Notes under the pieces: generated by a model
Told to the model about the DNA's origin: nothing
Seen by the model: only the letters and a program-made list of their open reading frames with translations
The model's database searches: none
Position numbers and translations under genes: made by a program
From: Cytophagaceae bacterium
Lineage (GTDB): Bacteria > Bacteroidota > Bacteroidia > Cytophagales > Flexibacteraceae
Length of the DNA stretch: 61,149 bases
Direction of reading: 5' to 3'
NCBI GenBank assembly: GCA_027485575.1
Contig: JAIXQU010000130.1
Location: 1-61,149, forward strand
Shown here: positions 1-61,149 of the stretch, piece after piece
Layout: every line of letters starts with the position of its first letter
How positions within the stretch are numbered: the stretch's first letter is position 1

Positions 1-953
1 AAATCCTCGTTGATAACATCCTGTTTTAACTCTACATAAAGTTTAAAGAGCTCAAGAGACCGTTTAAAGTCGCCTCTGAATTCTGCACAGTTGGCCAAAT
101 GTTTAAAACAGTTAAAGAGCAATAATTTAGAGTTTACCTCCCTTGCAAAACCAAGAGAATTATTAAAAACTTTCTCCGCCTCAACTACTCTACCAGACCT
201 AAACAACATTTCTCCAAGATTATTTGAGACCAACGAGACCCTGTAAAAATCTTGAGTGGCCAATGAAATCTGAATACACTGATTAAAATATTTGGTGGAT
301 TCATCCATATCGTTCTTAATCCAAAAATAGGCCCCACCCAGAAGATTGGATGCGGATAGAAACATTAGTGTATCCATTGGCTCGGAATTGGCCACTTCAT
401 AGAAATTGTAAATTTTTTCGAAACCTTCATTAGTAAGTACATTTTTGTAATACATATTTGTGTAGGCTATATTGGCTTCAATAATCAGTCTTTGAATCTT
501 ATCCTTGCTTTGCATCGCCAGAATAAGGGCATCTTCGTAAAAATCTAAAGACCTGTCTATCTCATTTAAATATGCACTAACCCTTCCCAGTGAATTTAAA
601 GCCATGTATTGCTGGTCAATCAGGTTATATTCCAATGCCAGAGAATACGCATTGGTAAGTAAACTGTAGCCTACATCATAGTCTGAAGGCCTGATGTGGA
701 GTTCTGCCGGGGATAAAATACAGTCGACTTCTTTATTATATATCTGGTTGTTCTTAAAAATAAACTGGGCTCTTTTAAGATCAAGAATGGCCTTTTCTGG
801 GTTTTTCTTTAGCAATGTATTGGATTCAGTCAGCAAGGCTTCCGCCTTTTTAACACTCCTGTCTTTTTGCGAATTCTGGCCAAAAGACACACCTGAATGG
901 CCCCAAATCAATATAATTAAAGTGAAAAAATATCTTTTACAGAAAGAAATCAT
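1..953 (-). CDS. Secreted TPR-repeat protein, 3' end cut by window edge
   Basis: The frame is open from an ATG at 953 down to base 1 (317 codons, no stop), so this is the N-terminal part of a larger protein. It opens with a signal peptide (hydrophobic TLIILIW core, probable cleavage after SFGQ). The rest is helical with several tetratricopeptide-like units, for example around SLGRVSAYLNEIDRSLDFY and SNNLGEMLFRSGRVVEAEK. In Bacteroidota such N-termini often precede a histidine kinase, a LuxR-type helix-turn-helix or a SpoIIE phosphatase, but the output domain lies outside the window. The ATG overlaps the stop of the upstream WG-repeat gene (ATGA), which suggests translational coupling. The family call is solid; the full function is unknown. 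Confidence 0.75.
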   Translation of the reverse strand, partial: MISFCKRYFFTLIILIWGHSGVSFGQNSQKDRSVKKAEALLTESNTLLKKNPEKAILDLKRAQFIFKNNQIYNKEVDCILSPAELHIRPSDYDVGYSLLTNAYSLALEYNLIDQQYMALNSLGRVSAYLNEIDRSLDFYEDALILAMQSKDKIQRLIIEANIAYTNMYYKNVLTNEGFEKIYNFYEVANSEPMDTLMFLSASNLLGGAYFWIKNDMDESTKYFNQCIQISLATQDFYRVSLVSNNLGEMLFRSGRVVEAEKVFNNSLGFAREVNSKLLLFNCFKHLANCAEFRGDFKRSLELFKLYVELKQDVINED

Positions 954-2953
954 AGGGTTTCCAAGGTTCTTTTTCCTGTTTTATCGATGGACACCCCTTT
1001 TCCAATTGGTTTAACCAACCAGGTCCCATTTCTTTTTAAAACTCCCCATTTGCCATTCTGCCTTGCATAGGCAATGCCTGATTTATATGGCAAGACTTCT
1101 TCAAATTGATTTGGAATCACAACCCTTCCAAACAAATTGATAAAGCCCCACTTTCCATCCAATTTAACGGGTGCATTACCTTCAGAAAATTCCAATATTT
1201 CCTGAAATTTTAAATTACCCTGCGCTTTAGCCTGGCTGTTAAACAGTGCATATTCATTCGATTGGACTTTTGCCCAAACATTTTCTTTCAAATAAATCCA
1301 ACTACATTTTTCAAAATCAGTCAAAAAATCACCTTTTGGCCCAATAAGTTTACATTTTCCTTTCCTATATCCAACCAATGGGAAATCAAAAAGCTCTTGT
1401 TCTTTATTAGGAGCAACTATGGAATCAAAAATGGGTTCCACCAATTCTGTTTCAGCGCCAGCTTTTAAGCCCCATTTTTGGTTCTTGGAAAACACCAAAT
1501 GCCCATTTGAACAAGGAATAATGGCTTCAAGGGTGGGAGGAACCAATATCTTTCCCCTCGAATCTGTCAATCCAAAATTTCCATTCTTCCGGATAACAAA
1601 ATACCCATCTTTTATCCCTTTGTAAAAGTTTACATTTTGATTATCAATAGGTAATATCAAATTTCGATCCTCCCCTACTATACCAAACAGGTTTACATTT
1701 CGGACTAAAAAAGCCTCCTTTAGTCCAATTGGAGTAGCGGCATCAAACGTCTGGGTTACTACAAAATCTGGAAATGAAGTAATGGCTACTTTATTTCCAG
1801 AGGTCCAAACCCTCAAATTCAAATCGGAATCAATCGTTGAAAGAGAATCGAAAGAAACATCTTTAAATACACCTTTCTCCACCAAAAAAATCCTGGACAA
1901 TCCTGGATTAAGCATTTCAATCCACTTTTTAGATTGACCAAATTTACAAGACTGGACCTCCAGAGGATTTATCCATTTCTTGTTTTTTAAATCCCAGATT
2001 CCTGATTTTTCACTATTTGAAAAAATTGAGGTTGCTGATTTTCCTATTTCAGCAAAGGAATATTCACCCTCCGGAGAGACATATTCTCCTTTGGTTGAAA
2101 CAACTTTAAAGTTCCTACCCTTTCGTACAATGGCAAATCCACCAATAAAATTTTGAATTTCATCAAACTGAGGCTCCAAAACAGTTTCCCCTCTGACACT
2201 TAATAATCCAAATACATTATCCCGTTTCACTTTAAGTAAAGGCAAGTTGTACTCAATTCCATCCCAAACAGGCCTTAAGAGAATGTATGCCAATGGATTA
2301 AATGTGCCAAATTTTCCTTCTGCACTTTGATACAAAAAAATATTTGTACTGATCCTGGATACCTGGCGCATCCCTGAAATAATGACTCTTCCATCGCCAT
2401 AATAAACCAAATCCTGATTTCCAGCTTTTCTACCTATACCTGCTGAATCGCTAATCGAAGAAATGTCATCATATTGATTCTGAACCAAAAACCTGCCATT
2501 TTCTTTACTTACCAATCCCCAGAGACCGGCCTTTTTAACCCAGGTGACATTTCCATTGAAAGTATTTACCTCTTTTACATCTTCGAAAGAAGGTTGAATC
2601 AACATTCTACCTTTAACATCGGCCAATCCCCATAAGCCCATTTTTTTCACCCAACCTTTTCCATTGCTAAAAGATGCAATGGCTTCAAATTCTGCAGGCA
2701 ATACCAAAACACCTTCACAATTCACAATTCCAAAAGATTTTCCCTCCTGAACAATGGCATGCTTTCCTACAAATGGCTTTGCAGTTAAAAATCTTGGGGG
2801 AATTCGAAATTCTCCAATTGCGTTTACGTACCCAAAAAGCCTTGTTTTCCTATTTTTTTTTGAAAAAAGCTCCTCTTCGCAATCAAAGGTTTGGCTAAAA
2901 ATTGGAAAAGATATAATCCAAAAGAAAAATACAAAGTTCAAATTCTGCTTCAC
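950..2953 (-). CDS. WG-repeat protein with signal peptide
   Basis: A 667-residue protein with an N-terminal signal peptide (FVFFFWIISFPIFSQ). The body consists almost entirely of WG-type repeats (PF14903-like), short beta units of the pattern WG(L/I/F)-x-(D/N)-x-G-x-(L/V/I)-hydrophobic-P-x-F. Examples are WGLADVKGRMLIQPSFEDV near residue 105 and WGFINLFGRVVIPNQFEEV near residue 608. Repeats of this kind probably form a beta-propeller or solenoid used for binding; no catalytic motif is visible. The start codon is GTG. The stop overlaps the ATG of the TPR gene by ATGA, so the two probably form one envelope-associated operon. The specific role is unknown. Confidence 0.85.
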   Translation of the reverse strand: MKQNLNFVFFFWIISFPIFSQTFDCEEELFSKKNRKTRLFGYVNAIGEFRIPPRFLTAKPFVGKHAIVQEGKSFGIVNCEGVLVLPAEFEAIASFSNGKGWVKKMGLWGLADVKGRMLIQPSFEDVKEVNTFNGNVTWVKKAGLWGLVSKENGRFLVQNQYDDISSISDSAGIGRKAGNQDLVYYGDGRVIISGMRQVSRISTNIFLYQSAEGKFGTFNPLAYILLRPVWDGIEYNLPLLKVKRDNVFGLLSVRGETVLEPQFDEIQNFIGGFAIVRKGRNFKVVSTKGEYVSPEGEYSFAEIGKSATSIFSNSEKSGIWDLKNKKWINPLEVQSCKFGQSKKWIEMLNPGLSRIFLVEKGVFKDVSFDSLSTIDSDLNLRVWTSGNKVAITSFPDFVVTQTFDAATPIGLKEAFLVRNVNLFGIVGEDRNLILPIDNQNVNFYKGIKDGYFVIRKNGNFGLTDSRGKILVPPTLEAIIPCSNGHLVFSKNQKWGLKAGAETELVEPIFDSIVAPNKEQELFDFPLVGYRKGKCKLIGPKGDFLTDFEKCSWIYLKENVWAKVQSNEYALFNSQAKAQGNLKFQEILEFSEGNAPVKLDGKWGFINLFGRVVIPNQFEEVLPYKSGIAYARQNGKWGVLKRNGTWLVKPIGKGVSIDKTGKRTLETL

Positions 2954-3033
2954 AATCTAAATGAGATAGGTGGGGTAAATATAAATAGGTTATTCAATAG
3001 CTTTTATATAAGCGAGTCCGTTTTTCTATTTTT

Positions 3034-3065
3034 AAAAAAAAAGGCCAGAAACAATTTCTGGCCTT
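3034..3065 (-). terminator. Rho-independent terminator after hpf
   Basis: An 11-bp perfect stem AAGGCCAGAAA / TTTCTGGCCTT with loop CAA on the plus strand. On the minus strand it is followed by an uninterrupted T run. It lies just downstream of the hpf stop and ends the rpsU-xerC-hpf unit. Confidence 0.85.
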
Positions 3066-3084
3066 GTAAATTATTGAGCAAAAA

Positions 3085-3390
3085 TCAAGCCCTTGCGAGT
3101 TGCTTGTCTTTAAACTTTTTTATTTGGGCTTTCAGGGCTTCCATTGCCTCGTCAGTTGCTGCTTCAAAAGAACTGCTACTCTCTTTTACAAATAAAGTAT
3201 GACCAGGAACGGAAAGCTTAATTTCAATTACCTTGTTTTCATGTAAATTCGTATCCTTATTAATTCTAAGAAAAACCTCACCGCCAGTAATCCTATCATA
3301 GAAGGTATCTAGCTTTTCAGCCTTTTTCTGAATATAATCCAATAATTTTTGATCCGCATCGAAGTGAATGGAATGCATTTGTAGCTTCAT
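3085..3390 (-). CDS. hpf: Ribosome hibernation-promoting factor, short HPF/RaiA type
   Basis: A 101-residue protein matching the HPF/RaiA (ribosomal S30AE) family in length and order: MKLQMHSIHFDADQKLLDYI at the N-terminus, a central KLDTFYDRITGGEVFLR strand-turn, and a basic C-terminus (KAQIKKFKDKQLARA). The family binds the 30S decoding region in slow growth and inactivates or dimerises ribosomes. The long-form C-terminal dimerisation domain is absent. The gene starts 23 bases after xerC and is followed by a strong terminator, so it is probably co-transcribed with xerC and perhaps rpsU. Confidence 0.9.
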   Translation of the reverse strand: MKLQMHSIHFDADQKLLDYIQKKAEKLDTFYDRITGGEVFLRINKDTNLHENKVIEIKLSVPGHTLFVKESSSSFEAATDEAMEALKAQIKKFKDKQLARA

Positions 3391-3413
3391 AGACTTGTTT
3401 TTAAGGTTAATAA

Positions 3414-4319
3414 TTATTTTAAATCATCCGTTAATTTCCTGGCTCTGGGATGTGCCTGAAGATATACCTGTTTTAGTTTGGAAACCGAATTGTGGGTATA
3501 TACCTGAGTTGCAGCAAGAGAAGAATGCCCCAATAACTCCTTTATCGAGTTAATCTCAGCACCAGCATTTAGCAAATGAGTAGCAAACGTATGCCTGAGA
3601 ACATGTGGACTCTTTTTCTTTTCTGTTGTAACCAAACTAAGGTACTTTTTCACAATTCGTTCTATCAAAACCGGATATGCTTTTTGGCCCTTATCGGTTA
3701 GAATCAAAGAATTAACTGAAAGATTGGGTATTTGTGTTTCTATAGATTGAAAGTAATTTTTAAAGGTTAAAATAAGATTTTGATGCAGGGGTATCCATCT
3801 TTCTTTATTTCGTTTTCCGAGAACCAGAATTTTGGCGTTTTCAAGATTGACATTTTCCCTTTTTAAGCCCAGTAATTCAGACAATCGGATCCCGGTGCCA
3901 TATAAAAGTTCAAGAACAAGCTTGTCTCTGACGTCTGAAAAGTGAGAAGAATTTTCCATAATTTCAAACAAGTCCTCAATATTTTTTTCCTTCACAAAAA
4001 CGGGCAATCTTTTTGGTTTTTTTAAGGACTTAATTGCAGCGACAGGACTGTCTTCGATTTTTCCTTCCCGAATCAGAAACTGATAAAAAGCCCTCAAAGA
4101 GGATAGCTTTCGGTTGATAGAATTGGGACTAATCTGATCGTTACTCAAAGATACTACCCATGCTCTGATGTCAGATTTGGTGCAATCAATAAGATTTTCA
4201 GTTTTTCTTTCTTTTAAGGCAAAACCCGAAAATTGCCGCAGGTCATTTTCGTACGCTAAAATAGTGTGCTTGCTGGTTCGCTTTTCGTGCCTTAAATGGC
4301 TTAAAAAAAAAGTGGTCAT
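3414..4319 (-). CDS. xerC: Tyrosine recombinase XerC-like
   Basis: With the ATG at 4319 this is a 301-residue tyrosine recombinase. The N-terminus MTTFFLSHLRHEKRTSKHT fits the usual XerC/XerD start, so the longer upstream reading (to 4409) is not favoured. Catalytic set from that start: R145 (GTGIRLSE), K169 (LGKRNKERW), H239 and R242 (SPHVLRHTFATH), H265 (LLGHSS) and Y274 (TQVYTHNS). The family resolves chromosome dimers at dif; no phage or integron context is present. The start codon lies inside the 3' arm of a terminator-like hairpin following rpsU, and the T run of that hairpin encodes the Phe-Phe at residues 4-5. XerC versus XerD cannot be decided from this locus alone. Confidence 0.88.
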   Translation of the reverse strand: MTTFFLSHLRHEKRTSKHTILAYENDLRQFSGFALKERKTENLIDCTKSDIRAWVVSLSNDQISPNSINRKLSSLRAFYQFLIREGKIEDSPVAAIKSLKKPKRLPVFVKEKNIEDLFEIMENSSHFSDVRDKLVLELLYGTGIRLSELLGLKRENVNLENAKILVLGKRNKERWIPLHQNLILTFKNYFQSIETQIPNLSVNSLILTDKGQKAYPVLIERIVKKYLSLVTTEKKKSPHVLRHTFATHLLNAGAEINSIKELLGHSSLAATQVYTHNSVSKLKQVYLQAHPRARKLTDDLK

Positions 4320-4341
4320 CTCAGTTACGAAGATGACCACT
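4303..4341 (-). terminator. Terminator-like hairpin after rpsU containing the xerC start codon
   Basis: Perfect 10-bp arms AGTGGTCATC (4311-4320) and GATGACCACT (4332-4341), loop of 11 bases. On the minus strand the hairpin is followed by eight T's (4310-4303). It lies 25 bases after the rpsU stop. The xerC ATG (4319-4317) is in the second arm, so folding would hide the start and may terminate the rpsU transcript. Confidence 0.7.
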
Positions 4342-4365
4342 CTTATTTTTAAAACCCAGTGATTT

Positions 4366-4560
4366 CTAAGAATTTTCTTTCTCTTGCATTTGTTGCTTAT
4401 AAACAGCACGAATAACCTGATTTCTCCTTGCCACGGATGGCTTCATGAAGGCAGAACGCCTTCTAAGTTCTCGAAGAACACCTGTTCTTTCAAATTTCTT
4501 CTTAAACCTTTTGAGGGCTTTATCGATAGATTCGTTTTCTTTTATCGTAATTACAAGCAT
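4366..4560 (-). CDS. rpsU: 30S ribosomal protein bS21
   Basis: A 64-residue protein from the ATG at 4560: MLVITIKENESIDKALKRF, then KFERTGVLRELRRRSAFMKP and a basic tail. This is the standard bS21 layout, and the usual N-terminus is why the longer start (4581) is rejected. bS21 sits on the 30S platform close to the 16S rRNA 3' end and helps initiation. A good promoter places the transcript start only about a dozen bases upstream, and no Shine-Dalgarno-like purine run is seen. It is followed by a hairpin that overlaps the start of xerC. Confidence 0.93.
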   Translation of the reverse strand: MLVITIKENESIDKALKRFKKKFERTGVLRELRRRSAFMKPSVARRNQVIRAVYKQQMQEKENS

Positions 4561-4578
4561 ATTTTTTTGAATGGGCTG

Positions 4579-4610
4579 CAAAAATAGAATTCTCTTTCTG
4601 TTTTTGCAAC
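4579..4610 (-). promoter_or_regulatory. rpsU promoter (Bacteroidota type)
   Basis: On the minus strand, a -7 box TATTTTTG (4586-4579) lies 20 bases after GTTG (4610-4607), close to the Bacteroidota consensus TTTG-N19-TAnnTTTG. The predicted start near 4572 leaves a leader of about 12 bases before the rpsU ATG. Confidence 0.65.
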
Positions 4611-4618
4611 AGAAAAGA

Positions 4619-5476
4619 TTATTTTTTCTTTGGTTTTACGTCAAGCAATTCAATTTCAAAAACAAGAGTTGCATTTGGCCCAATCGGACTGCCTGGAGCA
4701 CCTTGTTCACCATAAGCTAATTTACTAGGAATCACAAGCTTAGCTTTTGTCCCTTTTGGAAATAATTGTAAACCTTCATCCCAACCTGGAATAACCATAC
4801 CTTGACCAACTGGAAAATTAAATGGTTGATTTCTTTGTCTTGAGTTGTCAAACTCTTTTCCTTCGTCTAAAGTAGTGCCTACATAATGTACTGAAACTGT
4901 ATCTCCGGGCAATGCCTTTGGACCTGTTCCCATTTCAGAAACCACGTAATACAAACCAGATTCTGTTTTTTCCAATTTAACATTGTTTTTAGCGGCATAT
5001 TCTGCAATAGCTTTTGATTGGGTAGATTCAATATTCTTTGAATTTTCTATTTTTACTACACGTACAGCATACTTGATTTTTGAACCGGGAGGCAAAAATT
5101 TAGGTCTTTGCTCTGCAGGTTGGCCTTTAAAAATGGAATCACTCGGTATCCAAAAATGTGCGGAATCTCCAGCTGAAAGCAACAAAAGACCCTCTTCAAA
5201 TGCACCCTTGAACATAGGAGGACCAACCTTACTGGTAATGGGTCGTCCCATTGTATATGTGCTGTTCAACAAGGAATCCTTTTCGGTTTTGTAAGATATA
5301 TGAAGCGTGATAAAGTCATCCAATTTGGCCGTTGGGCCTTCCTTGTCATCAAGAAGCTCATATTCAAGGCCAGTTGCTGTTTTTTGAGCGCCACCTCCTG
5401 GAATTTTATCGCAGGAAGAAAAGATTAATGAACCTGCACCTACAAGTGCCATCATTTGGAATTTGTTAATAAACAT
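4619..5476 (-). CDS. Lipoprotein FKBP-type peptidyl-prolyl isomerase
   Basis: A 285-residue protein with a lipoprotein signal (GAGSLIFSSC, lipid-acceptor Cys about residue 22). The C-terminal FKBP domain (about 165-280) is complete: GDTVSVHYVGTTLDEGKEFDNS, FPVGQGMVIPGWDEGLQLFPKG, KLVIPSKLAYGEQG and ATLVFEIELL. The N-terminal half (about 35-140) looks like a second, divergent FKBP-like domain. The family catalyses cis-trans isomerisation at proline during folding of exported proteins; the lipid anchor puts it in the envelope. Four bases separate it from nrnA, so it probably ends the purC operon. Confidence 0.9.
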   Translation of the reverse strand: MFINKFQMMALVGAGSLIFSSCDKIPGGGAQKTATGLEYELLDDKEGPTAKLDDFITLHISYKTEKDSLLNSTYTMGRPITSKVGPPMFKGAFEEGLLLLSAGDSAHFWIPSDSIFKGQPAEQRPKFLPPGSKIKYAVRVVKIENSKNIESTQSKAIAEYAAKNNVKLEKTESGLYYVVSEMGTGPKALPGDTVSVHYVGTTLDEGKEFDNSRQRNQPFNFPVGQGMVIPGWDEGLQLFPKGTKAKLVIPSKLAYGEQGAPGSPIGPNATLVFEIELLDVKPKKK

Positions 5477-5480
5477 TTGA

Positions 5481-6587
5481 TTAAAGTGTTTTAAAATAAG
5501 AGTCGTAGGCCTCAGCCAAATTGTTTTTGTTTTGTTTTATAGATTGCATGAGATACTCAACAGTATCATTAATTGATTTTTCAGATTTGCCACCGGAAGC
5601 GTTTTTATGACCTCCTCCTTCAAAATATTGACGGGCAAAGGTATTCACATCAAAGTTGCCAACCGAACGAAAAGAAAGCTTAACCATATCTTTTCTTTCA
5701 ATTACTACTACCCCAAGCACAATTCCTTTGACAGAAAGGGCATAATTTACTACACCTTCTGTATCTCCGGTATCCACCTGATATTCTGCGATTTCTTCCT
5801 TGGAAATGGAAATGATTGCAGTATGCAACTCCTTATCAACGATTAGTTTATCCTTCAACACAAACCCAAGAAAGCGTAACCGGCTAAGGTTGTTATTGTC
5901 GTAGATCTGTTTGTGAATTTTAGATGGATTTACCCCTATTCTTAAAAGATCCGCCACGATGAGGTGAACAGTCCTGTTTGTACTTGGATGCCTGAAAGAA
6001 CCTGTATCTGTCAAAATACCTGCATAAAGGCATTGCGCAATTTCTAATGTAATCAGATGGTGGTCACCAAGCAGGGTTATAAAATAAAAAACCAACTCAG
6101 CGGTTGCGGCTGCCTGGGTATTCCAAACATTAAAACTTGCAAAATCTTCTGGCTGAAGGTGGTGGTCTATCATTATTTTGACCGCTCTACTACCGGCTAC
6201 CCAATCTCCAAGGTCAAAAATTCTTTTTAAGCTGTTGAAATCCAGACAAAAAATGATATCCGCATCAGAAAAAATATTTTTAATTTTTTCTGATGGCTTT
6301 CCATGGTCATATGCTATGACAGAGGGCTGACCAGGCATCCAGTTTAAAAAAGCAGGATAATCGGATGGAGTAACCACGGTAACATCATGCCCTTTTTGCC
6401 TTAAATACCAATACAAAGCCAGGGATGAACCAAGAGCATCTGCATCGGGTTTGTGGTGTGTAGTAATGGCAATCCGTTTCGGAAATTCCAGCAAAGATGC
6501 GATTTCCTTTAACTCTCCCTTTGAAAGTAAATTATAAGGGAGCAATTCACTTAGCTCCTGACTTTCAGCGGTTAATAACTTCGACAT
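5481..6587 (-). CDS. nrnA: DHH-family phosphoesterase, NrnA-like
   Basis: A 368-residue DHH/DHHA1 protein. Motif I THHKPDADALGSS (residues 43-55), an Asp at 116 in IFCLDFNS, the DHH motif IDHHLQPE (140-147), ILTDTGSFRH near 193, and the C-terminal DHHA1 signature GGGHKNASGG. Members of the NrnA group degrade short RNAs (nanoRNA) and dephosphorylate pAp to AMP; the cytoplasmic role here is inferred from family. The first 23 bases overlap the end of rnz, implying coupled translation of two RNA-processing enzymes. Confidence 0.85.
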   Translation of the reverse strand: MSKLLTAESQELSELLPYNLLSKGELKEIASLLEFPKRIAITTHHKPDADALGSSLALYWYLRQKGHDVTVVTPSDYPAFLNWMPGQPSVIAYDHGKPSEKIKNIFSDADIIFCLDFNSLKRIFDLGDWVAGSRAVKIMIDHHLQPEDFASFNVWNTQAAATAELVFYFITLLGDHHLITLEIAQCLYAGILTDTGSFRHPSTNRTVHLIVADLLRIGVNPSKIHKQIYDNNNLSRLRFLGFVLKDKLIVDKELHTAIISISKEEIAEYQVDTGDTEGVVNYALSVKGIVLGVVVIERKDMVKLSFRSVGNFDVNTFARQYFEGGGHKNASGGKSEKSINDTVEYLMQSIKQNKNNLAEAYDSYFKTL

Positions 6588-7524
6588 GTTTTTCTTTTAC
6601 CTTAATTGGCTGAATTGGGAGAACCTCAATGGTATGTCCTTCTACAGCCAAAACTGTGTTTTCAAATTCAAGTTTAGCTTCAACCAGGAAGGGTTGAGTA
6701 TCAAAATATCTACTGGAAAAATGCCCAATTAACAATTGCTTTGCATTGTGAATTGATGCGAATCTACCGGCTTCCTGGGCTGTGGAGTGAAATGTAGTTT
6801 CGGCTCTTGCCTGCATTTCATTTAAAAAAGTAGCCTCATGATAAATAAGGTTTGCACCAATAACATTCTCAATTATTGAATTGCTGAACCTTGTATCAGA
6901 GCAATAAACATACTTTCTCGGAGCATTGGGGGGAGTTGTGAGATCTGAATAGAGCCAGATTTTTCCATCAGAATCAATTACATCCTTTCCATCTTTCAAA
7001 TCCATCAGTTGCTCTTTGGTAAAGTGCTGCGGAAGGATATCTCTGTTTAACTTATATTTTCTCAGCTTCTCTTCAAAGACAAATCCAAAACAAGGAATCC
7101 TGTGATCCATTGTTAAAGTCGTAATTTTTAAATCTTCATTTTCAAAAAGCAATTGATTGCCGTTTGAAATTTCATGGTATTGTAATGAATAATTTAACCT
7201 TGAATCAGAATATTTTAATTGGGTTGTAATTATTTCATCCAATCCTTTTGGGCCATAAATATGCAATTCATCCGTTCTTCCTTGTAACTGATATGTAAAA
7301 ATCAGACCAATCAAACCCAAATAATGATCACCATGCAGGTGACTGATAAATATATGGTTGATTCGGCTGTATCTTACCTGATATCTAAGAAGTTGGATTT
7401 GAGTTGCCTCACCACAGTCGACAAGAAACAGATTTTGATTGCTGTTAACCAGTTGAGAAGTATGGTGCCGGGAAAAGGCAAAGGAGGCTGAGTTACTCCC
7501 TAATATTTTTACTTCGAAAGTCAA
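6565..7524 (-). CDS. rnz: Ribonuclease Z
   Basis: A 319-residue metallo-beta-lactamase-fold protein. It shows the Zn motif SHLHGDH (residues 61-67) and the usual downstream ligands in VYCSDTRFS, IYHEATFLNE, FHSTAQEAGRFA and LLIGHFSSRY. The order and length match RNase Z, which trims tRNA 3' ends. No ATG is available near the conserved N-terminus (TFEVKILGSNSASF); the likely start is TTG at 7524, two bases after the STAS stop. Confidence 0.9.
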   Translation of the reverse strand: MTFEVKILGSNSASFAFSRHHTSQLVNSNQNLFLVDCGEATQIQLLRYQVRYSRINHIFISHLHGDHYLGLIGLIFTYQLQGRTDELHIYGPKGLDEIITTQLKYSDSRLNYSLQYHEISNGNQLLFENEDLKITTLTMDHRIPCFGFVFEEKLRKYKLNRDILPQHFTKEQLMDLKDGKDVIDSDGKIWLYSDLTTPPNAPRKYVYCSDTRFSNSIIENVIGANLIYHEATFLNEMQARAETTFHSTAQEAGRFASIHNAKQLLIGHFSSRYFDTQPFLVEAKLEFENTVLAVEGHTIEVLPIQPIKVKEKHVEVINR

Positions 7525-7526
7525 AA

Positions 7527-7913
7527 TCAGCTGTCCTGAGAATCAGATTTTAGCTGGTTCTCAATTTCATTAAAAAGAATTAAATCTATTGCCTCCTCAA
7601 CGGTGGGAACTATATTCAATACTGTATCCAATTGAGAAATTCGAACCAATTTGGCAACATGGTCTGAAAGGCAGCATAATACAAAGGAACCAATCGCCTC
7701 CTGGCACAATCTGTTTCCAATAAGTATAGAACTCAAACCGCTTGAATCAGAATACCTTACTCCAGACATGTCGAAGATAACATTCTTAATACCCTCATTA
7801 TTGAGGGTTACAAAGTATGCCTTGAGATCACTGGAGATTGTAGCATCCAGTTTTTCATTTCCAAGCTTTACAATAGTGTACTGCTCTTTTTGATTCCTCT
7901 CAATGTTGATCAT
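7527..7913 (-). CDS. STAS-domain anti-sigma-factor antagonist
   Basis: A 128-residue single STAS domain. VIFDMSGVRYSDSSGLSSIL (residues 45-64) contains the phosphorylatable-serine motif DSSGL (S57/S58). Such proteins act in partner-switching cascades with an anti-sigma kinase and a SpoIIE phosphatase. No kinase is adjacent; a SpoIIE-type phosphatase is encoded 8 kb away at 15,772. The start overlaps the purC stop by ATGA. The extended C-terminus (LILFNEIENQLKSDSQDS) is unremarkable. Confidence 0.82.
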   Translation of the reverse strand: MINIERNQKEQYTIVKLGNEKLDATISSDLKAYFVTLNNEGIKNVIFDMSGVRYSDSSGLSSILIGNRLCQEAIGSFVLCCLSDHVAKLVRISQLDTVLNIVPTVEEAIDLILFNEIENQLKSDSQDS

Positions 7914-8872
7914 TTTTGTATTGAATGGCGATTTAGAATGCCAAATATATTTTTTTCTATTCGATTGACAATATCTGAATCTAAATTTAAAATTGGTTGA
8001 TGTCCAGTCATGGTCTCAAAAAGCAATAAATATCGTTCAGTTATTTGGTTTACAAAGGTTTCAGGCATATCTGGTAAATTCTGGCCCTCTCTTCCCATAA
8101 AATTATTTTCTATCAACCAGTTTCTTACAAATTCTTTTGAAAGCTGCTTTGGCATAACACCAGTTGCAATGTTTTCTTTAAAATTTTCCAGATAATAATA
8201 TCTGGATGAATCCGGTGTGTGAATCTCATCCATGAGCATTACCTGGTTGCCAAATAAGCCAAATTCGTATTTTGTATCAGCAAGAATTAGTCCTCTTTCC
8301 GTTGCCATTTCCTGTCCTTTGGCAAAAAGCTGAAGGGAGTATTTTTTCAAAACCTGATAGTTTTTGAAATCAACCACACCACTTGCTATTATTTTTTCCT
8401 CAGAAATATCCTCATCATGCCCTTGAATTGCTTTGGTAGTAGGTGTAATTATTGGCTCATCAAAACAATCATACTCTTTGAGGCCTTCTTGCATCTTAAC
8501 CCCGCAAATTTCCCTTTTTCCTGCCTGGTATTCTCGCCATGCATGCCCAACGAGATATCCCCTGACAACCATTTCAACCTGAAATGGTTTGCAAACGCGA
8601 CCAAATGAAACATTTGGATCGGGCACAGATTCCAACCAATTTGGTACAATATCCCTTGTTGCCTCTAAAAAATAAGCAGCCAACTGATTTAGGATGGCTC
8701 CTTTTTGGGGAATTGGTTTGGGTAAAATAACATCAAAGGCTGAAATCCTGTCGGTGGCTACCATTGCCATTTTGTCCTCAAAGAAATAAACATCCCTTAC
8801 TTTTCCTTTGTAAAAACCTGTCTGACCTGGAAAATGAAATGCTGTGGAATTAATTGCCTGATTGGTCTCCAT
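7910..8872 (-). CDS. purC: Phosphoribosylaminoimidazole-succinocarboxamide synthase
   Basis: A 320-residue SAICAR synthetase of the longer (about 300-residue) type. Motifs: YKGKVRDVYFFEDKMAMVATDR near residues 20-42, SAFDVILPKPIPQKGAILN, RGYLVGHAWREYQ, and the C-terminal LMDEIHTPDSSRYY. It joins CAIR and aspartate with ATP in purine synthesis. It is first in a tight minus-strand run (purC, STAS, rnz, nrnA, FKBP), so a housekeeping purine gene shares a transcript with RNA-processing and regulatory genes. A promoter -7 box lies within about 20 bases of the ATG. Confidence 0.95.
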   Translation of the reverse strand: METNQAINSTAFHFPGQTGFYKGKVRDVYFFEDKMAMVATDRISAFDVILPKPIPQKGAILNQLAAYFLEATRDIVPNWLESVPDPNVSFGRVCKPFQVEMVVRGYLVGHAWREYQAGKREICGVKMQEGLKEYDCFDEPIITPTTKAIQGHDEDISEEKIIASGVVDFKNYQVLKKYSLQLFAKGQEMATERGLILADTKYEFGLFGNQVMLMDEIHTPDSSRYYYLENFKENIATGVMPKQLSKEFVRNWLIENNFMGREGQNLPDMPETFVNQITERYLLLFETMTGHQPILNLDSDIVNRIEKNIFGILNRHSIQK

Positions 8873-8882
8873 AATAAAAAAG

Positions 8883-8890
8883 CAAACATA
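8883..8890 (-). promoter_or_regulatory. Probable purC operon -7 box
   Basis: TATGTTTG on the minus strand matches TAnnTTTG exactly. The predicted start is about 5 bases before the purC ATG (8872), so the mRNA would be almost leaderless. No good -33 box is seen; that region falls in the upstream gene's terminator. Confidence 0.45.
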
Positions 8891-8892
8891 GA

Positions 8893-8931
8893 AAAGACCA
8901 GCCTAAAATGGATATTTTTTGGCTGGTCTTT
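8893..8931 (-). terminator. Terminator between the PadR/PspC unit and purC
   Basis: An 11-bp perfect stem AAAGACCAGCC / GGCTGGTCTTT with a 17-base loop. On the minus strand it is followed by a short T-rich tail and ends transcription from the PadR-PspC-small protein unit. Confidence 0.65.
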
Positions 8932-8960
8932 CTGATTGAGTTAAAAAGTGGTGAAAGTCC

Positions 8961-9179
8961 TTATTTTTTTAATCCTTTCTTGAGGACATAATTGCTGTAA
9001 AAAGGACCAAATCCAAGGCCAAGTCTTCCCGGAAGCTTATCCTTTTTTATCTTAACCGTATTTTTTTGCTTTGATTGTTGTGCCATTGCTTTGCCTGAAG
9101 GGAGTCGGTATTGAAACAACATTGTAGACAAAACCAAAGCAGCAATCCAGATTCTTTTAATCCACATTTTCTTCTTCAT
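8961..9179 (-). CDS. Small exported protein of unknown function
   Basis: About 72 residues from the ATG at 9179 (other ATGs at 9197 and 9167). A basic start is followed by a hydrophobic segment (IWIAALVLSTMLF), then a polar basic tail ending in GRLGLGFGPFYSNYVLKKGLKK. This looks like a signal peptide or anchor plus a short secreted tail. The 5' end overlaps the last codons of the PspC gene, and a terminator follows, consistent with a third gene of that operon. I recognise no family. The open frame and location support it, but a chance ORF is possible. Confidence 0.5.
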   Translation of the reverse strand: MKKKMWIKRIWIAALVLSTMLFQYRLPSGKAMAQQSKQKNTVKIKKDKLPGRLGLGFGPFYSNYVLKKGLKK

Positions 9180-10965
9180 TTTCTGATTCGGTTGCATCTT
9201 GTATTTCTTCTGATTTTTCCTTGCAGGTCAGGCATTTAAGCCCCTTTTTGTTAAACAACCAAACATTGCCTTCCAACTGACCTACATTATAACCATTTGG
9301 ATACAATGTATTTCTGAGCATATCACTAAGCTCCCTGTCAATCGTAAATTTCCGACCATAGGGCACATATAGATTCATTGTCAATCTTTGCGCACGGTAA
9401 GGAGTATTTGGGTCAATGGTAAGGTCAGAATCAAATATCAGGCTGGAGTCCTGTTGAACCACATTGAGTAAAGCCAGGCGGGCATTCGAGCTGGCTTCTT
9501 TTCTGTTTTTACCTTGGGCTTTGAACCTCTTGGTAAGCTTAAAAGTAGAATCTTCCCATCCATGAATTTCAAGTTCCAATGGATAAATGCCATCGGGATT
9601 CCCTTCAACCGGATTTAAGTTTAAGCTAACCAGTTCTGATTTAATTTTATATTCAATTGTCTCTACGTAATTCCCTTCTTCTTTAAACTTCTGGGCAAAA
9701 GGAATAATGGTAATTGCTGACCCAATCGCACCAATAAAAAACAAACCAACCAATACCAGTCCAACTACAGGAATTATTAAATTCCGTTTTGCCATGAGGC
9801 TGAAGGAAAGTAGAAGTAGCAAAATAGCGGGAATCATAGCGGCAGAAGAGGCGAAAAACACCATTAAAGGAGAAATTTCAGAAGCCAATCTACCCAATGG
9901 AAAATCTCCGGTTTGAATGCTGTATGCATTGGGTTCAATCCATCCAAGACCAACTCCTGCCAATATCACAATGGCAAATAGAAAACTACTACCAAGGAGG
10001 AGTAAAATCAAAGCAACAAAAACCCGGATTGCGTCGAATGCAAATTTTACCAGCGGTCCCAAGCCTGTGACAACCATTGACATAAGTTTAAACGGAAAGG
10101 AAAGAAGCTTGACAACATTGTTTTTTGCCTTCTCATCATCAAGCTTGACGTTTTTTCTGATTTGGTCCTCTATACTGTTTAATGTAACCGGGTTTCCTTC
10201 CATTTGAATTTCATCGGTCAAAGATTTTGCCTCCGGGGTTATCGCCCAGAGCACTATATAGGTTATCAATCCAACCCCGCCGAAAAATGTAGTTACAAGA
10301 AAAATAATCCGGATAATCACAGGATCTATGTTAAAATATGCGCCAATACCTCCCGATACTCCGGCTACAATCTGGTCTTTCCGACTTCGTAAAAACTTCT
10401 TGAATTTCCCTTTGTTCTCAAGGTTAGGATTTGCCGGCATTACAATCCAAAGAATCAGATAACCTACTAATATAGAGCCACCTAAACTGGGTAGAATTGT
10501 AAATCCAAAAAATAAGGCAACTACCCCCAACCTAAGCCATAATGGATTAATTCCGAAATATGCTGCGACTCCAGAAAGAACTCCCCCTATCAGGGCATTC
10601 GCAGAATCTCTTGAAAGCTTTTTTTGTTCTTCAAAGTTACCAGAGGCACTGGATTGGTTTTGATCTGAACTTTCGCTAGATGCATTTAAAGGAATATCAT
10701 CTTCGTCCATCATATCTTCTACACTTCCAAGTTGCTTCACAATGGCTTCCACATCTTCTATGGAAATTGCCTGTTTGGATTCTGAAATTAAGTCAGAGAA
10801 TAATTCGGCAATCCTTGCTTCTATGTCATCCTGAATTTCAGCACCACCCTGGATGTTTAAAAAATATTGTTTTACAGAGCCAAGGTATTTTTGCAGGATC
10901 TCGTAGGCATCTTCTTCAATATGAAATACAACCCCTGCCAGGTTGATTGTGATTGTCTTTTTCAT
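9157..10965 (-). CDS. Membrane protein with two PspC domains
   Basis: A 602-residue protein from the ATG at 10965. The N-terminal MKKTITINLAGVVFHIEEDAY segment is typical of PspC proteins next to PadR regulators in Bacteroidota; upstream residues of the longer frame are not conserved-looking. Residues 1-85 are cytoplasmic. Two PspC domains follow: LSRDSANALIGGVLSGVAAYF (about 117-178) and KDQIVAGVSGGIGAYFNIDP (about 190-245). More transmembrane segments lie around 310-450, then a soluble C-terminal domain ending in an acidic tail with a CLTC pair. PspC domains are linked to membrane-stress sensing; the role here is inferred. The ATG overlaps the PadR stop (ATGA). Confidence 0.85.
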   Translation of the reverse strand: MKKTITINLAGVVFHIEEDAYEILQKYLGSVKQYFLNIQGGAEIQDDIEARIAELFSDLISESKQAISIEDVEAIVKQLGSVEDMMDEDDIPLNASSESSDQNQSSASGNFEEQKKLSRDSANALIGGVLSGVAAYFGINPLWLRLGVVALFFGFTILPSLGGSILVGYLILWIVMPANPNLENKGKFKKFLRSRKDQIVAGVSGGIGAYFNIDPVIIRIIFLVTTFFGGVGLITYIVLWAITPEAKSLTDEIQMEGNPVTLNSIEDQIRKNVKLDDEKAKNNVVKLLSFPFKLMSMVVTGLGPLVKFAFDAIRVFVALILLLLGSSFLFAIVILAGVGLGWIEPNAYSIQTGDFPLGRLASEISPLMVFFASSAAMIPAILLLLLSFSLMAKRNLIIPVVGLVLVGLFFIGAIGSAITIIPFAQKFKEEGNYVETIEYKIKSELVSLNLNPVEGNPDGIYPLELEIHGWEDSTFKLTKRFKAQGKNRKEASSNARLALLNVVQQDSSLIFDSDLTIDPNTPYRAQRLTMNLYVPYGRKFTIDRELSDMLRNTLYPNGYNVGQLEGNVWLFNKKGLKCLTCKEKSEEIQDATESENEEENVD

Positions 10966-11333
10966 AACGATTCGGTTTGGGGGTTTGTAAATTGTGAAAG
11001 TGTTTCGGTTTTTGTCATTATCTGACTGACTGAAGCAGATATTTCCAGCCATGTATTGCCAAGCTCTTTGAGAAACTGATTTCCAATCTCTGTTAGCATG
11101 TAATACTTTCTTGGTGGTCCTGAAACAGACTCCACCCATTTGTAATCCAGATATCCGGCATTTTTAAGCCTGGTCAGGAGTGGATAAAGTGTTCCTTCTA
11201 CCACCATCATCTTTGCTTGTGTCAGCTCCTGAATCATATCTGAAGTGTACACCTCCCCTCTCGAAATAATGTTGAGGACGCACAATTCTAGAATTCCCTT
11301 CCGGAGCTGAACTTGTATATTGTCGATGTTCAT
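10962..11333 (-). CDS. PadR-family transcriptional regulator
   Basis: A 123-residue protein from the ATG at 11333 (MNIDNIQVQLRKGILELCVL). It has the PadR winged helix: ISRGEVYTSDMIQELTQAKMMVVEGTLYPLL, then RLKNAGYL and PPRKYYMLTEIG. The longer upstream frame would run through the promoter and is rejected. It is co-transcribed with the PspC gene and preceded by a perfect palindrome overlapping its promoter, so it probably autorepresses the operon. The effector is unknown. Confidence 0.9.
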   Translation of the reverse strand: MNIDNIQVQLRKGILELCVLNIISRGEVYTSDMIQELTQAKMMVVEGTLYPLLTRLKNAGYLDYKWVESVSGPPRKYYMLTEIGNQFLKELGNTWLEISASVSQIMTKTETLSQFTNPQTESL

Positions 11334-11358
11334 AGGAATTTTTAAAAGGTTGATGACG

Positions 11359-11395
11359 CAAAGATAACTAAGGTACTTTGTATTGCAAAGTACCT
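11359..11395 (-). promoter_or_regulatory. PadR operon promoter overlapped by a perfect palindromic operator
   Basis: The palindrome spans 11371-11395: 10-bp arms AGGTACTTTG and CAAAGTACCT around TATTG. On the minus strand TTTG (11389-11386, inside the palindrome) is 19 bases before TATCTTTG (11366-11359), an exact TTTG-N19-TAnnTTTG promoter. A repressor on the palindrome would cover the -33 box. The predicted leader is about 20 bases. Autorepression by PadR is inferred from position. Confidence 0.75.
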
Positions 11396-11713
11396 GTTTA
11401 AATAATTTTCCATACATAACATAGTACCAAGCAAGACTCGCTTCTATGCTTTGTCTTAATCATCAATAATTCAGTGGTTTACAATTTTTGTCTGATTCAA
11501 TTTGAAACAAATAAAAAAACTTGAACAAATGTTAAGTGGTAATTCTGATGGATAGATAGCTCGTTATTCTTAAAAAATACTCCTTAAAAAATGAGATTCA
11601 GCACTCAGGAATGACCGGTTCAGAAAAGGAAAGGAAATAATTTAGAATGATTCACAATAATTTTTTGGCATTGAATTTGACAACCTTAATCATTTTATAA
11701 CACATATACCAAA
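11396..11713. other. Intergenic region between PadR and the sorting-tail protein
   Basis: AT-rich spacer separating divergent genes. I see no open frame with coding character, no clear promoter for the 11,714 gene (only a weak TGAATTTG about 45 bases upstream) and no repeat. Confidence 0.5.
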
Positions 11714-12544
11714 ATGAAGAAAATATTTTTTGCCCTTGCCTTATTGATCAGCTTACAGGGATTAAAGGCCCAACAAATCTGGAGTGAGGACTTTCAAGGC
11801 TACAGTGGCTTTGGAGAAGTTCCTGGAAATGGCTGGATTACAACTGGGGTCGGTGGATTCCTTGTCCGGCTACGGGGACTTAATGCAGATACAAATGTGA
11901 AAGTAATAGAAGCCATTTTGACCCAAAACAGGAAAAAGGATTCTTTGATTACCCCTTCTTTTGGACCCTTGGCTGCCAATTCTATCCTTAGTTTTAAAGC
12001 CAGACTGGTTGAGAACTACAGTGGTATTATTCCAACTTTGAACCATTGGCCTGCCGCTGGCGATTTTGTTTCGGCCTACATTTCTACCGATGGAGGAACT
12101 ACTTACCAGCTCCTTCAAAATCTGATAACTAGTTTTCCAGCCACGGGAAGTAGTACTGCCTTTGTCAATTTTTCAATTCCTTTAAATGGATTTGATGGAC
12201 TTAATGCCAGGGTAAAATTCGTTACGAAATTGACAGCTGGAAGCTATTATCCTAGTTTTGATGACTTCTCTGTTACCAATTTAACCTCCATCAAATCTTT
12301 GAAGATAAATCCGGAATTAAGCCTGTATCCCAATCCCAGCAATGGCACTGTATTGTTATCTGCCAACGGGTTTTCTAATAGAGCTCAGGTGGAAGTGTTT
12401 AACATATTGGGAACAAAAGTTTTTTCAGGAAACCTAATCAATGAAAAAACCAATTTAGACCTTAGTGATTTAAAATCAGGAGTTTATCTTGTAAAAATCT
12501 CTGAAGGCAAACATGTAGCCGTAAACCGGTTAATTTTGAAATAA
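11714..12544 (+). CDS. Secreted protein with type IX secretion C-terminal sorting domain
   Basis: A 276-residue protein with a signal peptide (MKKIFFALALLISLQGLKAQ). Residues about 22-190 resemble the adhesin-like 'choice-of-anchor J' jelly-roll fold: IWSEDFQGYSGFGEVPGNGW at the start, SILSFKARL, AYISTDGGTTYQLLQ and RVKFVTKL. The last 80 residues are a typical type A sorting domain: LSLYPNPSNGTVLLSANG, VEVFNILGTKVFSG, DLSDLKSGVYLVKISEG, RLILK. It should pass the outer membrane through the type IX system and be anchored or released there. The function beyond surface localisation is not evident. Confidence 0.85.
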   Translation: MKKIFFALALLISLQGLKAQQIWSEDFQGYSGFGEVPGNGWITTGVGGFLVRLRGLNADTNVKVIEAILTQNRKKDSLITPSFGPLAANSILSFKARLVENYSGIIPTLNHWPAAGDFVSAYISTDGGTTYQLLQNLITSFPATGSSTAFVNFSIPLNGFDGLNARVKFVTKLTAGSYYPSFDDFSVTNLTSIKSLKINPELSLYPNPSNGTVLLSANGFSNRAQVEVFNILGTKVFSGNLINEKTNLDLSDLKSGVYLVKISEGKHVAVNRLILK

Positions 12545-12560
12545 AGATTCTGCAATAGAT

Positions 12561-12592
12561 AAAAAAAGGCAGAAGAAATTCTGCCTTTTTTT
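12561..12592. terminator. Bidirectional terminator between convergent genes
   Basis: Stem GGCAGAA / TTCTGCC with loop GAAA, flanked by seven A's before and seven T's after, so it can serve both strands. It sits between the plus-strand 11,714 gene and the end of ispF. Confidence 0.85.
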
Positions 12593-13073
12593 ATGCATAA
12601 AGCAGACAAACTGCCTTTGCTTCTATCCCTTTCATTTCGCCGGCAAATCCCATTCTTTCTGCGGTAGTTGCCTTAATGGATACCTCATCCTGGCTTATCT
12701 CCAATACTTTGGAAATCACTTCTTTCATAGCAGGCACATAACCTGCTATTTTTGGGGATTGAAGTATGAGTGCACAATCTACATTTCCAACTTTCCATCC
12801 TTTTTCAACAATCAAATCAAAGGTTCGCTTGAGTAGAATCTTGCTATCAATACCTTTGTATTGGTTATCGGTATCAGCAAAATGAATTCCGATATCTCCT
12901 AAAGATAAAGCCCCAAGGAGGGCATCGCAAATGGCATGAAGCAAAACATCCGCATCAGAATGCCCCAAAGCACCTAGCCTTGAAGGTATTTGAATACCAC
13001 CCAACCAAAGGTGTCTACCTTCTACCAGTTGGTGGACGTCGTAACCAAGACCTACCTTTATTTTTGGCTTCAT
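12591..13073 (-). CDS. ispF: 2-C-methyl-D-erythritol 2,4-cyclodiphosphate synthase
   Basis: A 160-residue IspF. Metal site D12-V-H14 (GLGYDVHQL) and H46 (HSDADVLLHAICDALLGAL), GDIGIHFADTD, and the C-terminal KATTAERMGFAGEMKGIEA. It makes MEcPP from CDP-ME 2-phosphate in the non-mevalonate isoprenoid pathway. The ATG at 13073 shares one base with the stop of the upstream M16 peptidase gene (TGATG); a TTG codon one step earlier is the alternative start. Confidence 0.95.
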   Translation of the reverse strand: MKPKIKVGLGYDVHQLVEGRHLWLGGIQIPSRLGALGHSDADVLLHAICDALLGALSLGDIGIHFADTDNQYKGIDSKILLKRTFDLIVEKGWKVGNVDCALILQSPKIAGYVPAMKEVISKVLEISQDEVSIKATTAERMGFAGEMKGIEAKAVCLLYA

Positions 13074-14317
13074 CAATTGGAAGAAATAGACTTATATATT
13101 AATGTGTTTTCCTTTTCAGGAGATATGAGTTTTTTAAATGTCTGCTCCAGAAATTCTTTGCTCACTTTTCCTACCTTTTCTAATTCCTGCTCAAATCCAT
13201 CCGGATTTCCCAATAAAGTAAAATATGCAAGGTTCAAAGCTCTGTGTAACAATTCAACATCTGCCCCGGCTAACGCGGTTTCAGATTGATTTTTAACCTT
13301 TTGCAATTCTTCTTCGCTAAAGCCTTGTTGCTGAAGAAGTGTGATTTCGTCCATCAGTTTTTTCTCAGCTTCAGCAACTGAAATGCCTTCATTTACTTTT
13401 CCCTCGATGATCACCAGGCCTGGATCTGTACTTCCAGTCACATACGCATTTAAACTATGAAATATTCTTTCCTCCTTCACAAGCTTGTTAACTAACCTTG
13501 AAGACTTTCCATGACCAAGTATATCTGTTAACAAATTGGCGGCATAAAACTCATCATCCATTCTGCCGGACATATGGTATGCCTTATAAATGGATGACAT
13601 GGGCACATTGGCTTCTACTTCTTTTCTTCTGGCTTCCAATTGAACAGGCTCAACAGGCAATTTCTTTGCAGGCATTTCACCTTTCGGAATAGGTCCAAAC
13701 CATTTTTCTGCAAGGCTTTTTACCATGTCCGCTTCCACATTTCCAGCAACAACCAGAATGGCGTTATTTGGTCTGTAGAATTTAAAAAAGAAGTTTTTAA
13801 CATCTTCAATATGAGCGTCTTCAATATGCTTCAGGTTTAGACCAATCGTAGGCCAGCGGTAAGGATGTTTTTTAAATGCAAGATCTCTTAGATGATGCAT
13901 TGCATCACCATAAGGCTGATTCAAATATCGTTGTTTAAATTCCTCAACAACCACTCCTTTCTGAACATCCAGTGATTTTTGGCCAAACGCCAGACTGAGC
14001 ATTCTATCGCTTTCAAGCCAAAAAGCAGTTTCCAGATTTTCTACCGGAATCTGGATATAATAATTGGTGATGTCCGGATTGGTGAAGGCATTGTTTTCTC
14101 CTCCGACCATTTGCAAAGGCTCATCATAAACAGGGATATTGACAGAACCACCAAACATTAAATGCTCAAAAAGGTGGGCAAAACCTGTTTGTTCCGGATT
14201 CTCATCTCTTGACCCTACATTATACATAAGGTTTACTACGGCCATTGGGTTTTCTTTATCAGGTAAAACCAAAACCTGAAGACCATTTTCTAAAAAGAAT
14301 GAAGTGTATTTTGACAT
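13073..14317 (-). CDS. M16-family zinc metallopeptidase
   Basis: A 414-residue insulinase-like protein with the inverted zinc motif HLFEH (H48, E51, H52) near the N-terminus, the downstream KGVVVEEFKQRYLNQPYGD region supplying the third ligand, and an M16C half (about 180-360). No signal peptide is apparent. Single-copy proteins of this size often work with a second M16 subunit, which is not seen here. The stop is coupled to the start of ispF. The substrate is unknown. Confidence 0.88.
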   Translation of the reverse strand: MSKYTSFFLENGLQVLVLPDKENPMAVVNLMYNVGSRDENPEQTGFAHLFEHLMFGGSVNIPVYDEPLQMVGGENNAFTNPDITNYYIQIPVENLETAFWLESDRMLSLAFGQKSLDVQKGVVVEEFKQRYLNQPYGDAMHHLRDLAFKKHPYRWPTIGLNLKHIEDAHIEDVKNFFFKFYRPNNAILVVAGNVEADMVKSLAEKWFGPIPKGEMPAKKLPVEPVQLEARRKEVEANVPMSSIYKAYHMSGRMDDEFYAANLLTDILGHGKSSRLVNKLVKEERIFHSLNAYVTGSTDPGLVIIEGKVNEGISVAEAEKKLMDEITLLQQQGFSEEELQKVKNQSETALAGADVELLHRALNLAYFTLLGNPDGFEQELEKVGKVSKEFLEQTFKKLISPEKENTLIYKSISSN

Positions 14318-14385
14318 TATAATATACTAAGCATAAACCAATTCTGATTCAATCGGATTTTTTAAAAATTTATAAACTACCACTA

Positions 14386-15681
14386 TCACAAAGGATCTGT
14401 TAGAATCGGCTTTGAAATTTTTGAAAGACTGTCTTTCTCATAAGGGAACTGAAGCACCCAAAGCCCAGCCACAAAAGGCAAGAGATTTACATTGAGTTCT
14501 TGCGGCAGAACAAACCAAATCGCCAGGACTATTCCAAAATAATAAAACAATAAAACTCTAAGCCACTCCGGTTTTTGGGCTGAAATCATAAGATAAAAAC
14601 CCAAAACCAAAAAAGCAGGATTGGCCCAAATTAAATTAAAATTCCATGCGGCAGTTTTATGGTTGGTAAAAAACCAAATAAGCGTTTCAATTAAACCTAA
14701 AATACCTGCCAGAGAAAACAAAATCCCGTTCCAGATTCTGAATAACCGTGCTAATCTATTCTGTTTGATAAAAAGGAAAATCGAGATAAAAAGCAATACG
14801 GAGAAAATAAAGGCGGGCGAAATCAAAAAAGTATCAGACCCAAAACTGGCATCGGATTGATATAATACAGAACTACTTATAACCATCGGAAATTCTAAAA
14901 AACCCCTTTTAATTTTTGCCCTGCTCAATTCCTGTTCAATTCCATCTGGTAAAAACCGGAACTCTTTACCTGTCATTGGCTGGTCTATTGGCAGCCCCAA
15001 ACCAAGGTCAATTCCCAACCTTCCCCATGGCTGAAAAACTGTATATTGGTGTATCAATTTTCGGTGTGTTATTTTTCCTTGTGGCTGAATGGATGACCAT
15101 AATATACTTTGATTTAAAGCTGAATCCAACAGGTCCACAATTTTTGTAGAGCAATTATTGTAAAAATAGTCATAATGGTACTCCCTGTTTTCAGGCCTTA
15201 GATTGGTATTAAGAAAAGAAACTAATTTTTGGATTTCAACTGAATCCAAATTTAAAACCTGTTCTCTTACCGACCTTTTATAGTATCTGTATTGATTCAT
15301 AAACTCATCCATTGAGCTTAGCCCAAGCATATATAACATAGAACCTTTGGCAAAATTTCCATAAAAATTTTCCTGGTTAAAATCAAAAACTCCATAATTA
15401 AACACCAAATCCAATCCATTTATCGGGTCTTTTATTCGAATAGCCGAATGCCCGAATGCCTCATACAATTCAGGTCCCGGCCCACAAGTTAATATGGAGA
15501 CCTGAGCTTCTTTGCTTAACCTTGGGGAATCACTTTCAATTGAATCTGCCTTCAATGGATTCAAAACGAATAGATTAATGATGAAAAATACACTTATGAA
15601 AGAAGGCCAATAACGAAAAGAGAACCGCTTAATTTGGTAGAATCTTAGCGAGAAACTAACAAACAAATATTTGACTTTCAT
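14386..15681 (-). CDS. DUF4105 membrane protein (Lnb N-terminal-like domain)
   Basis: A 431-residue protein. An N-terminal hydrophobic segment (FISVFFIINLFVLNPLKADS) acts as signal or anchor. An extracytoplasmic domain (about 55-270) carries the DUF4105 signature: VSILTCGPGPELYEAFGHSA, FNYGVFDFNQENFYGNFAKG and YHYDYFYNNCSTKIVDLLDS, with the H/NNC residues of an NlpC/P60-like thiol site. At least four transmembrane helices follow (about 285-420). Related domains occur in lipoprotein N-acyl transferase Lnb, but the activity here is not established. Divergent from the TPR-SpoIIE gene. Confidence 0.82.
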   Translation of the reverse strand: MKVKYLFVSFSLRFYQIKRFSFRYWPSFISVFFIINLFVLNPLKADSIESDSPRLSKEAQVSILTCGPGPELYEAFGHSAIRIKDPINGLDLVFNYGVFDFNQENFYGNFAKGSMLYMLGLSSMDEFMNQYRYYKRSVREQVLNLDSVEIQKLVSFLNTNLRPENREYHYDYFYNNCSTKIVDLLDSALNQSILWSSIQPQGKITHRKLIHQYTVFQPWGRLGIDLGLGLPIDQPMTGKEFRFLPDGIEQELSRAKIKRGFLEFPMVISSSVLYQSDASFGSDTFLISPAFIFSVLLFISIFLFIKQNRLARLFRIWNGILFSLAGILGLIETLIWFFTNHKTAAWNFNLIWANPAFLVLGFYLMISAQKPEWLRVLLFYYFGIVLAIWFVLPQELNVNLLPFVAGLWVLQFPYEKDSLSKISKPILTDPL

Positions 15682-15771
15682 TGTATATCATTTAGATTTC
15701 GTTGAGATATAATTTAACCCCTGATTGTAAAGGCAAATAGACCTGTTTATTTTTTAATATTTTACATTCAA

Positions 15772-17712
15772 TTGCAAGACACAAAAATAAATATTGTAAA
15801 GTCTCCGAATGAATTGAATTTTATCATTCAGAACCTCGATGGAATTTCTTCCTTAAGGATTCTGAATCAATCCATTTGGGAATCCCGCCATCATGGCGTT
15901 GGACAATATTATGAACTTGCAAAAAAAGCAATTGAAATTGCTCTTGAAAATCAGGAAAATATAGATATTGAAGAACTTGCTCAGGCATATTTAAACCTGG
16001 GAAATTCTGCCTGGAACCGGTCTGAAAACGAACTGGCTGCCGAGTATCTGCAAAAAGCACAGAAACTATTCCGAAGCATTTCTGAGATTGGAAAATCCGG
16101 ATTTGCAGAAGCCGTCCTTTCCAATTTACACAGCCAAAAAGGTGAATATGAATATGCATTTGCAATGATTTATAAAGTCATTGACGAAATGCAAAGCATC
16201 TCTGACTACGAAGTATTGGGTTTAGCGCAACTTTCTGCCGGAAGTTTTCACTTTGACCTTGAGTCTTACAAAGATTCCTTTGAATATTTCAGGAAGAGTA
16301 CAGAGAGTTTCAAAAAAATAAATGACAATATAGGAATTGCAAGGTCAACAAACAATGCGGGAATGGCATTGCATAAGGAAGGAAAGCATGCTTTAGGACT
16401 GCAATATTGCGAGAAGGCCCTTGCCATTTATGAGGAACTTGGTCTGGACCAAGGTAGGGCAAAAACCAAAAGAGATATTGGCAAAATCCTTGGTAGTCAG
16501 GGGAACTTTGAGGCCGCACTCTCTTATTTTAAAGAAAGCCTTTCAATCCGTCAACTTGCCATTCAAAATGGGACCAGTGGAATCGATGGTGTGATTACAT
16601 GTTTAATGGACATTGGTTCAGTTCTCATTCGAATGAACCGGATTTCAGATGCAAAAGAATCCCTTCTTGAAGCATTAGCTATCTCTGAAGCCAATAAAAC
16701 CCTTCCTAAAATAATAAAAATCCATCGGAGACTTTCTGAAGCCAACAAAATTGAAGGGAATTTTGAGTTGGCTTTATATCATTTAGAGCAAAACCAGGAT
16801 CTGAAAAATGATATGCTTGGCCTGGAGACTGCCAATAAAATCAAAATGATGCAGACAAGGTATGCCCTGGATATGGCTCAAAAAGAAACCGAACTGGAAA
16901 AAGCCAAACATGATGAGCTAAACTTTGCCTATGAGAAGATTAACATCATCAATAAAAATATTACCGACAGTCTCATGTATGCCAAAAGGATTCAAACTTC
17001 TTTTTTGCCATCGAGACAAAGATTTAAATTAACGTACCCAAAGTCATTTATTTTAAATCTCCCAAAGGATATTGTTTCCGGAGACTTTTACTGGACAACA
17101 CAAAAAAATGGATTTCACCTTCTCGCTGTTGCTGACTGTTCAGGGCATGGAGTTCCCGGGGCTTTTATGAGTATGGTTGGCATTTCATTGTTGAATCAGA
17201 TTGTAAACGAAAGAGGAGTTTTGCAACCTGGCAAAATCTTAAATCAAATTAATCTGGCCCTAATTAACAACTTGAACCAAACCCTTGATGAAGACTCCGG
17301 AGAAGGAATTGACATGAGTCTTTGTGTGTTTGACCCCAATTTTAGTCAGGTAGTATTTGCTGGTGCGAAAAGGCCCCTTTACTATTTAAAAAATGGTTTA
17401 ATAGAAGAACTTAAAGGAACTCCTGTAAGCATAGGTTTTGACCCATATACAGATTACAGTGAAAGAACCACCCGTTTGGATTTAGAAGGAATTGAACAAA
17501 TTTTCCTTACAACAGATGGCTACTCTGACCAGTTCAGCAGCACAAACGGTAAAAAACTAATGATCAGTAAGTTGAAGGAATTATTAAAGGCCCAGTCCAA
17601 AGAAAAATGTGAAGACCAGGAAGCCTTTTTGAAGGATTATTTTTACTCCTGGAAAGGAAAAGAACCACAAACGGACGACGTATTAATTGTAGGAATCAAC
17701 TTGACTCCTTAG
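15772..17712 (+). CDS. TPR-repeat PP2C/SpoIIE-type serine phosphatase
   Basis: A 646-residue soluble protein. Residues about 40-350 are TPR units (for example YFRKSTESFKKINDNIGIAR, CEKALAIYEELGLDQGRAK). A coiled coil follows (about 350-400), then a SpoIIE/RsbU phosphatase domain: GDFYW near 437, VADCSGHGVPGAFMSMVG near 451-467, LTTDGYSDQF near 580 and DDVLIVGI near 635, giving the acidic metal ligands. The family dephosphorylates STAS antagonists; the STAS protein at 7,527 is a plausible but unproven target. No in-frame ATG exists near the start; TTG at 15772 is the best candidate and an in-frame stop lies at 15715. Confidence 0.88.
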   Translation: MQDTKINIVKSPNELNFIIQNLDGISSLRILNQSIWESRHHGVGQYYELAKKAIEIALENQENIDIEELAQAYLNLGNSAWNRSENELAAEYLQKAQKLFRSISEIGKSGFAEAVLSNLHSQKGEYEYAFAMIYKVIDEMQSISDYEVLGLAQLSAGSFHFDLESYKDSFEYFRKSTESFKKINDNIGIARSTNNAGMALHKEGKHALGLQYCEKALAIYEELGLDQGRAKTKRDIGKILGSQGNFEAALSYFKESLSIRQLAIQNGTSGIDGVITCLMDIGSVLIRMNRISDAKESLLEALAISEANKTLPKIIKIHRRLSEANKIEGNFELALYHLEQNQDLKNDMLGLETANKIKMMQTRYALDMAQKETELEKAKHDELNFAYEKINIINKNITDSLMYAKRIQTSFLPSRQRFKLTYPKSFILNLPKDIVSGDFYWTTQKNGFHLLAVADCSGHGVPGAFMSMVGISLLNQIVNERGVLQPGKILNQINLALINNLNQTLDEDSGEGIDMSLCVFDPNFSQVVFAGAKRPLYYLKNGLIEELKGTPVSIGFDPYTDYSERTTRLDLEGIEQIFLTTDGYSDQFSSTNGKKLMISKLKELLKAQSKEKCEDQEAFLKDYFYSWKGKEPQTDDVLIVGINLTP

Positions 17713-17940
17713 TTTTTCCTTTCCATTTAAGACACTTTCGAAAATCAAATTACCCTGAAAAGGCATGGATTCTGGTTTTAAAACCAACCGAAAAATGATG
17801 GCTGAAAGTCTGGAACCTGAAACATAAACCTGAGCATTCTGGGAATAGTATGGATTTTCCAATTCTGATAGTTGTGCAATAGTATCTGAGTATGAAACGC
17901 TAATAGAAAAGATAAACCCAGATTGTTTATTATTACTTGG
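17683..17940 (-). pseudogene. Possible remnant of a protein-coding gene
   Basis: An 85-codon minus-strand frame with protein-like composition (TIAQLSELENPYYSQNAQVY, LSAIIFRLVLKPESMPFQ, LIFESVLNGKEKLRSQV) but no ATG, bounded upstream by a stop. Its 3' end overlaps the tail of the TPR-SpoIIE gene. It could be the degraded 3' end of a lost gene; an overlapping frame has an ATG but poorer composition. No family recognised. Confidence 0.3.
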
Positions 17941-17984
17941 TTATGAGAGGCTAAAAAGCAAAAAATCAGCACCTTTTATTCGAA

Positions 17985-18078
17985 ATTCGTAGCAGCGCTA
18001 CGGATACAGAAGAAAAGGCGACTAAGTTTCTGATTTGAAGTAGTTTAGCATCGGAATACCTGCCTGTCGGCAGACAGG
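17985..18078. repeat. Intergenic palindromes
   Basis: Two short stem-loops in a noncoding stretch of about 480 bases: CGTAGC-AGC-GCTACG (17988-18002, extendable by three pairs including a wobble) and CCTGTC-GGCA-GACAGG (18063-18078). Between them is ACTAAGTTTCT (18021-18031), also present in the hairpin array near 50,418. They look like dispersed palindromic elements rather than a terminator. Confidence 0.5.
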
Positions 18079-18147
18079 GAATTTCTAAAGACTATTCTGG
18101 GGTAAATTCAAACCAGCCAAACCACCTTTTTTGGAAATAAAAGACAT

Positions 18148-18171
18148 AAAAAAAGCCCCAAATCCGGAGCT
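18148..18171 (-). terminator. dnaN terminator
   Basis: On the minus strand AGCTCC-GGATTT-GGGGCT (one G-T pair) is followed by a run of seven T's, 24 bases after the dnaN stop. Confidence 0.7.
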
Positions 18172-18194
18172 CTTTAAAATAGGTATATGATTAA

Positions 18195-19319
18195 TCAATT
18201 ACTGCTATTCAACATAACAGGCATTATCAACATCAAAATCTCTTCCCCGTCTTCCAAAGATTTTGGAATGATAAGAGCAGCTTTGTTAGGAGCGGACATT
18301 TCCAGGTCTATCAGATTCGATGAAATGTTGTTTAGCATTTCCATCATCAGCTTGGAACTAAAACCAATATCCATCGCTTCTCCATTGTAATCGCAACTTA
18401 ATTTTTCAGAGGCCTCATTGCTGTAATCAACGTCCTCTGCTGAGATTTGAAGCTCAGAAGAAGTGATTGAAAACCGAACCTGATTGGTGGCTTTATTGGA
18501 ATAAATTGAAATCCTTTTCAAGGAATTCAAAAGTTCCAATCTCTCCACTGTCATTATATTGATATTATTTAATGGAATTGCATTTTCATATTCTGGAAAA
18601 CGCTCATCAATCAATCGGCATATCAACTCAATATTTCCAAATTCAAAAAATGCATTGGAAGAATTGAAGTTGAGCTTAACGTTGGTTTTATCGGTGGGCA
18701 GCAAACCCTTTACAATAAAAAGAGCTTTTCTTGGCAACAAGATTGCAGTTTCATTTGCTGAAATAAGGTCAGCACGTTGATAGCGAACCAATCTGTGGCC
18801 ATCTGTAGATGCAAAAACAGTTTTTTCTGCCTTCAATTGCAAGTAAACTCCGCTCATGCTTGGCCTCATTTCATCATTGCTGGTTGCAAAGAGCGTGTTG
18901 CTCAAAGCCCTGTTTAATGAATTGGCCTCCATTGAAATTGAAAAAGCATTTGCAACAGCAGGCACCATAGGAAAATCAACGGCATTGGCTCCAGAAACCT
19001 TATACCTTCCATTTTCTGAAGTAATTTCAATGCTGTAAGTCTCTTCGTCGATGCCAATGGTAATGGGTTGTTCAGGCAAATTTCTTAAAGTCTCAAGAAA
19101 AATTTTGGCTGGAACAGCGATGGTACCTACCTCATCTGCCTCTACTGGCATAGAAATCTTTGCAGTAGTTTGCAGATCGGAAGCTGTGGCTGTTAAAATT
19201 CCATCAGTAATATCAATCAGGAAATTTTCCAGGATTGGAATTACAGGATTGGATGCAACTACGCCTGAAATCTGTGATAGATTTTTGAGTAATAATGAAG
19301 AAGAAACAATGAATTGCAT
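18195..19319 (-). CDS. dnaN: DNA polymerase III beta subunit (sliding clamp)
   Basis: A 374-residue protein of the usual clamp length with three similar domains: MQFIVSSSLLLKNLSQISGVV, then IPILENFLIDITDGILTATASDL, MRPSMSGVYLQL, ASTDGHRLVRYQ and the C-terminal EILMLIMPVMLN. It encircles DNA and tethers the replicative polymerase. The gene lies directly behind tRNA-Asn: only 25 bases separate the tRNA terminator T run from the ATG and no TAnnTTTG box fits between. It must be read through from the tRNA promoter or use an unrecognised promoter. dnaA and recF are not adjacent, which is common in this phylum. Confidence 0.96.
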   Translation of the reverse strand: MQFIVSSSLLLKNLSQISGVVASNPVIPILENFLIDITDGILTATASDLQTTAKISMPVEADEVGTIAVPAKIFLETLRNLPEQPITIGIDEETYSIEITSENGRYKVSGANAVDFPMVPAVANAFSISMEANSLNRALSNTLFATSNDEMRPSMSGVYLQLKAEKTVFASTDGHRLVRYQRADLISANETAILLPRKALFIVKGLLPTDKTNVKLNFNSSNAFFEFGNIELICRLIDERFPEYENAIPLNNINIMTVERLELLNSLKRISIYSNKATNQVRFSITSSELQISAEDVDYSNEASEKLSCDYNGEAMDIGFSSKLMMEMLNNISSNLIDLEMSAPNKAALIIPKSLEDGEEILMLIMPVMLNSSN

Positions 19320-19344
19320 GGTGCGCTTCGATTGGTATTTGGAT

Positions 19345-19368
19345 AAAAAAAAAGCAGCCTTAGGCTGC
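19345..19368 (-). terminator. Terminator after tRNA-Asn, immediately before dnaN
   Basis: Stem GCAGCC / GGCTGC with loop TTA (19354-19368), then nine T's on the minus strand. It begins 8 bases after the tRNA 3' end and stops 25 bases short of the dnaN ATG. Confidence 0.8.
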
Positions 19369-19375
19369 CATTCAG

Positions 19376-19449
19376 CTCTCCCTCTTGGGCTTGAACCAAG
19401 GACCCCCTGATTAACAGTCAGGTGCTCTAACCAGCTGAGCTAAGGAAGA
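19376..19449 (-). tRNA. tRNA-Asn (anticodon GTT)
   Basis: A 74-base cloverleaf. The acceptor TCTTCCT pairs with AGGGAGA (one G-U), D arm GCTC...GAGC, anticodon stem CCTGA/TCAGG around CTGTTAA, T arm CTTGG-TTCAAGC-CCAAG, discriminator G. CCA is not encoded. Its own promoter and terminator are visible. Confidence 0.95.
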
Positions 19450-19457
19450 ATGTGGCG

Positions 19458-19488
19458 CAAAATTAGATGTAGGAATTTAGATTGCAAT
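19458..19488 (-). promoter_or_regulatory. tRNA-Asn promoter
   Basis: On the minus strand ATTG (19488-19485) is 19 bases before TAATTTTG (19465-19458), matching the Bacteroidota consensus. The predicted start is a few bases before the tRNA 5' end (19449). Confidence 0.7.
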
Positions 19489-19507
19489 ACCTCGGCCAAT
19501 TATTTTT

Positions 19508-19816
19508 TTATTTTTTTGCTGTATCCGTTGGTGTTACTGTCGCAGCAACTGGAGCAATAGACTGACTACTAATGCTTTCAGTTGAATTTGCAACAGCCTT
19601 GCCAAATAAAATTTCTTTTATTTTTACTGACTTCTCTGCAGCATCCGGTGCCGTTGGGTAAGTATTCTTAGATTGATGTGCTGGTTGCCCCATTTCTCCA
19701 TAAATTCTTTTATTTTCAGAATATTCTTCTTTGGTTGGCAAATCCAAAACTTTGCTGTATCGGCCGCAAGAAGTCATAACTAATAGACTGCCAGCGATTA
19801 ATAAATTCTTATTCAT
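19508..19816 (-). CDS. Small lipoprotein of unknown function
   Basis: A 102-residue protein with a clear lipoprotein signal (LLIAGSLLVMTSC, Cys at residue 17). The mature part is polar: KVLDLPTKEEYSENKRIYGE, then AAEKSVKIKEILFGKAVANS and an Ala/Thr-rich tail. No catalytic motif and no family recognised. Divergent from sucD; located between sucD and tRNA-Asn. Confidence 0.7.
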   Translation of the reverse strand: MNKNLLIAGSLLVMTSCGRYSKVLDLPTKEEYSENKRIYGEMGQPAHQSKNTYPTAPDAAEKSVKIKEILFGKAVANSTESISSQSIAPVAATVTPTDTAKK

Positions 19817-19889
19817 TTCAAAAATTGATGCGCAAATATAGAAGGAATCCTATTGGATTTACCAAACTGAAAATAATCTAAATTTAAGA

Positions 19890-19920
19890 TTTGGTACGCC
19901 GTCTTTTTCCAATATTTTTG
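19890..19920 (+). promoter_or_regulatory. sucD promoter
   Basis: TTTG (19890-19893), exactly 19 bases, then TATTTTTG (19913-19920): a full match to the Bacteroidota consensus. The predicted start near 19,927 gives a leader of about 28 bases before the sucD ATG. Confidence 0.8.
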
Positions 19921-19954
19921 TGCCTTCTTCAAAAATCTTACATATCCGTTTTCA

Positions 19955-20845
19955 ATGAGTGTACTCGTTAATAAAAATTCAAGAGTAATCGTTCAAGGCT
20001 TCACAGGCTCAGAAGGTTCCTTTCATGCACAGCAAATGATAGAGTATGGCACAAATGTCGTAGGTGGGGTTACTCCTGGAAAAGGAGGTCAGATGCACCT
20101 TGACAAGCCGGTATTTAATACTGTTGCTGAGGCAGTTGCACAGGAAGGCGCCAATGTATCCATCATTTTTGTTCCTCCTGCTTTTGCTGCAGATGCCATT
20201 CTTGAAGCCTCAGAAGCTGGGATTGGAGTCATTATTTGTATCACAGAAGGTATACCTGTTAAGGATATGATACCTGTAAAGGCCTATTTGAAAGCCAGAA
20301 AATCGATACTAATAGGACCAAATTGCCCTGGAGTTATTACACCCGATGAAGCCAAAGTAGGAATCATGCCGGGCTTTGTTTTCAAAAAAGGAAATATTGG
20401 AATCGTTTCAAAATCCGGAACACTTACCTATGAAGCAGCTGACCAGGTTGTGAAAGCAGGTATGGGAATTACAACTGCCATTGGAATTGGTGGAGACCCA
20501 ATCATTGGCACCACAACCAAAGAAGCGGTTGAAATGTTAATGAATGACCCGGAAACTGAGGGAATTATATTAATTGGAGAAATCGGAGGAACCTATGAAG
20601 CTGACGCCGCAAAATGGATTAGGTCTGACGGAAACCGAAAACCAGTTGTTGGTTTTATTGCCGGACAAACTGCACCTCCGGGAAGAAGGATGGGACACGC
20701 CGGAGCCATTATTGGGGGAGCGGATGACACTGCTGCTGCCAAAATGAGAATCATGCGGGAAAATGGAATTATAGTAGTGGATAGCCCCGCAGATATTGGC
20801 GAAACCATGAGAAAAGCAATGGAAAGGACAGGAGTTTTATCCTGA
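19955..20845 (+). CDS. sucD: Succinyl-CoA ligase (ADP-forming), alpha subunit
   Basis: A 296-residue protein with the CoA-binding Rossmann part [20 protein letters not shown] and [30 protein letters not shown], and the phospho-histidine loop [10 protein letters not shown] (H248). It catalyses substrate-level phosphorylation in the TCA cycle with the beta subunit. sucC is not nearby, which is usual for many Bacteroidota. It begins a plus-strand run with bactofilin 53 bases downstream, preceded by its own strong promoter. Confidence 0.96.
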
Positions 20846-20898
20846 TTAATGGACTGGTAATCAAATAATAATAAAGGAAATATAAGCAAGTTGAAACT

Positions 20899-21372
20899 AT
20901 GGCACTTTTTGGAAATAACACAAAAGAAAATTTTACACCTAACCCTGTTTCTGCCTCTGTAGCCGAAACGCCAAACCCCTATGTATCAAATCCTAATACC
21001 ATGAATGTTATTGGAAAAGGTACGACCATTACTGGTGACATTGACACCAGCAACGACATCCGAATCGACGGAAAACTTGAAGGAAACCTTTTTTGCAAGG
21101 CAAAGGTAATTCTTGGCAATTCTGCCATTTTGGAAGGAAATCTTTCTGCAGTTACAGCTGAAATTTCCGGAGAAGTAGTTGGAAAAGTTGAAGTATCTGA
21201 ACTTCTGAATCTAAAGAACACTTCTACAATTCATGGCGACATCAACACCGGAAAATTGGTGATTGAAGCCGGAGCAAAATTCAATGGAAGTTGCAAAATG
21301 GGTGCTGTTTCAAAGGAAATTTCTTTGAATGGATCTGAAAATATGAAAAAGCAGGTAGCTGCTTTGGTATAA
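20899..21372 (+). CDS. Bactofilin (polymer-forming cytoskeletal protein)
   Basis: A 157-residue protein with a central right-handed beta-helix of short repeats (residues about 35-140): IGKGTTITGDIDTSNDIRID, KLEGNLFCKAKVILG, AILEGNLSAVTAEISGEVVG and STIHGDINTGKLVIEAGA. Disordered ends flank it. Bactofilins polymerise without nucleotide and organise cell shape, adhesion or polarity at the membrane. No M23 peptidase gene is adjacent, unlike many bactofilin loci. Confidence 0.93.
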   Translation: MALFGNNTKENFTPNPVSASVAETPNPYVSNPNTMNVIGKGTTITGDIDTSNDIRIDGKLEGNLFCKAKVILGNSAILEGNLSAVTAEISGEVVGKVEVSELLNLKNTSTIHGDINTGKLVIEAGAKFNGSCKMGAVSKEISLNGSENMKKQVAALV

Positions 21373-21395
21373 TTTCATTTAAAACTTATCAATCA

Positions 21396-21420
21396 GGCCG
21401 GGCGAAACTCGGCCTTTTTT
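21396..21420 (+). terminator. Terminator whose T run abuts the atpZ-like start codon
   Basis: Stem GGCCGGG / CTCGGCC (one G-T) with loop CGAAA, then six T's directly followed by the ATG at 21421. It lies 23 bases after the bactofilin stop. It is either a true bactofilin terminator with occasional read-through or an attenuator for the next gene. Confidence 0.75.
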
Positions 21421-21615
21421 ATGAACCCTTACCTGAAATATACCAACCTCGCCTTCCAATTAATTCTCTATATTTTTTCCGGATACTATTTTGGAAAATG
21501 GATTGCAGAATATCTCGGATACGGCAATTCTGCTGGTTCTGCAATCGGCATTCTGGTAATGTTAATGCTTGGGTTAACAAAAATAATCAGGGATTTACTT
21601 CAGGAAAATAAATAA
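21421..21615 (+). CDS. AtpZ/AtpI-family small membrane protein
   Basis: A 64-residue protein with two transmembrane helices (LAFQLILYIFSGYYFGKWI and AIGILVMLMLGLTKIIRDLL), matching the AtpZ/AtpI family linked to F-type ATP synthase assembly or Mg2+ handling. In many Bacteroidota a similar gene precedes the atp cluster; here no ATPase genes follow (polA is next). The start codon follows a terminator T run with no gap, so the mRNA would have no room for a ribosome site if transcribed alone. Confidence 0.75.
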   Translation: MNPYLKYTNLAFQLILYIFSGYYFGKWIAEYLGYGNSAGSAIGILVMLMLGLTKIIRDLLQENK

Positions 21616-21687
21616 AATATTCCTCAGTAAATTCATTTTATAAATCATAAAAATTCAAACCTTTTCAGATTTAATTTCAACGCTGGC

Positions 21688-24513
21688 ATGAAAAAACTAT
21701 TCCTGATTGATGCCTTGGCTTTAATCTACAGAGCACATTTTGCTTTTAGTAAAAACCCGAGAATCAGTTCAAAAGGCCTGAATACAAGCTCCATTTTTGG
21801 TTTTGCAAATACCCTGCTCGAAGTTCTTGAAAAAGAAAAACCTTCTCATATAGGTGTAGGTTTTGACCTGGCAGGGCCCACCTTCAGGCATGAGCAATTT
21901 GAAGCATACAAAGCCCAAAGACAGGAACAACCCGAAGACATTACAATGGCCATTCCTTACATTAAGAAGTTGTTGGTTGGAATGGATATTCCCATTCTTG
22001 AAATGCAGGGATTTGAGGCCGATGATATCATAGGAACAATTGCAAAAAGAGCTGTAAAAGATGGATTTACAGTTTACATGCTTACTCCGGACAAAGATTA
22101 TGCGCAATTGGTAGAACCCGGTATATTTTTATACAGACCTTCATACATGGGCAAAGGTTATGATGTTTTGGGCGTGCCGGAAGTCCTCGCGAAATTTAAC
22201 ATTAAAAGACCAGAGCAGGTTATAGATATTCTTGGTTTACAAGGAGATACGTCAGATAATATTCCTGGCATCCCGGGAATCGGAGAAAAAACTGCCCAGA
22301 AATTGATTGAGGAATATGATTCTGTGGAAGGGGTAATTGCCAATGCGGATAAGCTGAAGGGAAAAATGAGAGAAAATGTTGAAAACTTCGCTCAGCAAGG
22401 CCTGCTTTCCAAGCAATTGGCAACCATTCATCTTGAAGTCGATGTTCCCTTCAAACCGGAAGCACTGGTGATTTCTGAACCCAATAAAGAACTACTCACC
22501 TCGCTTTTTATGGAACTGGAATTCAGAACCATGGCGAAGAGAATTTTGGGAGAAGATTTACCCGGAAGTACGCCTTCTCCACAAAGACCTGCTCCCCAAT
22601 CCAGCAAAAACGGACAACTTTCTATTTTCGGCAATGATGCTGAAGTAGTTGAACAAGTTATTGAGACAACTGAAGAGGAAATTCAATCTGCCACTGAAAC
22701 CAGAAACACAATTGAAACAACTCCCCATCATTATTATATTGTTCAAAACGAAGAAGATTTAGATTCTTTGGTTGAATTCCTTTCCATTCAAAAGGAGTTT
22801 ACTTTTGACACAGAAACAGATTCTCTGGAAAGCAGTTTTACCAATCTGGTTGGATTGTCTTTTTCTTGGCAGGAAAGGATGGGTTATTATGTTCCTTGTC
22901 CTCCAGACTTTGAAAAAACAAAAGAGATTCTTCAAAAATTTAAAAAGGTTCTTGAAAACGAATCTACAATCAAAATTGGCCAGAACCTCAAGTTTGACAT
23001 TAATGTATTGGCAAGGTATGGGATAGAGGTGAAAGGCCCAATATTTGATACCATGCTTGCCCACTATCTCCTTCATCCTGACCAAAGACACAACATGGAT
23101 GTAATGGCAGAAAACTACCTGAATTACAGCCCGGTAAGCATTGAAACTCTGATTGGAAAAAAGGGAAAAAATCAAGGAACCATGGCAGATGCTGACTTAG
23201 TTGATTTGGCTGAGTACGCAGCGGAGGATTCAGACATTACCTTTCAACTCAAGAATATTCTTTCACCGGAAATCCACAAACTTGGGCAAGAATCGTTACT
23301 TATGGATGTGGAAGGAAAACTCATATATGTTCTTTCCTCCATGGAACGAGCCGGCATAAATATTGACATCAGTGCATTGGGTGAACTGTCAGAAGGCCTT
23401 GCTTCAGAAATAATCCAGATTGAAAAAGAAGTTTATGCGTCTGCAGGAGAAACCTTTAACATGGGTTCACCCTTGCAATTGGGTAAAATCTTATTTGAAA
23501 AATTAAAACTCGACCCCAAAGCAAAAAAAACAAAAACCGGTCAATGGGCTACAGGTGAAGAAGTCCTTGCAAAGTTGGTTGATGAGCATCCGATAGTTTC
23601 CCAGATATTGGAATTCAGGGAGATGCAAAAACTCAAATCTACCTATATAGATGCGCTTCCCCAATTGATTGGGCCAGATGGAAGAGTGCATACCTCTTTC
23701 AACCAGGCAGTTGCAGCAACCGGAAGATTAAGTTCGACCAATCCAAATCTTCAAAATATTCCTATCCGGACGGCGAGAGGAAGGGAAATCCGAAAAGCAT
23801 TTATTGCCCGGGATGCAGACCATCTGATACTGAGTGCAGATTATTCTCAAATTGAATTGAGAATGATGGCGCATTTTGCTGAAGACCAAACTATGATTCA
23901 GGCCTTTAGGGAAGGAAAAGATATTCATTCTATAACGGCCTCAAAAATATTCAAAGTTGAGCTGGATAAGGTCGATTCTGACATGAGGAGAAAAGCGAAA
24001 ACCGCAAATTTTGGTATTATCTATGGCATTTCAGCTTTTGGTCTTTCCCAACGACTTTCAATTCCCCGAAAAGAAGCATTTGACTTGATAGAGGCTTATT
24101 TTTTAGAGTTTCCATCGATTAAAAAATATATGGATACTGTCATTCATGTGGCTCAGGAACAGGAATTTGTATCCACGATTTTGGGAAGGAGACGATATTT
24201 ACCAGACATAAACAGCAGGAATCAAACCCAGCGGGGTTTTGCGGAACGAAATGCGATTAACGCACCCATTCAGGGTTCAGCTGCGGATATGATTAAGCTT
24301 GCCATGATAAATCTTCATTCCTGGATGAAATCTGAAAATCTGAAAAGCAAAATGGTGTTGCAAGTGCATGATGAATTGGTTTTTGATGCCCATAAATCTG
24401 AAGTTGAACTTCTGAAAACAAAGGTCCCGGAATTTATGTCAAATGCAATCCCGTTGATGGTTCCTGTTGAGGTTGGTTTAGGCGTGGGTGAAAATTGGTT
24501 CGAAGCGCACTAA
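21688..24513 (+). CDS. polA: DNA polymerase I
   Basis: A 941-residue three-domain Pol I. The 5' nuclease (about 1-290) has FLIDALALIYRAHFAF, FEADDIIG, TPDKDYAQLV and LQGDTSDNIPGIPGIGEKTA. The 3'-5' exonuclease (about 350-540) keeps its acidic residues (FDTETDS with D374 and E376; EDSDITFQL), so proofreading is probably active. The polymerase domain has motif A SADYSQIELRMMAHF (D718), motif B RRKAKTANFGIIYGISAFG and motif C QVHDELVFDA (D895). It repairs and processes Okazaki fragments. A low-complexity linker (about 295-345) joins the exonuclease domains. The stop is 3 bases from the convergent DUF4249 gene. Confidence 0.97.
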   Translation: MKKLFLIDALALIYRAHFAFSKNPRISSKGLNTSSIFGFANTLLEVLEKEKPSHIGVGFDLAGPTFRHEQFEAYKAQRQEQPEDITMAIPYIKKLLVGMDIPILEMQGFEADDIIGTIAKRAVKDGFTVYMLTPDKDYAQLVEPGIFLYRPSYMGKGYDVLGVPEVLAKFNIKRPEQVIDILGLQGDTSDNIPGIPGIGEKTAQKLIEEYDSVEGVIANADKLKGKMRENVENFAQQGLLSKQLATIHLEVDVPFKPEALVISEPNKELLTSLFMELEFRTMAKRILGEDLPGSTPSPQRPAPQSSKNGQLSIFGNDAEVVEQVIETTEEEIQSATETRNTIETTPHHYYIVQNEEDLDSLVEFLSIQKEFTFDTETDSLESSFTNLVGLSFSWQERMGYYVPCPPDFEKTKEILQKFKKVLENESTIKIGQNLKFDINVLARYGIEVKGPIFDTMLAHYLLHPDQRHNMDVMAENYLNYSPVSIETLIGKKGKNQGTMADADLVDLAEYAAEDSDITFQLKNILSPEIHKLGQESLLMDVEGKLIYVLSSMERAGINIDISALGELSEGLASEIIQIEKEVYASAGETFNMGSPLQLGKILFEKLKLDPKAKKTKTGQWATGEEVLAKLVDEHPIVSQILEFREMQKLKSTYIDALPQLIGPDGRVHTSFNQAVAATGRLSSTNPNLQNIPIRTARGREIRKAFIARDADHLILSADYSQIELRMMAHFAEDQTMIQAFREGKDIHSITASKIFKVELDKVDSDMRRKAKTANFGIIYGISAFGLSQRLSIPRKEAFDLIEAYFLEFPSIKKYMDTVIHVAQEQEFVSTILGRRRYLPDINSRNQTQRGFAERNAINAPIQGSAADMIKLAMINLHSWMKSENLKSKMVLQVHDELVFDAHKSEVELLKTKVPEFMSNAIPLMVPVEVGLGVGENWFEAH

Positions 24514-24516
24514 AAG

Positions 24517-25383
24517 TTATTTTATCAGAATTTGTTTTTCTTTTAAATAACCAGAAACAACACCAAGCCCGCCTTCCACATTTTTAAACAACCGGGTAGG
24601 TTCTGCAAATGGATTTTCTCCATCGTAGTTGTAAAGTGATTCCTGAAAGTTTTTAAACTCCTCATTACCTTTAAAAAGCAGGAACATATATACATTGGAG
24701 TTCCCATTGCCTTCAAAAATGGAACCGGAGGGAAATGTTTTTGAAAATGACTTTCCCTGCTTACCCTCACCAGAAAAAATAGAAAGTTCATAGTTTTGCT
24801 GCAGGTCATAGAAACTTGAATCTGGTTTACCACTACCGTCAATACCATTTAAATATAGGTAATAACCGTAGGTTTGGTAATACGCATTTTTCAAATCGTT
24901 ATTAACCATACTGGCCTTAAACAAATAGCTGTAATATTCTTTGCCATCGTAGTTAACCATCTTGTTGGAATCCAGGATGGATACCTGAAAATTATTTTCA
25001 GTCCTTTCCGGAATGAGGGTTGTACCAAAAACTTCCTTCCCACCTGGCGGTTTCGCTCTTACTGTATAGCTGGTACCTGGCAAAATTTGAAAATCTGATT
25101 TCCTGAAAAAATACCGGTTATTTTCGCTGTTGTATTTAAGGGTAAAACTTCCTCCGGGTCCGGTTATGGTAACTTCTCCGTTGGAAATGATTTGTTCATT
25201 TTGAGAATTTGGCAGAAAAATAGGGGCTGTCCAACCCAAATACACATACGTGATTTCTTCATCTGGCGACAAAAGGGCTGACAAAACCAACTTTTTATCT
25301 GTTTGAGGAGGAGGAATGGTGGCGTCCCGCTCACAGGCAAAAATCAACGGAAGGATCAATAAAAAAAGCAACGACCTTTTCAT
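24517..25383 (-). CDS. DUF4249 lipoprotein, partner of the TonB receptor
   Basis: A 288-residue protein with lipoprotein signal LLFLLILPLIFACERD (Cys at about 16) and the DUF4249 layout: LVLSALLSPDEEITYVYLGW, EVTITGPGGSFTLKY, GTSYTVRAKPPGGKEVFGTT, then a polar C-terminal half. In Bacteroidota DUF4249 proteins are regularly encoded next to TonB-dependent receptors, probably as surface lipoproteins for the same ligand. Here the gene starts 4 bases after the receptor stop. The ligand is unknown. Confidence 0.85.
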   Translation of the reverse strand: MKRSLLFLLILPLIFACERDATIPPPQTDKKLVLSALLSPDEEITYVYLGWTAPIFLPNSQNEQIISNGEVTITGPGGSFTLKYNSENNRYFFRKSDFQILPGTSYTVRAKPPGGKEVFGTTLIPERTENNFQVSILDSNKMVNYDGKEYYSYLFKASMVNNDLKNAYYQTYGYYLYLNGIDGSGKPDSSFYDLQQNYELSIFSGEGKQGKSFSKTFPSGSIFEGNGNSNVYMFLLFKGNEEFKNFQESLYNYDGENPFAEPTRLFKNVEGGLGVVSGYLKEKQILIK

Positions 25384-25387
25384 TCGT

Positions 25388-27778
25388 TTAAAATTTAAAG
25401 TTATAACTAAGACTTGGTATCAAGGGAAACAAGGTGATTTGTTTTAAAGAATTCACCTGTTGACCATTCATTCCTGTTGAACTCCCGACATAGTAGAAAA
25501 AAGGATTTTTACGATTATACATGTTATAAACGCTTAATTCCCAGGTAGCTTCTCCCCATTTGCTTTTGTTATGCCATTGCAAAGCCACATCCAGCCGATG
25601 GTAAGACGCCATTCTATAGGCATTCCTGTTGGTGAATTCCTGCGCATTATTAAATCCATCTAAAAACCGTGAAGCAGGATTAGGATTTGGTTGAAACTGA
25701 GGCAACTGATAAGAAGAAACAGGAAGCGTAATTGCATTTCCAGTTCCATAAACCCAGGTGGCTGACATAGAAAACCGTTCCGAAAATTTATACATTCCTA
25801 CAACTGAAATGTCATGTCTTCGATCGTATCTGGCGAAAAACTTCTTTCCTTCATTTAATTCAGGAAACTGAAGTTGGGTCCAGCTTAAGGTGTATCCCAC
25901 CCAGCCTGTAAACTTCCCTACATGTTTTTGAAGCAAGGCCTCCAATCCGTAACTCCAACCTTTTCCTTTCACAATCTGATCTTCCCAGGCATAGGTTTTG
26001 GTGATGTTATTGCTTGATTCAACATCAAAAAAACTGGCTCCATCCTTGTAGTTGATTATTTGGTTCATACGCTTGTAATACCCTTCCAAAGAAAAAGTTA
26101 AGTCATATTTGGCGATGTCTTTTGCCAATCCGAGGGCAATTTGCTGGGAGCGCTGAGGTCCGATGTTCGGAGAAGAAGGAATCCAAAGATCCGTAGGAAG
26201 CCCAATTCCAGTGTTTGAAAGCAAATGAATGTATTGGTTCATGTCAGCAAATGATGCCTTAATTGCCAAATCGCTCTTCAATTTATATCTGGATGAAAAT
26301 CTAGGTTCCAACCTGAATCTGGTAACCCCATCTGAATAAAATGAAGTGGCCCTGACCCCTGGATTTAAGGTCAGATTTTCATTCACCCGAAACAAATCCT
26401 CGACATAGACCGCCGATTCCAGACTTCCATATTCTTTTACTTCATTTTTAAATTCACCTGCCGAAGCGTCTTTCAAAACAATGGCCGAAGGAGTGAAAAT
26501 ATGATATATGGCCGCACCTCCAAATTTGATTTGGTGACTGGTAGATGCATAATAGTCTAAATCTGCCTTGGCTGAAAAATCTTCAATTCCAGAATAATAC
26601 TTGAGACTGAAATTGGAACCAGGTCTATTCGATTCATTGTAAATATTAAATCGGTACCGGCTGTAAATGAGCGAGGTATTTAAAAATAGTCTTGGATTAA
26701 AAACATGATTCCACCGCAAAGTAGCTGTGGCATTGCCCCAAAAAAGACCGGCTTCTTCTTTTTCACCAAAGACACTTTGCCTTTCCACAAAGCCAAACAA
26801 ATCTCTGCCAAAATATCCACTTAAATAGAGCTTGTCTGAGTTAGAAAAGGTATGGTTAATTTTTGCATTCAGGTCAAAAAGATAAAACTTGGCTTTGCTG
26901 TCAGAATTTTGAAATGGTGCTGCCAATACATCCAGATAACTTCTTCTTCCTGAGACTAAAAAGGAAGTTTTATTCTTCCAGATGGGTCCTTCGAGAGTGA
27001 ACCGTGAGGCAATCAAACCAACACCCCCCTCCCCTTTTATTTTTTGCTGATTTCCTTCTTTCATCCGCATTTCCAACACGGAAGAAAGCCGGCCACCGAA
27101 TCTGGCTGGAAATCCACCTTTGGTTAACTCAATGGTTTTGAGGGCATCGCCATTAAATAGAGAAAAAAAGCCAAACAAATGGAAAGCATTATAAACCGGG
27201 GCATCATCCAAAAGAATCAGATTTTGATCCGGACCTCCTCCCCTGACATATAAGCCTGCCGAGCCTTCAGAACCTTTTTGAACACCAGGCATAAGTTGCA
27301 AAACTTTGATTACATCCTTTTCTCCCAAAAGGGCAGGTATGGATTTAACATCGGAAGGTTTTATGGAAATCTGACTCATTTGAACCGACTCAGCCGTTTT
27401 TGGCATCGTGTCTATTCTCCCAATGATGGTCACCTCGTTCAAGGTTTTTCCTTCCTTTAATGACACATTCCGTACTTCTGAAGCAGGACTGGAAAAATGA
27501 ATGGATTGAACTTCATATCCCACATAACTAAAATAAAGTGTTACTGAATCTCCCGGAATTGTTAGGGAATAGTAGCCAAATCCATTGCTTACGGTCCCGG
27601 TTTTTAAACGGGGAATATATACGCTTGCACCCACCATTGGCTCATTACTTCCAGCTTCGGTGATATATCCACTGATTGAAAATCGCTTTGGCTTTATGTC
27701 CTGGCCATATGTAAAATCAGGGAAGGCAATGAAGCCCAATAAGCCAAAAACGATTAGAAGCGTTGTTTTTTTCAACAT
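25388..27778 (-). CDS. TonB-dependent receptor with CarboxypepD_reg-like domain
   Basis: A 796-residue outer-membrane receptor from the ATG at 27778 (MLKKTTLLIVFGLLGFIAFP signal peptide; the longer frame adds 12 unlikely residues). An N-terminal beta-sandwich follows (FSISGYITEAGSNEPMVGAS, TVSNGFGYYSLTIPG). The plug domain has VIKVLQLMPGVQKGSEGSAG, LYVRGGGPDQNLILLDDAPV and GGFPARFGGRLSSVLEMRM. The remainder is a 22-strand-type barrel ending in aromatic SLSYNFKF. It imports an unknown substrate with TonB energy. Paired with DUF4249 rather than SusD, so not a classical polysaccharide locus. Confidence 0.92.
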   Translation of the reverse strand: MLKKTTLLIVFGLLGFIAFPDFTYGQDIKPKRFSISGYITEAGSNEPMVGASVYIPRLKTGTVSNGFGYYSLTIPGDSVTLYFSYVGYEVQSIHFSSPASEVRNVSLKEGKTLNEVTIIGRIDTMPKTAESVQMSQISIKPSDVKSIPALLGEKDVIKVLQLMPGVQKGSEGSAGLYVRGGGPDQNLILLDDAPVYNAFHLFGFFSLFNGDALKTIELTKGGFPARFGGRLSSVLEMRMKEGNQQKIKGEGGVGLIASRFTLEGPIWKNKTSFLVSGRRSYLDVLAAPFQNSDSKAKFYLFDLNAKINHTFSNSDKLYLSGYFGRDLFGFVERQSVFGEKEEAGLFWGNATATLRWNHVFNPRLFLNTSLIYSRYRFNIYNESNRPGSNFSLKYYSGIEDFSAKADLDYYASTSHQIKFGGAAIYHIFTPSAIVLKDASAGEFKNEVKEYGSLESAVYVEDLFRVNENLTLNPGVRATSFYSDGVTRFRLEPRFSSRYKLKSDLAIKASFADMNQYIHLLSNTGIGLPTDLWIPSSPNIGPQRSQQIALGLAKDIAKYDLTFSLEGYYKRMNQIINYKDGASFFDVESSNNITKTYAWEDQIVKGKGWSYGLEALLQKHVGKFTGWVGYTLSWTQLQFPELNEGKKFFARYDRRHDISVVGMYKFSERFSMSATWVYGTGNAITLPVSSYQLPQFQPNPNPASRFLDGFNNAQEFTNRNAYRMASYHRLDVALQWHNKSKWGEATWELSVYNMYNRKNPFFYYVGSSTGMNGQQVNSLKQITLFPLIPSLSYNFKF

Positions 27779-27812
27779 AAACAGTATAAATCTGGAATAA
27801 ACATCAATGTAC

Positions 27813-27824
27813 ACGGATATCCGT
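27813..27824. promoter_or_regulatory. Perfect 12-bp palindrome upstream of the TonB receptor
   Basis: ACGGATATCCGT, 35 bases upstream of the receptor ATG, between the receptor gene and the end of pncB. It could be an operator for the receptor/DUF4249 pair. No consensus promoter box was found beside it. Confidence 0.3.
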
Positions 27825-27851
27825 TATGTACTAAATAAAATATTCTATCTT

Positions 27852-29318
27852 TTACAAGTTCTTCATTTTCAAAACCATATCTGCCCTGAGTTGAAAAAGC
27901 CTTTCTTCCAATCCTACCGGATAACCATGCGGATTTTCAAATCTTTTGATGGTAGGATGTATCATGGCCAATTCTTCCCTTGCTTTTCGTTTGGTTTCGT
28001 CGAGTGATGGTTTGTTGTAAACACATTTTCCCGCCCTGAAAATAGGAACAAGCAAATCATCGGATGACCAATCTGCCTGAATTATTTTCCGTTTGGTGAA
28101 ATCGGCCGGATCAATCATGGTGGCTGGAAGGTTAAATCCCAATTCTTCATCAAAAACCATATCTGCTACAAAACCTTTTCCATCATTAAACCTTTTGACC
28201 TGCAAAATTCCCGGAACATTGATTTTTCCGGCCTGCTCACTTAGCTTAATTTTATACTCCCAGTTGCCTTTTTCACTTTTCAAAGCGGTTAATTTATATA
28301 CTCCGCCCAAGGCCGATTGGTCAGAGGCAGAAACAAGGTTTGTTCCCACACCCCAAATATTGATGGCCGCACCTTGCTCTTTAAGAGATTTGATCAGGTA
28401 TTCATCCAAATCATTGCTTGCAGCAATATTGGTTTTATGAAAACCTGCTTCATCGAGCATCCGACGGGCTTCTATGCTCAGATAGGCAAGGTCGCCGGAA
28501 TCCAGCCTGATTCCAGACAATTCATACCCTTTTTCTTTCAGTTTTTTTCCGACATGGATGGCATTTTCAACCCCTTTAATGGTATTAAATGTATCGACAA
28601 GAAAAACAACATTTCCGGGCATAGATTCTGCAAATGCCTCAAATGCCTCAACCTCAGAAGCAAAAGTCATAACCCAGGAGTGCGCATGAGTTCCTCTTAC
28701 CGGAATTCCAAAAAGCTTTCCAGCCAACACATTGGAAGTTGCAGAACAGCCACCTACATAAGAAGCACGGCTTGCCGACAATCCTCCGTCAATTCCCTGG
28801 GCCCTTCTTAACCCAAACTCCAAAACAGGATCTCCTTTGGCTGCATGGCAAATTCTGGCAGCTTTGGTGGCAATTAAAGTTTGAAAATTTATGGCATTCA
28901 ACAAAAAAGTTTCAACCAATTGGGCCTGCCAGATGGGTCCTCTCACCCGAACCAATGGCTCTTGTGGGAAAACGACTCTGCCTTCAGGCACGGCATCTAC
29001 ATCGCATTCAAATTTCATTTCACCCAGCTGGTACAAAAAAGCCCTGTCAAACAAAGCGGTTCCATCCGGATTTTTCAAAGAAGAAAGGTATTCCAGGTCG
29101 CCGGGTAAAAACCCAAAATTTTCCAGCCAGTCTATTGCAAAATGCAACCCGCAACTCAAAGCATAACCGCCTCCAAACACCGGATTTCTATAGAAAAGAT
29201 TGAAAACACTTTCTCTTCCTGCAATTCCTTTTTTCCAATAGCCCTGGGCCATTGTAAGCTGGTATAAATCGGTAAGCAGAGAAAGTGGCGCCTGATAGAT
29301 GTCTTTATTAATGTTCAT
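27852..29318 (-). CDS. pncB: Nicotinate phosphoribosyltransferase
   Basis: A 488-residue protein with family motifs LLTDLYQLTMAQGYWKKG, FNLFYRNPVFGGGYALSCGL, RRAQGIDGGLSASRASYVGG, VRGTHAHSWVMTFASE (the histidine region), VFLVDTFNT, IRLDSGDLAYLSIEAR and IAASNDLDEY. It forms nicotinate mononucleotide in NAD salvage. The length matches the roughly 490-residue subgroup. No other NAD gene is adjacent. Confidence 0.93.
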   Translation of the reverse strand: MNINKDIYQAPLSLLTDLYQLTMAQGYWKKGIAGRESVFNLFYRNPVFGGGYALSCGLHFAIDWLENFGFLPGDLEYLSSLKNPDGTALFDRAFLYQLGEMKFECDVDAVPEGRVVFPQEPLVRVRGPIWQAQLVETFLLNAINFQTLIATKAARICHAAKGDPVLEFGLRRAQGIDGGLSASRASYVGGCSATSNVLAGKLFGIPVRGTHAHSWVMTFASEVEAFEAFAESMPGNVVFLVDTFNTIKGVENAIHVGKKLKEKGYELSGIRLDSGDLAYLSIEARRMLDEAGFHKTNIAASNDLDEYLIKSLKEQGAAINIWGVGTNLVSASDQSALGGVYKLTALKSEKGNWEYKIKLSEQAGKINVPGILQVKRFNDGKGFVADMVFDEELGFNLPATMIDPADFTKRKIIQADWSSDDLLVPIFRAGKCVYNKPSLDETKRKAREELAMIHPTIKRFENPHGYPVGLEERLFQLRADMVLKMKNL

Positions 29319-29471
29319 AAAGTACTAGTAAATAGCAGAAATTAGGTGAGAAAAATTGTTTAGTAGCATCTGGAAAAGCCAAAAATAAATTTTTCAAAAC
29401 AAAGTAAGTGAAATTAAGAACCGAATCTCTTTTTGGGAGAACTGTTGAAAAATCAATATAAAGAGTTGAAT

Positions 29472-30623
29472 TTATTCCACATAAAGCAACAGCCCTTTCA
29501 GGTAATCACCTTCAGGATGGAAAATATTGACCGGATGGTCCGGCGTTTGAGAAAGAGGTTTTACAATTCTCACAGACCTGCCCGCATCTACAGAAGCCGC
29601 AAAAATAATCTTTTGAAACAAGTCTTTATCAATGTGTTGAGAACAAGAGAAGGTGGCAAGCAAGCCACCGGACTTAATTTTCCTTAAGGCTGAAAGATTG
29701 ATTTCTTTATAGCCTCTGGCTGCTTTATCTACTGAAGCTTTGTTTTTTGCAAAAGCCGGTGGATCAAGGATAACCAAATCAAAATCGCTGTCCATTTCCT
29801 TCAAATAATCAAAGCAATCTGCTGCAATGGATTTGTGCTTTTTATACTTGGGAAAATTGAGTTGAACATTCCGATCTGCCATTAAGCATGCATCTTTGGA
29901 AATATCGACCGACAAAACTTCAGTGGCACCACCCGCAACGGCGTAGGCAGAAAAACCACCGGTATAAGAGAAGGCATTTAAAACCTTTTTGCCTTTGCTC
30001 AGGCTTTTTATTATCTCCCGGTTATCCCTTTGGTCAATAAAAAATCCGGTTTTCTGACCTTTTTCCAGGTCGACAAAAAATAAAAGGCCATTTTCTTTGG
30101 CAATAATTTCCTTTTCTGGCTGTCCGGAAATCCATTTGCCATCTTTATCATGGGAATGCCGATGATAAATCTGCGTAAATCCCATTTCTGTTAAAATGTC
30201 CTGCCAGGTTTTAAGCCATTGCTTGGTGGCATCGATTAAAGTATGGATAAATGCAGTGTTTCCACCATACACATCTATTATTAGACCGGGAAAAAAATCT
30301 CCCTCTGCATGAAGCAACCGGTAACTATCTGTTTCAGAATCGACAACCAACTTTTCGCGTAAAACTTTGGCCGCCAATATTTTTGATTTCCAATAACCCA
30401 GGTCAAAACCCGATTCAGGCTTTGGCCCGGAGTGAAAAATCCGGCAAACTATCTGACTTGTGGGATCAGAAAATCCATAACCTATAACAGCACCCGCCTC
30501 ATCCACAACCTCCGCTATGCCTACCGATTTAGAAACCTCGCCAACAATGGCCCCGGAAAAAACCCAGGCATGACGTTGTACAAAAGGTTTTACCCTTTCC
30601 TGCTTTATTTTGATTTGTTGCAT
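29472..30623 (-). CDS. RlmI-like 23S rRNA (cytosine) methyltransferase
   Basis: A 383-residue protein. An N-terminal PUA-type domain (IKIKQERVKPFVQRHAWVFS, about 1-75), then a class I SAM-dependent methyltransferase fold: EKGQKTGFFIDQRDNREIIK, VLNAFSYTGGFSAYAVAGGA (motif I), SVDISKDACLMADRN and the motif DLVILDPPAFAKNK. FSCSQHIDKDLF near the C-terminus carries the family's Cys. RlmI methylates C1962 of E. coli 23S rRNA; the exact base here is not known. It stands alone on the minus strand. Confidence 0.88.
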   Translation of the reverse strand: MQQIKIKQERVKPFVQRHAWVFSGAIVGEVSKSVGIAEVVDEAGAVIGYGFSDPTSQIVCRIFHSGPKPESGFDLGYWKSKILAAKVLREKLVVDSETDSYRLLHAEGDFFPGLIIDVYGGNTAFIHTLIDATKQWLKTWQDILTEMGFTQIYHRHSHDKDGKWISGQPEKEIIAKENGLLFFVDLEKGQKTGFFIDQRDNREIIKSLSKGKKVLNAFSYTGGFSAYAVAGGATEVLSVDISKDACLMADRNVQLNFPKYKKHKSIAADCFDYLKEMDSDFDLVILDPPAFAKNKASVDKAARGYKEINLSALRKIKSGGLLATFSCSQHIDKDLFQKIIFAASVDAGRSVRIVKPLSQTPDHPVNIFHPEGDYLKGLLLYVE

Positions 30624-30653
30624 TTTAATTGGAAAGGCGTAAAAGTATGGATA

Positions 30654-30696
30654 AAAGCCTCAGATGCCGGGTAAAAAATCGGACACCTGAGGCTTT
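30654..30696 (-). terminator. Stem-loop upstream of the methyltransferase gene
   Basis: Perfect 10-bp arms AAAGCCTCAG / CTGAGGCTTT with a 23-base interior that contains a small CCG/CGG pairing. On the minus strand it is followed by only four T's. It may be the terminator of the gene whose remnant ends at 30,726. Confidence 0.4.
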
Positions 30697-30725
30697 GGCT
30701 AAATCAAAACATTGAAAATAAAGAA

Positions 30726-30803
30726 TTACTCCTTTAACCAGCGGATGCTTTCGCCTTTGTTGGTGTTTTCACCAACAAAAACTCCTATGTAAAAGAACCC
30801 CAT
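30726..30803 (-). pseudogene. C-terminal remnant of a truncated gene
   Basis: 25 codons then TAA on the minus strand: MGFFYIGVFVGENTNKGESI plus RWLKE. The composition is protein-like and a terminator-like hairpin follows. An in-frame stop lies just upstream of the ATG, so only the tail survives. It adjoins the RAYT gene, and one RAYT-flanking hairpin is part of it (it encodes VGENTN), suggesting that the element's arrival removed the rest. No family recognised. Confidence 0.4.
30756..30779. repeat. Hairpin flanking the RAYT gene (downstream copy)
   Basis: A perfect 10-bp stem TTTGTTGGTG / CACCAACAAA with a TTTT loop. TTGGTGTTTTCACCAACAA (30760-30778) recurs on the opposite strand at 31437-31455, on the other side of the transposase gene, so the two copies form inverted repeats. 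REP-like. Confidence 0.55.
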
Positions 30804-30873
30804 AAAATCTCACCAAATCTTCATTCAGGAATTGTGATTATATAAGACAGCAACAACAGCAACATGTTCTGAA

Positions 30874-31389
30874 TCAGCCTTTATAATGACTTAAAAAGGA
30901 AAAATTTTGGTCCATATTTTCATAGAAACTTGCCGATGACCAGTAATAGGACTCAGGAATTTGGCAGATACCAGCATTTACTGGGTTCCAATGGATGTAT
31001 TCCAAATTCTGCATAAATACTGAGTGGGAGAATAGCTCCACAGAAAGTGGATTTCTTTGCCAGAACTGATATTTTCTATCCTTTGCATTTACCTCAAATT
31101 GGGAAAGTACATGGGGGTGAAATTCCATCAAATCGAAGCGAATTTTTTGAGCGATAAATCTGAGAAAGTCTCGCTGAATATCCTGGTAAAGATGCGGTGG
31201 TTTTATTTGCCATATCAGATGGATGTGATTTGACAGAATACTAAAAGAGAAAAGGAAAATACGATTGTCTTTCACCAAAAACTGAAGGCTGTCTACTATA
31301 ATCTGTTTGTACTTATCAGGTTTTAGTAAGTGCTTAATCTCATAAATATATGCTGTAAAAAAATGAGGGTACTGGGTTATGATTTCCAT
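30874..31389 (-). CDS. REP-associated tyrosine transposase (RAYT, Y1_Tnp family)
   Basis: A 171-residue protein from the ATG at 31389 (the frame runs to 31545, but the upstream part crosses a flanking hairpin). It has the Y1 transposase HUH motif: SILSNHIHLIWQIKP (HIH), and the RAYT-type C-terminus EYIHWNPVNAGICQIPESYY-WSS, which includes the candidate nucleophilic Tyr. RAYTs are domesticated relatives of IS200/IS605 TnpA acting on REP hairpins. Both sides carry matching GGTG-TTTT-CACC hairpins within 65-100 bases of the gene. Length and motifs look intact. Confidence 0.87.
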   Translation of the reverse strand: MEIITQYPHFFTAYIYEIKHLLKPDKYKQIIVDSLQFLVKDNRIFLFSFSILSNHIHLIWQIKPPHLYQDIQRDFLRFIAQKIRFDLMEFHPHVLSQFEVNAKDRKYQFWQRNPLSVELFSHSVFMQNLEYIHWNPVNAGICQIPESYYWSSASFYENMDQNFSFLSHYKG

Positions 31390-31436
31390 AATGCTGTAAA
31401 TTCGGTGAATCAAAAGATACGCTTCAACATGAATTA

Positions 31437-31455
31437 TTGTTGGTGAAAACACCAA
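31437..31455. repeat. Hairpin flanking the RAYT gene (upstream copy)
   Basis: TTGGTG-AAAA-CACCAA on the plus strand. It is the inverted partner of the hairpin at 30760-30778 (19 identical bases when one is read on the minus strand). It lies 48 bases upstream of the RAYT ATG. Confidence 0.55.
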
Positions 31456-32368
31456 ATATGGTGTAACCATGATACAAAGTTCCGGATGTTGCCAGCTTTG
31501 GAATAATGAAACTATATCCAACGGTATTGACTGGCAAAATGCCATGCTTTAATAAAGTCCAAATAGAATTTACAATTTCTATTTTTAGTTGGACCTCATT
31601 CCAGTTTCTCCAGTGGAGAAATGACTAAGGCAAATTTTAAATTCAAATTAGACTTTATATAATTTATTGAATGACTGATTTTTGTTGGACTTGATTCGCC
31701 TTCGGAGGAAAAAAGTATGTTCCGACAATCAAAGGGTAGAAAGGAACTTTTGGCTTTGATTTTTACGTTTCCAGTTGACCTTTTTACCTGCAAAAGCTTT
31801 TTTTTCAAAAAAAATTAAGACTGAATCAGCAAATGTAAAAGCTGAACCAAACCACCCATAACACAGTTTACGTTATCGATTTTTTTTGGTAATTTATTGC
31901 AAAAAAATGAATGAAAAAAACCACAACTACTTCATTTTCAAACCAATTAATCCTTTTTTGTTTCGTAGAAAACGGATGCAAAACCCCTGTTTCAATTGCC
32001 AAATATTAAAAGTTGAATCATTGCCATTTAAGCCACACAATTCCGTAAAATCCTAAACCTCCATGCCTTGGAATGAAAGTCATTTGATTTCACCGTTAAT
32101 TTTTTACCATCTTTTCACAATTTAATTACTTTTGTGAGATTATCGAATCAAAGCCAGATCAACTAAAAATTTTTTCATGATAAAGCTGTACTAATCCCCT
32201 CATTTATTAGGACTTATAAAAGAAAGTAAAGATTTTATAAAAATTTACTTTGAGGTGGATTACGATTTTCATGTAAAAAGGATTGAGGAAGATTGGCATT
32301 GCCGATATACTTAATGAGATTTATTTTACATCATTCTTACATATACCATCATTTTAATCAAGAAAATT
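31456..32368. other. Long AT-rich intergenic region before the giant gene
   Basis: About 900 bases with no convincing gene. Visible: a perfect stem-loop TTTCTCC-AGT-GGAGAAA (31605-31621) and a consensus -7 box TACTTTTG (32127-32134) about 235 bases before the giant gene, without a good -33 box. A 70-codon minus frame at 31,596-31,808 does not look coding. Confidence 0.45.
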
Positions 32369-35300
32369 ATGAATTTTTCTACTTTAATCAGGTCTGGAAA
32401 TAGGGCTTTGCGTGGCTCTGGTTTTGGGAAAGTGGTTTTAGGGTTGTTGCTGGTGGCTTCGCCGTTTTTGGTGAAAGGACAAACCACCTATGATTGGTTA
32501 AACACTGCCCCGGATGGTAATTTCAGGCAAGGTGCTGCCGGTGCACGCTGGAATCCAGGAGGATTGTTTGACGAACCTCCTTATGGTATCGTTCAGTTTA
32601 ACAACAATAACCAGACGACCATGACAAACAATGTGGCCGGAACCTGGAGTCAGTTTAAATTCAACTTTGGATCTTCGGCCACAACAGGAAGAACTATTGG
32701 AGGTAACACTGTTCAATTTTTCGACTTTGGTGGCACATGGCCTTTTATCCAAAACCAATCTTCAGCTTCCCATACCATCAACTTTCCAATTTTGGTGGGC
32801 ACAGGTGGTACATTTAATCTGGAGCTTGTTGCCAATGCAGGTAACCTCGTTTTTGGTGGTACCTTAGGAAATCAGGGAAAAAATGTATTAGTATATGGAA
32901 ATAATACTGCCATAGATGGGACCAATCGTTCTGTTCGTTTGGGGGGCATCACCAGCGGCGCAGGTAAATTAATTGTTTCCCAATTTGGAGTAGCTAAACT
33001 AAATGTAGCCCACACCTACAGCGGAAACACTGAAATTGACAATGGAGAACTATGGATTGAAACTGGTGGTAGTGCAACAAGCAGTGCTTTTTTTGTAGGA
33101 AACGGTGGTCAATTAGGTAACGTAACCAAGCTTTGGCTTGCCAATTCAACAGGTGGAACAACATTTTCAAACAGCTTCACCATTAACAATGGAAATGCCA
33201 ATACTCGTGAAATTGGCGGTTTAAATTCATCAGGAACGCATACATTTTCTGGTTCCATCACCAACAACTCTACAACCGGAGGTTTATCTGTTAACGCCTT
33301 GAGCGCCGGAGGAACCACCACCCTTTCAGGCGTAGTTTCTGGTGGAGGGGCAATTTCTACTACGGGTTCAGGAACTGTTATTATTTCAGGTGCTTCTCAA
33401 AACACCTACACCAACACATTTACAGCGGGTGCAGCTACAACAGTTTTCAATAAATCTGCCGATACCAGGGCCATAGGAACTGGAAATATGACAATAAATA
33501 CAGGAGTAGCGGTGAGAACCGATGCCAATAATCAATTGGGGACAGGAACTCCTTCTTTAATTACCATAAATGGAACTGGTGTTTTTAACCTAAACAACAC
33601 CAACCAAAAAATTGCTTTAGCTAGTGCTAGCACAACTTCTTCTGTTACACTTGGTAGTGGAACTTTAAATATTGACAATGCCGGAACTGATACCTATGCC
33701 GGTACAATCACCGGTTCTGGTGGCCTTACTAAAACAGGTGCAGGAACACAAATATTATCCAATACAGGAAACAGTTATACAGGTGCTACCACCATTACAG
33801 GTGGTATTTTGCGTTTAGGTGCTTCAGGCGTTATAGCCGATGCCAGCAACGTGGTAATGAACGGTGGTACATTGAGTACGGGTGCTGCTGCCGGTTTTGC
33901 TGAAACGGTAGGTACACTAAGCATGACCGCAAGTTCCACAATTGCATTAGGCACAGGTAGCCATAACTTAACATTTGCCAATAGCAGTGCTACAGCTTTC
34001 ACGGCTGGAACAATATTGACCATCACAGGTTGGACAGGAACCAACAACGGAAATTCTTCTGGAACTGCGGGTCGAATATTTGTTGGCAATTCAGCAGGTG
34101 GGCTAACTGGTTTGCAATTATCAAGAATTCGATTCAACATAAGCTCAGTTCTTTGCGGGGCTATGCAACTTAGCACAGGTGAAGTTGTACCAACAGGAGG
34201 GCCGGTTCAGTATTACGGCGGAGCAACTGGAACATGGACTGGTAATCTTTGGGGTGTAAATGAGCTAGGACCATACACAAGCGTTTGGGTATCAGGTAGC
34301 CATGCCATAATGAATATTGCCAGCGCAAATACTTTAACATTTGCAACAACCAATGTGGCTGCAATTACCTACAACGCCAATATCACTTTTGCTTCTGGCG
34401 GAACTTTTCAAACTGGGCCTTCTGGTGGTGCCATTTGTCCAATTTATGTAGATGCCACTAGAACCTTTACAATGGCGGGGCAAGGAATTTCAACAGCAGC
34501 AGGTTCGGGGTTAATTAAGTTGGGAACGGGAACTTTGCAAAGTACGAATGGTAATACCTATCCTGGTGGTTTTACTTTGAATTCAGGTACAATGGTTGTT
34601 GGAGGGGTAAATGCCATGGGAAATGGCGGTGCATTAAATCTTAATGGCGGTACACTAGGAACGGTTGCCAATAGAAACATTACAGCCAGATATACCGGAA
34701 TTAATATTGGTGGTGATTTCACAATTGGAGATGCAGTAAACAACAGCACTTTCATTTTTGCGGATAATGTTGCCTTAGGAAGTGGTGTTACCCGAACAAT
34801 AACACTTGGAGCTGCAGCGACTCAAACGTTTAATGGCATTATCAGTGGTACAAGTTCAAACTTAGTTTTAGCTGCAACAGCTGCAGGCTCACTTCAATTG
34901 GGTGGTGTAAACACGTATGGAGGAAATACAACAATCAATGGCGGAACATTACGAACCTCCGTAGCAGCCGCACTTCCATCTACAACCAATGTAACTCTGG
35001 CAAATACTGCCGGAGCCAATCTGGATTTGGTAATCAGTAATCAAACAATTGCCTCCATTGCTGGTGGAGGTTCCACAGGCGGAAACATTAGTTTAGGTGC
35101 TACGGTTGCGGCCCTTACTGTTAATCAATCTACCAACACCACATATTCAGGTTTAATCAGCGGAGCTAGTATCGGAGGCCTGATCAAAACAGGTTCTGGA
35201 ATATTGACCCTAGGTCACACGGCCAATACCTACACTGGCCCAACCACAATCACAGCAGGTGAACTTCGGATTAACCCAAGTACAACAACCGGAAGTTTTG

Positions 35301-38300
35301 CCTCCCAGGTGGTATTAAATGGTGGAAAACTTAGTTCCACAGGGATAACCTTAAACACGGTTTGGACAAATTCATCTACATTAAAGCTGGATGCAAACTC
35401 AAGCATAGATCTGGGTTCAAATGTGCATGAGTTAAGATTTGCGGCTTCAGACGCAATTACATGGGGGGCTTTCACCATAACTGTAAATGGCTGGACCGGA
35501 ACGGCTGGGAATTCTGGAGCCACAGGTCGCATTTTTGTTGGAACTACAAATGGTGGACTAATTTCCGGTCAGTTAAGTAAAATAAATTTTGCAGGATATG
35601 GCAGCGGAGCCGTAATTTTATCAACTGGCGAAATAGTTCCAGCCGCTGCTCCTGTCAGCTACACATGGACAGGGGGCGCAGCAGACGGACTTTGGGCCTC
35701 TTCCGGCAACTGGAGTCCAGCTGGAGTGCCTGCTTCAGCTGACCAGGTAACCATAGTAACAGCAGGTACCAATCTTAATTTAGCAGATGCAAGAACCGTA
35801 AACAATGCCGTTTTTAATGGCAACTTCAATGTAACATCAACAGGAAGTTTGACGGTTACAGGAAATGTAACCTATACTTCAGGAACAGGAACCTGGGATT
35901 GTGCAAGTACCTTTACCATGTCCTCTTCTTCGTCGCAAACCATCCCTGCCTACAATTATGGAAATTTAGTGGTTTCAGGTGGTGCCCGAACCTTGGTAAA
36001 TGGTTCTACAACAAGGGTTTGTGGCAACTATACACCCGGCACATCCACAACGGTGACCGGAAGCACTTTTGAGTTTAATGGAACTGCAGCACAGGCCATC
36101 AATAACAATGCGGCTGCTTTTGCGACTTTAAACATCACAAATTCCTCTGCAACAGTGACAGCAAATGCAAACGTCACTGCCTCAACAGCAATGACAGTGG
36201 GAAGCGGCGCTATTTTCAATATGGCATCTGCCACAACTTTAAATGTCAGCAGTGCTACCGTTTTGGTTACGGGTACTTTAAGAAACTCAAGTGGAAACAG
36301 TATTACCCAAACCAGTGCCACTGTAACGATTAATGGAACCTATGACCACAATATGAATGGAGGAGCAGTCCTTTCCGGAACATGGGGTGGGTCTTCTAAT
36401 TTCTTAATAAACACCGGAGCAACAACGGCATTACCTGCCAGTAATCTGGGACAATCTTTTAACGATGTAACAATAAATGCGGCCCTTATTGGCACGCAAA
36501 ATTTTGGTGCAGCACTTACCACCATCGGAAGGGACCTCATTGTGAATGGAACTGGTTCTACCATAGGATTAACAGCAACAACTGCCTATGCCGGAACAAT
36601 CGGTCGGAATTTCACTATCAATGCAGGAAATATAACCTTAGTAACAGGTAACAATACCAGCAATGCTTCATTGGCTGTAACTGGAAATGTGAGCATTAAT
36701 GGTGGTGGGTTAACGGTTGCCGGCGGTTCATCTTCAGGAACTGGAACAGCCGCATTAACAGTCGGAGGAACTTTTTCCAACTCATCTTCAACAGGAACTT
36801 CTTTTGTGCTGAATGGCGGATCAAAAACAGGAGTAACAGCAACCATTACAGGCCTTTACACACAATCTGGTTCTGGAACTTCCTCTTTGGGTCAAAATAC
36901 TTCAGGGGCAGCTACGCTTACTTGTAATGGAGGGATTACCATCTCAAATGGAACATTCAATGTAGCCAACGGTGGGCCTGCAACTTTAACAGTTGCCGCC
37001 GCCAATACATTGACGGTAAGCGGAGGAACATTAATTGGTTCAGCTACTGCACATATTAGCACAATCAATGCCAATGGCAATGTGACCGTAAGTTCAGGAA
37101 TATTGACTTTGGCCAATATTGCTTCCTCAACTTCTAATATGACCATGGCAAACAACAATACCATGACTGTCAGTGGTTCAGGAACAGTAAATGTGGCTGT
37201 TGCGGGAATTGGAAATTTAAATGTGGGTACAAGTACAAGCACGGTCACTACAACGGCTTTAACAATCAATGGAGGTTCCTTAGTTATAGCCAGTGGCGGA
37301 ACAGGTACCGTTAATAGCTATGCTGATTTGAATTTAACCAGCGGTTCGATGAGCAGAAGTTTAGGAACTGCGGTTTTCAATTTTCTAAAACCAGGAGTTG
37401 ACCCAGTTATACCTGGAAACCATGTTATTACGCAATCTTCTGGGACTATTTCAGGAATCATTGCTATGAATGTGGGTTCTGGTGCAGCAAATTGGCCATT
37501 GCTGACTCTTGGTTCTTCAACCATCAATATTGGAGCAAATACTACTTTAACAATTACCGCCAATGCCAAAATTGACTGTGGAGCCACAAATGTTCTAACT
37601 GGCTTAACCTTTACCCTTGCCACGCAGGGAACTTTAATCACAGCAAATACTGCAGGAATTACAACCGGAGCTTCTGGTTCAATTCAAACAACCAACAGAA
37701 ATTTTGGAACCTTAGGATATTTCATTTATAATGGAACAAGTGCTCAGGTTACAGGAAACGCATTTCCAGCCAGCTCTGCTATTTTTTCGATATTTAATTC
37801 AGCGGGAGTAACTTTAACATCCTCCCATACCATTTTCGCCGGAGGCCAGTTCATTTTATTCCTTTCACCTTTGGGAGGCTTTTTGGATTTGGCAGGGAAT
37901 AACTTAACCATTCAAAACACGGCTACCATAGTTGGTGCCTCATCTTCAAATTATATCAGAACAAGTGGCGCAGGAAGATTAATCCGAACCGTTGGAACCT
38001 CTGTTCTTTTTCCAATCGGAACAAGTGCAGGTTACAACCCACTTCTATTAAGTTCAGGAACCAGCGATACCTATGCCGTAAGGGTTATAAATGGTGCAAT
38101 CAGTGGGAATACTACCCCAAATGACATTACAAAAACAATTAACCGTCTTTGGGAAGTAACTGAAGGAACTGCAGGTGGAACGGCCACAATAGTTGCAGCC
38201 TATAATGTTGGTGAAGAAAACAATGCAGGTGTATTTAATGCTGCTTCTCAGCGATATATCGGTATTGCAAATGGGCCGGGGGTTAATAGTTTTTCCCAAG

Positions 38301-41300
38301 TAGTAACAGCTACAGGTACCACCACTTTTACCGCTTCAGGAAGCATGACACCAACGGTTGCCTCTTATTTTATTGGTCTTGGCAAGGACGACGGTTTGGT
38401 TTCGCCAATTACCACTTATACCTGGACCGGACTGGCAGGAGATAATGCCTGGACAAGTCCAAACAATTGGAGTCCAAATACTAGTGCAGCTGGTCCAACT
38501 GCCATTGACCATGTCATAATCAATATTGCCACCGCTCCATTGATTATTTCAGGAAGCAGAACCATATCCAATTTTGAGCTTTCCGGAACCGGAACTTTCA
38601 GTATGGCGGCTTCAAGTACTTTAACCATAAATGGTGATTTGACTTATAACGGTTCTTCAGGGGCCACTGCCACGTTTGACTGCAGCAGTACTTTGAATAT
38701 AACCAGTTCATTATCTCAGCCGATTCCTCCATTAAATTATGGAAATCTCAATGCCTCAGGAGGTGCCAGAAACTGGTCTTCTACCGGTACCATAGGTATT
38801 TGCGGAATCTTTACACCAGGTAGTTCAAATAACATTTCAACTTCAACAGTAAATTTTAATGGTGCAGCCGGGCAAACCATAAATGCAATTAATTATTTTA
38901 ACCTAACCAATTCATCCAACACAACCCGTACCCTTGGTGCTGGCACTATTGATATTGCCAATTCATATACACCAACCACGGCTGTAACAAGTCCAGGCAC
39001 TGGTACGGTAAATTTTAGCAGTGCATCAGTAAATCAAACCATTCCTTGTTCCAATTATTTCAACATTACCAATACTGGTAATTTCAACAGGACACTAGCT
39101 TCCACTGGAGCAAACACAAATAAAATCACCGTAGCCGGGACCTTTACTTTTGGGACGGGCCCATATACCATCGGAACCAGCACTGTTGAATATACAGGTG
39201 CTGGATATAATTTAACAGCTTTTACGTATTATAATGCCATTTTCAATGGTTCTGGAATATTCAGTTTGAGCGGCAATACGATAACCGTTAATAACAATTT
39301 CAATGCTACTGCCGGGACTGTAATAATTGGATCAAGTGGAGGTAATGGGATACTTAATGTCAATGGAACATTGACGATAGATGGAGGCACTTTAAATACA
39401 ACCAATACCACAACAGCTGGAACCATAAATTTATTAGGTAATTTTGGAATTAGCGCTGGAACAATGACAAAATCAGGGTCAGGAACCGGAACTGTTAATT
39501 TTATACATGCCAGCAATCCACAAACTTTTAATCAAAGTGGGGGCACCATTTCTAATGCGAACAATTGGAACTTTGGAAATGGCTCAGTTGCCAATACTGT
39601 ACAGTTTACGTCAAATGTTTCGGCAAGCACTGGTGTATTTAATGTAAACTCAGGAACTACAGTTGACTTAGGAGCAAATCAATTAACGGTTACTTCAGGA
39701 ACCTTTAATCTAAACTCAGGTGCTAGTTTTATAACTACCAATGCTGCTGGAATTTTAGCAGGCGCAACAGCAGTCTCTGGCTCAATACTAAGAGGGGCTT
39801 CTAGTTCTTTCTCATTTAATACAGGAGCAAACTATACATTTGGTGGAGCAAACACAGGTACGGGATTTACGGGTGCCAACAATTTAACTATCAACAATGC
39901 TTCAAATGTTACTTTAACATCTTCTGCAACAGTATCTGGGACACTTACTTTTTCAAATGGAATATTAATTCTTGGTGCAAATACCTTAACCGCTAATGGA
40001 TCTGTTTCAGGTGCAGGAGCTACCAGATATGTAAGAACCAGTGGAACAGGAAGATTGATAAAATCGGTCAGTTCATCTCCCGTTTTGTTCGAAGTTGGAA
40101 ATTCTGCTTATAATCCCATTACAATTGCAAATTCAGGTACCAGTGATGTACTGGGAATTGCAGTGGCTGATGCCATTAGTCAAACACTTAATAATTCCAG
40201 CAATGTTGTTAACCGAAGCTGGACCATCACTGAAGGAACAGCTGGCGGAAGCAACCTGGCTGTAACCACACAATGGAATAGTCCGGGAGAGGAAGCGGCT
40301 GGATTTACAGCTGGTTATGCAGCTGGTACAAAGCGTTTGGCAGTCTGGACTGGTTCAAACTGGACACAAGTAGCTGTAAGTTTTTCTGGTGCGGGTACAA
40401 AAACTTTTTCCACCAGTACAAACTTTTTACCTGCAACCTTAACTCCTGGCACTTATACAATAGCAGCGGGTATTGATGATGCATTTATTTGTACAGCCCC
40501 ACCAACCATAACCAGCTTCCTGCCAACCAGTGCTTACGCCGGTGATGCAATTACCATTACCGGAACTGGCTTAACGGGATTAACAGTTGCTTCTATAGGA
40601 GGAATAAACGCCACAATTGGGACTCAATCCGGGACTTCTGTTGTGTTAACCGTTGGTCCAGGCGCTTCAGGAAACATTATTTTGGGCACCAATGCATTAT
40701 GTACGGCTACCAGTAGTGGAACTTTTACCTTTTCAGGATTCATTTCCACCCAGAGTGGTCCATGGGGAACGGGAGCAACATGGCGAGGAGGAAATGTGCC
40801 AACCACTCCTGGAGCCACAGTAGTTATTGATGCGACACACAATGTTACTTCCAATGTAGCATCCAATCCAGCATCAATTACTGTAAATTCTACTGGAACG
40901 CTTACATTAACCAATTCAGCAAGGTTGGGAACCAGTGCCAGCACGGCAGTTGTAGTAGATGGTACCTTAACATGTCCGGTTTCGGTAATTGGCGCATCCA
41001 ATGGCATGTATTGCAATACTTTAACAATCAACAATGGTGGTATTTTCAACAACAATGCCGGAAACGCAGATGCCATTTCAGCCCTTACTTTTACAGTAAA
41101 TGCAGGTGGAACATATAACCATGATGCTGTCAGTAGTAGTACAAATGCAAATACTTTTGACATGGCAGGAGGAACCAGCGGAAATTTTTTCAATGCGGAT
41201 GCCACTGTGAATATAACCAAATGGGGGCAAACAGGAAACACCCCTACGGCTCCATTTCCAACCTCAGCAACAGGAACTTATGGAAATTTAACCATAAATA

Positions 41301-44300
41301 TTACTGGCCAGGTATATACTGGAGCATGGAATATTCAGGGAGGAATCACAAATACCAAAAACTTCACCATTATTGGAACAGGTTCAAGGGAATTACGGAT
41401 TTTTACAAATGCAGCAGGTGGAACATTGAATGTTAGTGGAGATATGAGCGTTACCGGAGGAATAACAGCCCTTCTGAATTCTGGTTCAACATGTTCAGGA
41501 AGCTGTCCAAACGCAGTACTTAATGTTTCCGGCAACTTTAGTGTATCAGGCGGGACATTTGATTTAACTGGTATCAGTGGGAATAGTACAACCGGAAATA
41601 CAACGATTAACCTATTTGGTAACTGTTCTATTTCTGGTGCAGGCCAAATTCGTCGAACAACTGCCAACTCAGGAACCAATGCCATTCGCTTTGTAAAAAA
41701 CGGAGGACAAACCTTTTCTACCACAGCTACTGGAATCAATACCAATGTGGTAAACATCGACATTGGTGCTGCTGCCGCTCCTGCTTTACCAGTATCTACA
41801 GTTCAGATGCTTAGCAATATTCCAATGAACGCTGGTGCTACAATGACTGTGTTCCAAAATGCCACTTTGGATGCCAGAGCGGAGCGTACTGTAACCGGAG
41901 GAACTTTCACCATGAATACGGGTGGTCAAATCAGAATTGGCTCACAACAAGGAATCGTTTCATCAGCTTCTGGTTCGCCCAACAATGGAAACATCAGAAC
42001 AACTACCCGAAATTATAACGGTGGAGGAAATTATTCATACTGCAGCTTTACCAACAATCAGACTACCGGAGATGGATTGCCAACGACCATAACGGGTGTC
42101 TTGAAAATTGCCAACTCAGGTACAACTTCTAACAAAACTGTCACCTTAACCACAGTTCCTACCACCACGACAACTTTAACACTTGATTCCGGTTTCTTTG
42201 AAGCTGGCGTAGGGGGAACTATTAACATAGCCGCAGGCGGGACTGTTATCCGAACTGCTACGGGAACCGGCGATTTTGCAACGGGTTCGAGTGCAGGAAC
42301 AGTTAACTTTAATGGTGCGGGCTCTTTCTCAGGAAGCTCTAATCCTTACAATGTAACGATCAATACAGGAGCTGTAAACTTTGGGGCTGACGTGGTAACC
42401 ATTCAAAACGGAGGTACTTTCCAGATTAATGGGGGAAATGTAGGTTCATCAAACCCTCCTTATTATGCGGTTGGTTCTACATTGAGATACAATACAGGTT
42501 ACGGTCGCTTTGACGAATGGAATTCAACCAGTGGCAGAGGATACCCACACCATGTCAGAATTAGTGCAGGAACATTTGACCTTGGAAGTGGTGGTTCGGC
42601 AAACCGACAATGTGGTGGGAATCTCACCATAGATGATGGCACCACTTTTACAATGAGTGCAATGGCTAATTCATTAACAGTTTCAGGCAATGTGACTATG
42701 GGTTCTGCCGCAACAGCAACATTGACACTTTCTTCAGCTATGGGTGGTGACCTTTATGTGGGTGGGAACTGGACACGAAATGCTACGTCAACTTTAAATA
42801 CCAATAGCAGAGAAGTTATTTTCAATGGTACTGCTGCTCAAAGCTTTACTGGTGTTACAACATTCGATTATATACGGATGAACAACAATTCGACCGGACT
42901 AACTCTTAATAACAACATGATTGTTAATCAGCGATTGCAGATAGATGACGGCCAGATAATCCTTGGAACCAACAATATTACATTGAATGGATCTGCTTTT
43001 GTTACCGGAGGAGGGGCTTCTGATTTTATCGTAACCAACAGCACCGGGGTTTTAAGTCAGCCTGTTGTCAATGGTGAAGGAGACAATTGGTTTCCGGTTG
43101 GGCCTTCTACTAACATTTTTGGCCCGGTTACATTGAACAATACAGGAGCAGGTACAGATAATATTTCAGTCCGGGTTCGGGACATCCGTGCTATTGCCAG
43201 CCCAACCTACACCAATGCTGTAAATGACACTACACAGATGGTAAAAATGGAATGGTTTATGAACGAAGGAACACCGGGCGGCAACAATATCAGAACCACT
43301 TTTGGATGGCAAGGTGCTGGCACTGCCGGTGCAGGCAATGTCGAAGGCTCTGGTTTTGACAGAACCAGTGGTGTCTATCACGGAAATTACAATGGAACAA
43401 AATATGTAGTGAGGGCAGCCAATGCAACAGGAGGCTCCAACCCATGGTTTAGCCTATCAACAATCGCACTTCCATACACAGGGAATCTAAGTAACCAGGC
43501 ATTTGTGGTTGGAAATATCAATGGCATTTTGCCTTGTTTCCAGACCTTACTGGCTGGCGATTGGAATACCAGTACAAACTGGGTAGATCTGTCAGTTCCA
43601 CCATTGGACGCCACTGTATGTCTGAACCATGCAATGACTCTGGCTTCTGCTCCACCAAATCCATCCGGAGTTACCATCAATGCCGGAGGTTCTGTTGCTA
43701 TAAACAACGGGGTTACTTTAACATTCGAACCCAATGCATTTTTCACCAATAGCTCAGGGTCTTTCAAGAACATGACAACCGGAACCATTCAATTCTCAGG
43801 ATTGGCTGTGGTGAACGGAGCAAATGCGATTGGATTTAATAATCTTCAGCTGAAAGACAATACCACATTTACTACCACACCAACCATCAACAATGAATTG
43901 GAAATATTGCCAGGTGGGTTTGTCATTTCAGCAGGTAGTGTAAATTATGGAGCTTCGTCAACCTTAAAATACAATACAGGTGGCCCTTACAGCAGAAGTA
44001 ATGAATGGAGAGCAACCTCTGGTGCGGGCTACCCCGCCAATGTTTTGGTAACTGGAAATACTTCTTTAAATCTGGATGCAGGAACCGGCGTAAACCGAAT
44101 GATTCAGGGCAATATGCAGATTGACAATGGTTCTTCAGTGACTCAGGGTGCTACTGGATTTAACCTTACAGTTCCTGGAAATTTCACATTGAATGGTGGC
44201 TATACCCAATCGACCACTTTTGGAGGAGATTTGGTTTTAGGCGGCAATTGGAGTTCTGCATCAACGGCTACCCTAACGGCAAACAACAGAGATGTTCGAT

Positions 44301-46873
44301 TTAACGGAACCAGCAGTACACAAACCATTGCAAACCTGGCTTCTGGCTTGCAGTTTGGCTTTTTGACAGTGGACAATACCTCGGTTGGAGGCGTTGATTT
44401 GATGAACACAATTACTGCCAATACTTTCCGTGTAAATGCATCCAGAACATTTAGTCTTACTTCTGACAAAATCATTATTTCTCCAGGCGGAAACGTTCAG
44501 ATCAACGGAACTTTTAATGCAGGATCGGGAACCATTGAATATACCAATGGAGGTAATTTTACCAACGATGGGACATTCAACAGGGGAACAAGCACAGTTG
44601 ACTTTTTGAGTACCACACCCGGAGTAGTGGTTGGTTCAGTACAAACCAATTTCCATAACTTAAGACTTGCTCCGAGTGGGTCGGTTAATTTCAATTCCGG
44701 AGCCTTAAGGGGTAGGGTTTCCGGAACCTTGCAAATGAGGGCCGGAAGTTTCTGTATAGGAAATGCACCAATTTATGAAGCAGGTTCAAAACTGATGTAT
44801 TCTGGTGGTGGCACTTTCAACAGAAATGTTGAGTGGGATCCAACTACCCTTCAAAAAGTTGAAGTAACCAACAACACAACCTTAAAATGTGGTCCAAATG
44901 GAACAGGCTTTTCACATGTGATGGCCGATTCACTCATCATTCAATCTGGTTCAACTTTTGACATGAGTGGTCCGGATATGACAGCTTCAACTGTGGTCGG
45001 AGGAAATGTTCATCTCAGGGGAACATTAACACTTTCCAATACAGCTGGTGGAGATTTAGAAGTTGCCGGTGACTGGCAAAATGATGGCGGTACTTTCAAC
45101 TCCAATGGCAGGCTTACCACCTTTAACGGTTCATCGAACGGATCCATCAAGGGTTCATCCAACACCACATTCAGCTTCCTGACTGTAAATAAGGGAATCA
45201 ATAAAACGCTTACCGCCTCCGTTCCATTTACGATTTCCCGACCTCCTGGAGGAACAACACTTCAGATTTCGGGTGGAATCTTTGATTTGAATGGCCAGAC
45301 TTTAAGTTTGGGATCTGGAAGCAATACATTGAGAATTGATGCCGGTTTTACAAACGGCCAAACATTAAGAACCGGAGGAACAAGTATAACAGCATTCTCT
45401 AATTTCAGAAGCAATGGTTCCAATACCGATACCCTAGGTGGAAAAGTTGACTATTCCGGCTCTGGTGCGGAAACACTAATTTCACCAGTGAAAGGATATA
45501 ATTTGTTATGGATAACAGGTGGCTCAACCAAAACCATCAGTCAAAATACAAGGGTGAATGACAGCCTTTGGATTGCGCCTTCTACCACTTTGGATTTTGG
45601 TGCATCTGCTTCAATTTTGGAATCCAAAGGAAATGTGGTAAACAATGGCTCGACCATTGGTTCTGGGACTGGAAAAATAGAATTGAAAGGTTTGGCTGTC
45701 CAAAACATTAGTGGAAACGGTACGTACAGAAATCTGGATGTGAACAATACCAACAACGTAAACAGTACAGGCACCCCTACCATTTCAAGCAAATTGAATG
45801 TGGTTATTGGAAAAATTCTACAGGCCTCAGCTTCTGATAGTATAACGCTTGGTTCAAGTGCAACGATTACCGAAATTATTGGTGGAGGTGAGCATTTCGT
45901 CCGTGGGAAATTATCTACGACCAGAACTGTTGGTACGGCGGCAGAAACTTTTGGTGGAATGGGAATAGAATTAACTGCAGGAGCCAATTTAGGAACCGTT
46001 ACCGCAACCCGGCAATCAGGAATTGCTCTTACCGGCACAGCATCATGTTGTTCCGGATTTACATCCATCAATAGAAATTGGGTAATTAAACCTTCTGTTC
46101 AACCATCTTTAGCTGACAGAAATTTGACTCTTACATGGCAGTCTGAGGATGACAATGCTATGGATATGACAAATCTTCAATTATGGAAAAGATCAAGTAC
46201 GGCTTCTCCCTGGGAAAGTATTGATGCGACACAGGATGTTTCCTTAGGAAATCCAAGGTCAGCTTCCTGGACCGGTGTTTCAAGTTTCTCACAATTTACC
46301 GGTGCAGACCTAAGTAATCCATTGCCACTTGGATTGATATCGCTTTCCGGTAAAAACGAAAACGGCAATGGTTTATTAACCTGGAGGGTGGAAAATGGAA
46401 CAAATCATTCCATTTATAAAATATATAAATCAACAGATGAAAAGAATTTTTCTGAAATTGGTTTGGTAGTTGCCAAAGAGAATAACAATCAGAATTCATA
46501 TCAGTTTACTGACAAGGATTTGAAAAAAGACAGTTACTATAGAATTCAATTGGTTCAAAAAGATGGAAAAGCAGAAGTATCCCAAACTGTTGCTATCAGG
46601 ACCGATGCCTTTGGAAAACCGCAAATCAGGATGTATCCAAACCCAACCAGTGGCGGGGCAAGAATATTAATGGATGGCAACTTCAACAATGAAGGAATGA
46701 TGTCTTTTGAAATATTTGGTATGGATGGAAAAGCAAATGGAAAATTGGCTGGTGAGTTCAATGAGATCAATCAGAAATTTGAAAACTTCACTTCTACCTT
46801 GCCAGCCGGAATGTATCAGGTAAAGATTACATCTGCTGACCAGGTAAAAACTTTGAAACTCATTAAGAGATAA
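32369..46873 (+). CDS. Giant modular secreted adhesin-like protein with type IX sorting tail
   Basis: 4,834 residues in one uninterrupted frame. Signal peptide: KVVLGLLLVASPFLVKGQ. The body is Gly/Thr/Ser/Asn-rich beta-strand repeat, predicted to form a long beta-helix. Autotransporter-associated strand repeats occur near 451 (GGLTKTGAGTQILSNTGNSY), 711, 831 and 936 (GGLIKTGSGILTLG). About five super-modules start with Trp-rich segments near 41, 1098 (YTWTGGAADGLWASSGNWSP), 2017 (YTWTGLAGDNAWTSPNNWSP), 2792 and 3723. Most end in a W-x-x-EGT-x-GG segment (about 1929, 2617, 3630). An IPT/TIG-like segment is near 2710-2790. Residues 4652-4745 resemble the beta domain before sorting tails; 4752-4834 (IRMYPNPTSGGARILMDGNF to LKLIKR) is a type A sorting domain. 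Cell-surface adhesion is inferred; there is no autotransporter barrel. Confidence 0.9.
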   Translation: MNFSTLIRSGNRALRGSGFGKVVLGLLLVASPFLVKGQTTYDWLNTAPDGNFRQGAAGARWNPGGLFDEPPYGIVQFNNNNQTTMTNNVAGTWSQFKFNFGSSATTGRTIGGNTVQFFDFGGTWPFIQNQSSASHTINFPILVGTGGTFNLELVANAGNLVFGGTLGNQGKNVLVYGNNTAIDGTNRSVRLGGITSGAGKLIVSQFGVAKLNVAHTYSGNTEIDNGELWIETGGSATSSAFFVGNGGQLGNVTKLWLANSTGGTTFSNSFTINNGNANTREIGGLNSSGTHTFSGSITNNSTTGGLSVNALSAGGTTTLSGVVSGGGAISTTGSGTVIISGASQNTYTNTFTAGAATTVFNKSADTRAIGTGNMTINTGVAVRTDANNQLGTGTPSLITINGTGVFNLNNTNQKIALASASTTSSVTLGSGTLNIDNAGTDTYAGTITGSGGLTKTGAGTQILSNTGNSYTGATTITGGILRLGASGVIADASNVVMNGGTLSTGAAAGFAETVGTLSMTASSTIALGTGSHNLTFANSSATAFTAGTILTITGWTGTNNGNSSGTAGRIFVGNSAGGLTGLQLSRIRFNISSVLCGAMQLSTGEVVPTGGPVQYYGGATGTWTGNLWGVNELGPYTSVWVSGSHAIMNIASANTLTFATTNVAAITYNANITFASGGTFQTGPSGGAICPIYVDATRTFTMAGQGISTAAGSGLIKLGTGTLQSTNGNTYPGGFTLNSGTMVVGGVNAMGNGGALNLNGGTLGTVANRNITARYTGINIGGDFTIGDAVNNSTFIFADNVALGSGVTRTITLGAAATQTFNGIISGTSSNLVLAATAAGSLQLGGVNTYGGNTTINGGTLRTSVAAALPSTTNVTLANTAGANLDLVISNQTIASIAGGGSTGGNISLGATVAALTVNQSTNTTYSGLISGASIGGLIKTGSGILTLGHTANTYTGPTTITAGELRINPSTTTGSFASQVVLNGGKLSSTGITLNTVWTNSSTLKLDANSSIDLGSNVHELRFAASDAITWGAFTITVNGWTGTAGNSGATGRIFVGTTNGGLISGQLSKINFAGYGSGAVILSTGEIVPAAAPVSYTWTGGAADGLWASSGNWSPAGVPASADQVTIVTAGTNLNLADARTVNNAVFNGNFNVTSTGSLTVTGNVTYTSGTGTWDCASTFTMSSSSSQTIPAYNYGNLVVSGGARTLVNGSTTRVCGNYTPGTSTTVTGSTFEFNGTAAQAINNNAAAFATLNITNSSATVTANANVTASTAMTVGSGAIFNMASATTLNVSSATVLVTGTLRNSSGNSITQTSATVTINGTYDHNMNGGAVLSGTWGGSSNFLINTGATTALPASNLGQSFNDVTINAALIGTQNFGAALTTIGRDLIVNGTGSTIGLTATTAYAGTIGRNFTINAGNITLVTGNNTSNASLAVTGNVSINGGGLTVAGGSSSGTGTAALTVGGTFSNSSSTGTSFVLNGGSKTGVTATITGLYTQSGSGTSSLGQNTSGAATLTCNGGITISNGTFNVANGGPATLTVAAANTLTVSGGTLIGSATAHISTINANGNVTVSSGILTLANIASSTSNMTMANNNTMTVSGSGTVNVAVAGIGNLNVGTSTSTVTTTALTINGGSLVIASGGTGTVNSYADLNLTSGSMSRSLGTAVFNFLKPGVDPVIPGNHVITQSSGTISGIIAMNVGSGAANWPLLTLGSSTINIGANTTLTITANAKIDCGATNVLTGLTFTLATQGTLITANTAGITTGASGSIQTTNRNFGTLGYFIYNGTSAQVTGNAFPASSAIFSIFNSAGVTLTSSHTIFAGGQFILFLSPLGGFLDLAGNNLTIQNTATIVGASSSNYIRTSGAGRLIRTVGTSVLFPIGTSAGYNPLLLSSGTSDTYAVRVINGAISGNTTPNDITKTINRLWEVTEGTAGGTATIVAAYNVGEENNAGVFNAASQRYIGIANGPGVNSFSQVVTATGTTTFTASGSMTPTVASYFIGLGKDDGLVSPITTYTWTGLAGDNAWTSPNNWSPNTSAAGPTAIDHVIINIATAPLIISGSRTISNFELSGTGTFSMAASSTLTINGDLTYNGSSGATATFDCSSTLNITSSLSQPIPPLNYGNLNASGGARNWSSTGTIGICGIFTPGSSNNISTSTVNFNGAAGQTINAINYFNLTNSSNTTRTLGAGTIDIANSYTPTTAVTSPGTGTVNFSSASVNQTIPCSNYFNITNTGNFNRTLASTGANTNKITVAGTFTFGTGPYTIGTSTVEYTGAGYNLTAFTYYNAIFNGSGIFSLSGNTITVNNNFNATAGTVIIGSSGGNGILNVNGTLTIDGGTLNTTNTTTAGTINLLGNFGISAGTMTKSGSGTGTVNFIHASNPQTFNQSGGTISNANNWNFGNGSVANTVQFTSNVSASTGVFNVNSGTTVDLGANQLTVTSGTFNLNSGASFITTNAAGILAGATAVSGSILRGASSSFSFNTGANYTFGGANTGTGFTGANNLTINNASNVTLTSSATVSGTLTFSNGILILGANTLTANGSVSGAGATRYVRTSGTGRLIKSVSSSPVLFEVGNSAYNPITIANSGTSDVLGIAVADAISQTLNNSSNVVNRSWTITEGTAGGSNLAVTTQWNSPGEEAAGFTAGYAAGTKRLAVWTGSNWTQVAVSFSGAGTKTFSTSTNFLPATLTPGTYTIAAGIDDAFICTAPPTITSFLPTSAYAGDAITITGTGLTGLTVASIGGINATIGTQSGTSVVLTVGPGASGNIILGTNALCTATSSGTFTFSGFISTQSGPWGTGATWRGGNVPTTPGATVVIDATHNVTSNVASNPASITVNSTGTLTLTNSARLGTSASTAVVVDGTLTCPVSVIGASNGMYCNTLTINNGGIFNNNAGNADAISALTFTVNAGGTYNHDAVSSSTNANTFDMAGGTSGNFFNADATVNITKWGQTGNTPTAPFPTSATGTYGNLTINITGQVYTGAWNIQGGITNTKNFTIIGTGSRELRIFTNAAGGTLNVSGDMSVTGGITALLNSGSTCSGSCPNAVLNVSGNFSVSGGTFDLTGISGNSTTGNTTINLFGNCSISGAGQIRRTTANSGTNAIRFVKNGGQTFSTTATGINTNVVNIDIGAAAAPALPVSTVQMLSNIPMNAGATMTVFQNATLDARAERTVTGGTFTMNTGGQIRIGSQQGIVSSASGSPNNGNIRTTTRNYNGGGNYSYCSFTNNQTTGDGLPTTITGVLKIANSGTTSNKTVTLTTVPTTTTTLTLDSGFFEAGVGGTINIAAGGTVIRTATGTGDFATGSSAGTVNFNGAGSFSGSSNPYNVTINTGAVNFGADVVTIQNGGTFQINGGNVGSSNPPYYAVGSTLRYNTGYGRFDEWNSTSGRGYPHHVRISAGTFDLGSGGSANRQCGGNLTIDDGTTFTMSAMANSLTVSGNVTMGSAATATLTLSSAMGGDLYVGGNWTRNATSTLNTNSREVIFNGTAAQSFTGVTTFDYIRMNNNSTGLTLNNNMIVNQRLQIDDGQIILGTNNITLNGSAFVTGGGASDFIVTNSTGVLSQPVVNGEGDNWFPVGPSTNIFGPVTLNNTGAGTDNISVRVRDIRAIASPTYTNAVNDTTQMVKMEWFMNEGTPGGNNIRTTFGWQGAGTAGAGNVEGSGFDRTSGVYHGNYNGTKYVVRAANATGGSNPWFSLSTIALPYTGNLSNQAFVVGNINGILPCFQTLLAGDWNTSTNWVDLSVPPLDATVCLNHAMTLASAPPNPSGVTINAGGSVAINNGVTLTFEPNAFFTNSSGSFKNMTTGTIQFSGLAVVNGANAIGFNNLQLKDNTTFTTTPTINNELEILPGGFVISAGSVNYGASSTLKYNTGGPYSRSNEWRATSGAGYPANVLVTGNTSLNLDAGTGVNRMIQGNMQIDNGSSVTQGATGFNLTVPGNFTLNGGYTQSTTFGGDLVLGGNWSSASTATLTANNRDVRFNGTSSTQTIANLASGLQFGFLTVDNTSVGGVDLMNTITANTFRVNASRTFSLTSDKIIISPGGNVQINGTFNAGSGTIEYTNGGNFTNDGTFNRGTSTVDFLSTTPGVVVGSVQTNFHNLRLAPSGSVNFNSGALRGRVSGTLQMRAGSFCIGNAPIYEAGSKLMYSGGGTFNRNVEWDPTTLQKVEVTNNTTLKCGPNGTGFSHVMADSLIIQSGSTFDMSGPDMTASTVVGGNVHLRGTLTLSNTAGGDLEVAGDWQNDGGTFNSNGRLTTFNGSSNGSIKGSSNTTFSFLTVNKGINKTLTASVPFTISRPPGGTTLQISGGIFDLNGQTLSLGSGSNTLRIDAGFTNGQTLRTGGTSITAFSNFRSNGSNTDTLGGKVDYSGSGAETLISPVKGYNLLWITGGSTKTISQNTRVNDSLWIAPSTTLDFGASASILESKGNVVNNGSTIGSGTGKIELKGLAVQNISGNGTYRNLDVNNTNNVNSTGTPTISSKLNVVIGKILQASASDSITLGSSATITEIIGGGEHFVRGKLSTTRTVGTAAETFGGMGIELTAGANLGTVTATRQSGIALTGTASCCSGFTSINRNWVIKPSVQPSLADRNLTLTWQSEDDNAMDMTNLQLWKRSSTASPWESIDATQDVSLGNPRSASWTGVSSFSQFTGADLSNPLPLGLISLSGKNENGNGLLTWRVENGTNHSIYKIYKSTDEKNFSEIGLVVAKENNNQNSYQFTDKDLKKDSYYRIQLVQKDGKAEVSQTVAIRTDAFGKPQIRMYPNPTSGGARILMDGNFNNEGMMSFEIFGMDGKANGKLAGEFNEINQKFENFTSTLPAGMYQVKITSADQVKTLKLIKR

Positions 46874-46894
46874 TTTTTAAATCTTTTAAAAAAG

Positions 46895-46925
46895 ACCGGT
46901 GCTCTATAGTGCCGGTTTTTTTTTA
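46895..46925 (+). terminator. Terminator after the giant gene
   Basis: Stem ACCGGTGC / GTGCCGGT (two wobble pairs), loop TCTATA, followed by ten T's, 22 bases after the stop. Confidence 0.85.
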
Positions 46926-46955
46926 CTTAACCGAATTAAAAACCAGAAACGTCAC

Positions 46956-46984
46956 TTGCTATTTTTATCCAGATTATATATTTA
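46956..46984 (+). promoter_or_regulatory. Possible murF promoter
   Basis: TTG (46956-46958), 18 bases, then TATATTTA (46977-46984), one base off TAnnTTTG. The predicted start would coincide almost with the murF ATG at 46991, giving a leaderless or near-leaderless mRNA. Confidence 0.35.
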
Positions 46985-46990
46985 CGTTAA

Positions 46991-48271
46991 ATGGAAATAG
47001 AACCACTTTACTCCGCTTTTCTTCGTTCTTCCGGAGTAAACACAGATACCAGAAGCCTTCAGGCCGGACAAATGTTTTGGGCTTTAAAGGGTCCAAATTT
47101 TAATGGAAACCAATATGCGAAGAAAGCTCTTGAATTGGGTGCTGCTTTTGTGGTCGTGGATGAGGAAACAGGAATAAGAGATTCCAGGATTCTGAAAGTT
47201 AGAAATGGGCTAAAGGAATTACAAAAATTAGCCCATCACCACCGGTTGGTTTGGGGAAAAGAAATTATCGGAGTTTGTGGATCAAATGGAAAAACCACAA
47301 CCAAAGAACTTATTACCCGGGCATTATCAACTGAAATGCAGGTTTTTTCAACCCCTGGAAATCTGAATAACCACATCGGGGTTCCACTTTCCTTGCTGAA
47401 ACTTGAAGCCAATCACGACATTGCAGTCATTGAAATGGGCGCCAACCATGCCCGTGAAATTGATGATCTTTGCTACATTGCCGAACCTAACTCCGGCCTG
47501 ATTACCAATATAGGAAAGGACCATCTGGAAGGATTTGGCAGCATTGAAAAAACGGCAAAAGCCAATGGAGAACTTTTCGATTTTCTGCACCATCATTTGG
47601 GTACTGCATTTATCAATACTACTGATGAATGGAATGAAAAGCTGAAAACCAAAATTCAAAAACAGTTTTTATATCCAAAAGAATCGGATAATGTTCAGAT
47701 CGAATTGTTGGCTTCTGATTTTTACCTAAAAGTACAATATGCGGGAGAGGTTGCAGAAACCCGTTTAATGGGAAAATACAATTTCAACAATCTGGCAACT
47801 GCTTTGGCTGTTTCTGCCTTTTATAAAATCGACCCTAAAAAAGCATTGCAAGCTGTGGCAGGTTATGAACCATCGAACAACAGATCGCAGATAATAAAAA
47901 CGGAAAGAAATACAATCATTTCTGATGCATACAATGCGAATCCAAGTTCTGTTTTGGCGGCTTTGGAAAATCTTTTAGCCCTAAAAGCTGAAAAGAAAAC
48001 GGCCATTCTTGGAGATATGCTTGAGCTCGGAAAGGAATCGGGAAAAGAACACAGGGAATTGGCCCATTGGGCAAAAAACCACAAGGAAATCCGGTTTATG
48101 GTTACTGGGAAGGAAATGGAAGAGTTTTCAAAATCTTTTCCAGAGGCTATTTATTTTGAAAACAAGGATGACCTGAATGGCTTTTTGGAAAAAGAGAAAC
48201 TTGAAAATGAAATGGTCTTGCTGAAAGGATCAAGGGGAATGAAGCTGGAGAGCCTCATACCAGTTTTGTAA
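46991..48271 (+). CDS. murF: UDP-MurNAc-tripeptide--D-alanyl-D-alanine ligase
   Basis: A 426-residue Mur ligase: SGVNTDTRSLQAGQMFWALK at the N-terminal domain, P-loop VCGSNGKTTTKELI (near residue 96), NLNNHIGVPLSLL, AVIEMGANHAREID, NYNFNN-type KYNFNNLATAL, and ISDAYNANPSSVLAALENL with GDMLELG. It adds D-Ala-D-Ala to the peptidoglycan precursor in the cytoplasm. It lies outside the usual mur/fts cluster. It converges with xdhC, leaving one base between the genes. Confidence 0.95.
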   Translation: MEIEPLYSAFLRSSGVNTDTRSLQAGQMFWALKGPNFNGNQYAKKALELGAAFVVVDEETGIRDSRILKVRNGLKELQKLAHHHRLVWGKEIIGVCGSNGKTTTKELITRALSTEMQVFSTPGNLNNHIGVPLSLLKLEANHDIAVIEMGANHAREIDDLCYIAEPNSGLITNIGKDHLEGFGSIEKTAKANGELFDFLHHHLGTAFINTTDEWNEKLKTKIQKQFLYPKESDNVQIELLASDFYLKVQYAGEVAETRLMGKYNFNNLATALAVSAFYKIDPKKALQAVAGYEPSNNRSQIIKTERNTIISDAYNANPSSVLAALENLLALKAEKKTAILGDMLELGKESGKEHRELAHWAKNHKEIRFMVTGKEMEEFSKSFPEAIYFENKDDLNGFLEKEKLENEMVLLKGSRGMKLESLIPVL

Positions 48272-48272
48272 T

Positions 48273-49241
48273 TCAGAAAGCGTGGTTCTTTACCGCAATT
48301 ATCTGTGCAGCAATGCTAATCGCAATTTCTTCAGGCGTCTGGCTTTTAATATACATTCCAACCGGAGCAAAAATGGATGACAGCCAATTTTCATCAAATC
48401 CTTCTGATTTGTAATCGTTCATCATTTTTTCTATCTTCTTTTTGCTGCCCAAAACGCCTAGAAAAGCAAACTTTTTATCCTTCAAAGCCCTGATGGCAAG
48501 GTCGTCGGTTCGATATCCAAATGACATGATGACGACAAAATCAGTCGGGTTTTCAGGAATGAGTTCAGACAAGTTTGTGAAGTCGGAAACAACTACCTTT
48601 TCAAAAACAAACTGATTTTCAGCCATTGTATTAAGATTGGGCCGGTCATCGTACAAATGGATTTGAAAATCCATCATGGCCATAATTTTGCTAAAAGCGA
48701 GGGAACAATGGCCTGCGCCAACAATATGCAAGCGAGGCCGGAACCCAACCGATGCAGCATAAAACCAATCGTTTTCTGAAAAAACGATGGATTCAGGTTT
48801 TTGGAAAGTTTGGTTGGATTCAAATTCAATGCCTTCAGTTTTTAAAGTCAGGGTTCCCGTTTCTCCCTTTTCAAAGTTTGTAACCAGTTTTTTAACAGCC
48901 TCTAAATCTGTGTTTTGTAACGGATAAATGAGTATGGTCTGTTCACCGGAGCAGATCAAACCACTTTGTTGTTTTGGGGCAGACTTGTCATGGATTTGCC
49001 TGTGGATAGAAATTTCAGCACCGGCCTTTCTGAGCATCTCCTTTGCCCTTTCTACAAACTTATGTTCCATTATCCCGCCACCAATAGAACCCTCCAATTC
49101 TCCATTTTGGTTTACGGCCATACAAAATCCTTCCCTCCCTGGACTGCTGCCCAGGCTTTCAATCACATACAAAAGAACCGTTGGAATTTTGAGCTCCAGA
49201 TTTTTCCGGATAAAATGCCATGTTTCAAGATTTCTCCCCAC
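48273..49241 (-). CDS. XdhC/CoxI-family protein
   Basis: A 322-residue protein with the XdhC_CoxI N-terminal region (VIESLGSSPGREGFCMAVNQ, GSIGGGIMEHKFVE, GLICSGEQTILIYPL) and the C-terminal Rossmann domain (PRLHIVGAGHCSLAFSKIMA, VVIMSFGYRTDDLAIRALK, LGVLGSKKKIEKM). The family delivers sulfurated molybdenum cofactor to xanthine dehydrogenase-type enzymes; none is encoded here. The start codon is GTG at 49241 (no better ATG). Function at this locus is unproven. Confidence 0.85.
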   Translation of the reverse strand: MGRNLETWHFIRKNLELKIPTVLLYVIESLGSSPGREGFCMAVNQNGELEGSIGGGIMEHKFVERAKEMLRKAGAEISIHRQIHDKSAPKQQSGLICSGEQTILIYPLQNTDLEAVKKLVTNFEKGETGTLTLKTEGIEFESNQTFQKPESIVFSENDWFYAASVGFRPRLHIVGAGHCSLAFSKIMAMMDFQIHLYDDRPNLNTMAENQFVFEKVVVSDFTNLSELIPENPTDFVVIMSFGYRTDDLAIRALKDKKFAFLGVLGSKKKIEKMMNDYKSEGFDENWLSSIFAPVGMYIKSQTPEEIAISIAAQIIAVKNHAF

Positions 49242-49271
49242 GCCTCAAATGTGAGAAAAAAGGTCTTCTAT

Positions 49272-49439
49272 TCAAATATCACATTCGAAATGCTGGAATT
49301 TTGCAATCCATGTATGTTGATACTAAGTTTTTAAAACACTCAGAATTGGCGTAACTCAATGCCGAACCATGATTATTGCGAAAGATAAAAATGGCGTATA
49401 AACCGTTTGGGAGACAGTTAAACTTATTAAAATTCCTGA
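49272..49439 (+). repeat. Diverged direct repeat, copy A (downstream side of the toxin-antitoxin pair)
   Basis: Bases 49272-49370 align without gaps to 50367-50465 (offset 1095; about 49 of 61 identical over 49309-49369). 49378-49439 aligns to 50586-50647 (about 55 of 62 identical). The three hairpins present in copy B are decayed here: only 5 of 7 pairs remain in the first, two mismatches in the second, and the third is lost. It lies between xdhC and the PIN gene; no coding frame. Confidence 0.7.
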
Positions 49440-49473
49440 AAATCATTTCGTAAGAATAAGAACAGTCTGTCGG

Positions 49474-49893
49474 TTATTGATTTGAGAGAACTAAAACAAA
49501 TTCTTGTGGGCTCAATACAGGGATTTCAGAGCCGGAATAGTCTTTTGGGTTTCGTGTAACAATGGCGGAAACTGTGACCGCAGCTCCAGCCGAATATTGA
49601 ACAGCATCTTCAAAATCCTTCCAACCCAATGCGAGAGCCGCAAGAATTGTTTCTTTGCTCACCGTTACGATATTCAAAATTTCAATCAAATTGGTGATAA
49701 ACCCAGTGGCCAAAACGTTTCCAATTTTATTTGAAATTATGTAATATACATCGGTTATGGAAGATGCCGACATATATATAGCTATCTGCTTATCCTGGGC
49801 GGCCTGGAAAATGATTTTTGCATCATCATAATAAGGCATTCTGGCAAGTGCGATATCAACGATAATGTTGGTATCAAGCAACACATCTCTCAT
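49474..49893 (-). CDS. PIN-domain toxin (VapC-like ribonuclease)
   Basis: A 139-residue PIN domain with the usual acidic set: LLDTNIIVDI (D7), SITDVYYI, KDFEDAVQYSAG and VTRNPKDYSGSEIPVLSP. PIN toxins are Mg2+-dependent RNases that cut tRNA or rRNA. It follows the antitoxin gene with an ATGA overlap, the standard order for this toxin type. All key residues are present, so it is probably functional. Flanked on both sides by diverged direct repeats. Confidence 0.87.
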   Translation of the reverse strand: MRDVLLDTNIIVDIALARMPYYDDAKIIFQAAQDKQIAIYMSASSITDVYYIISNKIGNVLATGFITNLIEILNIVTVSKETILAALALGWKDFEDAVQYSAGAAVTVSAIVTRNPKDYSGSEIPVLSPQEFVLVLSNQ

Positions 49894-50132
49894 AAATACT
49901 TCTTAGCGATATGTTCATGCCTGGCTTTTCCTGGATCATTCACTTCATGGCCCTTCAAAATACCACCCCATTTTTCAATAAATTTGATTGGGGTCATCTT
50001 CTCCTCTGGTTCTATGGTTGGGTTTAAAATCACATCCACAGTAGAGCCTTCGACAGCTGAACCTACCGGCAGCTGAATGGTACCATCTCTGGCAACTGTC
50101 GCAGTAAATCGAATGGTTTTTGCAATGGTCAT
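49890..50132 (-). CDS. Putative antitoxin of the PIN toxin
   Basis: An 80-residue protein. The N-terminal part KTIRFTATVARDGTIQLPVG resembles an AbrB/DUF2281-like DNA-binding strand arrangement. The C-terminal part (PIKFIEKWGGILKGHEVNDPGKARHEHIAKKYL region) is the helical segment expected to wrap the toxin. Its position directly before and overlapping a PIN gene identifies it better than its sequence. It probably binds its own promoter; no palindromic operator is seen in the 30 bases upstream. Confidence 0.75.
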   Translation of the reverse strand: MTIAKTIRFTATVARDGTIQLPVGSAVEGSTVDVILNPTIEPEEKMTPIKFIEKWGGILKGHEVNDPGKARHEHIAKKYL

Positions 50133-50200
50133 GATGTTTTCTATTTGAATCCAAAATTAACCAATTTAGACAAGATTATGCAGTCGAATTTATCTCACCT

Positions 50201-50230
50201 GTCCTGAGTTTTCCGAAGGGAACTGAGGAC
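50201..50230. repeat. Imperfect inverted repeat at the edge of the hairpin array
   Basis: Arms GTCCTGAGTT and AACTGAGGAC (one mismatch) around TTCCGAAGGG. It is the first structured element upstream of the antitoxin gene; an 8-bp palindrome GTTCGAAC lies further along at 50289-50296. Confidence 0.4.
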
Positions 50231-50274
50231 GATTAATATAGACAGTACCTCAGGTTAGGTGGGCGCTCGTCGGG

Positions 50275-50456
50275 CGAGGTTCTACCTCGTTCGAACTATT
50301 TTCTGGCCTCCGGCCAACATACTCCGTTCACTGTTTGGCAAAGACTTAGTCTTTATCAGTGTGAATTCGAATGTTACATTCGACAAGATCAATTTCTGAA
50401 AACCATGCATCTTGAAACTAAGTTTCTAAAACACTCCGACGTAGAGTAACTCTACG
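50275..50456. repeat. Array of six perfect stem-loops with three-base loops
   Basis: Six hairpins, each with a different stem and exactly three unpaired bases: CGAGGT/ACCTCG (50275-50289), TGGCC/GGCCA (50304-50316), AAAGAC/GTCTTT (50340-50354), TCGAATG/CATTCGA (50367-50383), GAAAC/GTTTC (50414-50426) and CGTAGAG/CTCTACG (50440-50456). Centres are 50282, 50310, 50347, 50375, 50420 and 50448, so spacings are 28, 37, 28, 45, 28. No T run follows any of them. The last three belong to direct-repeat copy B. Function unknown. Confidence 0.75.
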
Positions 50457-50648
50457 CCGAACAATGGGTTTTATTTAATAAATTGATTTACAGATTTTAC
50501 AGATCAAGAATATAGCATTGGCAACATTTGGCAGAAAAATTGCGAGACCATGGATTTGGCCACTTGGTGCATAATCAGCGTAAATGCGAAAGATAAAAAT
50601 GGCGTTAAAACCGTGTGAGAGACAGTTCAACTTATTAAAAGTTCTGAG
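50367..50648 (+). repeat. Diverged direct repeat, copy B, split by a 120-base segment
   Basis: 50367-50465 and 50586-50648 match copy A at 49272-49439. Copy A has only 7 bases between the two parts; copy B has 120 (50466-50585), an AT-rich segment with no coding character. The toxin-antitoxin genes lie between the two copies. Confidence 0.7.
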
Positions 50649-51106
50649 ACCAATACGCAAGTCCAGGGACTGTTGGTAGTAACCGACCTGGTTCAAAATC
50701 ATTGATTTTTTTGTAGGTAAGTAAAGATTGTCCCATGGCCGGAAACACAATCGCTAGCAAAATAAGGGTTGAAAAAAACTTGTAATTCAGCTTTCTTTCT
50801 ATCGTAAAACTTAGACTTTGCTGTTTGTACTTTTCACTTTTTTGGGTCTTTGCTTCTCCTTTTGCATCAAATCAAGTTTGTCTGCCAAGGAATCTTAAAT
50901 CGGAACCGATTGGTATTTTTTGCAACTTCACAGGCCGCTTATTGATTATTCCTAACATATTGATTTCAAACTTAATATGGCTAAATTTTTTGATAAGTTA
51001 AAAACTTTTAAGAAAAATGATTTTTCACGGATTGCCCTTATCTACTAACAATAAAGACATTATGTCTACCTTTGAACTAACAACGGAATTCTTAAAATAA
51101 AAATAA
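50649..51106. other. Noncoding region upstream of the 51,107 gene
   Basis: AT-rich, no convincing open frame and no further hairpin array. The only recognised signal is the -7 box at 51067. Confidence 0.45.
51067..51074 (+). promoter_or_regulatory. -7 box for the 51,107 gene
   Basis: TACCTTTG matches TAnnTTTG exactly; the predicted start near 51,081 gives a leader of about 26 bases. No good -33 box at the expected distance. Confidence 0.5.
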
Positions 51107-51697
51107 ATGAAAAGACCAAAATCAATTCTAAACTATGTTTTATTGATAGGTACAACAATAGCACTGTTGTCATTTGACTTGCCTGCGGGTTGGTTTGCAG
51201 CGGGAAGCAAACCTAAAAGCTATGAAATGGGCATAGACAAAGGTGCCGGACAAGATGGTAAAAATGCAGCGACTATAAAATCCATCGAGAAAATGATAAA
51301 AGGGTTTGGAACCTTAATGCAACAAAAAAAACCAGACAATTATCTTGGAAAACGAATAAAAATGACTGGTTTTATGAAATCCGAAAATGTTGCAAATTGG
51401 GCTGGACTTTGGTTTCGTGTTGACCAGGCAGGTTCACAACAATCGCTTTCATTTGACAATATGGGCGACAGACCCATTAAAGGAACCACCAGTTGGACAA
51501 AATATGAAATCGTGTTGGACATTCCAGAAAATGCATCCCAAATTGCATATGGAGCATTACTGGATGGCACAGGACAAATTTGGTTTGACAATATTGCTAT
51601 AGAAATAGTGAATGATAGTGTTCCAACAACTGGTTTGCAAAACGGAAAAAAGTCTGCAACACAAAACGAGCCTACTAATCTTGATTTTGAGAAATAA
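51107..51697 (+). CDS. Exported beta-sandwich (carbohydrate-binding-like) protein
   Basis: A 196-residue protein with an N-terminal signal peptide or anchor (YVLLIGTTIALLSFDLPAG). The mature part resembles a jelly-roll domain found fused to AraC regulators and other proteins in Bacteroidota: AGWFAAGSKPKSYEMGIDKG, FGTLMQQKKPDNYLGKRIKM, FMKSENVANWAGLWFRVD, DNMGDRPIKGTTSWTKYEIV, GALLDGTGQIWFDNIAIEIV. Here the domain stands alone. Carbohydrate binding is an inference from fold resemblance; no catalytic residues are apparent. It is a single-gene unit in an accessory stretch. Confidence 0.7.
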   Translation: MKRPKSILNYVLLIGTTIALLSFDLPAGWFAAGSKPKSYEMGIDKGAGQDGKNAATIKSIEKMIKGFGTLMQQKKPDNYLGKRIKMTGFMKSENVANWAGLWFRVDQAGSQQSLSFDNMGDRPIKGTTSWTKYEIVLDIPENASQIAYGALLDGTGQIWFDNIAIEIVNDSVPTTGLQNGKKSATQNEPTNLDFEK

Positions 51698-52039
51698 GTG
51701 TCAGGGAATAAAAGAGCGAGTCATAACAAAACCGACCAAATTTCTAAGAAACGCGGAAAACCTGTAAGAAAATGTTTTCTATGTGGAACGTTTCAGGGAG
51801 CCAGACTAAAAAACTGATTTGGGTTGGCCTTTCTCTAATCAAATCGGCTAAATGGTTTGGAAATTTGAAAGATGTAAAAACCGCATCTTACACCTAATCA
51901 TCCTTAACCATTTGATTTTCTTGTTTTTCGATTTTTTTGATTTCCAGCTTGTCGACCAGGAATTTGATTAGTTACCAGTAGTTTTGGGTTTTGCTTTCGG
52001 TTTAATTGTGGCTTCTTCCTTTGGCTTTTAGCTAATAAA

Positions 52040-52189
52040 TTATATCATTGACCAACAGATAATTAACAATCTCACGTGCAAATATGCCAAGGTTGAATAG
52101 CCATTCTTAATGTAGATGGGCCCTAAATCCACTTCTGTTTTCAGGCTTCGGAAAATTGGTTCTATCTCCCTGTTATGTTGTATGTTTAA
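52040..52189 (-). pseudogene. Decayed IS4/IS1634-type transposase fragment
   Basis: Minus-strand frame NREIEPIFRSLKTEVDLGPI followed by YIKNGYSTLAYLHVRLLIIC. This matches the C-terminal part of Bacteroidota DDE transposases, including the catalytic Glu segment (usual form REIE-x-x-FR-x-LKTDLDLRPIYHK). A stop (TAG) lies 14 codons upstream of the motif's core and only about 49 codons remain. No terminal inverted repeats found. The rest of 51,698-52,294 has no gene. Confidence 0.6.
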
Positions 52190-52294
52190 CTACAGATTGT
52201 CTTCCTGATTTACCTTCAAATTGGTCCAAAAAAAAGACGCCAATCGCCTCCCCAGCTTCCCTTCAAATAACTGACTTAACTAAATCTTTCTATC

Positions 52295-52849
52295 TTAAAC
52301 ACCAAAAAGCATTTCTGAATCAGAACCTTCTTTCAGAAAACCCATTTCATAAAGTACAGTCATTGTAATAATAAATATTATCAAACCAATTACAGCATAG
52401 ATCAGTAAACGAATGAAATTCTTATCATCCGATTGGCGATCTTTTATTTCTTCCAACCATTTAAGTTCAAACTCCATTTTAGTATATTGATGTTGGTTCA
52501 ATATAATGTAATCCATAGCACCTTTTTTCAGTGAAATGGTTGCCCACTCCTCATTCTTTGTTTCAGAAAAAACAAAAATCTCTGTTTCAGGAGATTGTTC
52601 CTTAAACATTTTGACCAGGTCAAACCCATACTTTTCATTATTAGTTTTATCAAAATGCTGAATGTCCAAAAAAATGGCAAGTGGTTTTGACTTTTTAACT
52701 TCTGGCAAACAGTTTGCAGCATCATCAAAATATTCAAAATACCAATGTGACTGGTGGCTCATACTTTCCGAAATTTCATTTTTCCGGGAGGTGTCAGATT
52801 CAATTACGAACACGGTTTTATCTCTGGGTACCTTGATTTTATCCGCCAT
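52295..52849 (-). CDS. Receiver-domain-like protein with C-terminal membrane anchor
   Basis: 184 residues from the ATG at 52849 (longer frame to 52957 rejected because a promoter box lies at 52878). Residues 10-130 resemble a response-regulator receiver: TVFVIESDTSRKNEIS with the acidic pocket, AIFLDIQHF with the probable phospho-acceptor Asp (about 60), FKEQSPETEIFVFSE, and LKKGAMDYIILN with the conserved Lys. A single transmembrane helix follows (FIRLLIYAVIGLIIFIITMTV, about 145-167) and a short tail. No output domain. A tail-anchored receiver is unusual. No histidine kinase is nearby. Confidence 0.75.
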   Translation of the reverse strand: MADKIKVPRDKTVFVIESDTSRKNEISESMSHQSHWYFEYFDDAANCLPEVKKSKPLAIFLDIQHFDKTNNEKYGFDLVKMFKEQSPETEIFVFSETKNEEWATISLKKGAMDYIILNQHQYTKMEFELKWLEEIKDRQSDDKNFIRLLIYAVIGLIIFIITMTVLYEMGFLKEGSDSEMLFGV

Positions 52850-52877
52850 TTTCAAATTGGTTTTTATGAATTTAACC

Positions 52878-52885
52878 CAAATATA
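52878..52885 (-). promoter_or_regulatory. -7 box for the receiver-like gene
   Basis: TATATTTG on the minus strand matches TAnnTTTG; the predicted start near 52,871 gives a leader of about 22 bases and supports the ATG at 52849. The remainder of the 312-base gap to mutS2 shows nothing else except the mutS2 -7 box. Confidence 0.5.
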
Positions 52886-53130
52886 CAGAACAGCAACAAG
52901 AAAAAAATGATATCCATCAGTTAAAAAACCATGTAAAAACTGAACGTATACCGTCACTTTCTTTGACCAGATTTCAAGAAGAAAATAAAAAACATAGAGG
53001 CCTTTTTTCTTGTTTAAGCGATACCAATAAAAGTCCCCGGTGTTTTGTAAGCCGGACCTTCAATACAAAAACAAAATTCTACATTCAAACAAAACTTGCC
53101 ACTATGTACATGTCGTTACATAATCCATGG

Positions 53131-53138
53131 TAAATTTG
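53131..53138 (+). promoter_or_regulatory. -7 box for mutS2
   Basis: TAAATTTG, an exact TAnnTTTG match, 23 bases before the TTG start; the predicted leader is about 17 bases. No clear -33 box. Confidence 0.5.
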
Positions 53139-53161
53139 CGTATCGATTCTGACGGTTCAAT

Positions 53162-55591
53162 TTGAAAAACAACGCCTCTGAAATTCTGGAACAACGTCTG
53201 GGTTTTGACCAGATAAAAACTTTAATATCAGACCAATGCCATGGCGATGTGGGGAAGAAAATGGCTGAGAACTTGAAAATGCTTCGCCAATATGATGTGG
53301 TGATTGCCCATCAGGAGCAAGTACACGAATGCCAGAAATTGATTCAGGAAGGAATATCGTTACCGGAAAACAACTTTTTTGACCTCCTCCCCTACGCGGA
53401 ACAACTTGAAATAGAAGGATTTGTTCTCATGGGTGACCAATGGTCCCGCCTGAGCCGGGGGTTAAGAACCATTGAACTTTGCATCAAAACCCTGCGCAAA
53501 AACCAAAGCCAATTTCCAAGACTATTTGCACTTTGCCAAAAAGTTGAAATTCCAACTGAGATTTTTTACAACATCGAAAAGGTTTTTGACGAAGATGGCG
53601 ACCTGAGAGATACTGCATCACCCGAACTTAACAAACTCAGGAAGAAGAAAATAGACGAGCAAAGTCGCTTGCGCAGAAAACTGGACCAGGCCCTTAAATC
53701 TGCCATTGCCCAAGGCTTTATTGCAGATGATGCAGGAATCACTTTCCGAAATGGGAGAATGGTTATCCCAATTCTGGCTGAATATAAAAGGAAAATCAAA
53801 GGCTTTGTGCACGATGAATCAGCCACGGGACAAACCGTTTATATAGAACCCGAAGAAGCCCTGGACTCCAACAATGAGATACGGGAAATTCAGTTTGCCG
53901 AAAACAGAGAAATTTATCGGATTCTCACAGAGTTAACACTCAGCATAAGGCCATTCAGAAGGCAAATTGGCATGGCCAACAACTTCCTTGGCGTATTAGA
54001 TTTGATTCGTGCAAAGGCCAGATTCGGTCTTAAAATCAAATCAAATCATCCCGGGCATCATCCAGCACCCGATTTCCGACTTTTTGAGGCAAGGCATCCG
54101 CTTTTATATTTGTCACACATTAAAAGTCATAAACCAATTGTCCCCTTAACCATCTGGCTTACAAAAGAAAAACGGGTTTTGGTTATTTCAGGGCCAAACG
54201 CCGGAGGAAAATCGATTTGCCTGAAAACAGTAGGATTGGTTCAATATATGTGGCAGTCGGGTGTGCCAGTTTCTGTGGGTGAGGGATCTAAACTTGGTTT
54301 TTTTGATAAAATTCTTGTAGATATTGGTGACCAGCAATCACTTGAAAATGACCTGAGCACCTACAGTTCCCACCTTTCCAATATGAAAAATATGTTGGTT
54401 GAGGCGAATGAAAAAACGTTGATTTTGTTGGATGAATTTGGAACCGGCACCGACCCTGCCTTGGGTGGACCGATTGCTGAAGCGATTCTTGAATCACTTT
54501 GCCACAAGAAAATCTTCGGTTTGGTAAACACCCATTACACCAATCTTAAAAACTTTGGCAACCGCCACCCAGCCATAGAAAACGCCGCCATGAAATTTGA
54601 TGGTGAGAAAATGGAACCGCTCTTTCAATTGGAAATAGGCCAGCCAGGAAGTTCCTATGCTTTGGAAATTGCAGAAAAAATTGGCCTGCCAAAATCCGTT
54701 CTTAACCAGGCAAAGCAAAAAATAGGCATTAAAAAAATTAACGTTGACAAACTGATTTCTGACCTGGAAGAAGAAAAACGACTTTGGGAAAACAAAAACC
54801 AGGAGTTGAGCAACAGGGACAGAAAAACCAAACTCCTCTTGGTTGAAAATGAAAAAAAGCAACAAGAACTTGACAATCAGCGTAAAAAAATACTAAATGA
54901 CGCCAAAATAAAAGCAAGCAAAATGCTTGAAGGCGCCAATCAGAAAATTGAGGAAACCATCAGAATTATTAAAGAAACCGAAGCAGATAAGTCCAAAACC
55001 AAAGTCGCCAGGGCTGAATTAGAAAAAATCAAAACAGAACTGGAGCCCGAAATACTTGTCCTTGAGGAAGAAGAAAAAGCACCTAAAAAAGGACAACCCA
55101 TCCCGGTTAAAGTGGAAGTGATAGCGGGAATAATTGGTGTTGGAGACACTGTAAGAATAAAAGGAACCCAAAGCATTGGAGAGGTGACTGGTTTCAGGGG
55201 AAAAGATGCCGAAGTGACTATGGGTGAGCTTAAAACCAATATCAAAACTGAAAAACTTGAAAAGTTATCAGGCAACCCCAATGAACAAAAATCAAGAGAA
55301 AGACGCCCGACCTCCAGCCTGAACCTGAATGAGAAAATGATGAACTTCAACACCCAGATTGACCTGCGGGGAATGCGGACAGATGAAGCAATCAGCCTGG
55401 TGGACAACTGGTTGGATGAGGCAATTTTATTGGGTCAAAAGGAATTACGCATTGTACATGGAAAAGGTGATGGAATTTTAAGAAACATGGTCCGCATCCA
55501 TTTGAAACGCTACAAACAAATTGGAACTTTTCAGGATGAACATGCGGACAGAGGTGGTGCGGGTGTGACTTTGGTTTCCTTGAATGTTTAA
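53162..55591 (+). CDS. mutS2: Endonuclease MutS2
   Basis: An 809-residue MutS2. The N-terminal clamp region begins ASEILEQRLGFDQIKTLIS. The ATPase domain has Walker A ISGPNAGGKSICLKTVGL (near 342), Walker B LILLDEFGTGTDPALGG (near 420) and the VNTHYTNLKNFG segment. A long coiled coil follows (about 515-640). The C-terminal Smr domain has IDLRGMRTDEAISLVD and HGKGDG (usual form HGKGTG). MutS2 proteins act in recombination suppression or on collided ribosomes. The start is TTG at 53162; no ATG lies near the conserved N-terminus. Monocistronic. Confidence 0.95.
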   Translation: MKNNASEILEQRLGFDQIKTLISDQCHGDVGKKMAENLKMLRQYDVVIAHQEQVHECQKLIQEGISLPENNFFDLLPYAEQLEIEGFVLMGDQWSRLSRGLRTIELCIKTLRKNQSQFPRLFALCQKVEIPTEIFYNIEKVFDEDGDLRDTASPELNKLRKKKIDEQSRLRRKLDQALKSAIAQGFIADDAGITFRNGRMVIPILAEYKRKIKGFVHDESATGQTVYIEPEEALDSNNEIREIQFAENREIYRILTELTLSIRPFRRQIGMANNFLGVLDLIRAKARFGLKIKSNHPGHHPAPDFRLFEARHPLLYLSHIKSHKPIVPLTIWLTKEKRVLVISGPNAGGKSICLKTVGLVQYMWQSGVPVSVGEGSKLGFFDKILVDIGDQQSLENDLSTYSSHLSNMKNMLVEANEKTLILLDEFGTGTDPALGGPIAEAILESLCHKKIFGLVNTHYTNLKNFGNRHPAIENAAMKFDGEKMEPLFQLEIGQPGSSYALEIAEKIGLPKSVLNQAKQKIGIKKINVDKLISDLEEEKRLWENKNQELSNRDRKTKLLLVENEKKQQELDNQRKKILNDAKIKASKMLEGANQKIEETIRIIKETEADKSKTKVARAELEKIKTELEPEILVLEEEEKAPKKGQPIPVKVEVIAGIIGVGDTVRIKGTQSIGEVTGFRGKDAEVTMGELKTNIKTEKLEKLSGNPNEQKSRERRPTSSLNLNEKMMNFNTQIDLRGMRTDEAISLVDNWLDEAILLGQKELRIVHGKGDGILRNMVRIHLKRYKQIGTFQDEHADRGGAGVTLVSLNV

Positions 55592-55616
55592 TTCCGGAAA
55601 TTATTTACGAGCTAAC

Positions 55617-56468
55617 TCAGGTTGCTTTTTTTAAAATTACTTCAACTTCCGGGACGGATAATCGGGTAACTCTGGCAAGACTTTCGATCGAAATCCCCTC
55701 CTTGTGGCCAATAATAATTATGTTTTCCTTTTCTTCATTGATTCCTTGCTTATATCCTTTGGCAATTGCCCCGTCCAATAAGGCCTGCTCCACCATGACT
55801 GAGTCCCAATATTTGTCGTAAGTTTCTAGTTCTGCTTTGTTGAAAGCACTTTCTTTTAAAATATCAGTAGCTTCTTTTAAATCTGGATGTTCCATAAAGT
55901 CTGGAGATAAATTTTCGGTTCTATTTTCTATTTCAGTAAGAAAGCGCAGCCACAAAACGCCCAATGCCTTCTCTTTTAAATTTTTAGCCTTTACCTTTTT
56001 TAACTCAATAAATACAAACTCGAGACCTGGCAAATGTCTTTTTGGCTCATCTACGGTTACAATTTTGTAATGATGAAAATACGCATCCATTTCATTCTCA
56101 AAATTATGGTTTACCAGGCTTAAGGCATAAACTGGCTGAAGGAATTCAAAATGCTCACCCTTTTCCAATTGTTTTATATACGCTTTGGAAGTATTGAACA
56201 AAACTCTGTTTTTGAAAGAGTCTGTCCAAAGCATCTGCATTTCGACAATAAATTGCCTCCCAAAATTATCCAGACATCGAACATCAACAATGGTATATTT
56301 AAAGAGAGGAATTTCGGGAATTAGTTCAGCAGGTAAATATTCTATGTGCTCAATTTTTCTACCCTCCTCTAAAGGAAGAATATTATTTAAAAAACTAATG
56401 AGCAAATGAGGATGTTCGGCAAACACTCTTTTGAAGGTCAGGTCGTTTTTGGGATCCAGATACCGCAT
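55617..56468 (-). CDS. Rpn/PDDEXK-family recombination-promoting nuclease
   Basis: A 283-residue protein from the ATG at 56468 (a TTG three codons upstream is less likely). Family signature: YLDPKNDLTFKRVFAEHPHL, LISFLNNIL, then the PD-(D/E)xK core YTIVDVRCLDNFGRQFIVEMQM and KAYIKQLEKGEHFEFLQPVY, with VIFIELKK-type strand LEFVFIELKKVK. A C-terminal helix-turn-helix-like end (GISIESLARVTRLSVPEVEV) is visible. Annotated elsewhere as PD-(D/E)XK nuclease family transposase; it has no terminal repeats and is probably a single-gene mobile or defence-related unit. Confidence 0.88.
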   Translation of the reverse strand: MRYLDPKNDLTFKRVFAEHPHLLISFLNNILPLEEGRKIEHIEYLPAELIPEIPLFKYTIVDVRCLDNFGRQFIVEMQMLWTDSFKNRVLFNTSKAYIKQLEKGEHFEFLQPVYALSLVNHNFENEMDAYFHHYKIVTVDEPKRHLPGLEFVFIELKKVKAKNLKEKALGVLWLRFLTEIENRTENLSPDFMEHPDLKEATDILKESAFNKAELETYDKYWDSVMVEQALLDGAIAKGYKQGINEEKENIIIIGHKEGISIESLARVTRLSVPEVEVILKKAT

Positions 56469-56526
56469 TCGAATCAATAATTGTTACAAATATAATACAC
56501 CAGCAAAGATTCAACAACGGTCAATA

Positions 56527-57594
56527 TCATCCAAAATGCTGCCCCTTGCTAATTGGAATGCTGCAGCCACTTTCCGAACTTTCAAAAACGGCCTCAATAA
56601 CCCTCAAAACCTGAAGAATCTCAGAAGTCAAAACGGGAGGTTTGCCTCCCGTACGAATGCATTCAAAAACTGCATCATAAAAATCCAGATAATTCCCTCT
56701 TTCATTTTCGAAATATTCCAGCTCCAATCCTTTAAGACCTTGTTTTCGAATGGTTCCTTTGAATTCTGGTAACTCAACACCATAATCTGAATCCAGACAA
56801 GATTTCCCAGATTTCAATTGTGACTCCTGAATATCCATTCCATCCTTTTGAAAAGAAAACAACTCACCTTGAATCTTGTATTTTAAGGCAAAATCAGGAA
56901 CCAGATAAGAGGATTTCAACTCAGCCACCAAATCCGGATAATGAAGCACAATATGAAATGCATCTTCAACCTGTGCACCTGGCCGGATTTTTTGAATGAA
57001 AGCGGTGACAGCCACAGGAAACCCAAACAATTGCAAAGCCTGGTCGATGAGGTGTGGCCCCAGATTCCATACCAAACCAGAACCAGGCTGGCGAGCTTCT
57101 TTCCAGGTTTGCGGTTCAACTCCCGGACGATAACGGTTGAAATTCGTTTCGAAATGAATCCATTTTCCAAGAATATCCGATTCCTTTAACTTTTTAACAG
57201 TCAGAAAATCGGAATCCCAGCGCCGGTTTTGGAAGGCAGTGAGCATTTTTCCATTTTTCTCTGCCAATTTTATTAAAATTTCTGCTTCGGAAACTGAAGT
57301 CGCAAATGGCTTTTCAACCACCACATGGCAGCCCATTTCCAAAGCCATTTTCGTTTCCTCAAAATGTAAAAATGGAGGCGTATTTACTATGACCAAATCT
57401 GGTTTAATATCAACCAGTGCATGTTTCAGACTTTTAAAAATCTGTGCATCAGGGCAATAATCATGGGAATCAACTTTCGTTCTCTGGACAATTCCAGAAA
57501 TCTCAAAACCTGAATGTGCTGAAAGCAGCGGTCCATGAAAGACCTTACCGGACATTCCAAAGGCAGACAATACGGTTCGGATTGGTTTATTCAT
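56527..57594 (-). CDS. Gfo/Idh/MocA-family oxidoreductase
   Basis: A 355-residue protein from the ATG at 57594 (MNKPIRTVLSAFGMSGKVFHG). The N-terminal Rossmann fold has the glycine motif FGMSGKVFHGPLL, the dinucleotide-linked VVEKPFATSVSEAEIL (Lys of EKP), and a C-terminal substrate domain with SGLVWNLGPHLIDQALQLFG. The FH-x-PLL variant is typical of the YdgJ/YhhX-like group. The NAD(P)-dependent substrate, probably a sugar or polyol, is not identifiable. It stands alone next to two tRNA genes. Confidence 0.9.
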   Translation of the reverse strand: MNKPIRTVLSAFGMSGKVFHGPLLSAHSGFEISGIVQRTKVDSHDYCPDAQIFKSLKHALVDIKPDLVIVNTPPFLHFEETKMALEMGCHVVVEKPFATSVSEAEILIKLAEKNGKMLTAFQNRRWDSDFLTVKKLKESDILGKWIHFETNFNRYRPGVEPQTWKEARQPGSGLVWNLGPHLIDQALQLFGFPVAVTAFIQKIRPGAQVEDAFHIVLHYPDLVAELKSSYLVPDFALKYKIQGELFSFQKDGMDIQESQLKSGKSCLDSDYGVELPEFKGTIRKQGLKGLELEYFENERGNYLDFYDAVFECIRTGGKPPVLTSEILQVLRVIEAVFESSESGCSIPISKGQHFG

Positions 57595-57647
57595 AGTTTT
57601 AGAAGATTGCGAAAAAAGAGAAATTGAAAACAAAACCATGAAAAAGT

Positions 57648-57677
57648 TTTGAAATGGAAGATGGTTTCCTACTTTTG
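57648..57677 (+). promoter_or_regulatory. Promoter of the tRNA-Cys/tRNA-Gly unit
   Basis: TTTG (57648-57651), 18 bases, TACTTTTG (57670-57677). The predicted start is about 10 bases before tRNA-Cys. Confidence 0.7.
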
Positions 57678-57693
57678 CAGCCCAATTTAAAAA

Positions 57694-57764
57694 GGTTCCG
57701 TGGCCGAGTGGCTAGGCAGAGGTCTGCAAAACCTTCTACAGCGGTTCGAATCCGCTCGGAACCT
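57694..57764 (+). tRNA. tRNA-Cys (anticodon GCA)
   Basis: A 71-base cloverleaf: acceptor GGTTCCG / CGGAACC, anticodon loop CTGCAAA closed by the AGGT/ACCT arm, T arm AGCGG-TTCGAAT-CCGCT, discriminator T. CCA not encoded. 25 bases upstream of tRNA-Gly. Confidence 0.95.
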
Positions 57765-57789
57765 CTGGTTTTTTTTAGGAAAAACAATT

Positions 57790-57862
57790 GCGGGAGTAGC
57801 TCAGTTGGTAGAGCGACAGCCTTCCAAGCTGTAGGTCGCGGGTTCGAGCCTCGTCTCCCGCT
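57790..57862 (+). tRNA. tRNA-Gly (anticodon TCC)
   Basis: A 73-base cloverleaf: acceptor GCGGGAG / CTCCCGC, D arm GCTC/GAGC, anticodon stem ACAGC/GCTGT around CTTCCAA, T arm CGCGG-GTTCGAG region, discriminator T. CCA not encoded. Co-transcribed with tRNA-Cys. Confidence 0.95.
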
Positions 57863-57910
57863 CTGAAAGGAGCTTAAAATTTGAAATTTCTGCTTCTAAA
57901 AAAAATTAAG

Positions 57911-57940
57911 AACTGCATCCGGAAAGGTGCGGTTTTTTTT
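57911..57940 (+). terminator. Terminator of the tRNA pair
   Basis: Stem ACTGCATC / GGTGCGGT (wobble pairs included), loop CGGAAA, followed by nine T's. Confidence 0.75.
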
Positions 57941-57977
57941 TGTCCAAAGAGGAATAAAAGGATTTACCAGATGCCAT

Positions 57978-58065
57978 AAAAATCAGAAGGCGCCCAATGA
58001 GCGCCTTCTGAAAATTTCAATAAACCCAAAATCACAATTACGGCCCCTTTTCCCTTAACGGGACC
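57978..58065 (-). ncRNA. Candidate small RNA with own promoter and terminator
   Basis: On the minus strand a promoter (58102-58072) is followed by about 88 bases without an open frame. They contain a 5' hairpin CGGTCCC / GGGGCCG (one G-U) around a loop that has an internal CCC/GGG alternative, a single-stranded AT-rich middle, and a 3' terminator hairpin TCAGAAGGCGC / GCGCCTTCTGA (perfect 11-bp stem, 7-base loop) with five T's. The layout is that of a stand-alone trans-acting sRNA. I cannot assign it to a known family, and it is too short for 6S RNA. Confidence 0.55.
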
Positions 58066-58071
58066 GCGATG

Positions 58072-58102
58072 CAAATGTCATACATTTTTGATTGGTTACA
58101 AA
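58072..58102 (-). promoter_or_regulatory. Promoter of the candidate small RNA
   Basis: TTTG (58102-58099), exactly 19 bases, then GACATTTG (58079-58072), one mismatch from TAnnTTTG. It drives transcription leftward; no protein gene follows in that direction before the hairpin terminator. Confidence 0.6.
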
Positions 58103-58474
58103 TAAAACTCGCATTAAAATATTATTAAATTCACTTTATTGATCTAAGTCAGTCAAAATAGATTTTACAAATTCTAAACTAATTTTATTTATTTAACGCA
58201 TTGTTATGCAATATTTTATACATTTTTTCCTACAAATCTAAAACAAATTTCAGGTAAATATTACCGATATTAGGATTCAATTTCCAGATGAAAAATAAGT
58301 CCTGATGAGAGAAAATCTCCAACAATTTTTTGTTGATTTTTTGCTTTAATCTACCAAATCAATAGAATTATAAAAAAAAGAGAATACTGCGGTGGCAAAA
58401 GGAGAAGAAATCAGCCCAATTGTTTGGGGACCTGATACCAAAAATTAATCGAAAAATTCAAAGTCAAAGAACCA
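58103..58474. other. AT-rich spacer downstream of the epimerase gene
   Basis: About 370 bases of AT-rich sequence between the small-RNA promoter and the end of the CapD-like gene. I see no open frame, tRNA or strong hairpin; no terminator for the epimerase gene is obvious. Confidence 0.45.
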
Positions 58475-60418
58475 CTAATCAATTTCTAAAGCCCCCGGTT
58501 GGTTATCAAGCTGTTCAAAAATTGAATTATTGCTAACATATTCCGGAACAATGGACTTCATTTTTGCCACAATTTCAAACTCATCCTGCTGAACTAAAAT
58601 TGAGATCAAATCCTCTATTTTTACTTTAACTTCTTCAAAATCATATTCTATAACCTTGGCTTTCATTATCTTAGGATGGTGGGTAGCCAAAATATTTTCC
58701 TTTTTCGCCAAAAGCTCTTCTTCCAACTTTTCTCCAGGTCTTAATCCTGAAAATATGATATCAATGTCTTTGTATGGCTCCATTCCGGAAAGCTTAATCA
58801 TCTTCTCAGCTAAATCAATGATTTTTATGGGTTTACCCATATCAAAAATGAAAATCTCACCTCCCTGACCCATCACCCCCGCTTCCAGGACCAATTGACA
58901 TGCTTCCGGAATGGTCATAAAAAATCTTGTAATGCCTGGATCAGTTACAGTTATTGGGCCACCAGCTTCAATTTGTTTCTGAAATCTTGGAATAACAGAA
59001 CCATTAGATCCCAACACATTACCGAAGCGGGTTGTAATAAACCTTGGACCGGTCTTTTTAATTTTTAGAGAGTTATTCAGGGATTGAATATATATCTCAG
59101 CAAGTCGCTTACTGCAGCCCATAACATTGGTGGGATTTACCGCCTTATCCGTGCTTATCATCACAAACCGCTCAATCCCAAATTGAACAGCCAAATCTGC
59201 CATGGTCCTCGTGCCCAAAACATTGACGCGGATTGCTTCATTGGGCATTTGTTCCATAATGGGAACGTGCTTGTAGGCTGCAGCATGGTAAATGATGTCT
59301 GGCTTATACATACTAAAAATCTTCTCCATCCGATTTTTGTTACTAACATCCGCCACTACTTCTTCTAAATCTGCAAACCCAAACTCCTCCTGGATCTGAA
59401 GGCCTAATTCAACAAGAGGAGATTCAGCAACATCCACCAAAACAAGCTTTGCGGGCTTAAATTTGGTTAACTGCCTTACGATTTCTGAACCAATGGAACC
59501 AGCTGCACCCGAAATTAAAATTATCTTTTCAGCCAATTGAGATTCAAGATATTTATTGTCCAATACAATCGGGTCTCTATCCAGCACATCCTCAATATCA
59601 AACTTCTTAAGCCTTCTGATATCAAAAACGCCTTCCATTAAATCATTAATTCCCGGAGAAGACATCATTCCTACCTTAAGCTCCAAACAATCTGCAACAA
59701 ATTTTTGCTTCCTGAATGATTCAAGGTTATGCATTGATAAAATGACAGAGTGAATATTTCGCTTCTTGACCACTTCAGCAAAATCTTTCTCAGCGTGATA
59801 AATCCTTTGCCCTTCCAGGACTTTTGCCACTATCAAAGGATTATCGTCAAACCAGGCCACCATTTTGTAATGACCGGCTTTGTCTGCTTCAATTGCTTTT
59901 TTTATCAATATTCCAGATTTTCCTGCACCAAAAATCGCAATGTTTTTTTTCGGCCCCGCTTGCCCAAACTTAGCAGACCTGATTTCTTCTAAAATCATTT
60001 TGATGGATATCCGATAAATAACCAACATAAAACTCAGAAGAATATAGTCAATAAAAATTATTGAAATAGGATAGAAGAACAGTAGCCTATCCCCCATCTC
60101 ATAGGTTCTGAGTAAAAGATAAACAATGAAAAGGAAAAAAGAAGAAGTAGAAACCGACCTTAAGACAACCCTTGCATCTTGTTCTCCGGTAAATTTTATT
60201 AGCCCGGCGTAGGTTTTGAAAAAATAAAAACTAGCTGACCTGATGGCCAAAACATAAATTAAAGTAAAGGGTAAATAATGCAGAAATTGGGCTGGAATAT
60301 TAAAATTAAACCGAAGTAAATAGGCCGAGAATAAAGAAATCCCAGAAACAGAGATATCAAGGATCAAAATTAAAAACCTTGAAAGCAGAGCATGGGTTAA
60401 AAATTTCTTTACTGGCAT
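58475..60418 (-). CDS. CapD/WbpM-like nucleoside-diphosphate-sugar epimerase/dehydratase
   Basis: A 647-residue membrane protein. Four transmembrane helices in the first 140 residues, then a CoA-binding-like Rossmann fold (IAIFGAGKSGILIKKAIEAD). The main SDR domain has SGAAGSIGSEIVRQL, ADVSNKNRMEKIF, YHAAAYKHVPIMEQMPNEAI, MISTDKAVNPTNVMGCSKRL (Met in the usual catalytic Tyr position, as in this family) and TRFGNVLGSNGSVIP. It is a 4,6-dehydratase/epimerase of UDP-HexNAc at the cytoplasmic membrane, first step toward deoxy-amino sugars of capsule or O-antigen. It probably belongs to a polysaccharide cluster extending past the window end. Confidence 0.92.
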   Translation of the reverse strand: MPVKKFLTHALLSRFLILILDISVSGISLFSAYLLRFNFNIPAQFLHYLPFTLIYVLAIRSASFYFFKTYAGLIKFTGEQDARVVLRSVSTSSFFLFIVYLLLRTYEMGDRLLFFYPISIIFIDYILLSFMLVIYRISIKMILEEIRSAKFGQAGPKKNIAIFGAGKSGILIKKAIEADKAGHYKMVAWFDDNPLIVAKVLEGQRIYHAEKDFAEVVKKRNIHSVILSMHNLESFRKQKFVADCLELKVGMMSSPGINDLMEGVFDIRRLKKFDIEDVLDRDPIVLDNKYLESQLAEKIILISGAAGSIGSEIVRQLTKFKPAKLVLVDVAESPLVELGLQIQEEFGFADLEEVVADVSNKNRMEKIFSMYKPDIIYHAAAYKHVPIMEQMPNEAIRVNVLGTRTMADLAVQFGIERFVMISTDKAVNPTNVMGCSKRLAEIYIQSLNNSLKIKKTGPRFITTRFGNVLGSNGSVIPRFQKQIEAGGPITVTDPGITRFFMTIPEACQLVLEAGVMGQGGEIFIFDMGKPIKIIDLAEKMIKLSGMEPYKDIDIIFSGLRPGEKLEEELLAKKENILATHHPKIMKAKVIEYDFEEVKVKIEDLISILVQQDEFEIVAKMKSIVPEYVSNNSIFEQLDNQPGALEID

Positions 60419-60484
60419 TTTTTAGAATTGATACAATAATATAATAAATAGAATTAGGACCTTTCCTTAAAAAAAGCGATTTAC

Positions 60485-61149
60485 TTATCCGGTTTCAACA
60501 TGATTCAATTTAATGAAAGATTGGCCTGACAATGACTTCAATGCAGCAAAACAAGCCAGATGTGTATTTTTCAATGAGTTCCAGCTAAAAACTGATTGAC
60601 CACCTTTTTCATTTTGGTCGACTATGGCTTTGAACATTGAGTCATGACCTTTATCCAGACTTCCTTTTAAACTTGAAAAACCAGGAGTATCAAAACCTTC
60701 AAGCTTCCTGAAATTATCTAGCACGAGGGTTTTTCCACTGGAATAAACTTCAATTCGCTCCTTACTATAAGCCTTTGAGCCATTGGAAAAGTAATTAATT
60801 ACACCCAATGAACCATTTGCATATTTTAAATGGATGGAGGCTATATCAGTTTTCTGGTCCGGATTTTTTCCTAATGCAGACATAAAAACAGATTCCACTT
60901 CTGAGTCTGTAAAGTAGCTTATTAAATCAACAAAATGACAAGCTTCTCCAAGAATCCTGCCACCACCCTGATTTAAGTCATGCACCCAACTATCAGCAGG
61001 AATAAAGCCTGCATTCATTGTGGCAATCACAGAAATGGGAGAGGGATTTGAACCGAGAATTTGTTTAATCCTAACCGAAAACGGAGAAAATCTCCTGTTG
61101 AAACCGACAGAAATTGACTTTCCGGAATCCAGAAGTGCTTTTTCAATCC
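60485..61149 (-). CDS. Gfo/Idh/MocA-type oxidoreductase, N-terminal part outside the window
   Basis: The frame is open to the last base, so only the C-terminal ~220 residues are seen: SVGFNRRFSPFSVRIKQIL, VIATMNAGFIPADSWVHDL, GGGRILGEACHFVDLISYFT and the tail FIKLNHVETG. GFNRRFSP and EACHF-(V/I)-D are typical of the Gfo/Idh domain, especially of bi-domain proteins with an N-terminal zinc-dehydrogenase part found in surface polysaccharide clusters. Whether that extra domain is present cannot be seen. It lies 66 bases upstream of the CapD-like gene on the same strand. Confidence 0.85.
   Translation of the reverse strand, partial: IEKALLDSGKSISVGFNRRFSPFSVRIKQILGSNPSPISVIATMNAGFIPADSWVHDLNQGGGRILGEACHFVDLISYFTDSEVESVFMSALGKNPDQKTDIASIHLKYANGSLGVINYFSNGSKAYSKERIEVYSSGKTLVLDNFRKLEGFDTPGFSSLKGSLDKGHDSMFKAIVDQNEKGGQSVFSWNSLKNTHLACFAALKSLSGQSFIKLNHVETG

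Follow-up and report, generated by a model that had tools for sequence, protein, structure and literature searches.

The window, by which we mean the whole 61,149-nucleotide stretch of Cytophagaceae DNA analysed here, encodes a giant protein that is probably a 475-kDa beta-helical surface adhesin or fibre about 100 nm long, exported tail first through SprA/PorV of the type IX secretion system (T9SS). The gene is real, large, and well formed, and its main interest lies in the conservation of one module (module 5) and in the export of so long a rod, the build of the protein itself being ordinary for its bacterial order. The initial annotation had described a very large, modular surface protein tagged for T9SS and bearing strand repeats of the autotransporter type, a description that the matches to PATR repeats and to a T9SS sorting domain support.

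Results

Reading frame and module architecture

The frame (positions 32369-46873, + strand) is open from its ATG through its stop, confirming the intact 14.5 kb first annotated, and encodes a complete product of 4,834 residues with a calculated mass of 487 kDa. Thr, Gly, Asn, Ser, and Ala make up most of the protein, and because chance similarity is a real risk in such a composition, the modules were compared against shuffled sequences. The G+C content is 42 to 45% across the giant gene (33001-45000) versus 36 to 41% in the rest of the window, a rise that perhaps comes from the Gly/Thr/Ala-rich composition. Upstream, on the opposite strand (30874-31545, - strand), lies a gene for a REP-associated tyrosine transposase-like protein (63.3 bits, under the curated cut-off of 80), and positions 11714-12544 of the same window encode a 276-residue protein whose T9SS tail scores strongly (55.9 bits).

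All features of the giant protein are given on the + strand. Following a probable signal peptide, read by eye (residues 1-38, 32369-32482, cleavage before QTT), the protein is predicted to begin with two PATR-type beta-helices, module 1a (approximately residues 41-615, 32489-34213, with an approximate boundary) and module 1b (approximately residues 616-1092, 34214-35644). Module 2 (residues 1093-2010, 35645-38398) has an opening element at 35654-35860 and a closing element at 37883-38392; module 3 (residues 2011-2707, 38399-40489), a predicted beta-helix, has the corresponding elements at 38408-38629 and 39965-40480. An IPT/TIG domain (residues 2712-2776, 40502-40696; Pfam TIG 33.8 bits, cut-off 20.9) lies between modules 3 and 4. 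Module 4 (residues 2786-3722, 40724-43534) has a weak opening and a closing element at 42959-43522, and module 5 (residues 3723-4565, 43535-46063), also a predicted beta-helix, forms the conserved core. The C-terminal part consists of a post-helix beta-sandwich (residues 4566-4664, 46064-46360) modelled with low-to-middling confidence, a fibronectin type III (FnIII)-like domain (residues 4665-4752, 46361-46624) with FnIII structure matches at Z of about 8 to 9 and rmsd mostly below 3.3, and a T9SS type A C-terminal sorting domain (residues 4755-4834, 46631-46870).

In self-alignments, modules 2 and 3 match each other at their starts (115 bits over 178 columns, E 8e-30) and at their ends (93 bits over 372 columns), and further matches link modules 4 and 5 (98.6 bits), 3 and 4 (69 bits), and 2 and 4 (49 bits), with identities between modules of about 30 to 43%; the maximum over 20 shuffles of all pairs was 26.6 bits. 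Scores so far above the shuffles identify modules 2-5, at the level of sequence, as true homologues, and the concern that the modules might resemble each other in composition only is answered by the same comparison. The first module behaves differently, its best match to modules 2-5 (28.9 bits, with module 5) not clearly exceeding the shuffle maximum. Its approximately 1,090 residues are instead two modules, whose halves align over 193 columns at 45% identity (94.4 bits) and whose closing segments are shared (profile probability 99.5%). Of the five equivalent modules initially annotated, the homology therefore holds for modules 2-5, whereas the initial stretch shows no clear kinship with them and itself comprises two PATR modules. 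As read from these alignments, the layout is two PATR modules and four modules of a second kind, with the TIG domain among the latter.

The elements proposed to delimit the modules show the same unevenness. Among the five Trp-rich openings, those at residues 1098 and 2017 are strongly alike, and those at 2792 and 3723 match the 1098+2017 profile weakly (probability 28% and 51%) and each other at 68%, the opening at 3723 reaching only 6% as a lone sequence; the best of 40 random segments reached 13%. The opening at residue 41, by contrast, does not match that profile (0.45%) and is not supported as a copy. The three closing segments are present at W1928, W2618, and W3629, with the spacing corrected from W-x-x-EGT-x-GG to W-x-x-x-EGT-x-GG, three residues separating W and E, and none of 500 composition shuffles contained even one such motif. 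A fourth, related closing had been seen in the SINRNW segment, which lies within the beta-sandwich; its register is right, but its similarity to the closings (3% and 14% in two tests) is not significant against a best value of 18% among 40 random segments, and we do not retain it.

Collinearity and conservation among homologues

When 59 genomes were queried with the final 2,824 residues, 48 gave matches, many of them over the C-terminal domains only. Long homologues were found in G001, a genome of the same genus (5,407 residues), and in G005 (5,583 residues), and a short one in G006 (1,361 residues), while G002 and G003 hold homologue pieces cut by contig ends. The records sharing the C-terminal part include metagenome-assembled genomes labelled Spirosoma fluviale, Hymenobacteraceae, and Cytophagaceae. 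A search for relatives with other module counts had been proposed at the outset, and module number does differ across these homologues of 1,361-5,583 residues, with three closing elements in the window protein, three in the G001 protein, and five in the G005 protein. A whole-protein query against the genome contigs recovered no relative, and self-BLAST of the two long homologues and one paralogue gave no off-diagonal hits, probably a limit of the method.

The collinearity of these proteins bears on whether assembly could have fused several surface-protein genes into a chimeric frame, for which an assembly of 198 contigs with other giant proteins might be cited. The G001 homologue, from another assembly, however, aligns over residues 453-1446 (51% identity) and 1253-4834 (46% identity), crossing every internal junction from module 1b onward and remaining collinear over residues 453-4834, and no tandem DNA repeats were found inside the frame 32369-46873. 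We consider a chimera, which the initial annotation had named as a possible refutation, extremely improbable.

Conservation is far from uniform along the protein. Identity to the G001 homologue is 72% in module 5, 70% in the sandwich, 63% in module 1b, 30 to 52% in module 4, 39% in module 3, and 42% in the FnIII-like domain and tail; identity to the G005 homologue is 55% in module 5, 37% in the tail, 33% in module 1a, and 28% in module 1b. When module 5 and part of the sequence beyond it were searched family-wide, 10 of 11 genomes matched, five of them strongly (its own genome, G001, G002, G005, and G006). By these sequence comparisons, the presumably cell-proximal helix, module 5, is fixed and the outer modules are variable, with module 5 well above the sorting tail.

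A phage or plasmid origin was considered and rejected: module 2 had no match among 50,697 phage records, and for module 5 with the sandwich the sole hits among 72,556 records were two short ones on Hymenobacter plasmids, covering 13-14% of the query. Regarding gene neighbourhood, the homologous genes in G001 and G003 have similar divergent neighbours (L049, 18097-19485, and L050, 784-2190), M23 peptidase-like by eye, from which the upstream neighbour of the window gene differs.

PATR repeats on T9SS-tagged proteins

Over the whole protein, PATR scores 53.9 bits with the Pfam model (cut-off 27) and 57.8 bits with the NCBIfam model. The matches begin at approximately residues 453, 715, 839, and 938 (33725-33817 in module 1a; 34511-34600, 34883-34954, and 35180-35272 in module 1b), and two single repeats exceed the cut-off (43 and 46.2 bits). 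Strand repeats known from autotransporters are thus present in the first module as annotated, although four matches between about residues 453 and 938 do not fill it.

The same annotation had read the protein as one route's passenger architecture joined to the targeting signal of another route, and our survey of 148 genomes of the order Cytophagales does not support treating this as remarkable. PATR matches occur in 14 of the 148 genomes (over cut-off in 10) and fall in 17 frames. The 3' end is visible in 11 of these, including the window protein, and every one closes with a T9SS type A tail, eight of them with PATR over cut-off; outside the 11 are G001:C212, G007:C34, G068:C100, G093:C179, and G134:C477, apparently running off contig ends, and G002:C236. 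Type V translocator barrels (PF03797) over cut-off were present in three of the 148 genomes, the genome of the window protein not among them. Within the order, as judged from these frames, PATR is normally carried by T9SS cargo, and PATR itself denotes a repeat of beta-helices and is no signal for type V secretion. What looks like a mixture of two secretion systems reflects the wide sharing of the fold and does not represent a new hybrid.

If the protein were a passenger of the type V autotransporter or two-partner kind whose C-terminus only resembles the T9SS fold, this would account for the PATR repeats and for the autotransporter passengers among the structure matches described below. Yet no type V translocator beta-barrel was found in the giant protein by Pfam up to an E value of 1, the sole PF03797 match of the genome lies under cut-off in a separate frame of 281 residues, and the T9SS domain exceeds its NCBIfam cut-off; such a passenger is hardly credible, and type V export was rejected on the first two of these grounds.

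The same genome encodes another giant protein, at 251-12226 (- strand) of G000:C146 (L054); it has 3,992 residues with 16 stretches of PATR, ends in a T9SS tail, and is similar to modules 1 and 2 of the window protein. In the open-access literature, we found no report of PATR combined with T9SS, nor do passages of PMC9606717 treat the combination.

Sorting domain and export machinery

The sorting domain at the C-terminus stands as first annotated, with a TIGR04183 match of 36.7 bits (cut-off 23); PF18962 scored 23.9 bits on the tail in the whole-protein scan, under its cut-off of 27, and 32.8 bits in the genome search. The genome contains 149 type A tail matches (150 of 180 candidates were scored), of which 140 exceed the family cut-off and seven lie in frames of at least 3,000 residues. 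Its export genes include SprA in two contig pieces (1,932 and 466 bits, over cut-off), PorV (437 bits), and PorU (1,119 bits). Searches of the assembly for gldL, gldM, and gldN found none of the three. Among 12 genomes, gldM is present in 10, the exceptions being this genome and G001, in which none of gldKLMN has a strong match. Because contig C115 (G000:C115:1-2128) starts within gldK, its base 1 truncating the gene, with a porP-like gene adjoining, the missing motor genes most likely lie in an assembly gap. A true absence of the T9SS motor from this genome seems unlikely on the same evidence.

Predicted structure of modules 3 and 5

Structure prediction, proposed for one module, was run for two. 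The AlphaFold model of residues 3723-4834 has a mean pLDDT of 74.7, with values mostly of 70-90 in the helix and lower ones over the final 300 residues; that of residues 2011-2785 has a mean of 69.5, with the first 450 residues high and the closing part and TIG domain mostly below 50. Both modules are modelled as beta-helices, and at the level of these predictions the fold is clear. Foldseek gave weak matches (best E 2.3e-3 and 1.5e-2, none below 0.001), with the SepA autotransporter at the top for both models; rmsd was high in many of the long structural alignments. A second structure aligner matched module 5 to EtpA, a phage tailspike, an autotransporter self-associating protein, a PL6 lyase, Ag43, and EspP (Z 11.0 to 13.3, rmsd reaching 20 or higher in several cases), and module 3 to fungal Awp adhesin domains, EtpA, a phage tail protein, and a hemopexin-binding protein (Z 11.2 to 13.9). 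Among solved structures, the best matches belong mainly to secreted adhesins with a beta-helical fold and to passengers of autotransporters (EtpA, Ag43, EspP, SepA, Awp1), and phage tailspikes and polysaccharide lyases match too. The stretch 45908-46360 (model residues 792-929), spanning the end of module 5 and the sandwich, matched ankyrin ZU5 over about 120 residues (Z 8.2 to 8.7, rmsd 3.3 to 3.5) and has low model confidence.

A beta-helix has 20 to 25 residues per coil and rises 0.48 nm per coil. From these values, the helical part would measure 87 to 109 nm if continuous.

The lyase and tailspike matches raise the alternative that the protein acts on or binds glycans, module 5 or module 2 bearing a lyase-like or carbohydrate-binding groove and the remainder serving as a display rod. 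PL6 alginate lyases and a phage tailspike match at Z 9.1 to 12.4, and the conservation of module 5 (72% versus 42% in the tail) goes beyond what a passive stalk would need. Right-handed beta-helices all match each other at such a level, however, and among Pfam and NCBIfam families we found no enzyme or carbohydrate-binding family, nor any binding or enzymatic domain beyond the folds described; we regard this alternative as rather unlikely. A structural coat or S-layer-like component in place of a specific adhesin is a still poorer candidate. RsaA is among the structure matches, weakly (Z 6.3 to 7.4), and T9SS exports the S-layer proteins of Tannerella, as stated in part of PMC10202324, but length and module number vary strongly among the relatives, unlike those of a lattice subunit.

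Discussion

We favour a T9SS-exported surface rod. The tail of T9SS cargo is described in excerpts of PMC10994853 and PMC10202324 as necessary and sufficient for export, and type A cargo, in the former, as exiting SprA with PorV and being released or linked to lipopolysaccharide. For the window protein, Sec export would come first, PorV in the SprA translocon would then take up the C-terminal domain, and the chain would emerge outside tail end first. PorU would remove the tail, then link the protein to surface lipopolysaccharide or release it, consistent with the account in sections of PMC10994853 and PMC10202324 that PorU cuts the tail and the cargo is then lipopolysaccharide-linked or released. 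The passenger would stack its beta-helices into a rod, some 90 to 110 nm long if continuous, with the two PATR modules far from the cell, then the four second-family modules with their TIG spacer, and the sandwich and FnIII-like domain at the cell-proximal end, holding the outer modules ready to bind surfaces, neighbouring cells, or glycans. We infer secretion, orientation, anchoring, length, and adhesion from these features, and the term adhesin, in particular, from the architecture.

Among known systems, the window protein shares with T9SS type A proteins (PF18962/TIGR04183) the C-terminal domain, a probable signal peptide read by eye, and PorV and PorU genes; it is the longest among the 149 tail matches of its genome and otherwise the same in kind. 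By description, it is likened to the T9SS-exported surface adhesins SprB and RemA of F. johnsoniae, motility adhesins of which SprB reaches several hundred kDa (PMC10202324, in part); its type A tail is that of RemA, whereas SprB has a type B tail. With PATR proteins (PF12951/TIGR02601), such as the type V passengers ShdA and Ssp, it shares the four PATR matches of its first two modules, but it has no barrel and carries PATR at the N-terminal, presumably cell-distal, end. PATR aids secretion in type V proteins, according to part of PMC9977779; in the window protein, it is probably just a helix rung. The predicted fold is common to beta-helix adhesins of the two-partner and autotransporter types, EtpA among them (Z 13.3 and 11.9), which differ in secretion route and share 9-12% identity with it. 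Like Periscope proteins, it is a module-repeat rod whose module number varies between relatives, but the defining Periscope repeats are highly identical (PMC9704523, in part), in contrast to modules about 30 to 43% identical and a frame free of tandem DNA repeats.

As the tail enters the T9SS pore first, the part adjoining it would emerge first. Module 5 might then act as a conserved folding nucleus, folding outside first, seeding the rod, and drawing the helix out rung by rung; this reading draws on the identity of module 5 (72% and 55%) relative to the tail (42% and 37%), and we think it improbable. Rung-by-rung folding outside has been proposed for type V passengers, and a rod of about 100 nm exceeds the width of the periplasm. 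If the folding-nucleus reading were true, T9SS would export a largely unfolded giant, against the usual picture, given in parts of PMC10202324, in which T9SS substrates fold in the periplasm before export.

For the order Cytophagales, our results mean that a PATR annotation is poor evidence of type V secretion, since T9SS cargo regularly carries such repeats. A predicted rod of 475 kDa near 100 nm would provide a test case for the T9SS export of giant beta-helical cargo, and for the reason why the cell-proximal module is the best conserved.

Follow-up and report, generated by a model that had tools for sequence, protein, structure and literature searches.

What are the six small perfect hairpins, each with a three-base loop, that crowd positions 50275–50456 of a contig from a Cytophagaceae bacterium? 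A sequence-only reading of the window (the whole 61,149-nt stretch of DNA analysed here) had described these hairpins, their spacing and the lack of an open reading frame behind them, all of which we found in place; it had also proposed selection on structure, with a structured RNA or a single-stranded DNA substrate, such as REP or attC sites, among the possible identities.

The hairpin array and its repeat unit

The hairpins lie at 50275–50289, 50304–50316, 50340–50354, 50367–50383, 50414–50426 and 50440–50456, with centres at 50282, 50310, 50347, 50375, 50420 and 50448 and hence spacings of 28, 37, 28, 45 and 28 nt, and no ORF of 60 aa or longer extends over them. They occupy a 975-bp gap between divergently transcribed genes: to the left, a gene read leftwards (50132–49890) encodes an 80-residue protein that looks like the antitoxin of the adjoining PIN_3-domain gene (49893–49474), and to the right a gene is read rightwards from 51107. 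The array is the densest cluster of perfect 3-nt-loop hairpins in the window; taken alone, this density is mildly unusual and weak evidence, with at least six hairpins in 170 nt reached in 3 of 150 Markov-simulated windows (about 1 in 50), a frequency that would leave room for small palindromes clustered by chance.

A DNA search of the organism's own genome with the array region returned 15 further partial matches, most of them spanning one or two elements; these aligned into a single unit of first hairpin, linker and second hairpin with 28 nt from loop to loop. The earlier statement that the hairpins have no shared repeat unit is therefore wrong at genome scale, since counterparts of the hairpin pairs exist at many other genomic positions. 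The array consists of three copies of a two-hairpin repeat, with a decayed copy nearby and a further hairpin in front (Table 1). An element measures about 50 nt. A G[C/T]T foot at its 5′ end is followed by the first hairpin (about 10 bp), which about 7–11 nt of linker separate from the second (about 7 bp); the loops are of 3–4 nt and start with T in both hairpins. E1 belongs to a second family with the same layout as the E2/E3 class, having copies in all five of five genomes of the genus, and D0 to a third, whose second hairpin has been lost in the window copy.

Table 1. Repeat elements in and near the 975-bp gap (window coordinates; those of minus-strand parts run in the 5′ to 3′ direction of the element).
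Element	Position	Strand	Description
D0	50199–50232	+	one hairpin, GTCCTGAGTTTTCCGAAGGGAACTGAGGAC, corresponding to the first half of REPs in the family that flanks the own-genome RAYT gene G000:C121 on both sides
E1	50268–50316	+	putative twin-hairpin REP; foot CGT 50268–50270; first hairpin 50271–50293 (10 pairs including G-T, loop TCT); second hairpin 50304–50316 (loop TCC)
E2	50331–50389	+	putative twin-hairpin REP; covariance model R1, 73.7 bits; foot GTT 50333–50335; first hairpin 50336–50358 (loop TTA); second hairpin 50367–50383 (loop TTA)
E3	50406–50464	-	putative twin-hairpin REP; R1, 81.5 bits; foot GTT 50462–50460; first hairpin 50459–50437 (loop TTA); second hairpin 50426–50414 (loop TTA)
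E2(+)/E3(-) doublet	50331–50464	.	head-to-head, REPIN/BIME-like
E4	49311–49369	-	decayed copy of the E2/E3 class, between xdhC (48273–49241) and the PIN-domain gene (49474–49893); R1, 56.7 bits

A covariance model (R1) built from 16 own-genome copies of the E2/E3 class found about 30 copies (E < 1e-3) in the 3.9-Mb genome, a modest number for REPs, as well as 10, 12, 19 and 6 copies in four relatives of the order (G001, G004, G029 and G084, respectively). Within the window its only full-length matches were E2, E3 and E4; the hairpin at 17,988–18,031, which had been considered related, is not a copy, and an 11-mer that it shares with the array has a chance expectation of about 0.07. E3 has near-identical copies at C51 and C189, and the E2/E3 doublet has a sister at C51:6952–7088 (89% identity over 136 bp). 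Among neighbouring R1-class pairs from the own and related genomes, 14 of 20 are likewise ordered plus then minus, that is, as head-to-head doublets like those of REPINs, with starts 96–99 nt apart in G029. What is conserved as a unit is one pair of hairpins, which occurs singly, in tandem and in either orientation. We also observed a 63-bp duplicate, 89% identical, at 50585–50647 (beside E3) and 49377–49439 (beside E4), also matched at C186:5444, which could be either another kind of repeat travelling with the E elements or a local duplication.

Aligned copies of the E2/E3 class vary in a compensatory manner. The 16 own copies, in a MAFFT alignment made without the model, had changes on both sides in 10 of 17 pairs and 92% of cells paired, a level not reached in any of 500 shuffles. 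With 83 distinct copies, drawn from relatives and RAYT loci as well as from the own genome (alignment A3, fitted to the model, so that its pair counts lean towards the structure), compensatory changes affected 14 of 17 pairs and 94% of cells were paired, again with none of 500 shuffles as high; covariation was 0.489 compared to 0.155 in shuffled alignments and 0.04–0.10 in slid controls. Judged from these alignments, the structure of the class is conserved while the sequence of its stems varies, as had been anticipated in the sequence-only reading; the copies and compensatory changes that a covariance-model search might have failed to find were both abundant, and the proposal was not refuted. 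Because there are some 30 own copies with compensatory changes, in addition to equal spacing, we consider the reading as a chance cluster refuted and its probability negligible; on this evidence it is homology, rather than density, that decides that the array is not due to chance.

The same compensatory changes would also be expected if the six hairpins were parts of one structured non-coding RNA with constant geometry, and the array region indeed folds better than its shuffles. Its fold energies, however, are alike for the two strands (z of -3.6 and -3.4) and thus make no case for one RNA strand. Rfam covariance models matched only tRNAs over the whole window at the gathering threshold, and gave no credible match in the array region at relaxed thresholds. 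Moreover, the conserved unit is a single pair found alone, in tandem and in both orientations, even on both strands within this one array, and it is constantly associated, in inverted placement, with RAYT genes (see below). These observations make a structured RNA very unlikely and lend no support to an attC site, leaving from the identities first offered that of REP sites, or single-stranded DNA substrates.

RAYT genes flanked by twin-hairpin elements

RAYTs are REP-associated HUH tyrosine transposases, domesticated from single-stranded DNA transposases. The genome contains several Y1 transposase genes: those at C61, C15 and C138 are IS200-like, and the proteins from C121, C189 and C31 score above the NCBIfam REP_Tyr_transpos cutoff and below the IS200 cutoff. 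The motifs NHxH and Y-x-H-x-NP are invariant in our RAYT alignment (A1), and the predicted fold of one own RAYT has as its best match among solved structures 4er8, a RAYT bound to a REP hairpin.

The RAYT genes of family relatives carry inverted two-hairpin elements on both sides, with stems that differ gene by gene. This was found for both twin-hairpin classes of the array in G004, a sister species of the organism of the window. At G004:C187, E1-class elements at 2664–2710 (+) and 3267–3310 (-) flank a RAYT gene (2722–3249), the first one ending 11 bp before its start and the inverted one lying past its end; this RAYT has SHIH in place of NHxH. At G004:C149, E2/E3-class elements at 4372–4430 (+) and 5056–5114 (-) flank a RAYT gene that is decayed, with two stop codons. 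In the own genome, REPs of the D0 family flank the RAYT gene of C121: D0 is a 93% match to C121:5672–5711, about 110 bp upstream of the gene start, and an inverted copy, adjoining GGGAC-gga-GTCCC, lies downstream.

A cognate RAYT of the E2/E3 class was absent from the own assembly, whose best relatives are 43–53% identical to the Emticicia protein. The RAYT of C189, with an E3-like copy 180 bp downstream, was considered as cognate and rejected, because this copy does not have the orientation of a downstream flank and because different hairpins accompany the gene itself; the last codons of this gene (..LLELAEF; L029 1330–1380) lie within its flanking hairpin, and the gene end thus overlaps the REP. 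A repeat in two parts, GCCGATT-tgc-AATCGGC and its partner GACATT..AATGTC, was noted at L026 and L037 (C31) and at L002; it flanks the RAYT of C31, recurs elsewhere and is likely the REP of this RAYT.

Within these genomes, RAYTs of a different clade have single-hairpin flanks (GGTTCGAG-tcct-CTCGAACC), and the difference between single- and twin-hairpin flanks of the two clades may reflect a contrast in specificity, as seen at few loci only. The window itself contains a RAYT-like gene of another clade at 30874–31545 (-), which scores 63 bits with REP_Tyr_transpos (below the cutoff of 80) and is adjoined by single-hairpin repeats, with TTTGTTGGTG-aaaa-CACCAACAAA downstream and a similar one in G003:C59. 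Close to this gene there is also a dispersed repeat (31596–31660, also at L016, about 1568, and L019, about 1390) with the hairpin TTTCTCC-agt-GGAGAAA in a conserved AT-rich sequence of 70 nt, and further on an ORF of 4834 aa (32369–46873, +), repetitive and adhesin-like, with a type-IX-secretion-like tail at its end.

The IS200-like genes of the genome, together with the recognition of IS200/IS605 ends, too, in the form of single-strand hairpins (PMC6006769), raise the alternative that the elements are MITEs mobilised by the organism's own classical IS200/IS605-type TnpA and not by a RAYT. Nevertheless, the flanks of the IS200-like genes have other hairpins, with no R1-class element seen there, and the twin elements flank RAYT genes instead; the three own RAYTs also fall on the RAYT side of the profile cutoffs. 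We therefore regard a TnpA-driven MITE as improbable.

Layout of elements beside RAYT genes across Bacteroidota

A single scan yielded 80 related RAYT loci, nearly all from Bacteroidota, of which we used the 74 with an intact frame. Hairpins with a stem of at least 7 bp and a 3-nt loop occurred at 2.65 per kb within 350 bp of the RAYT gene and at 0.15 per kb at a distance of 1 kb, an enrichment of about 17-fold. The spacing of neighbouring hairpins beside these genes peaked at about 28–32 nt, and such a peak (28–31 nt) in other genera further argues against chance. Hairpin pairs 26–33 nt apart were found in 36 of the 74 loci compared to 1 of 74 far control stretches; this is a strict test of perfect stems, and the other loci have imperfect or larger-loop hairpins, or none. 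Loops starting with T prevailed on the top strand upstream of the gene (72 vs 30) and on the bottom strand downstream (69 vs 26; Fisher p ~1e-9); this inversion of loop polarity around the RAYT gene indicates that the elements face it from both sides.

For foot and stem statistics we used 46 oriented pairs from 29 loci, selected for T-first loops. The first stem was mostly of 10 bp and the second of 5–8 bp, and a foot preceded the first hairpin at offsets -13 to -11 (G in 28, C or T in 43 and T in 41 of the 46); the second hairpin is without a G[C/T]T foot. Both hairpins share as majority pattern the apex R-T-Y / T-N-N / R-A-Y, of which only the flanking letters are informative, the initial T having been preselected. 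E2, E3 and E4, which were not used to derive the foot, have GTT at exactly the predicted offset; E1 has CGT in the window and GCT in its RAYT-flanking copy from G004.

Although built from own copies only, R1 matched RAYT flanks in Paludibacter, Emticicia, a Chitinophagaceae bacterium and two further Bacteroidota. The matches at L107, L115, L098, L118 and L126 face the RAYT gene, L119 being the exception. On the RAYT tree, those with R1-class flanks are clustered (4 changes, against a mean of 5.9 after shuffling; 6 of 500 shuffles as low), which lends modest support to REP element and RAYT gene travelling together. At L126 (Chitinophagaceae bacterium LY-5), about eight two-hairpin elements follow one another in tandem (3060–4160), directly downstream of the RAYT gene.

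Identity, proposed mechanism and known systems

With a probability of about 0.87, the array is a cluster of REP elements of the subclass-2.6 (group-5) RAYT type of Bacteroidota, partly arranged as REPIN-like doublets. This reading draws on the repeated copies, their compensatory changes and mostly intergenic sites, the inverted placement at cognate RAYT genes and the phylum-wide layout. Subclass 2.6 was assigned from motifs and phylum, not by the profile of that classification: the proteins are Bacteroidota RAYTs with NHxH, WQ and YIHxNP, and the secondary structures flanking their genes lack GT[AG]G. The elements also share the traits of REPtrons, namely short palindromic repeats in many, mostly intergenic copies, inverted and family-specific RAYT flanks, an HUH-Y1 gene product and inverted doublets; the GT[AG]G foot that defines canonical REPs is missing.

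The intergenic bias is pronounced, with 6 of 30 R1 copies overlapping an ORF of at least 100 aa compared to 61% of random places (24 of 30 outside, compared to 39%). Such a bias would also fit a regulatory or chromosome-organising scaffold, with the hairpins kept as protein-binding sites or mRNA-end structures, and roles of this kind have been proposed for some Proteobacterial REPs (PMC2817692, PMC3733652). Yet the array is not a 3′ end, because its flanking genes are divergent, its placement is not shared with the relatives examined, and the inverted pairs around RAYT genes would be left unexplained; this alternative thus appears about as unlikely as a structured RNA. As to movement of the elements, we found no clean empty site in genus comparisons or for the C134 and C38 copies: similarity to G001 upstream of the putative antitoxin gene ends at window position 50183, immediately in front of D0, but a different gene forms the other flank, which disqualifies the place as a clean empty site; for the C134 and C38 copies, no homologous sequence extended across the element.

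For REP elements, dispersal, near-identical copies at unrelated places and linkage to RAYT genes lead us to infer their mobilisation by RAYTs as single-stranded DNA. By analogy with work on RAYTs and IS200/IS605 (summarised in PMC6006769), the hairpins would form on single-stranded DNA, and the HUH protein would read hairpin and foot and cut nearby. Here, the hairpins would fold when the strand is single, as in the lagging-strand template, the RAYT would recognise both as one substrate and the G[C/T]T foot would guide cleavage by its HUH/tyrosine centre, after which the element could be copied or moved to intergenic sites elsewhere. In the 975-bp gap, elements belonging to at least three RAYT families would have landed side by side; no role for the neighbour genes would be needed, any effects on their transcription being by-products. 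Joint reading of the two hairpins is suggested by their fixed spacing and shared apex. We consider it somewhat more probable than the opposite that group-5 RAYTs recognise a bipartite substrate, formed by two different hairpins in direct order, 28–31 nt apart, with a shared apex RTY-TNN-RAY and a G[C/T]T guide only at the foot of the first, which would make these elements a REP class with a recognition rule of its own, unlike the single-hairpin GTAG type.

The closest known elements are the subclass-2.6 (group-5) REPs, also from Bacteroidota, found on both sides of the RAYT gene and elsewhere in the genome, without a GT[AG]G foot and with cognate proteins having NHxH and Y[IL]HxNP motifs (PMC6006769). 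They were found by manual inspection and are described as ‘atypical secondary structures’ without GTAG, with ‘weaker secondary structure’, and the main text of that work does not describe the twin-hairpin layout, the spacing of 28–31 nt, the T-first loops or the G[C/T]T foot (PMC6006769). The kind of element is therefore already known, although poorly described, and the twin-hairpin, spacing, loop and foot rules seem to be additions to that main text. Our search found no literature on RAYTs in Flavobacterium. Proteobacterial GTAG/CGTC REPs and BIMEs/REPINs (PMC3733652, PMC3116915) are similarly short, palindromic and intergenic, with RAYT-tied families and inverted doublets, but have one hairpin and a GTAG-type foot, whereas here there are two different hairpins in direct order and another foot. 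The ‘double foot’ REPs of subclass 2.4, also RAYT-associated and present in Bacteroidetes, have one long hairpin with a foot at each end instead of two hairpins (PMC6006769).

The ends of IS200/IS605 elements (IS608, ISDra2) also share single-strand hairpins, a related HUH/Y1 protein and a foot guide, and the predicted RAYT fold matches those structures; however, there is no element here with left end, gene and right end, and the proteins are of the RAYT family. In integron attC sites, which are recombination substrates formed by folded single strands, structure is conserved and sequence varies. The array shares both of the latter properties, but its cognate is a RAYT and not a tyrosine-recombinase integrase.

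With the combination of a G[C/T]T foot, a 10-bp hairpin, about 28–31 nt to a 7-bp hairpin and T-first loops as a rule, these elements can be located computationally throughout a large phylum, and the rule indicates which positions to mutate when binding or cleavage is assayed. A mechanistic question arises as well, since the RAYT of E. coli has been studied as a monomer on one hairpin, whereas its relatives in Bacteroidota would act on a substrate of two.
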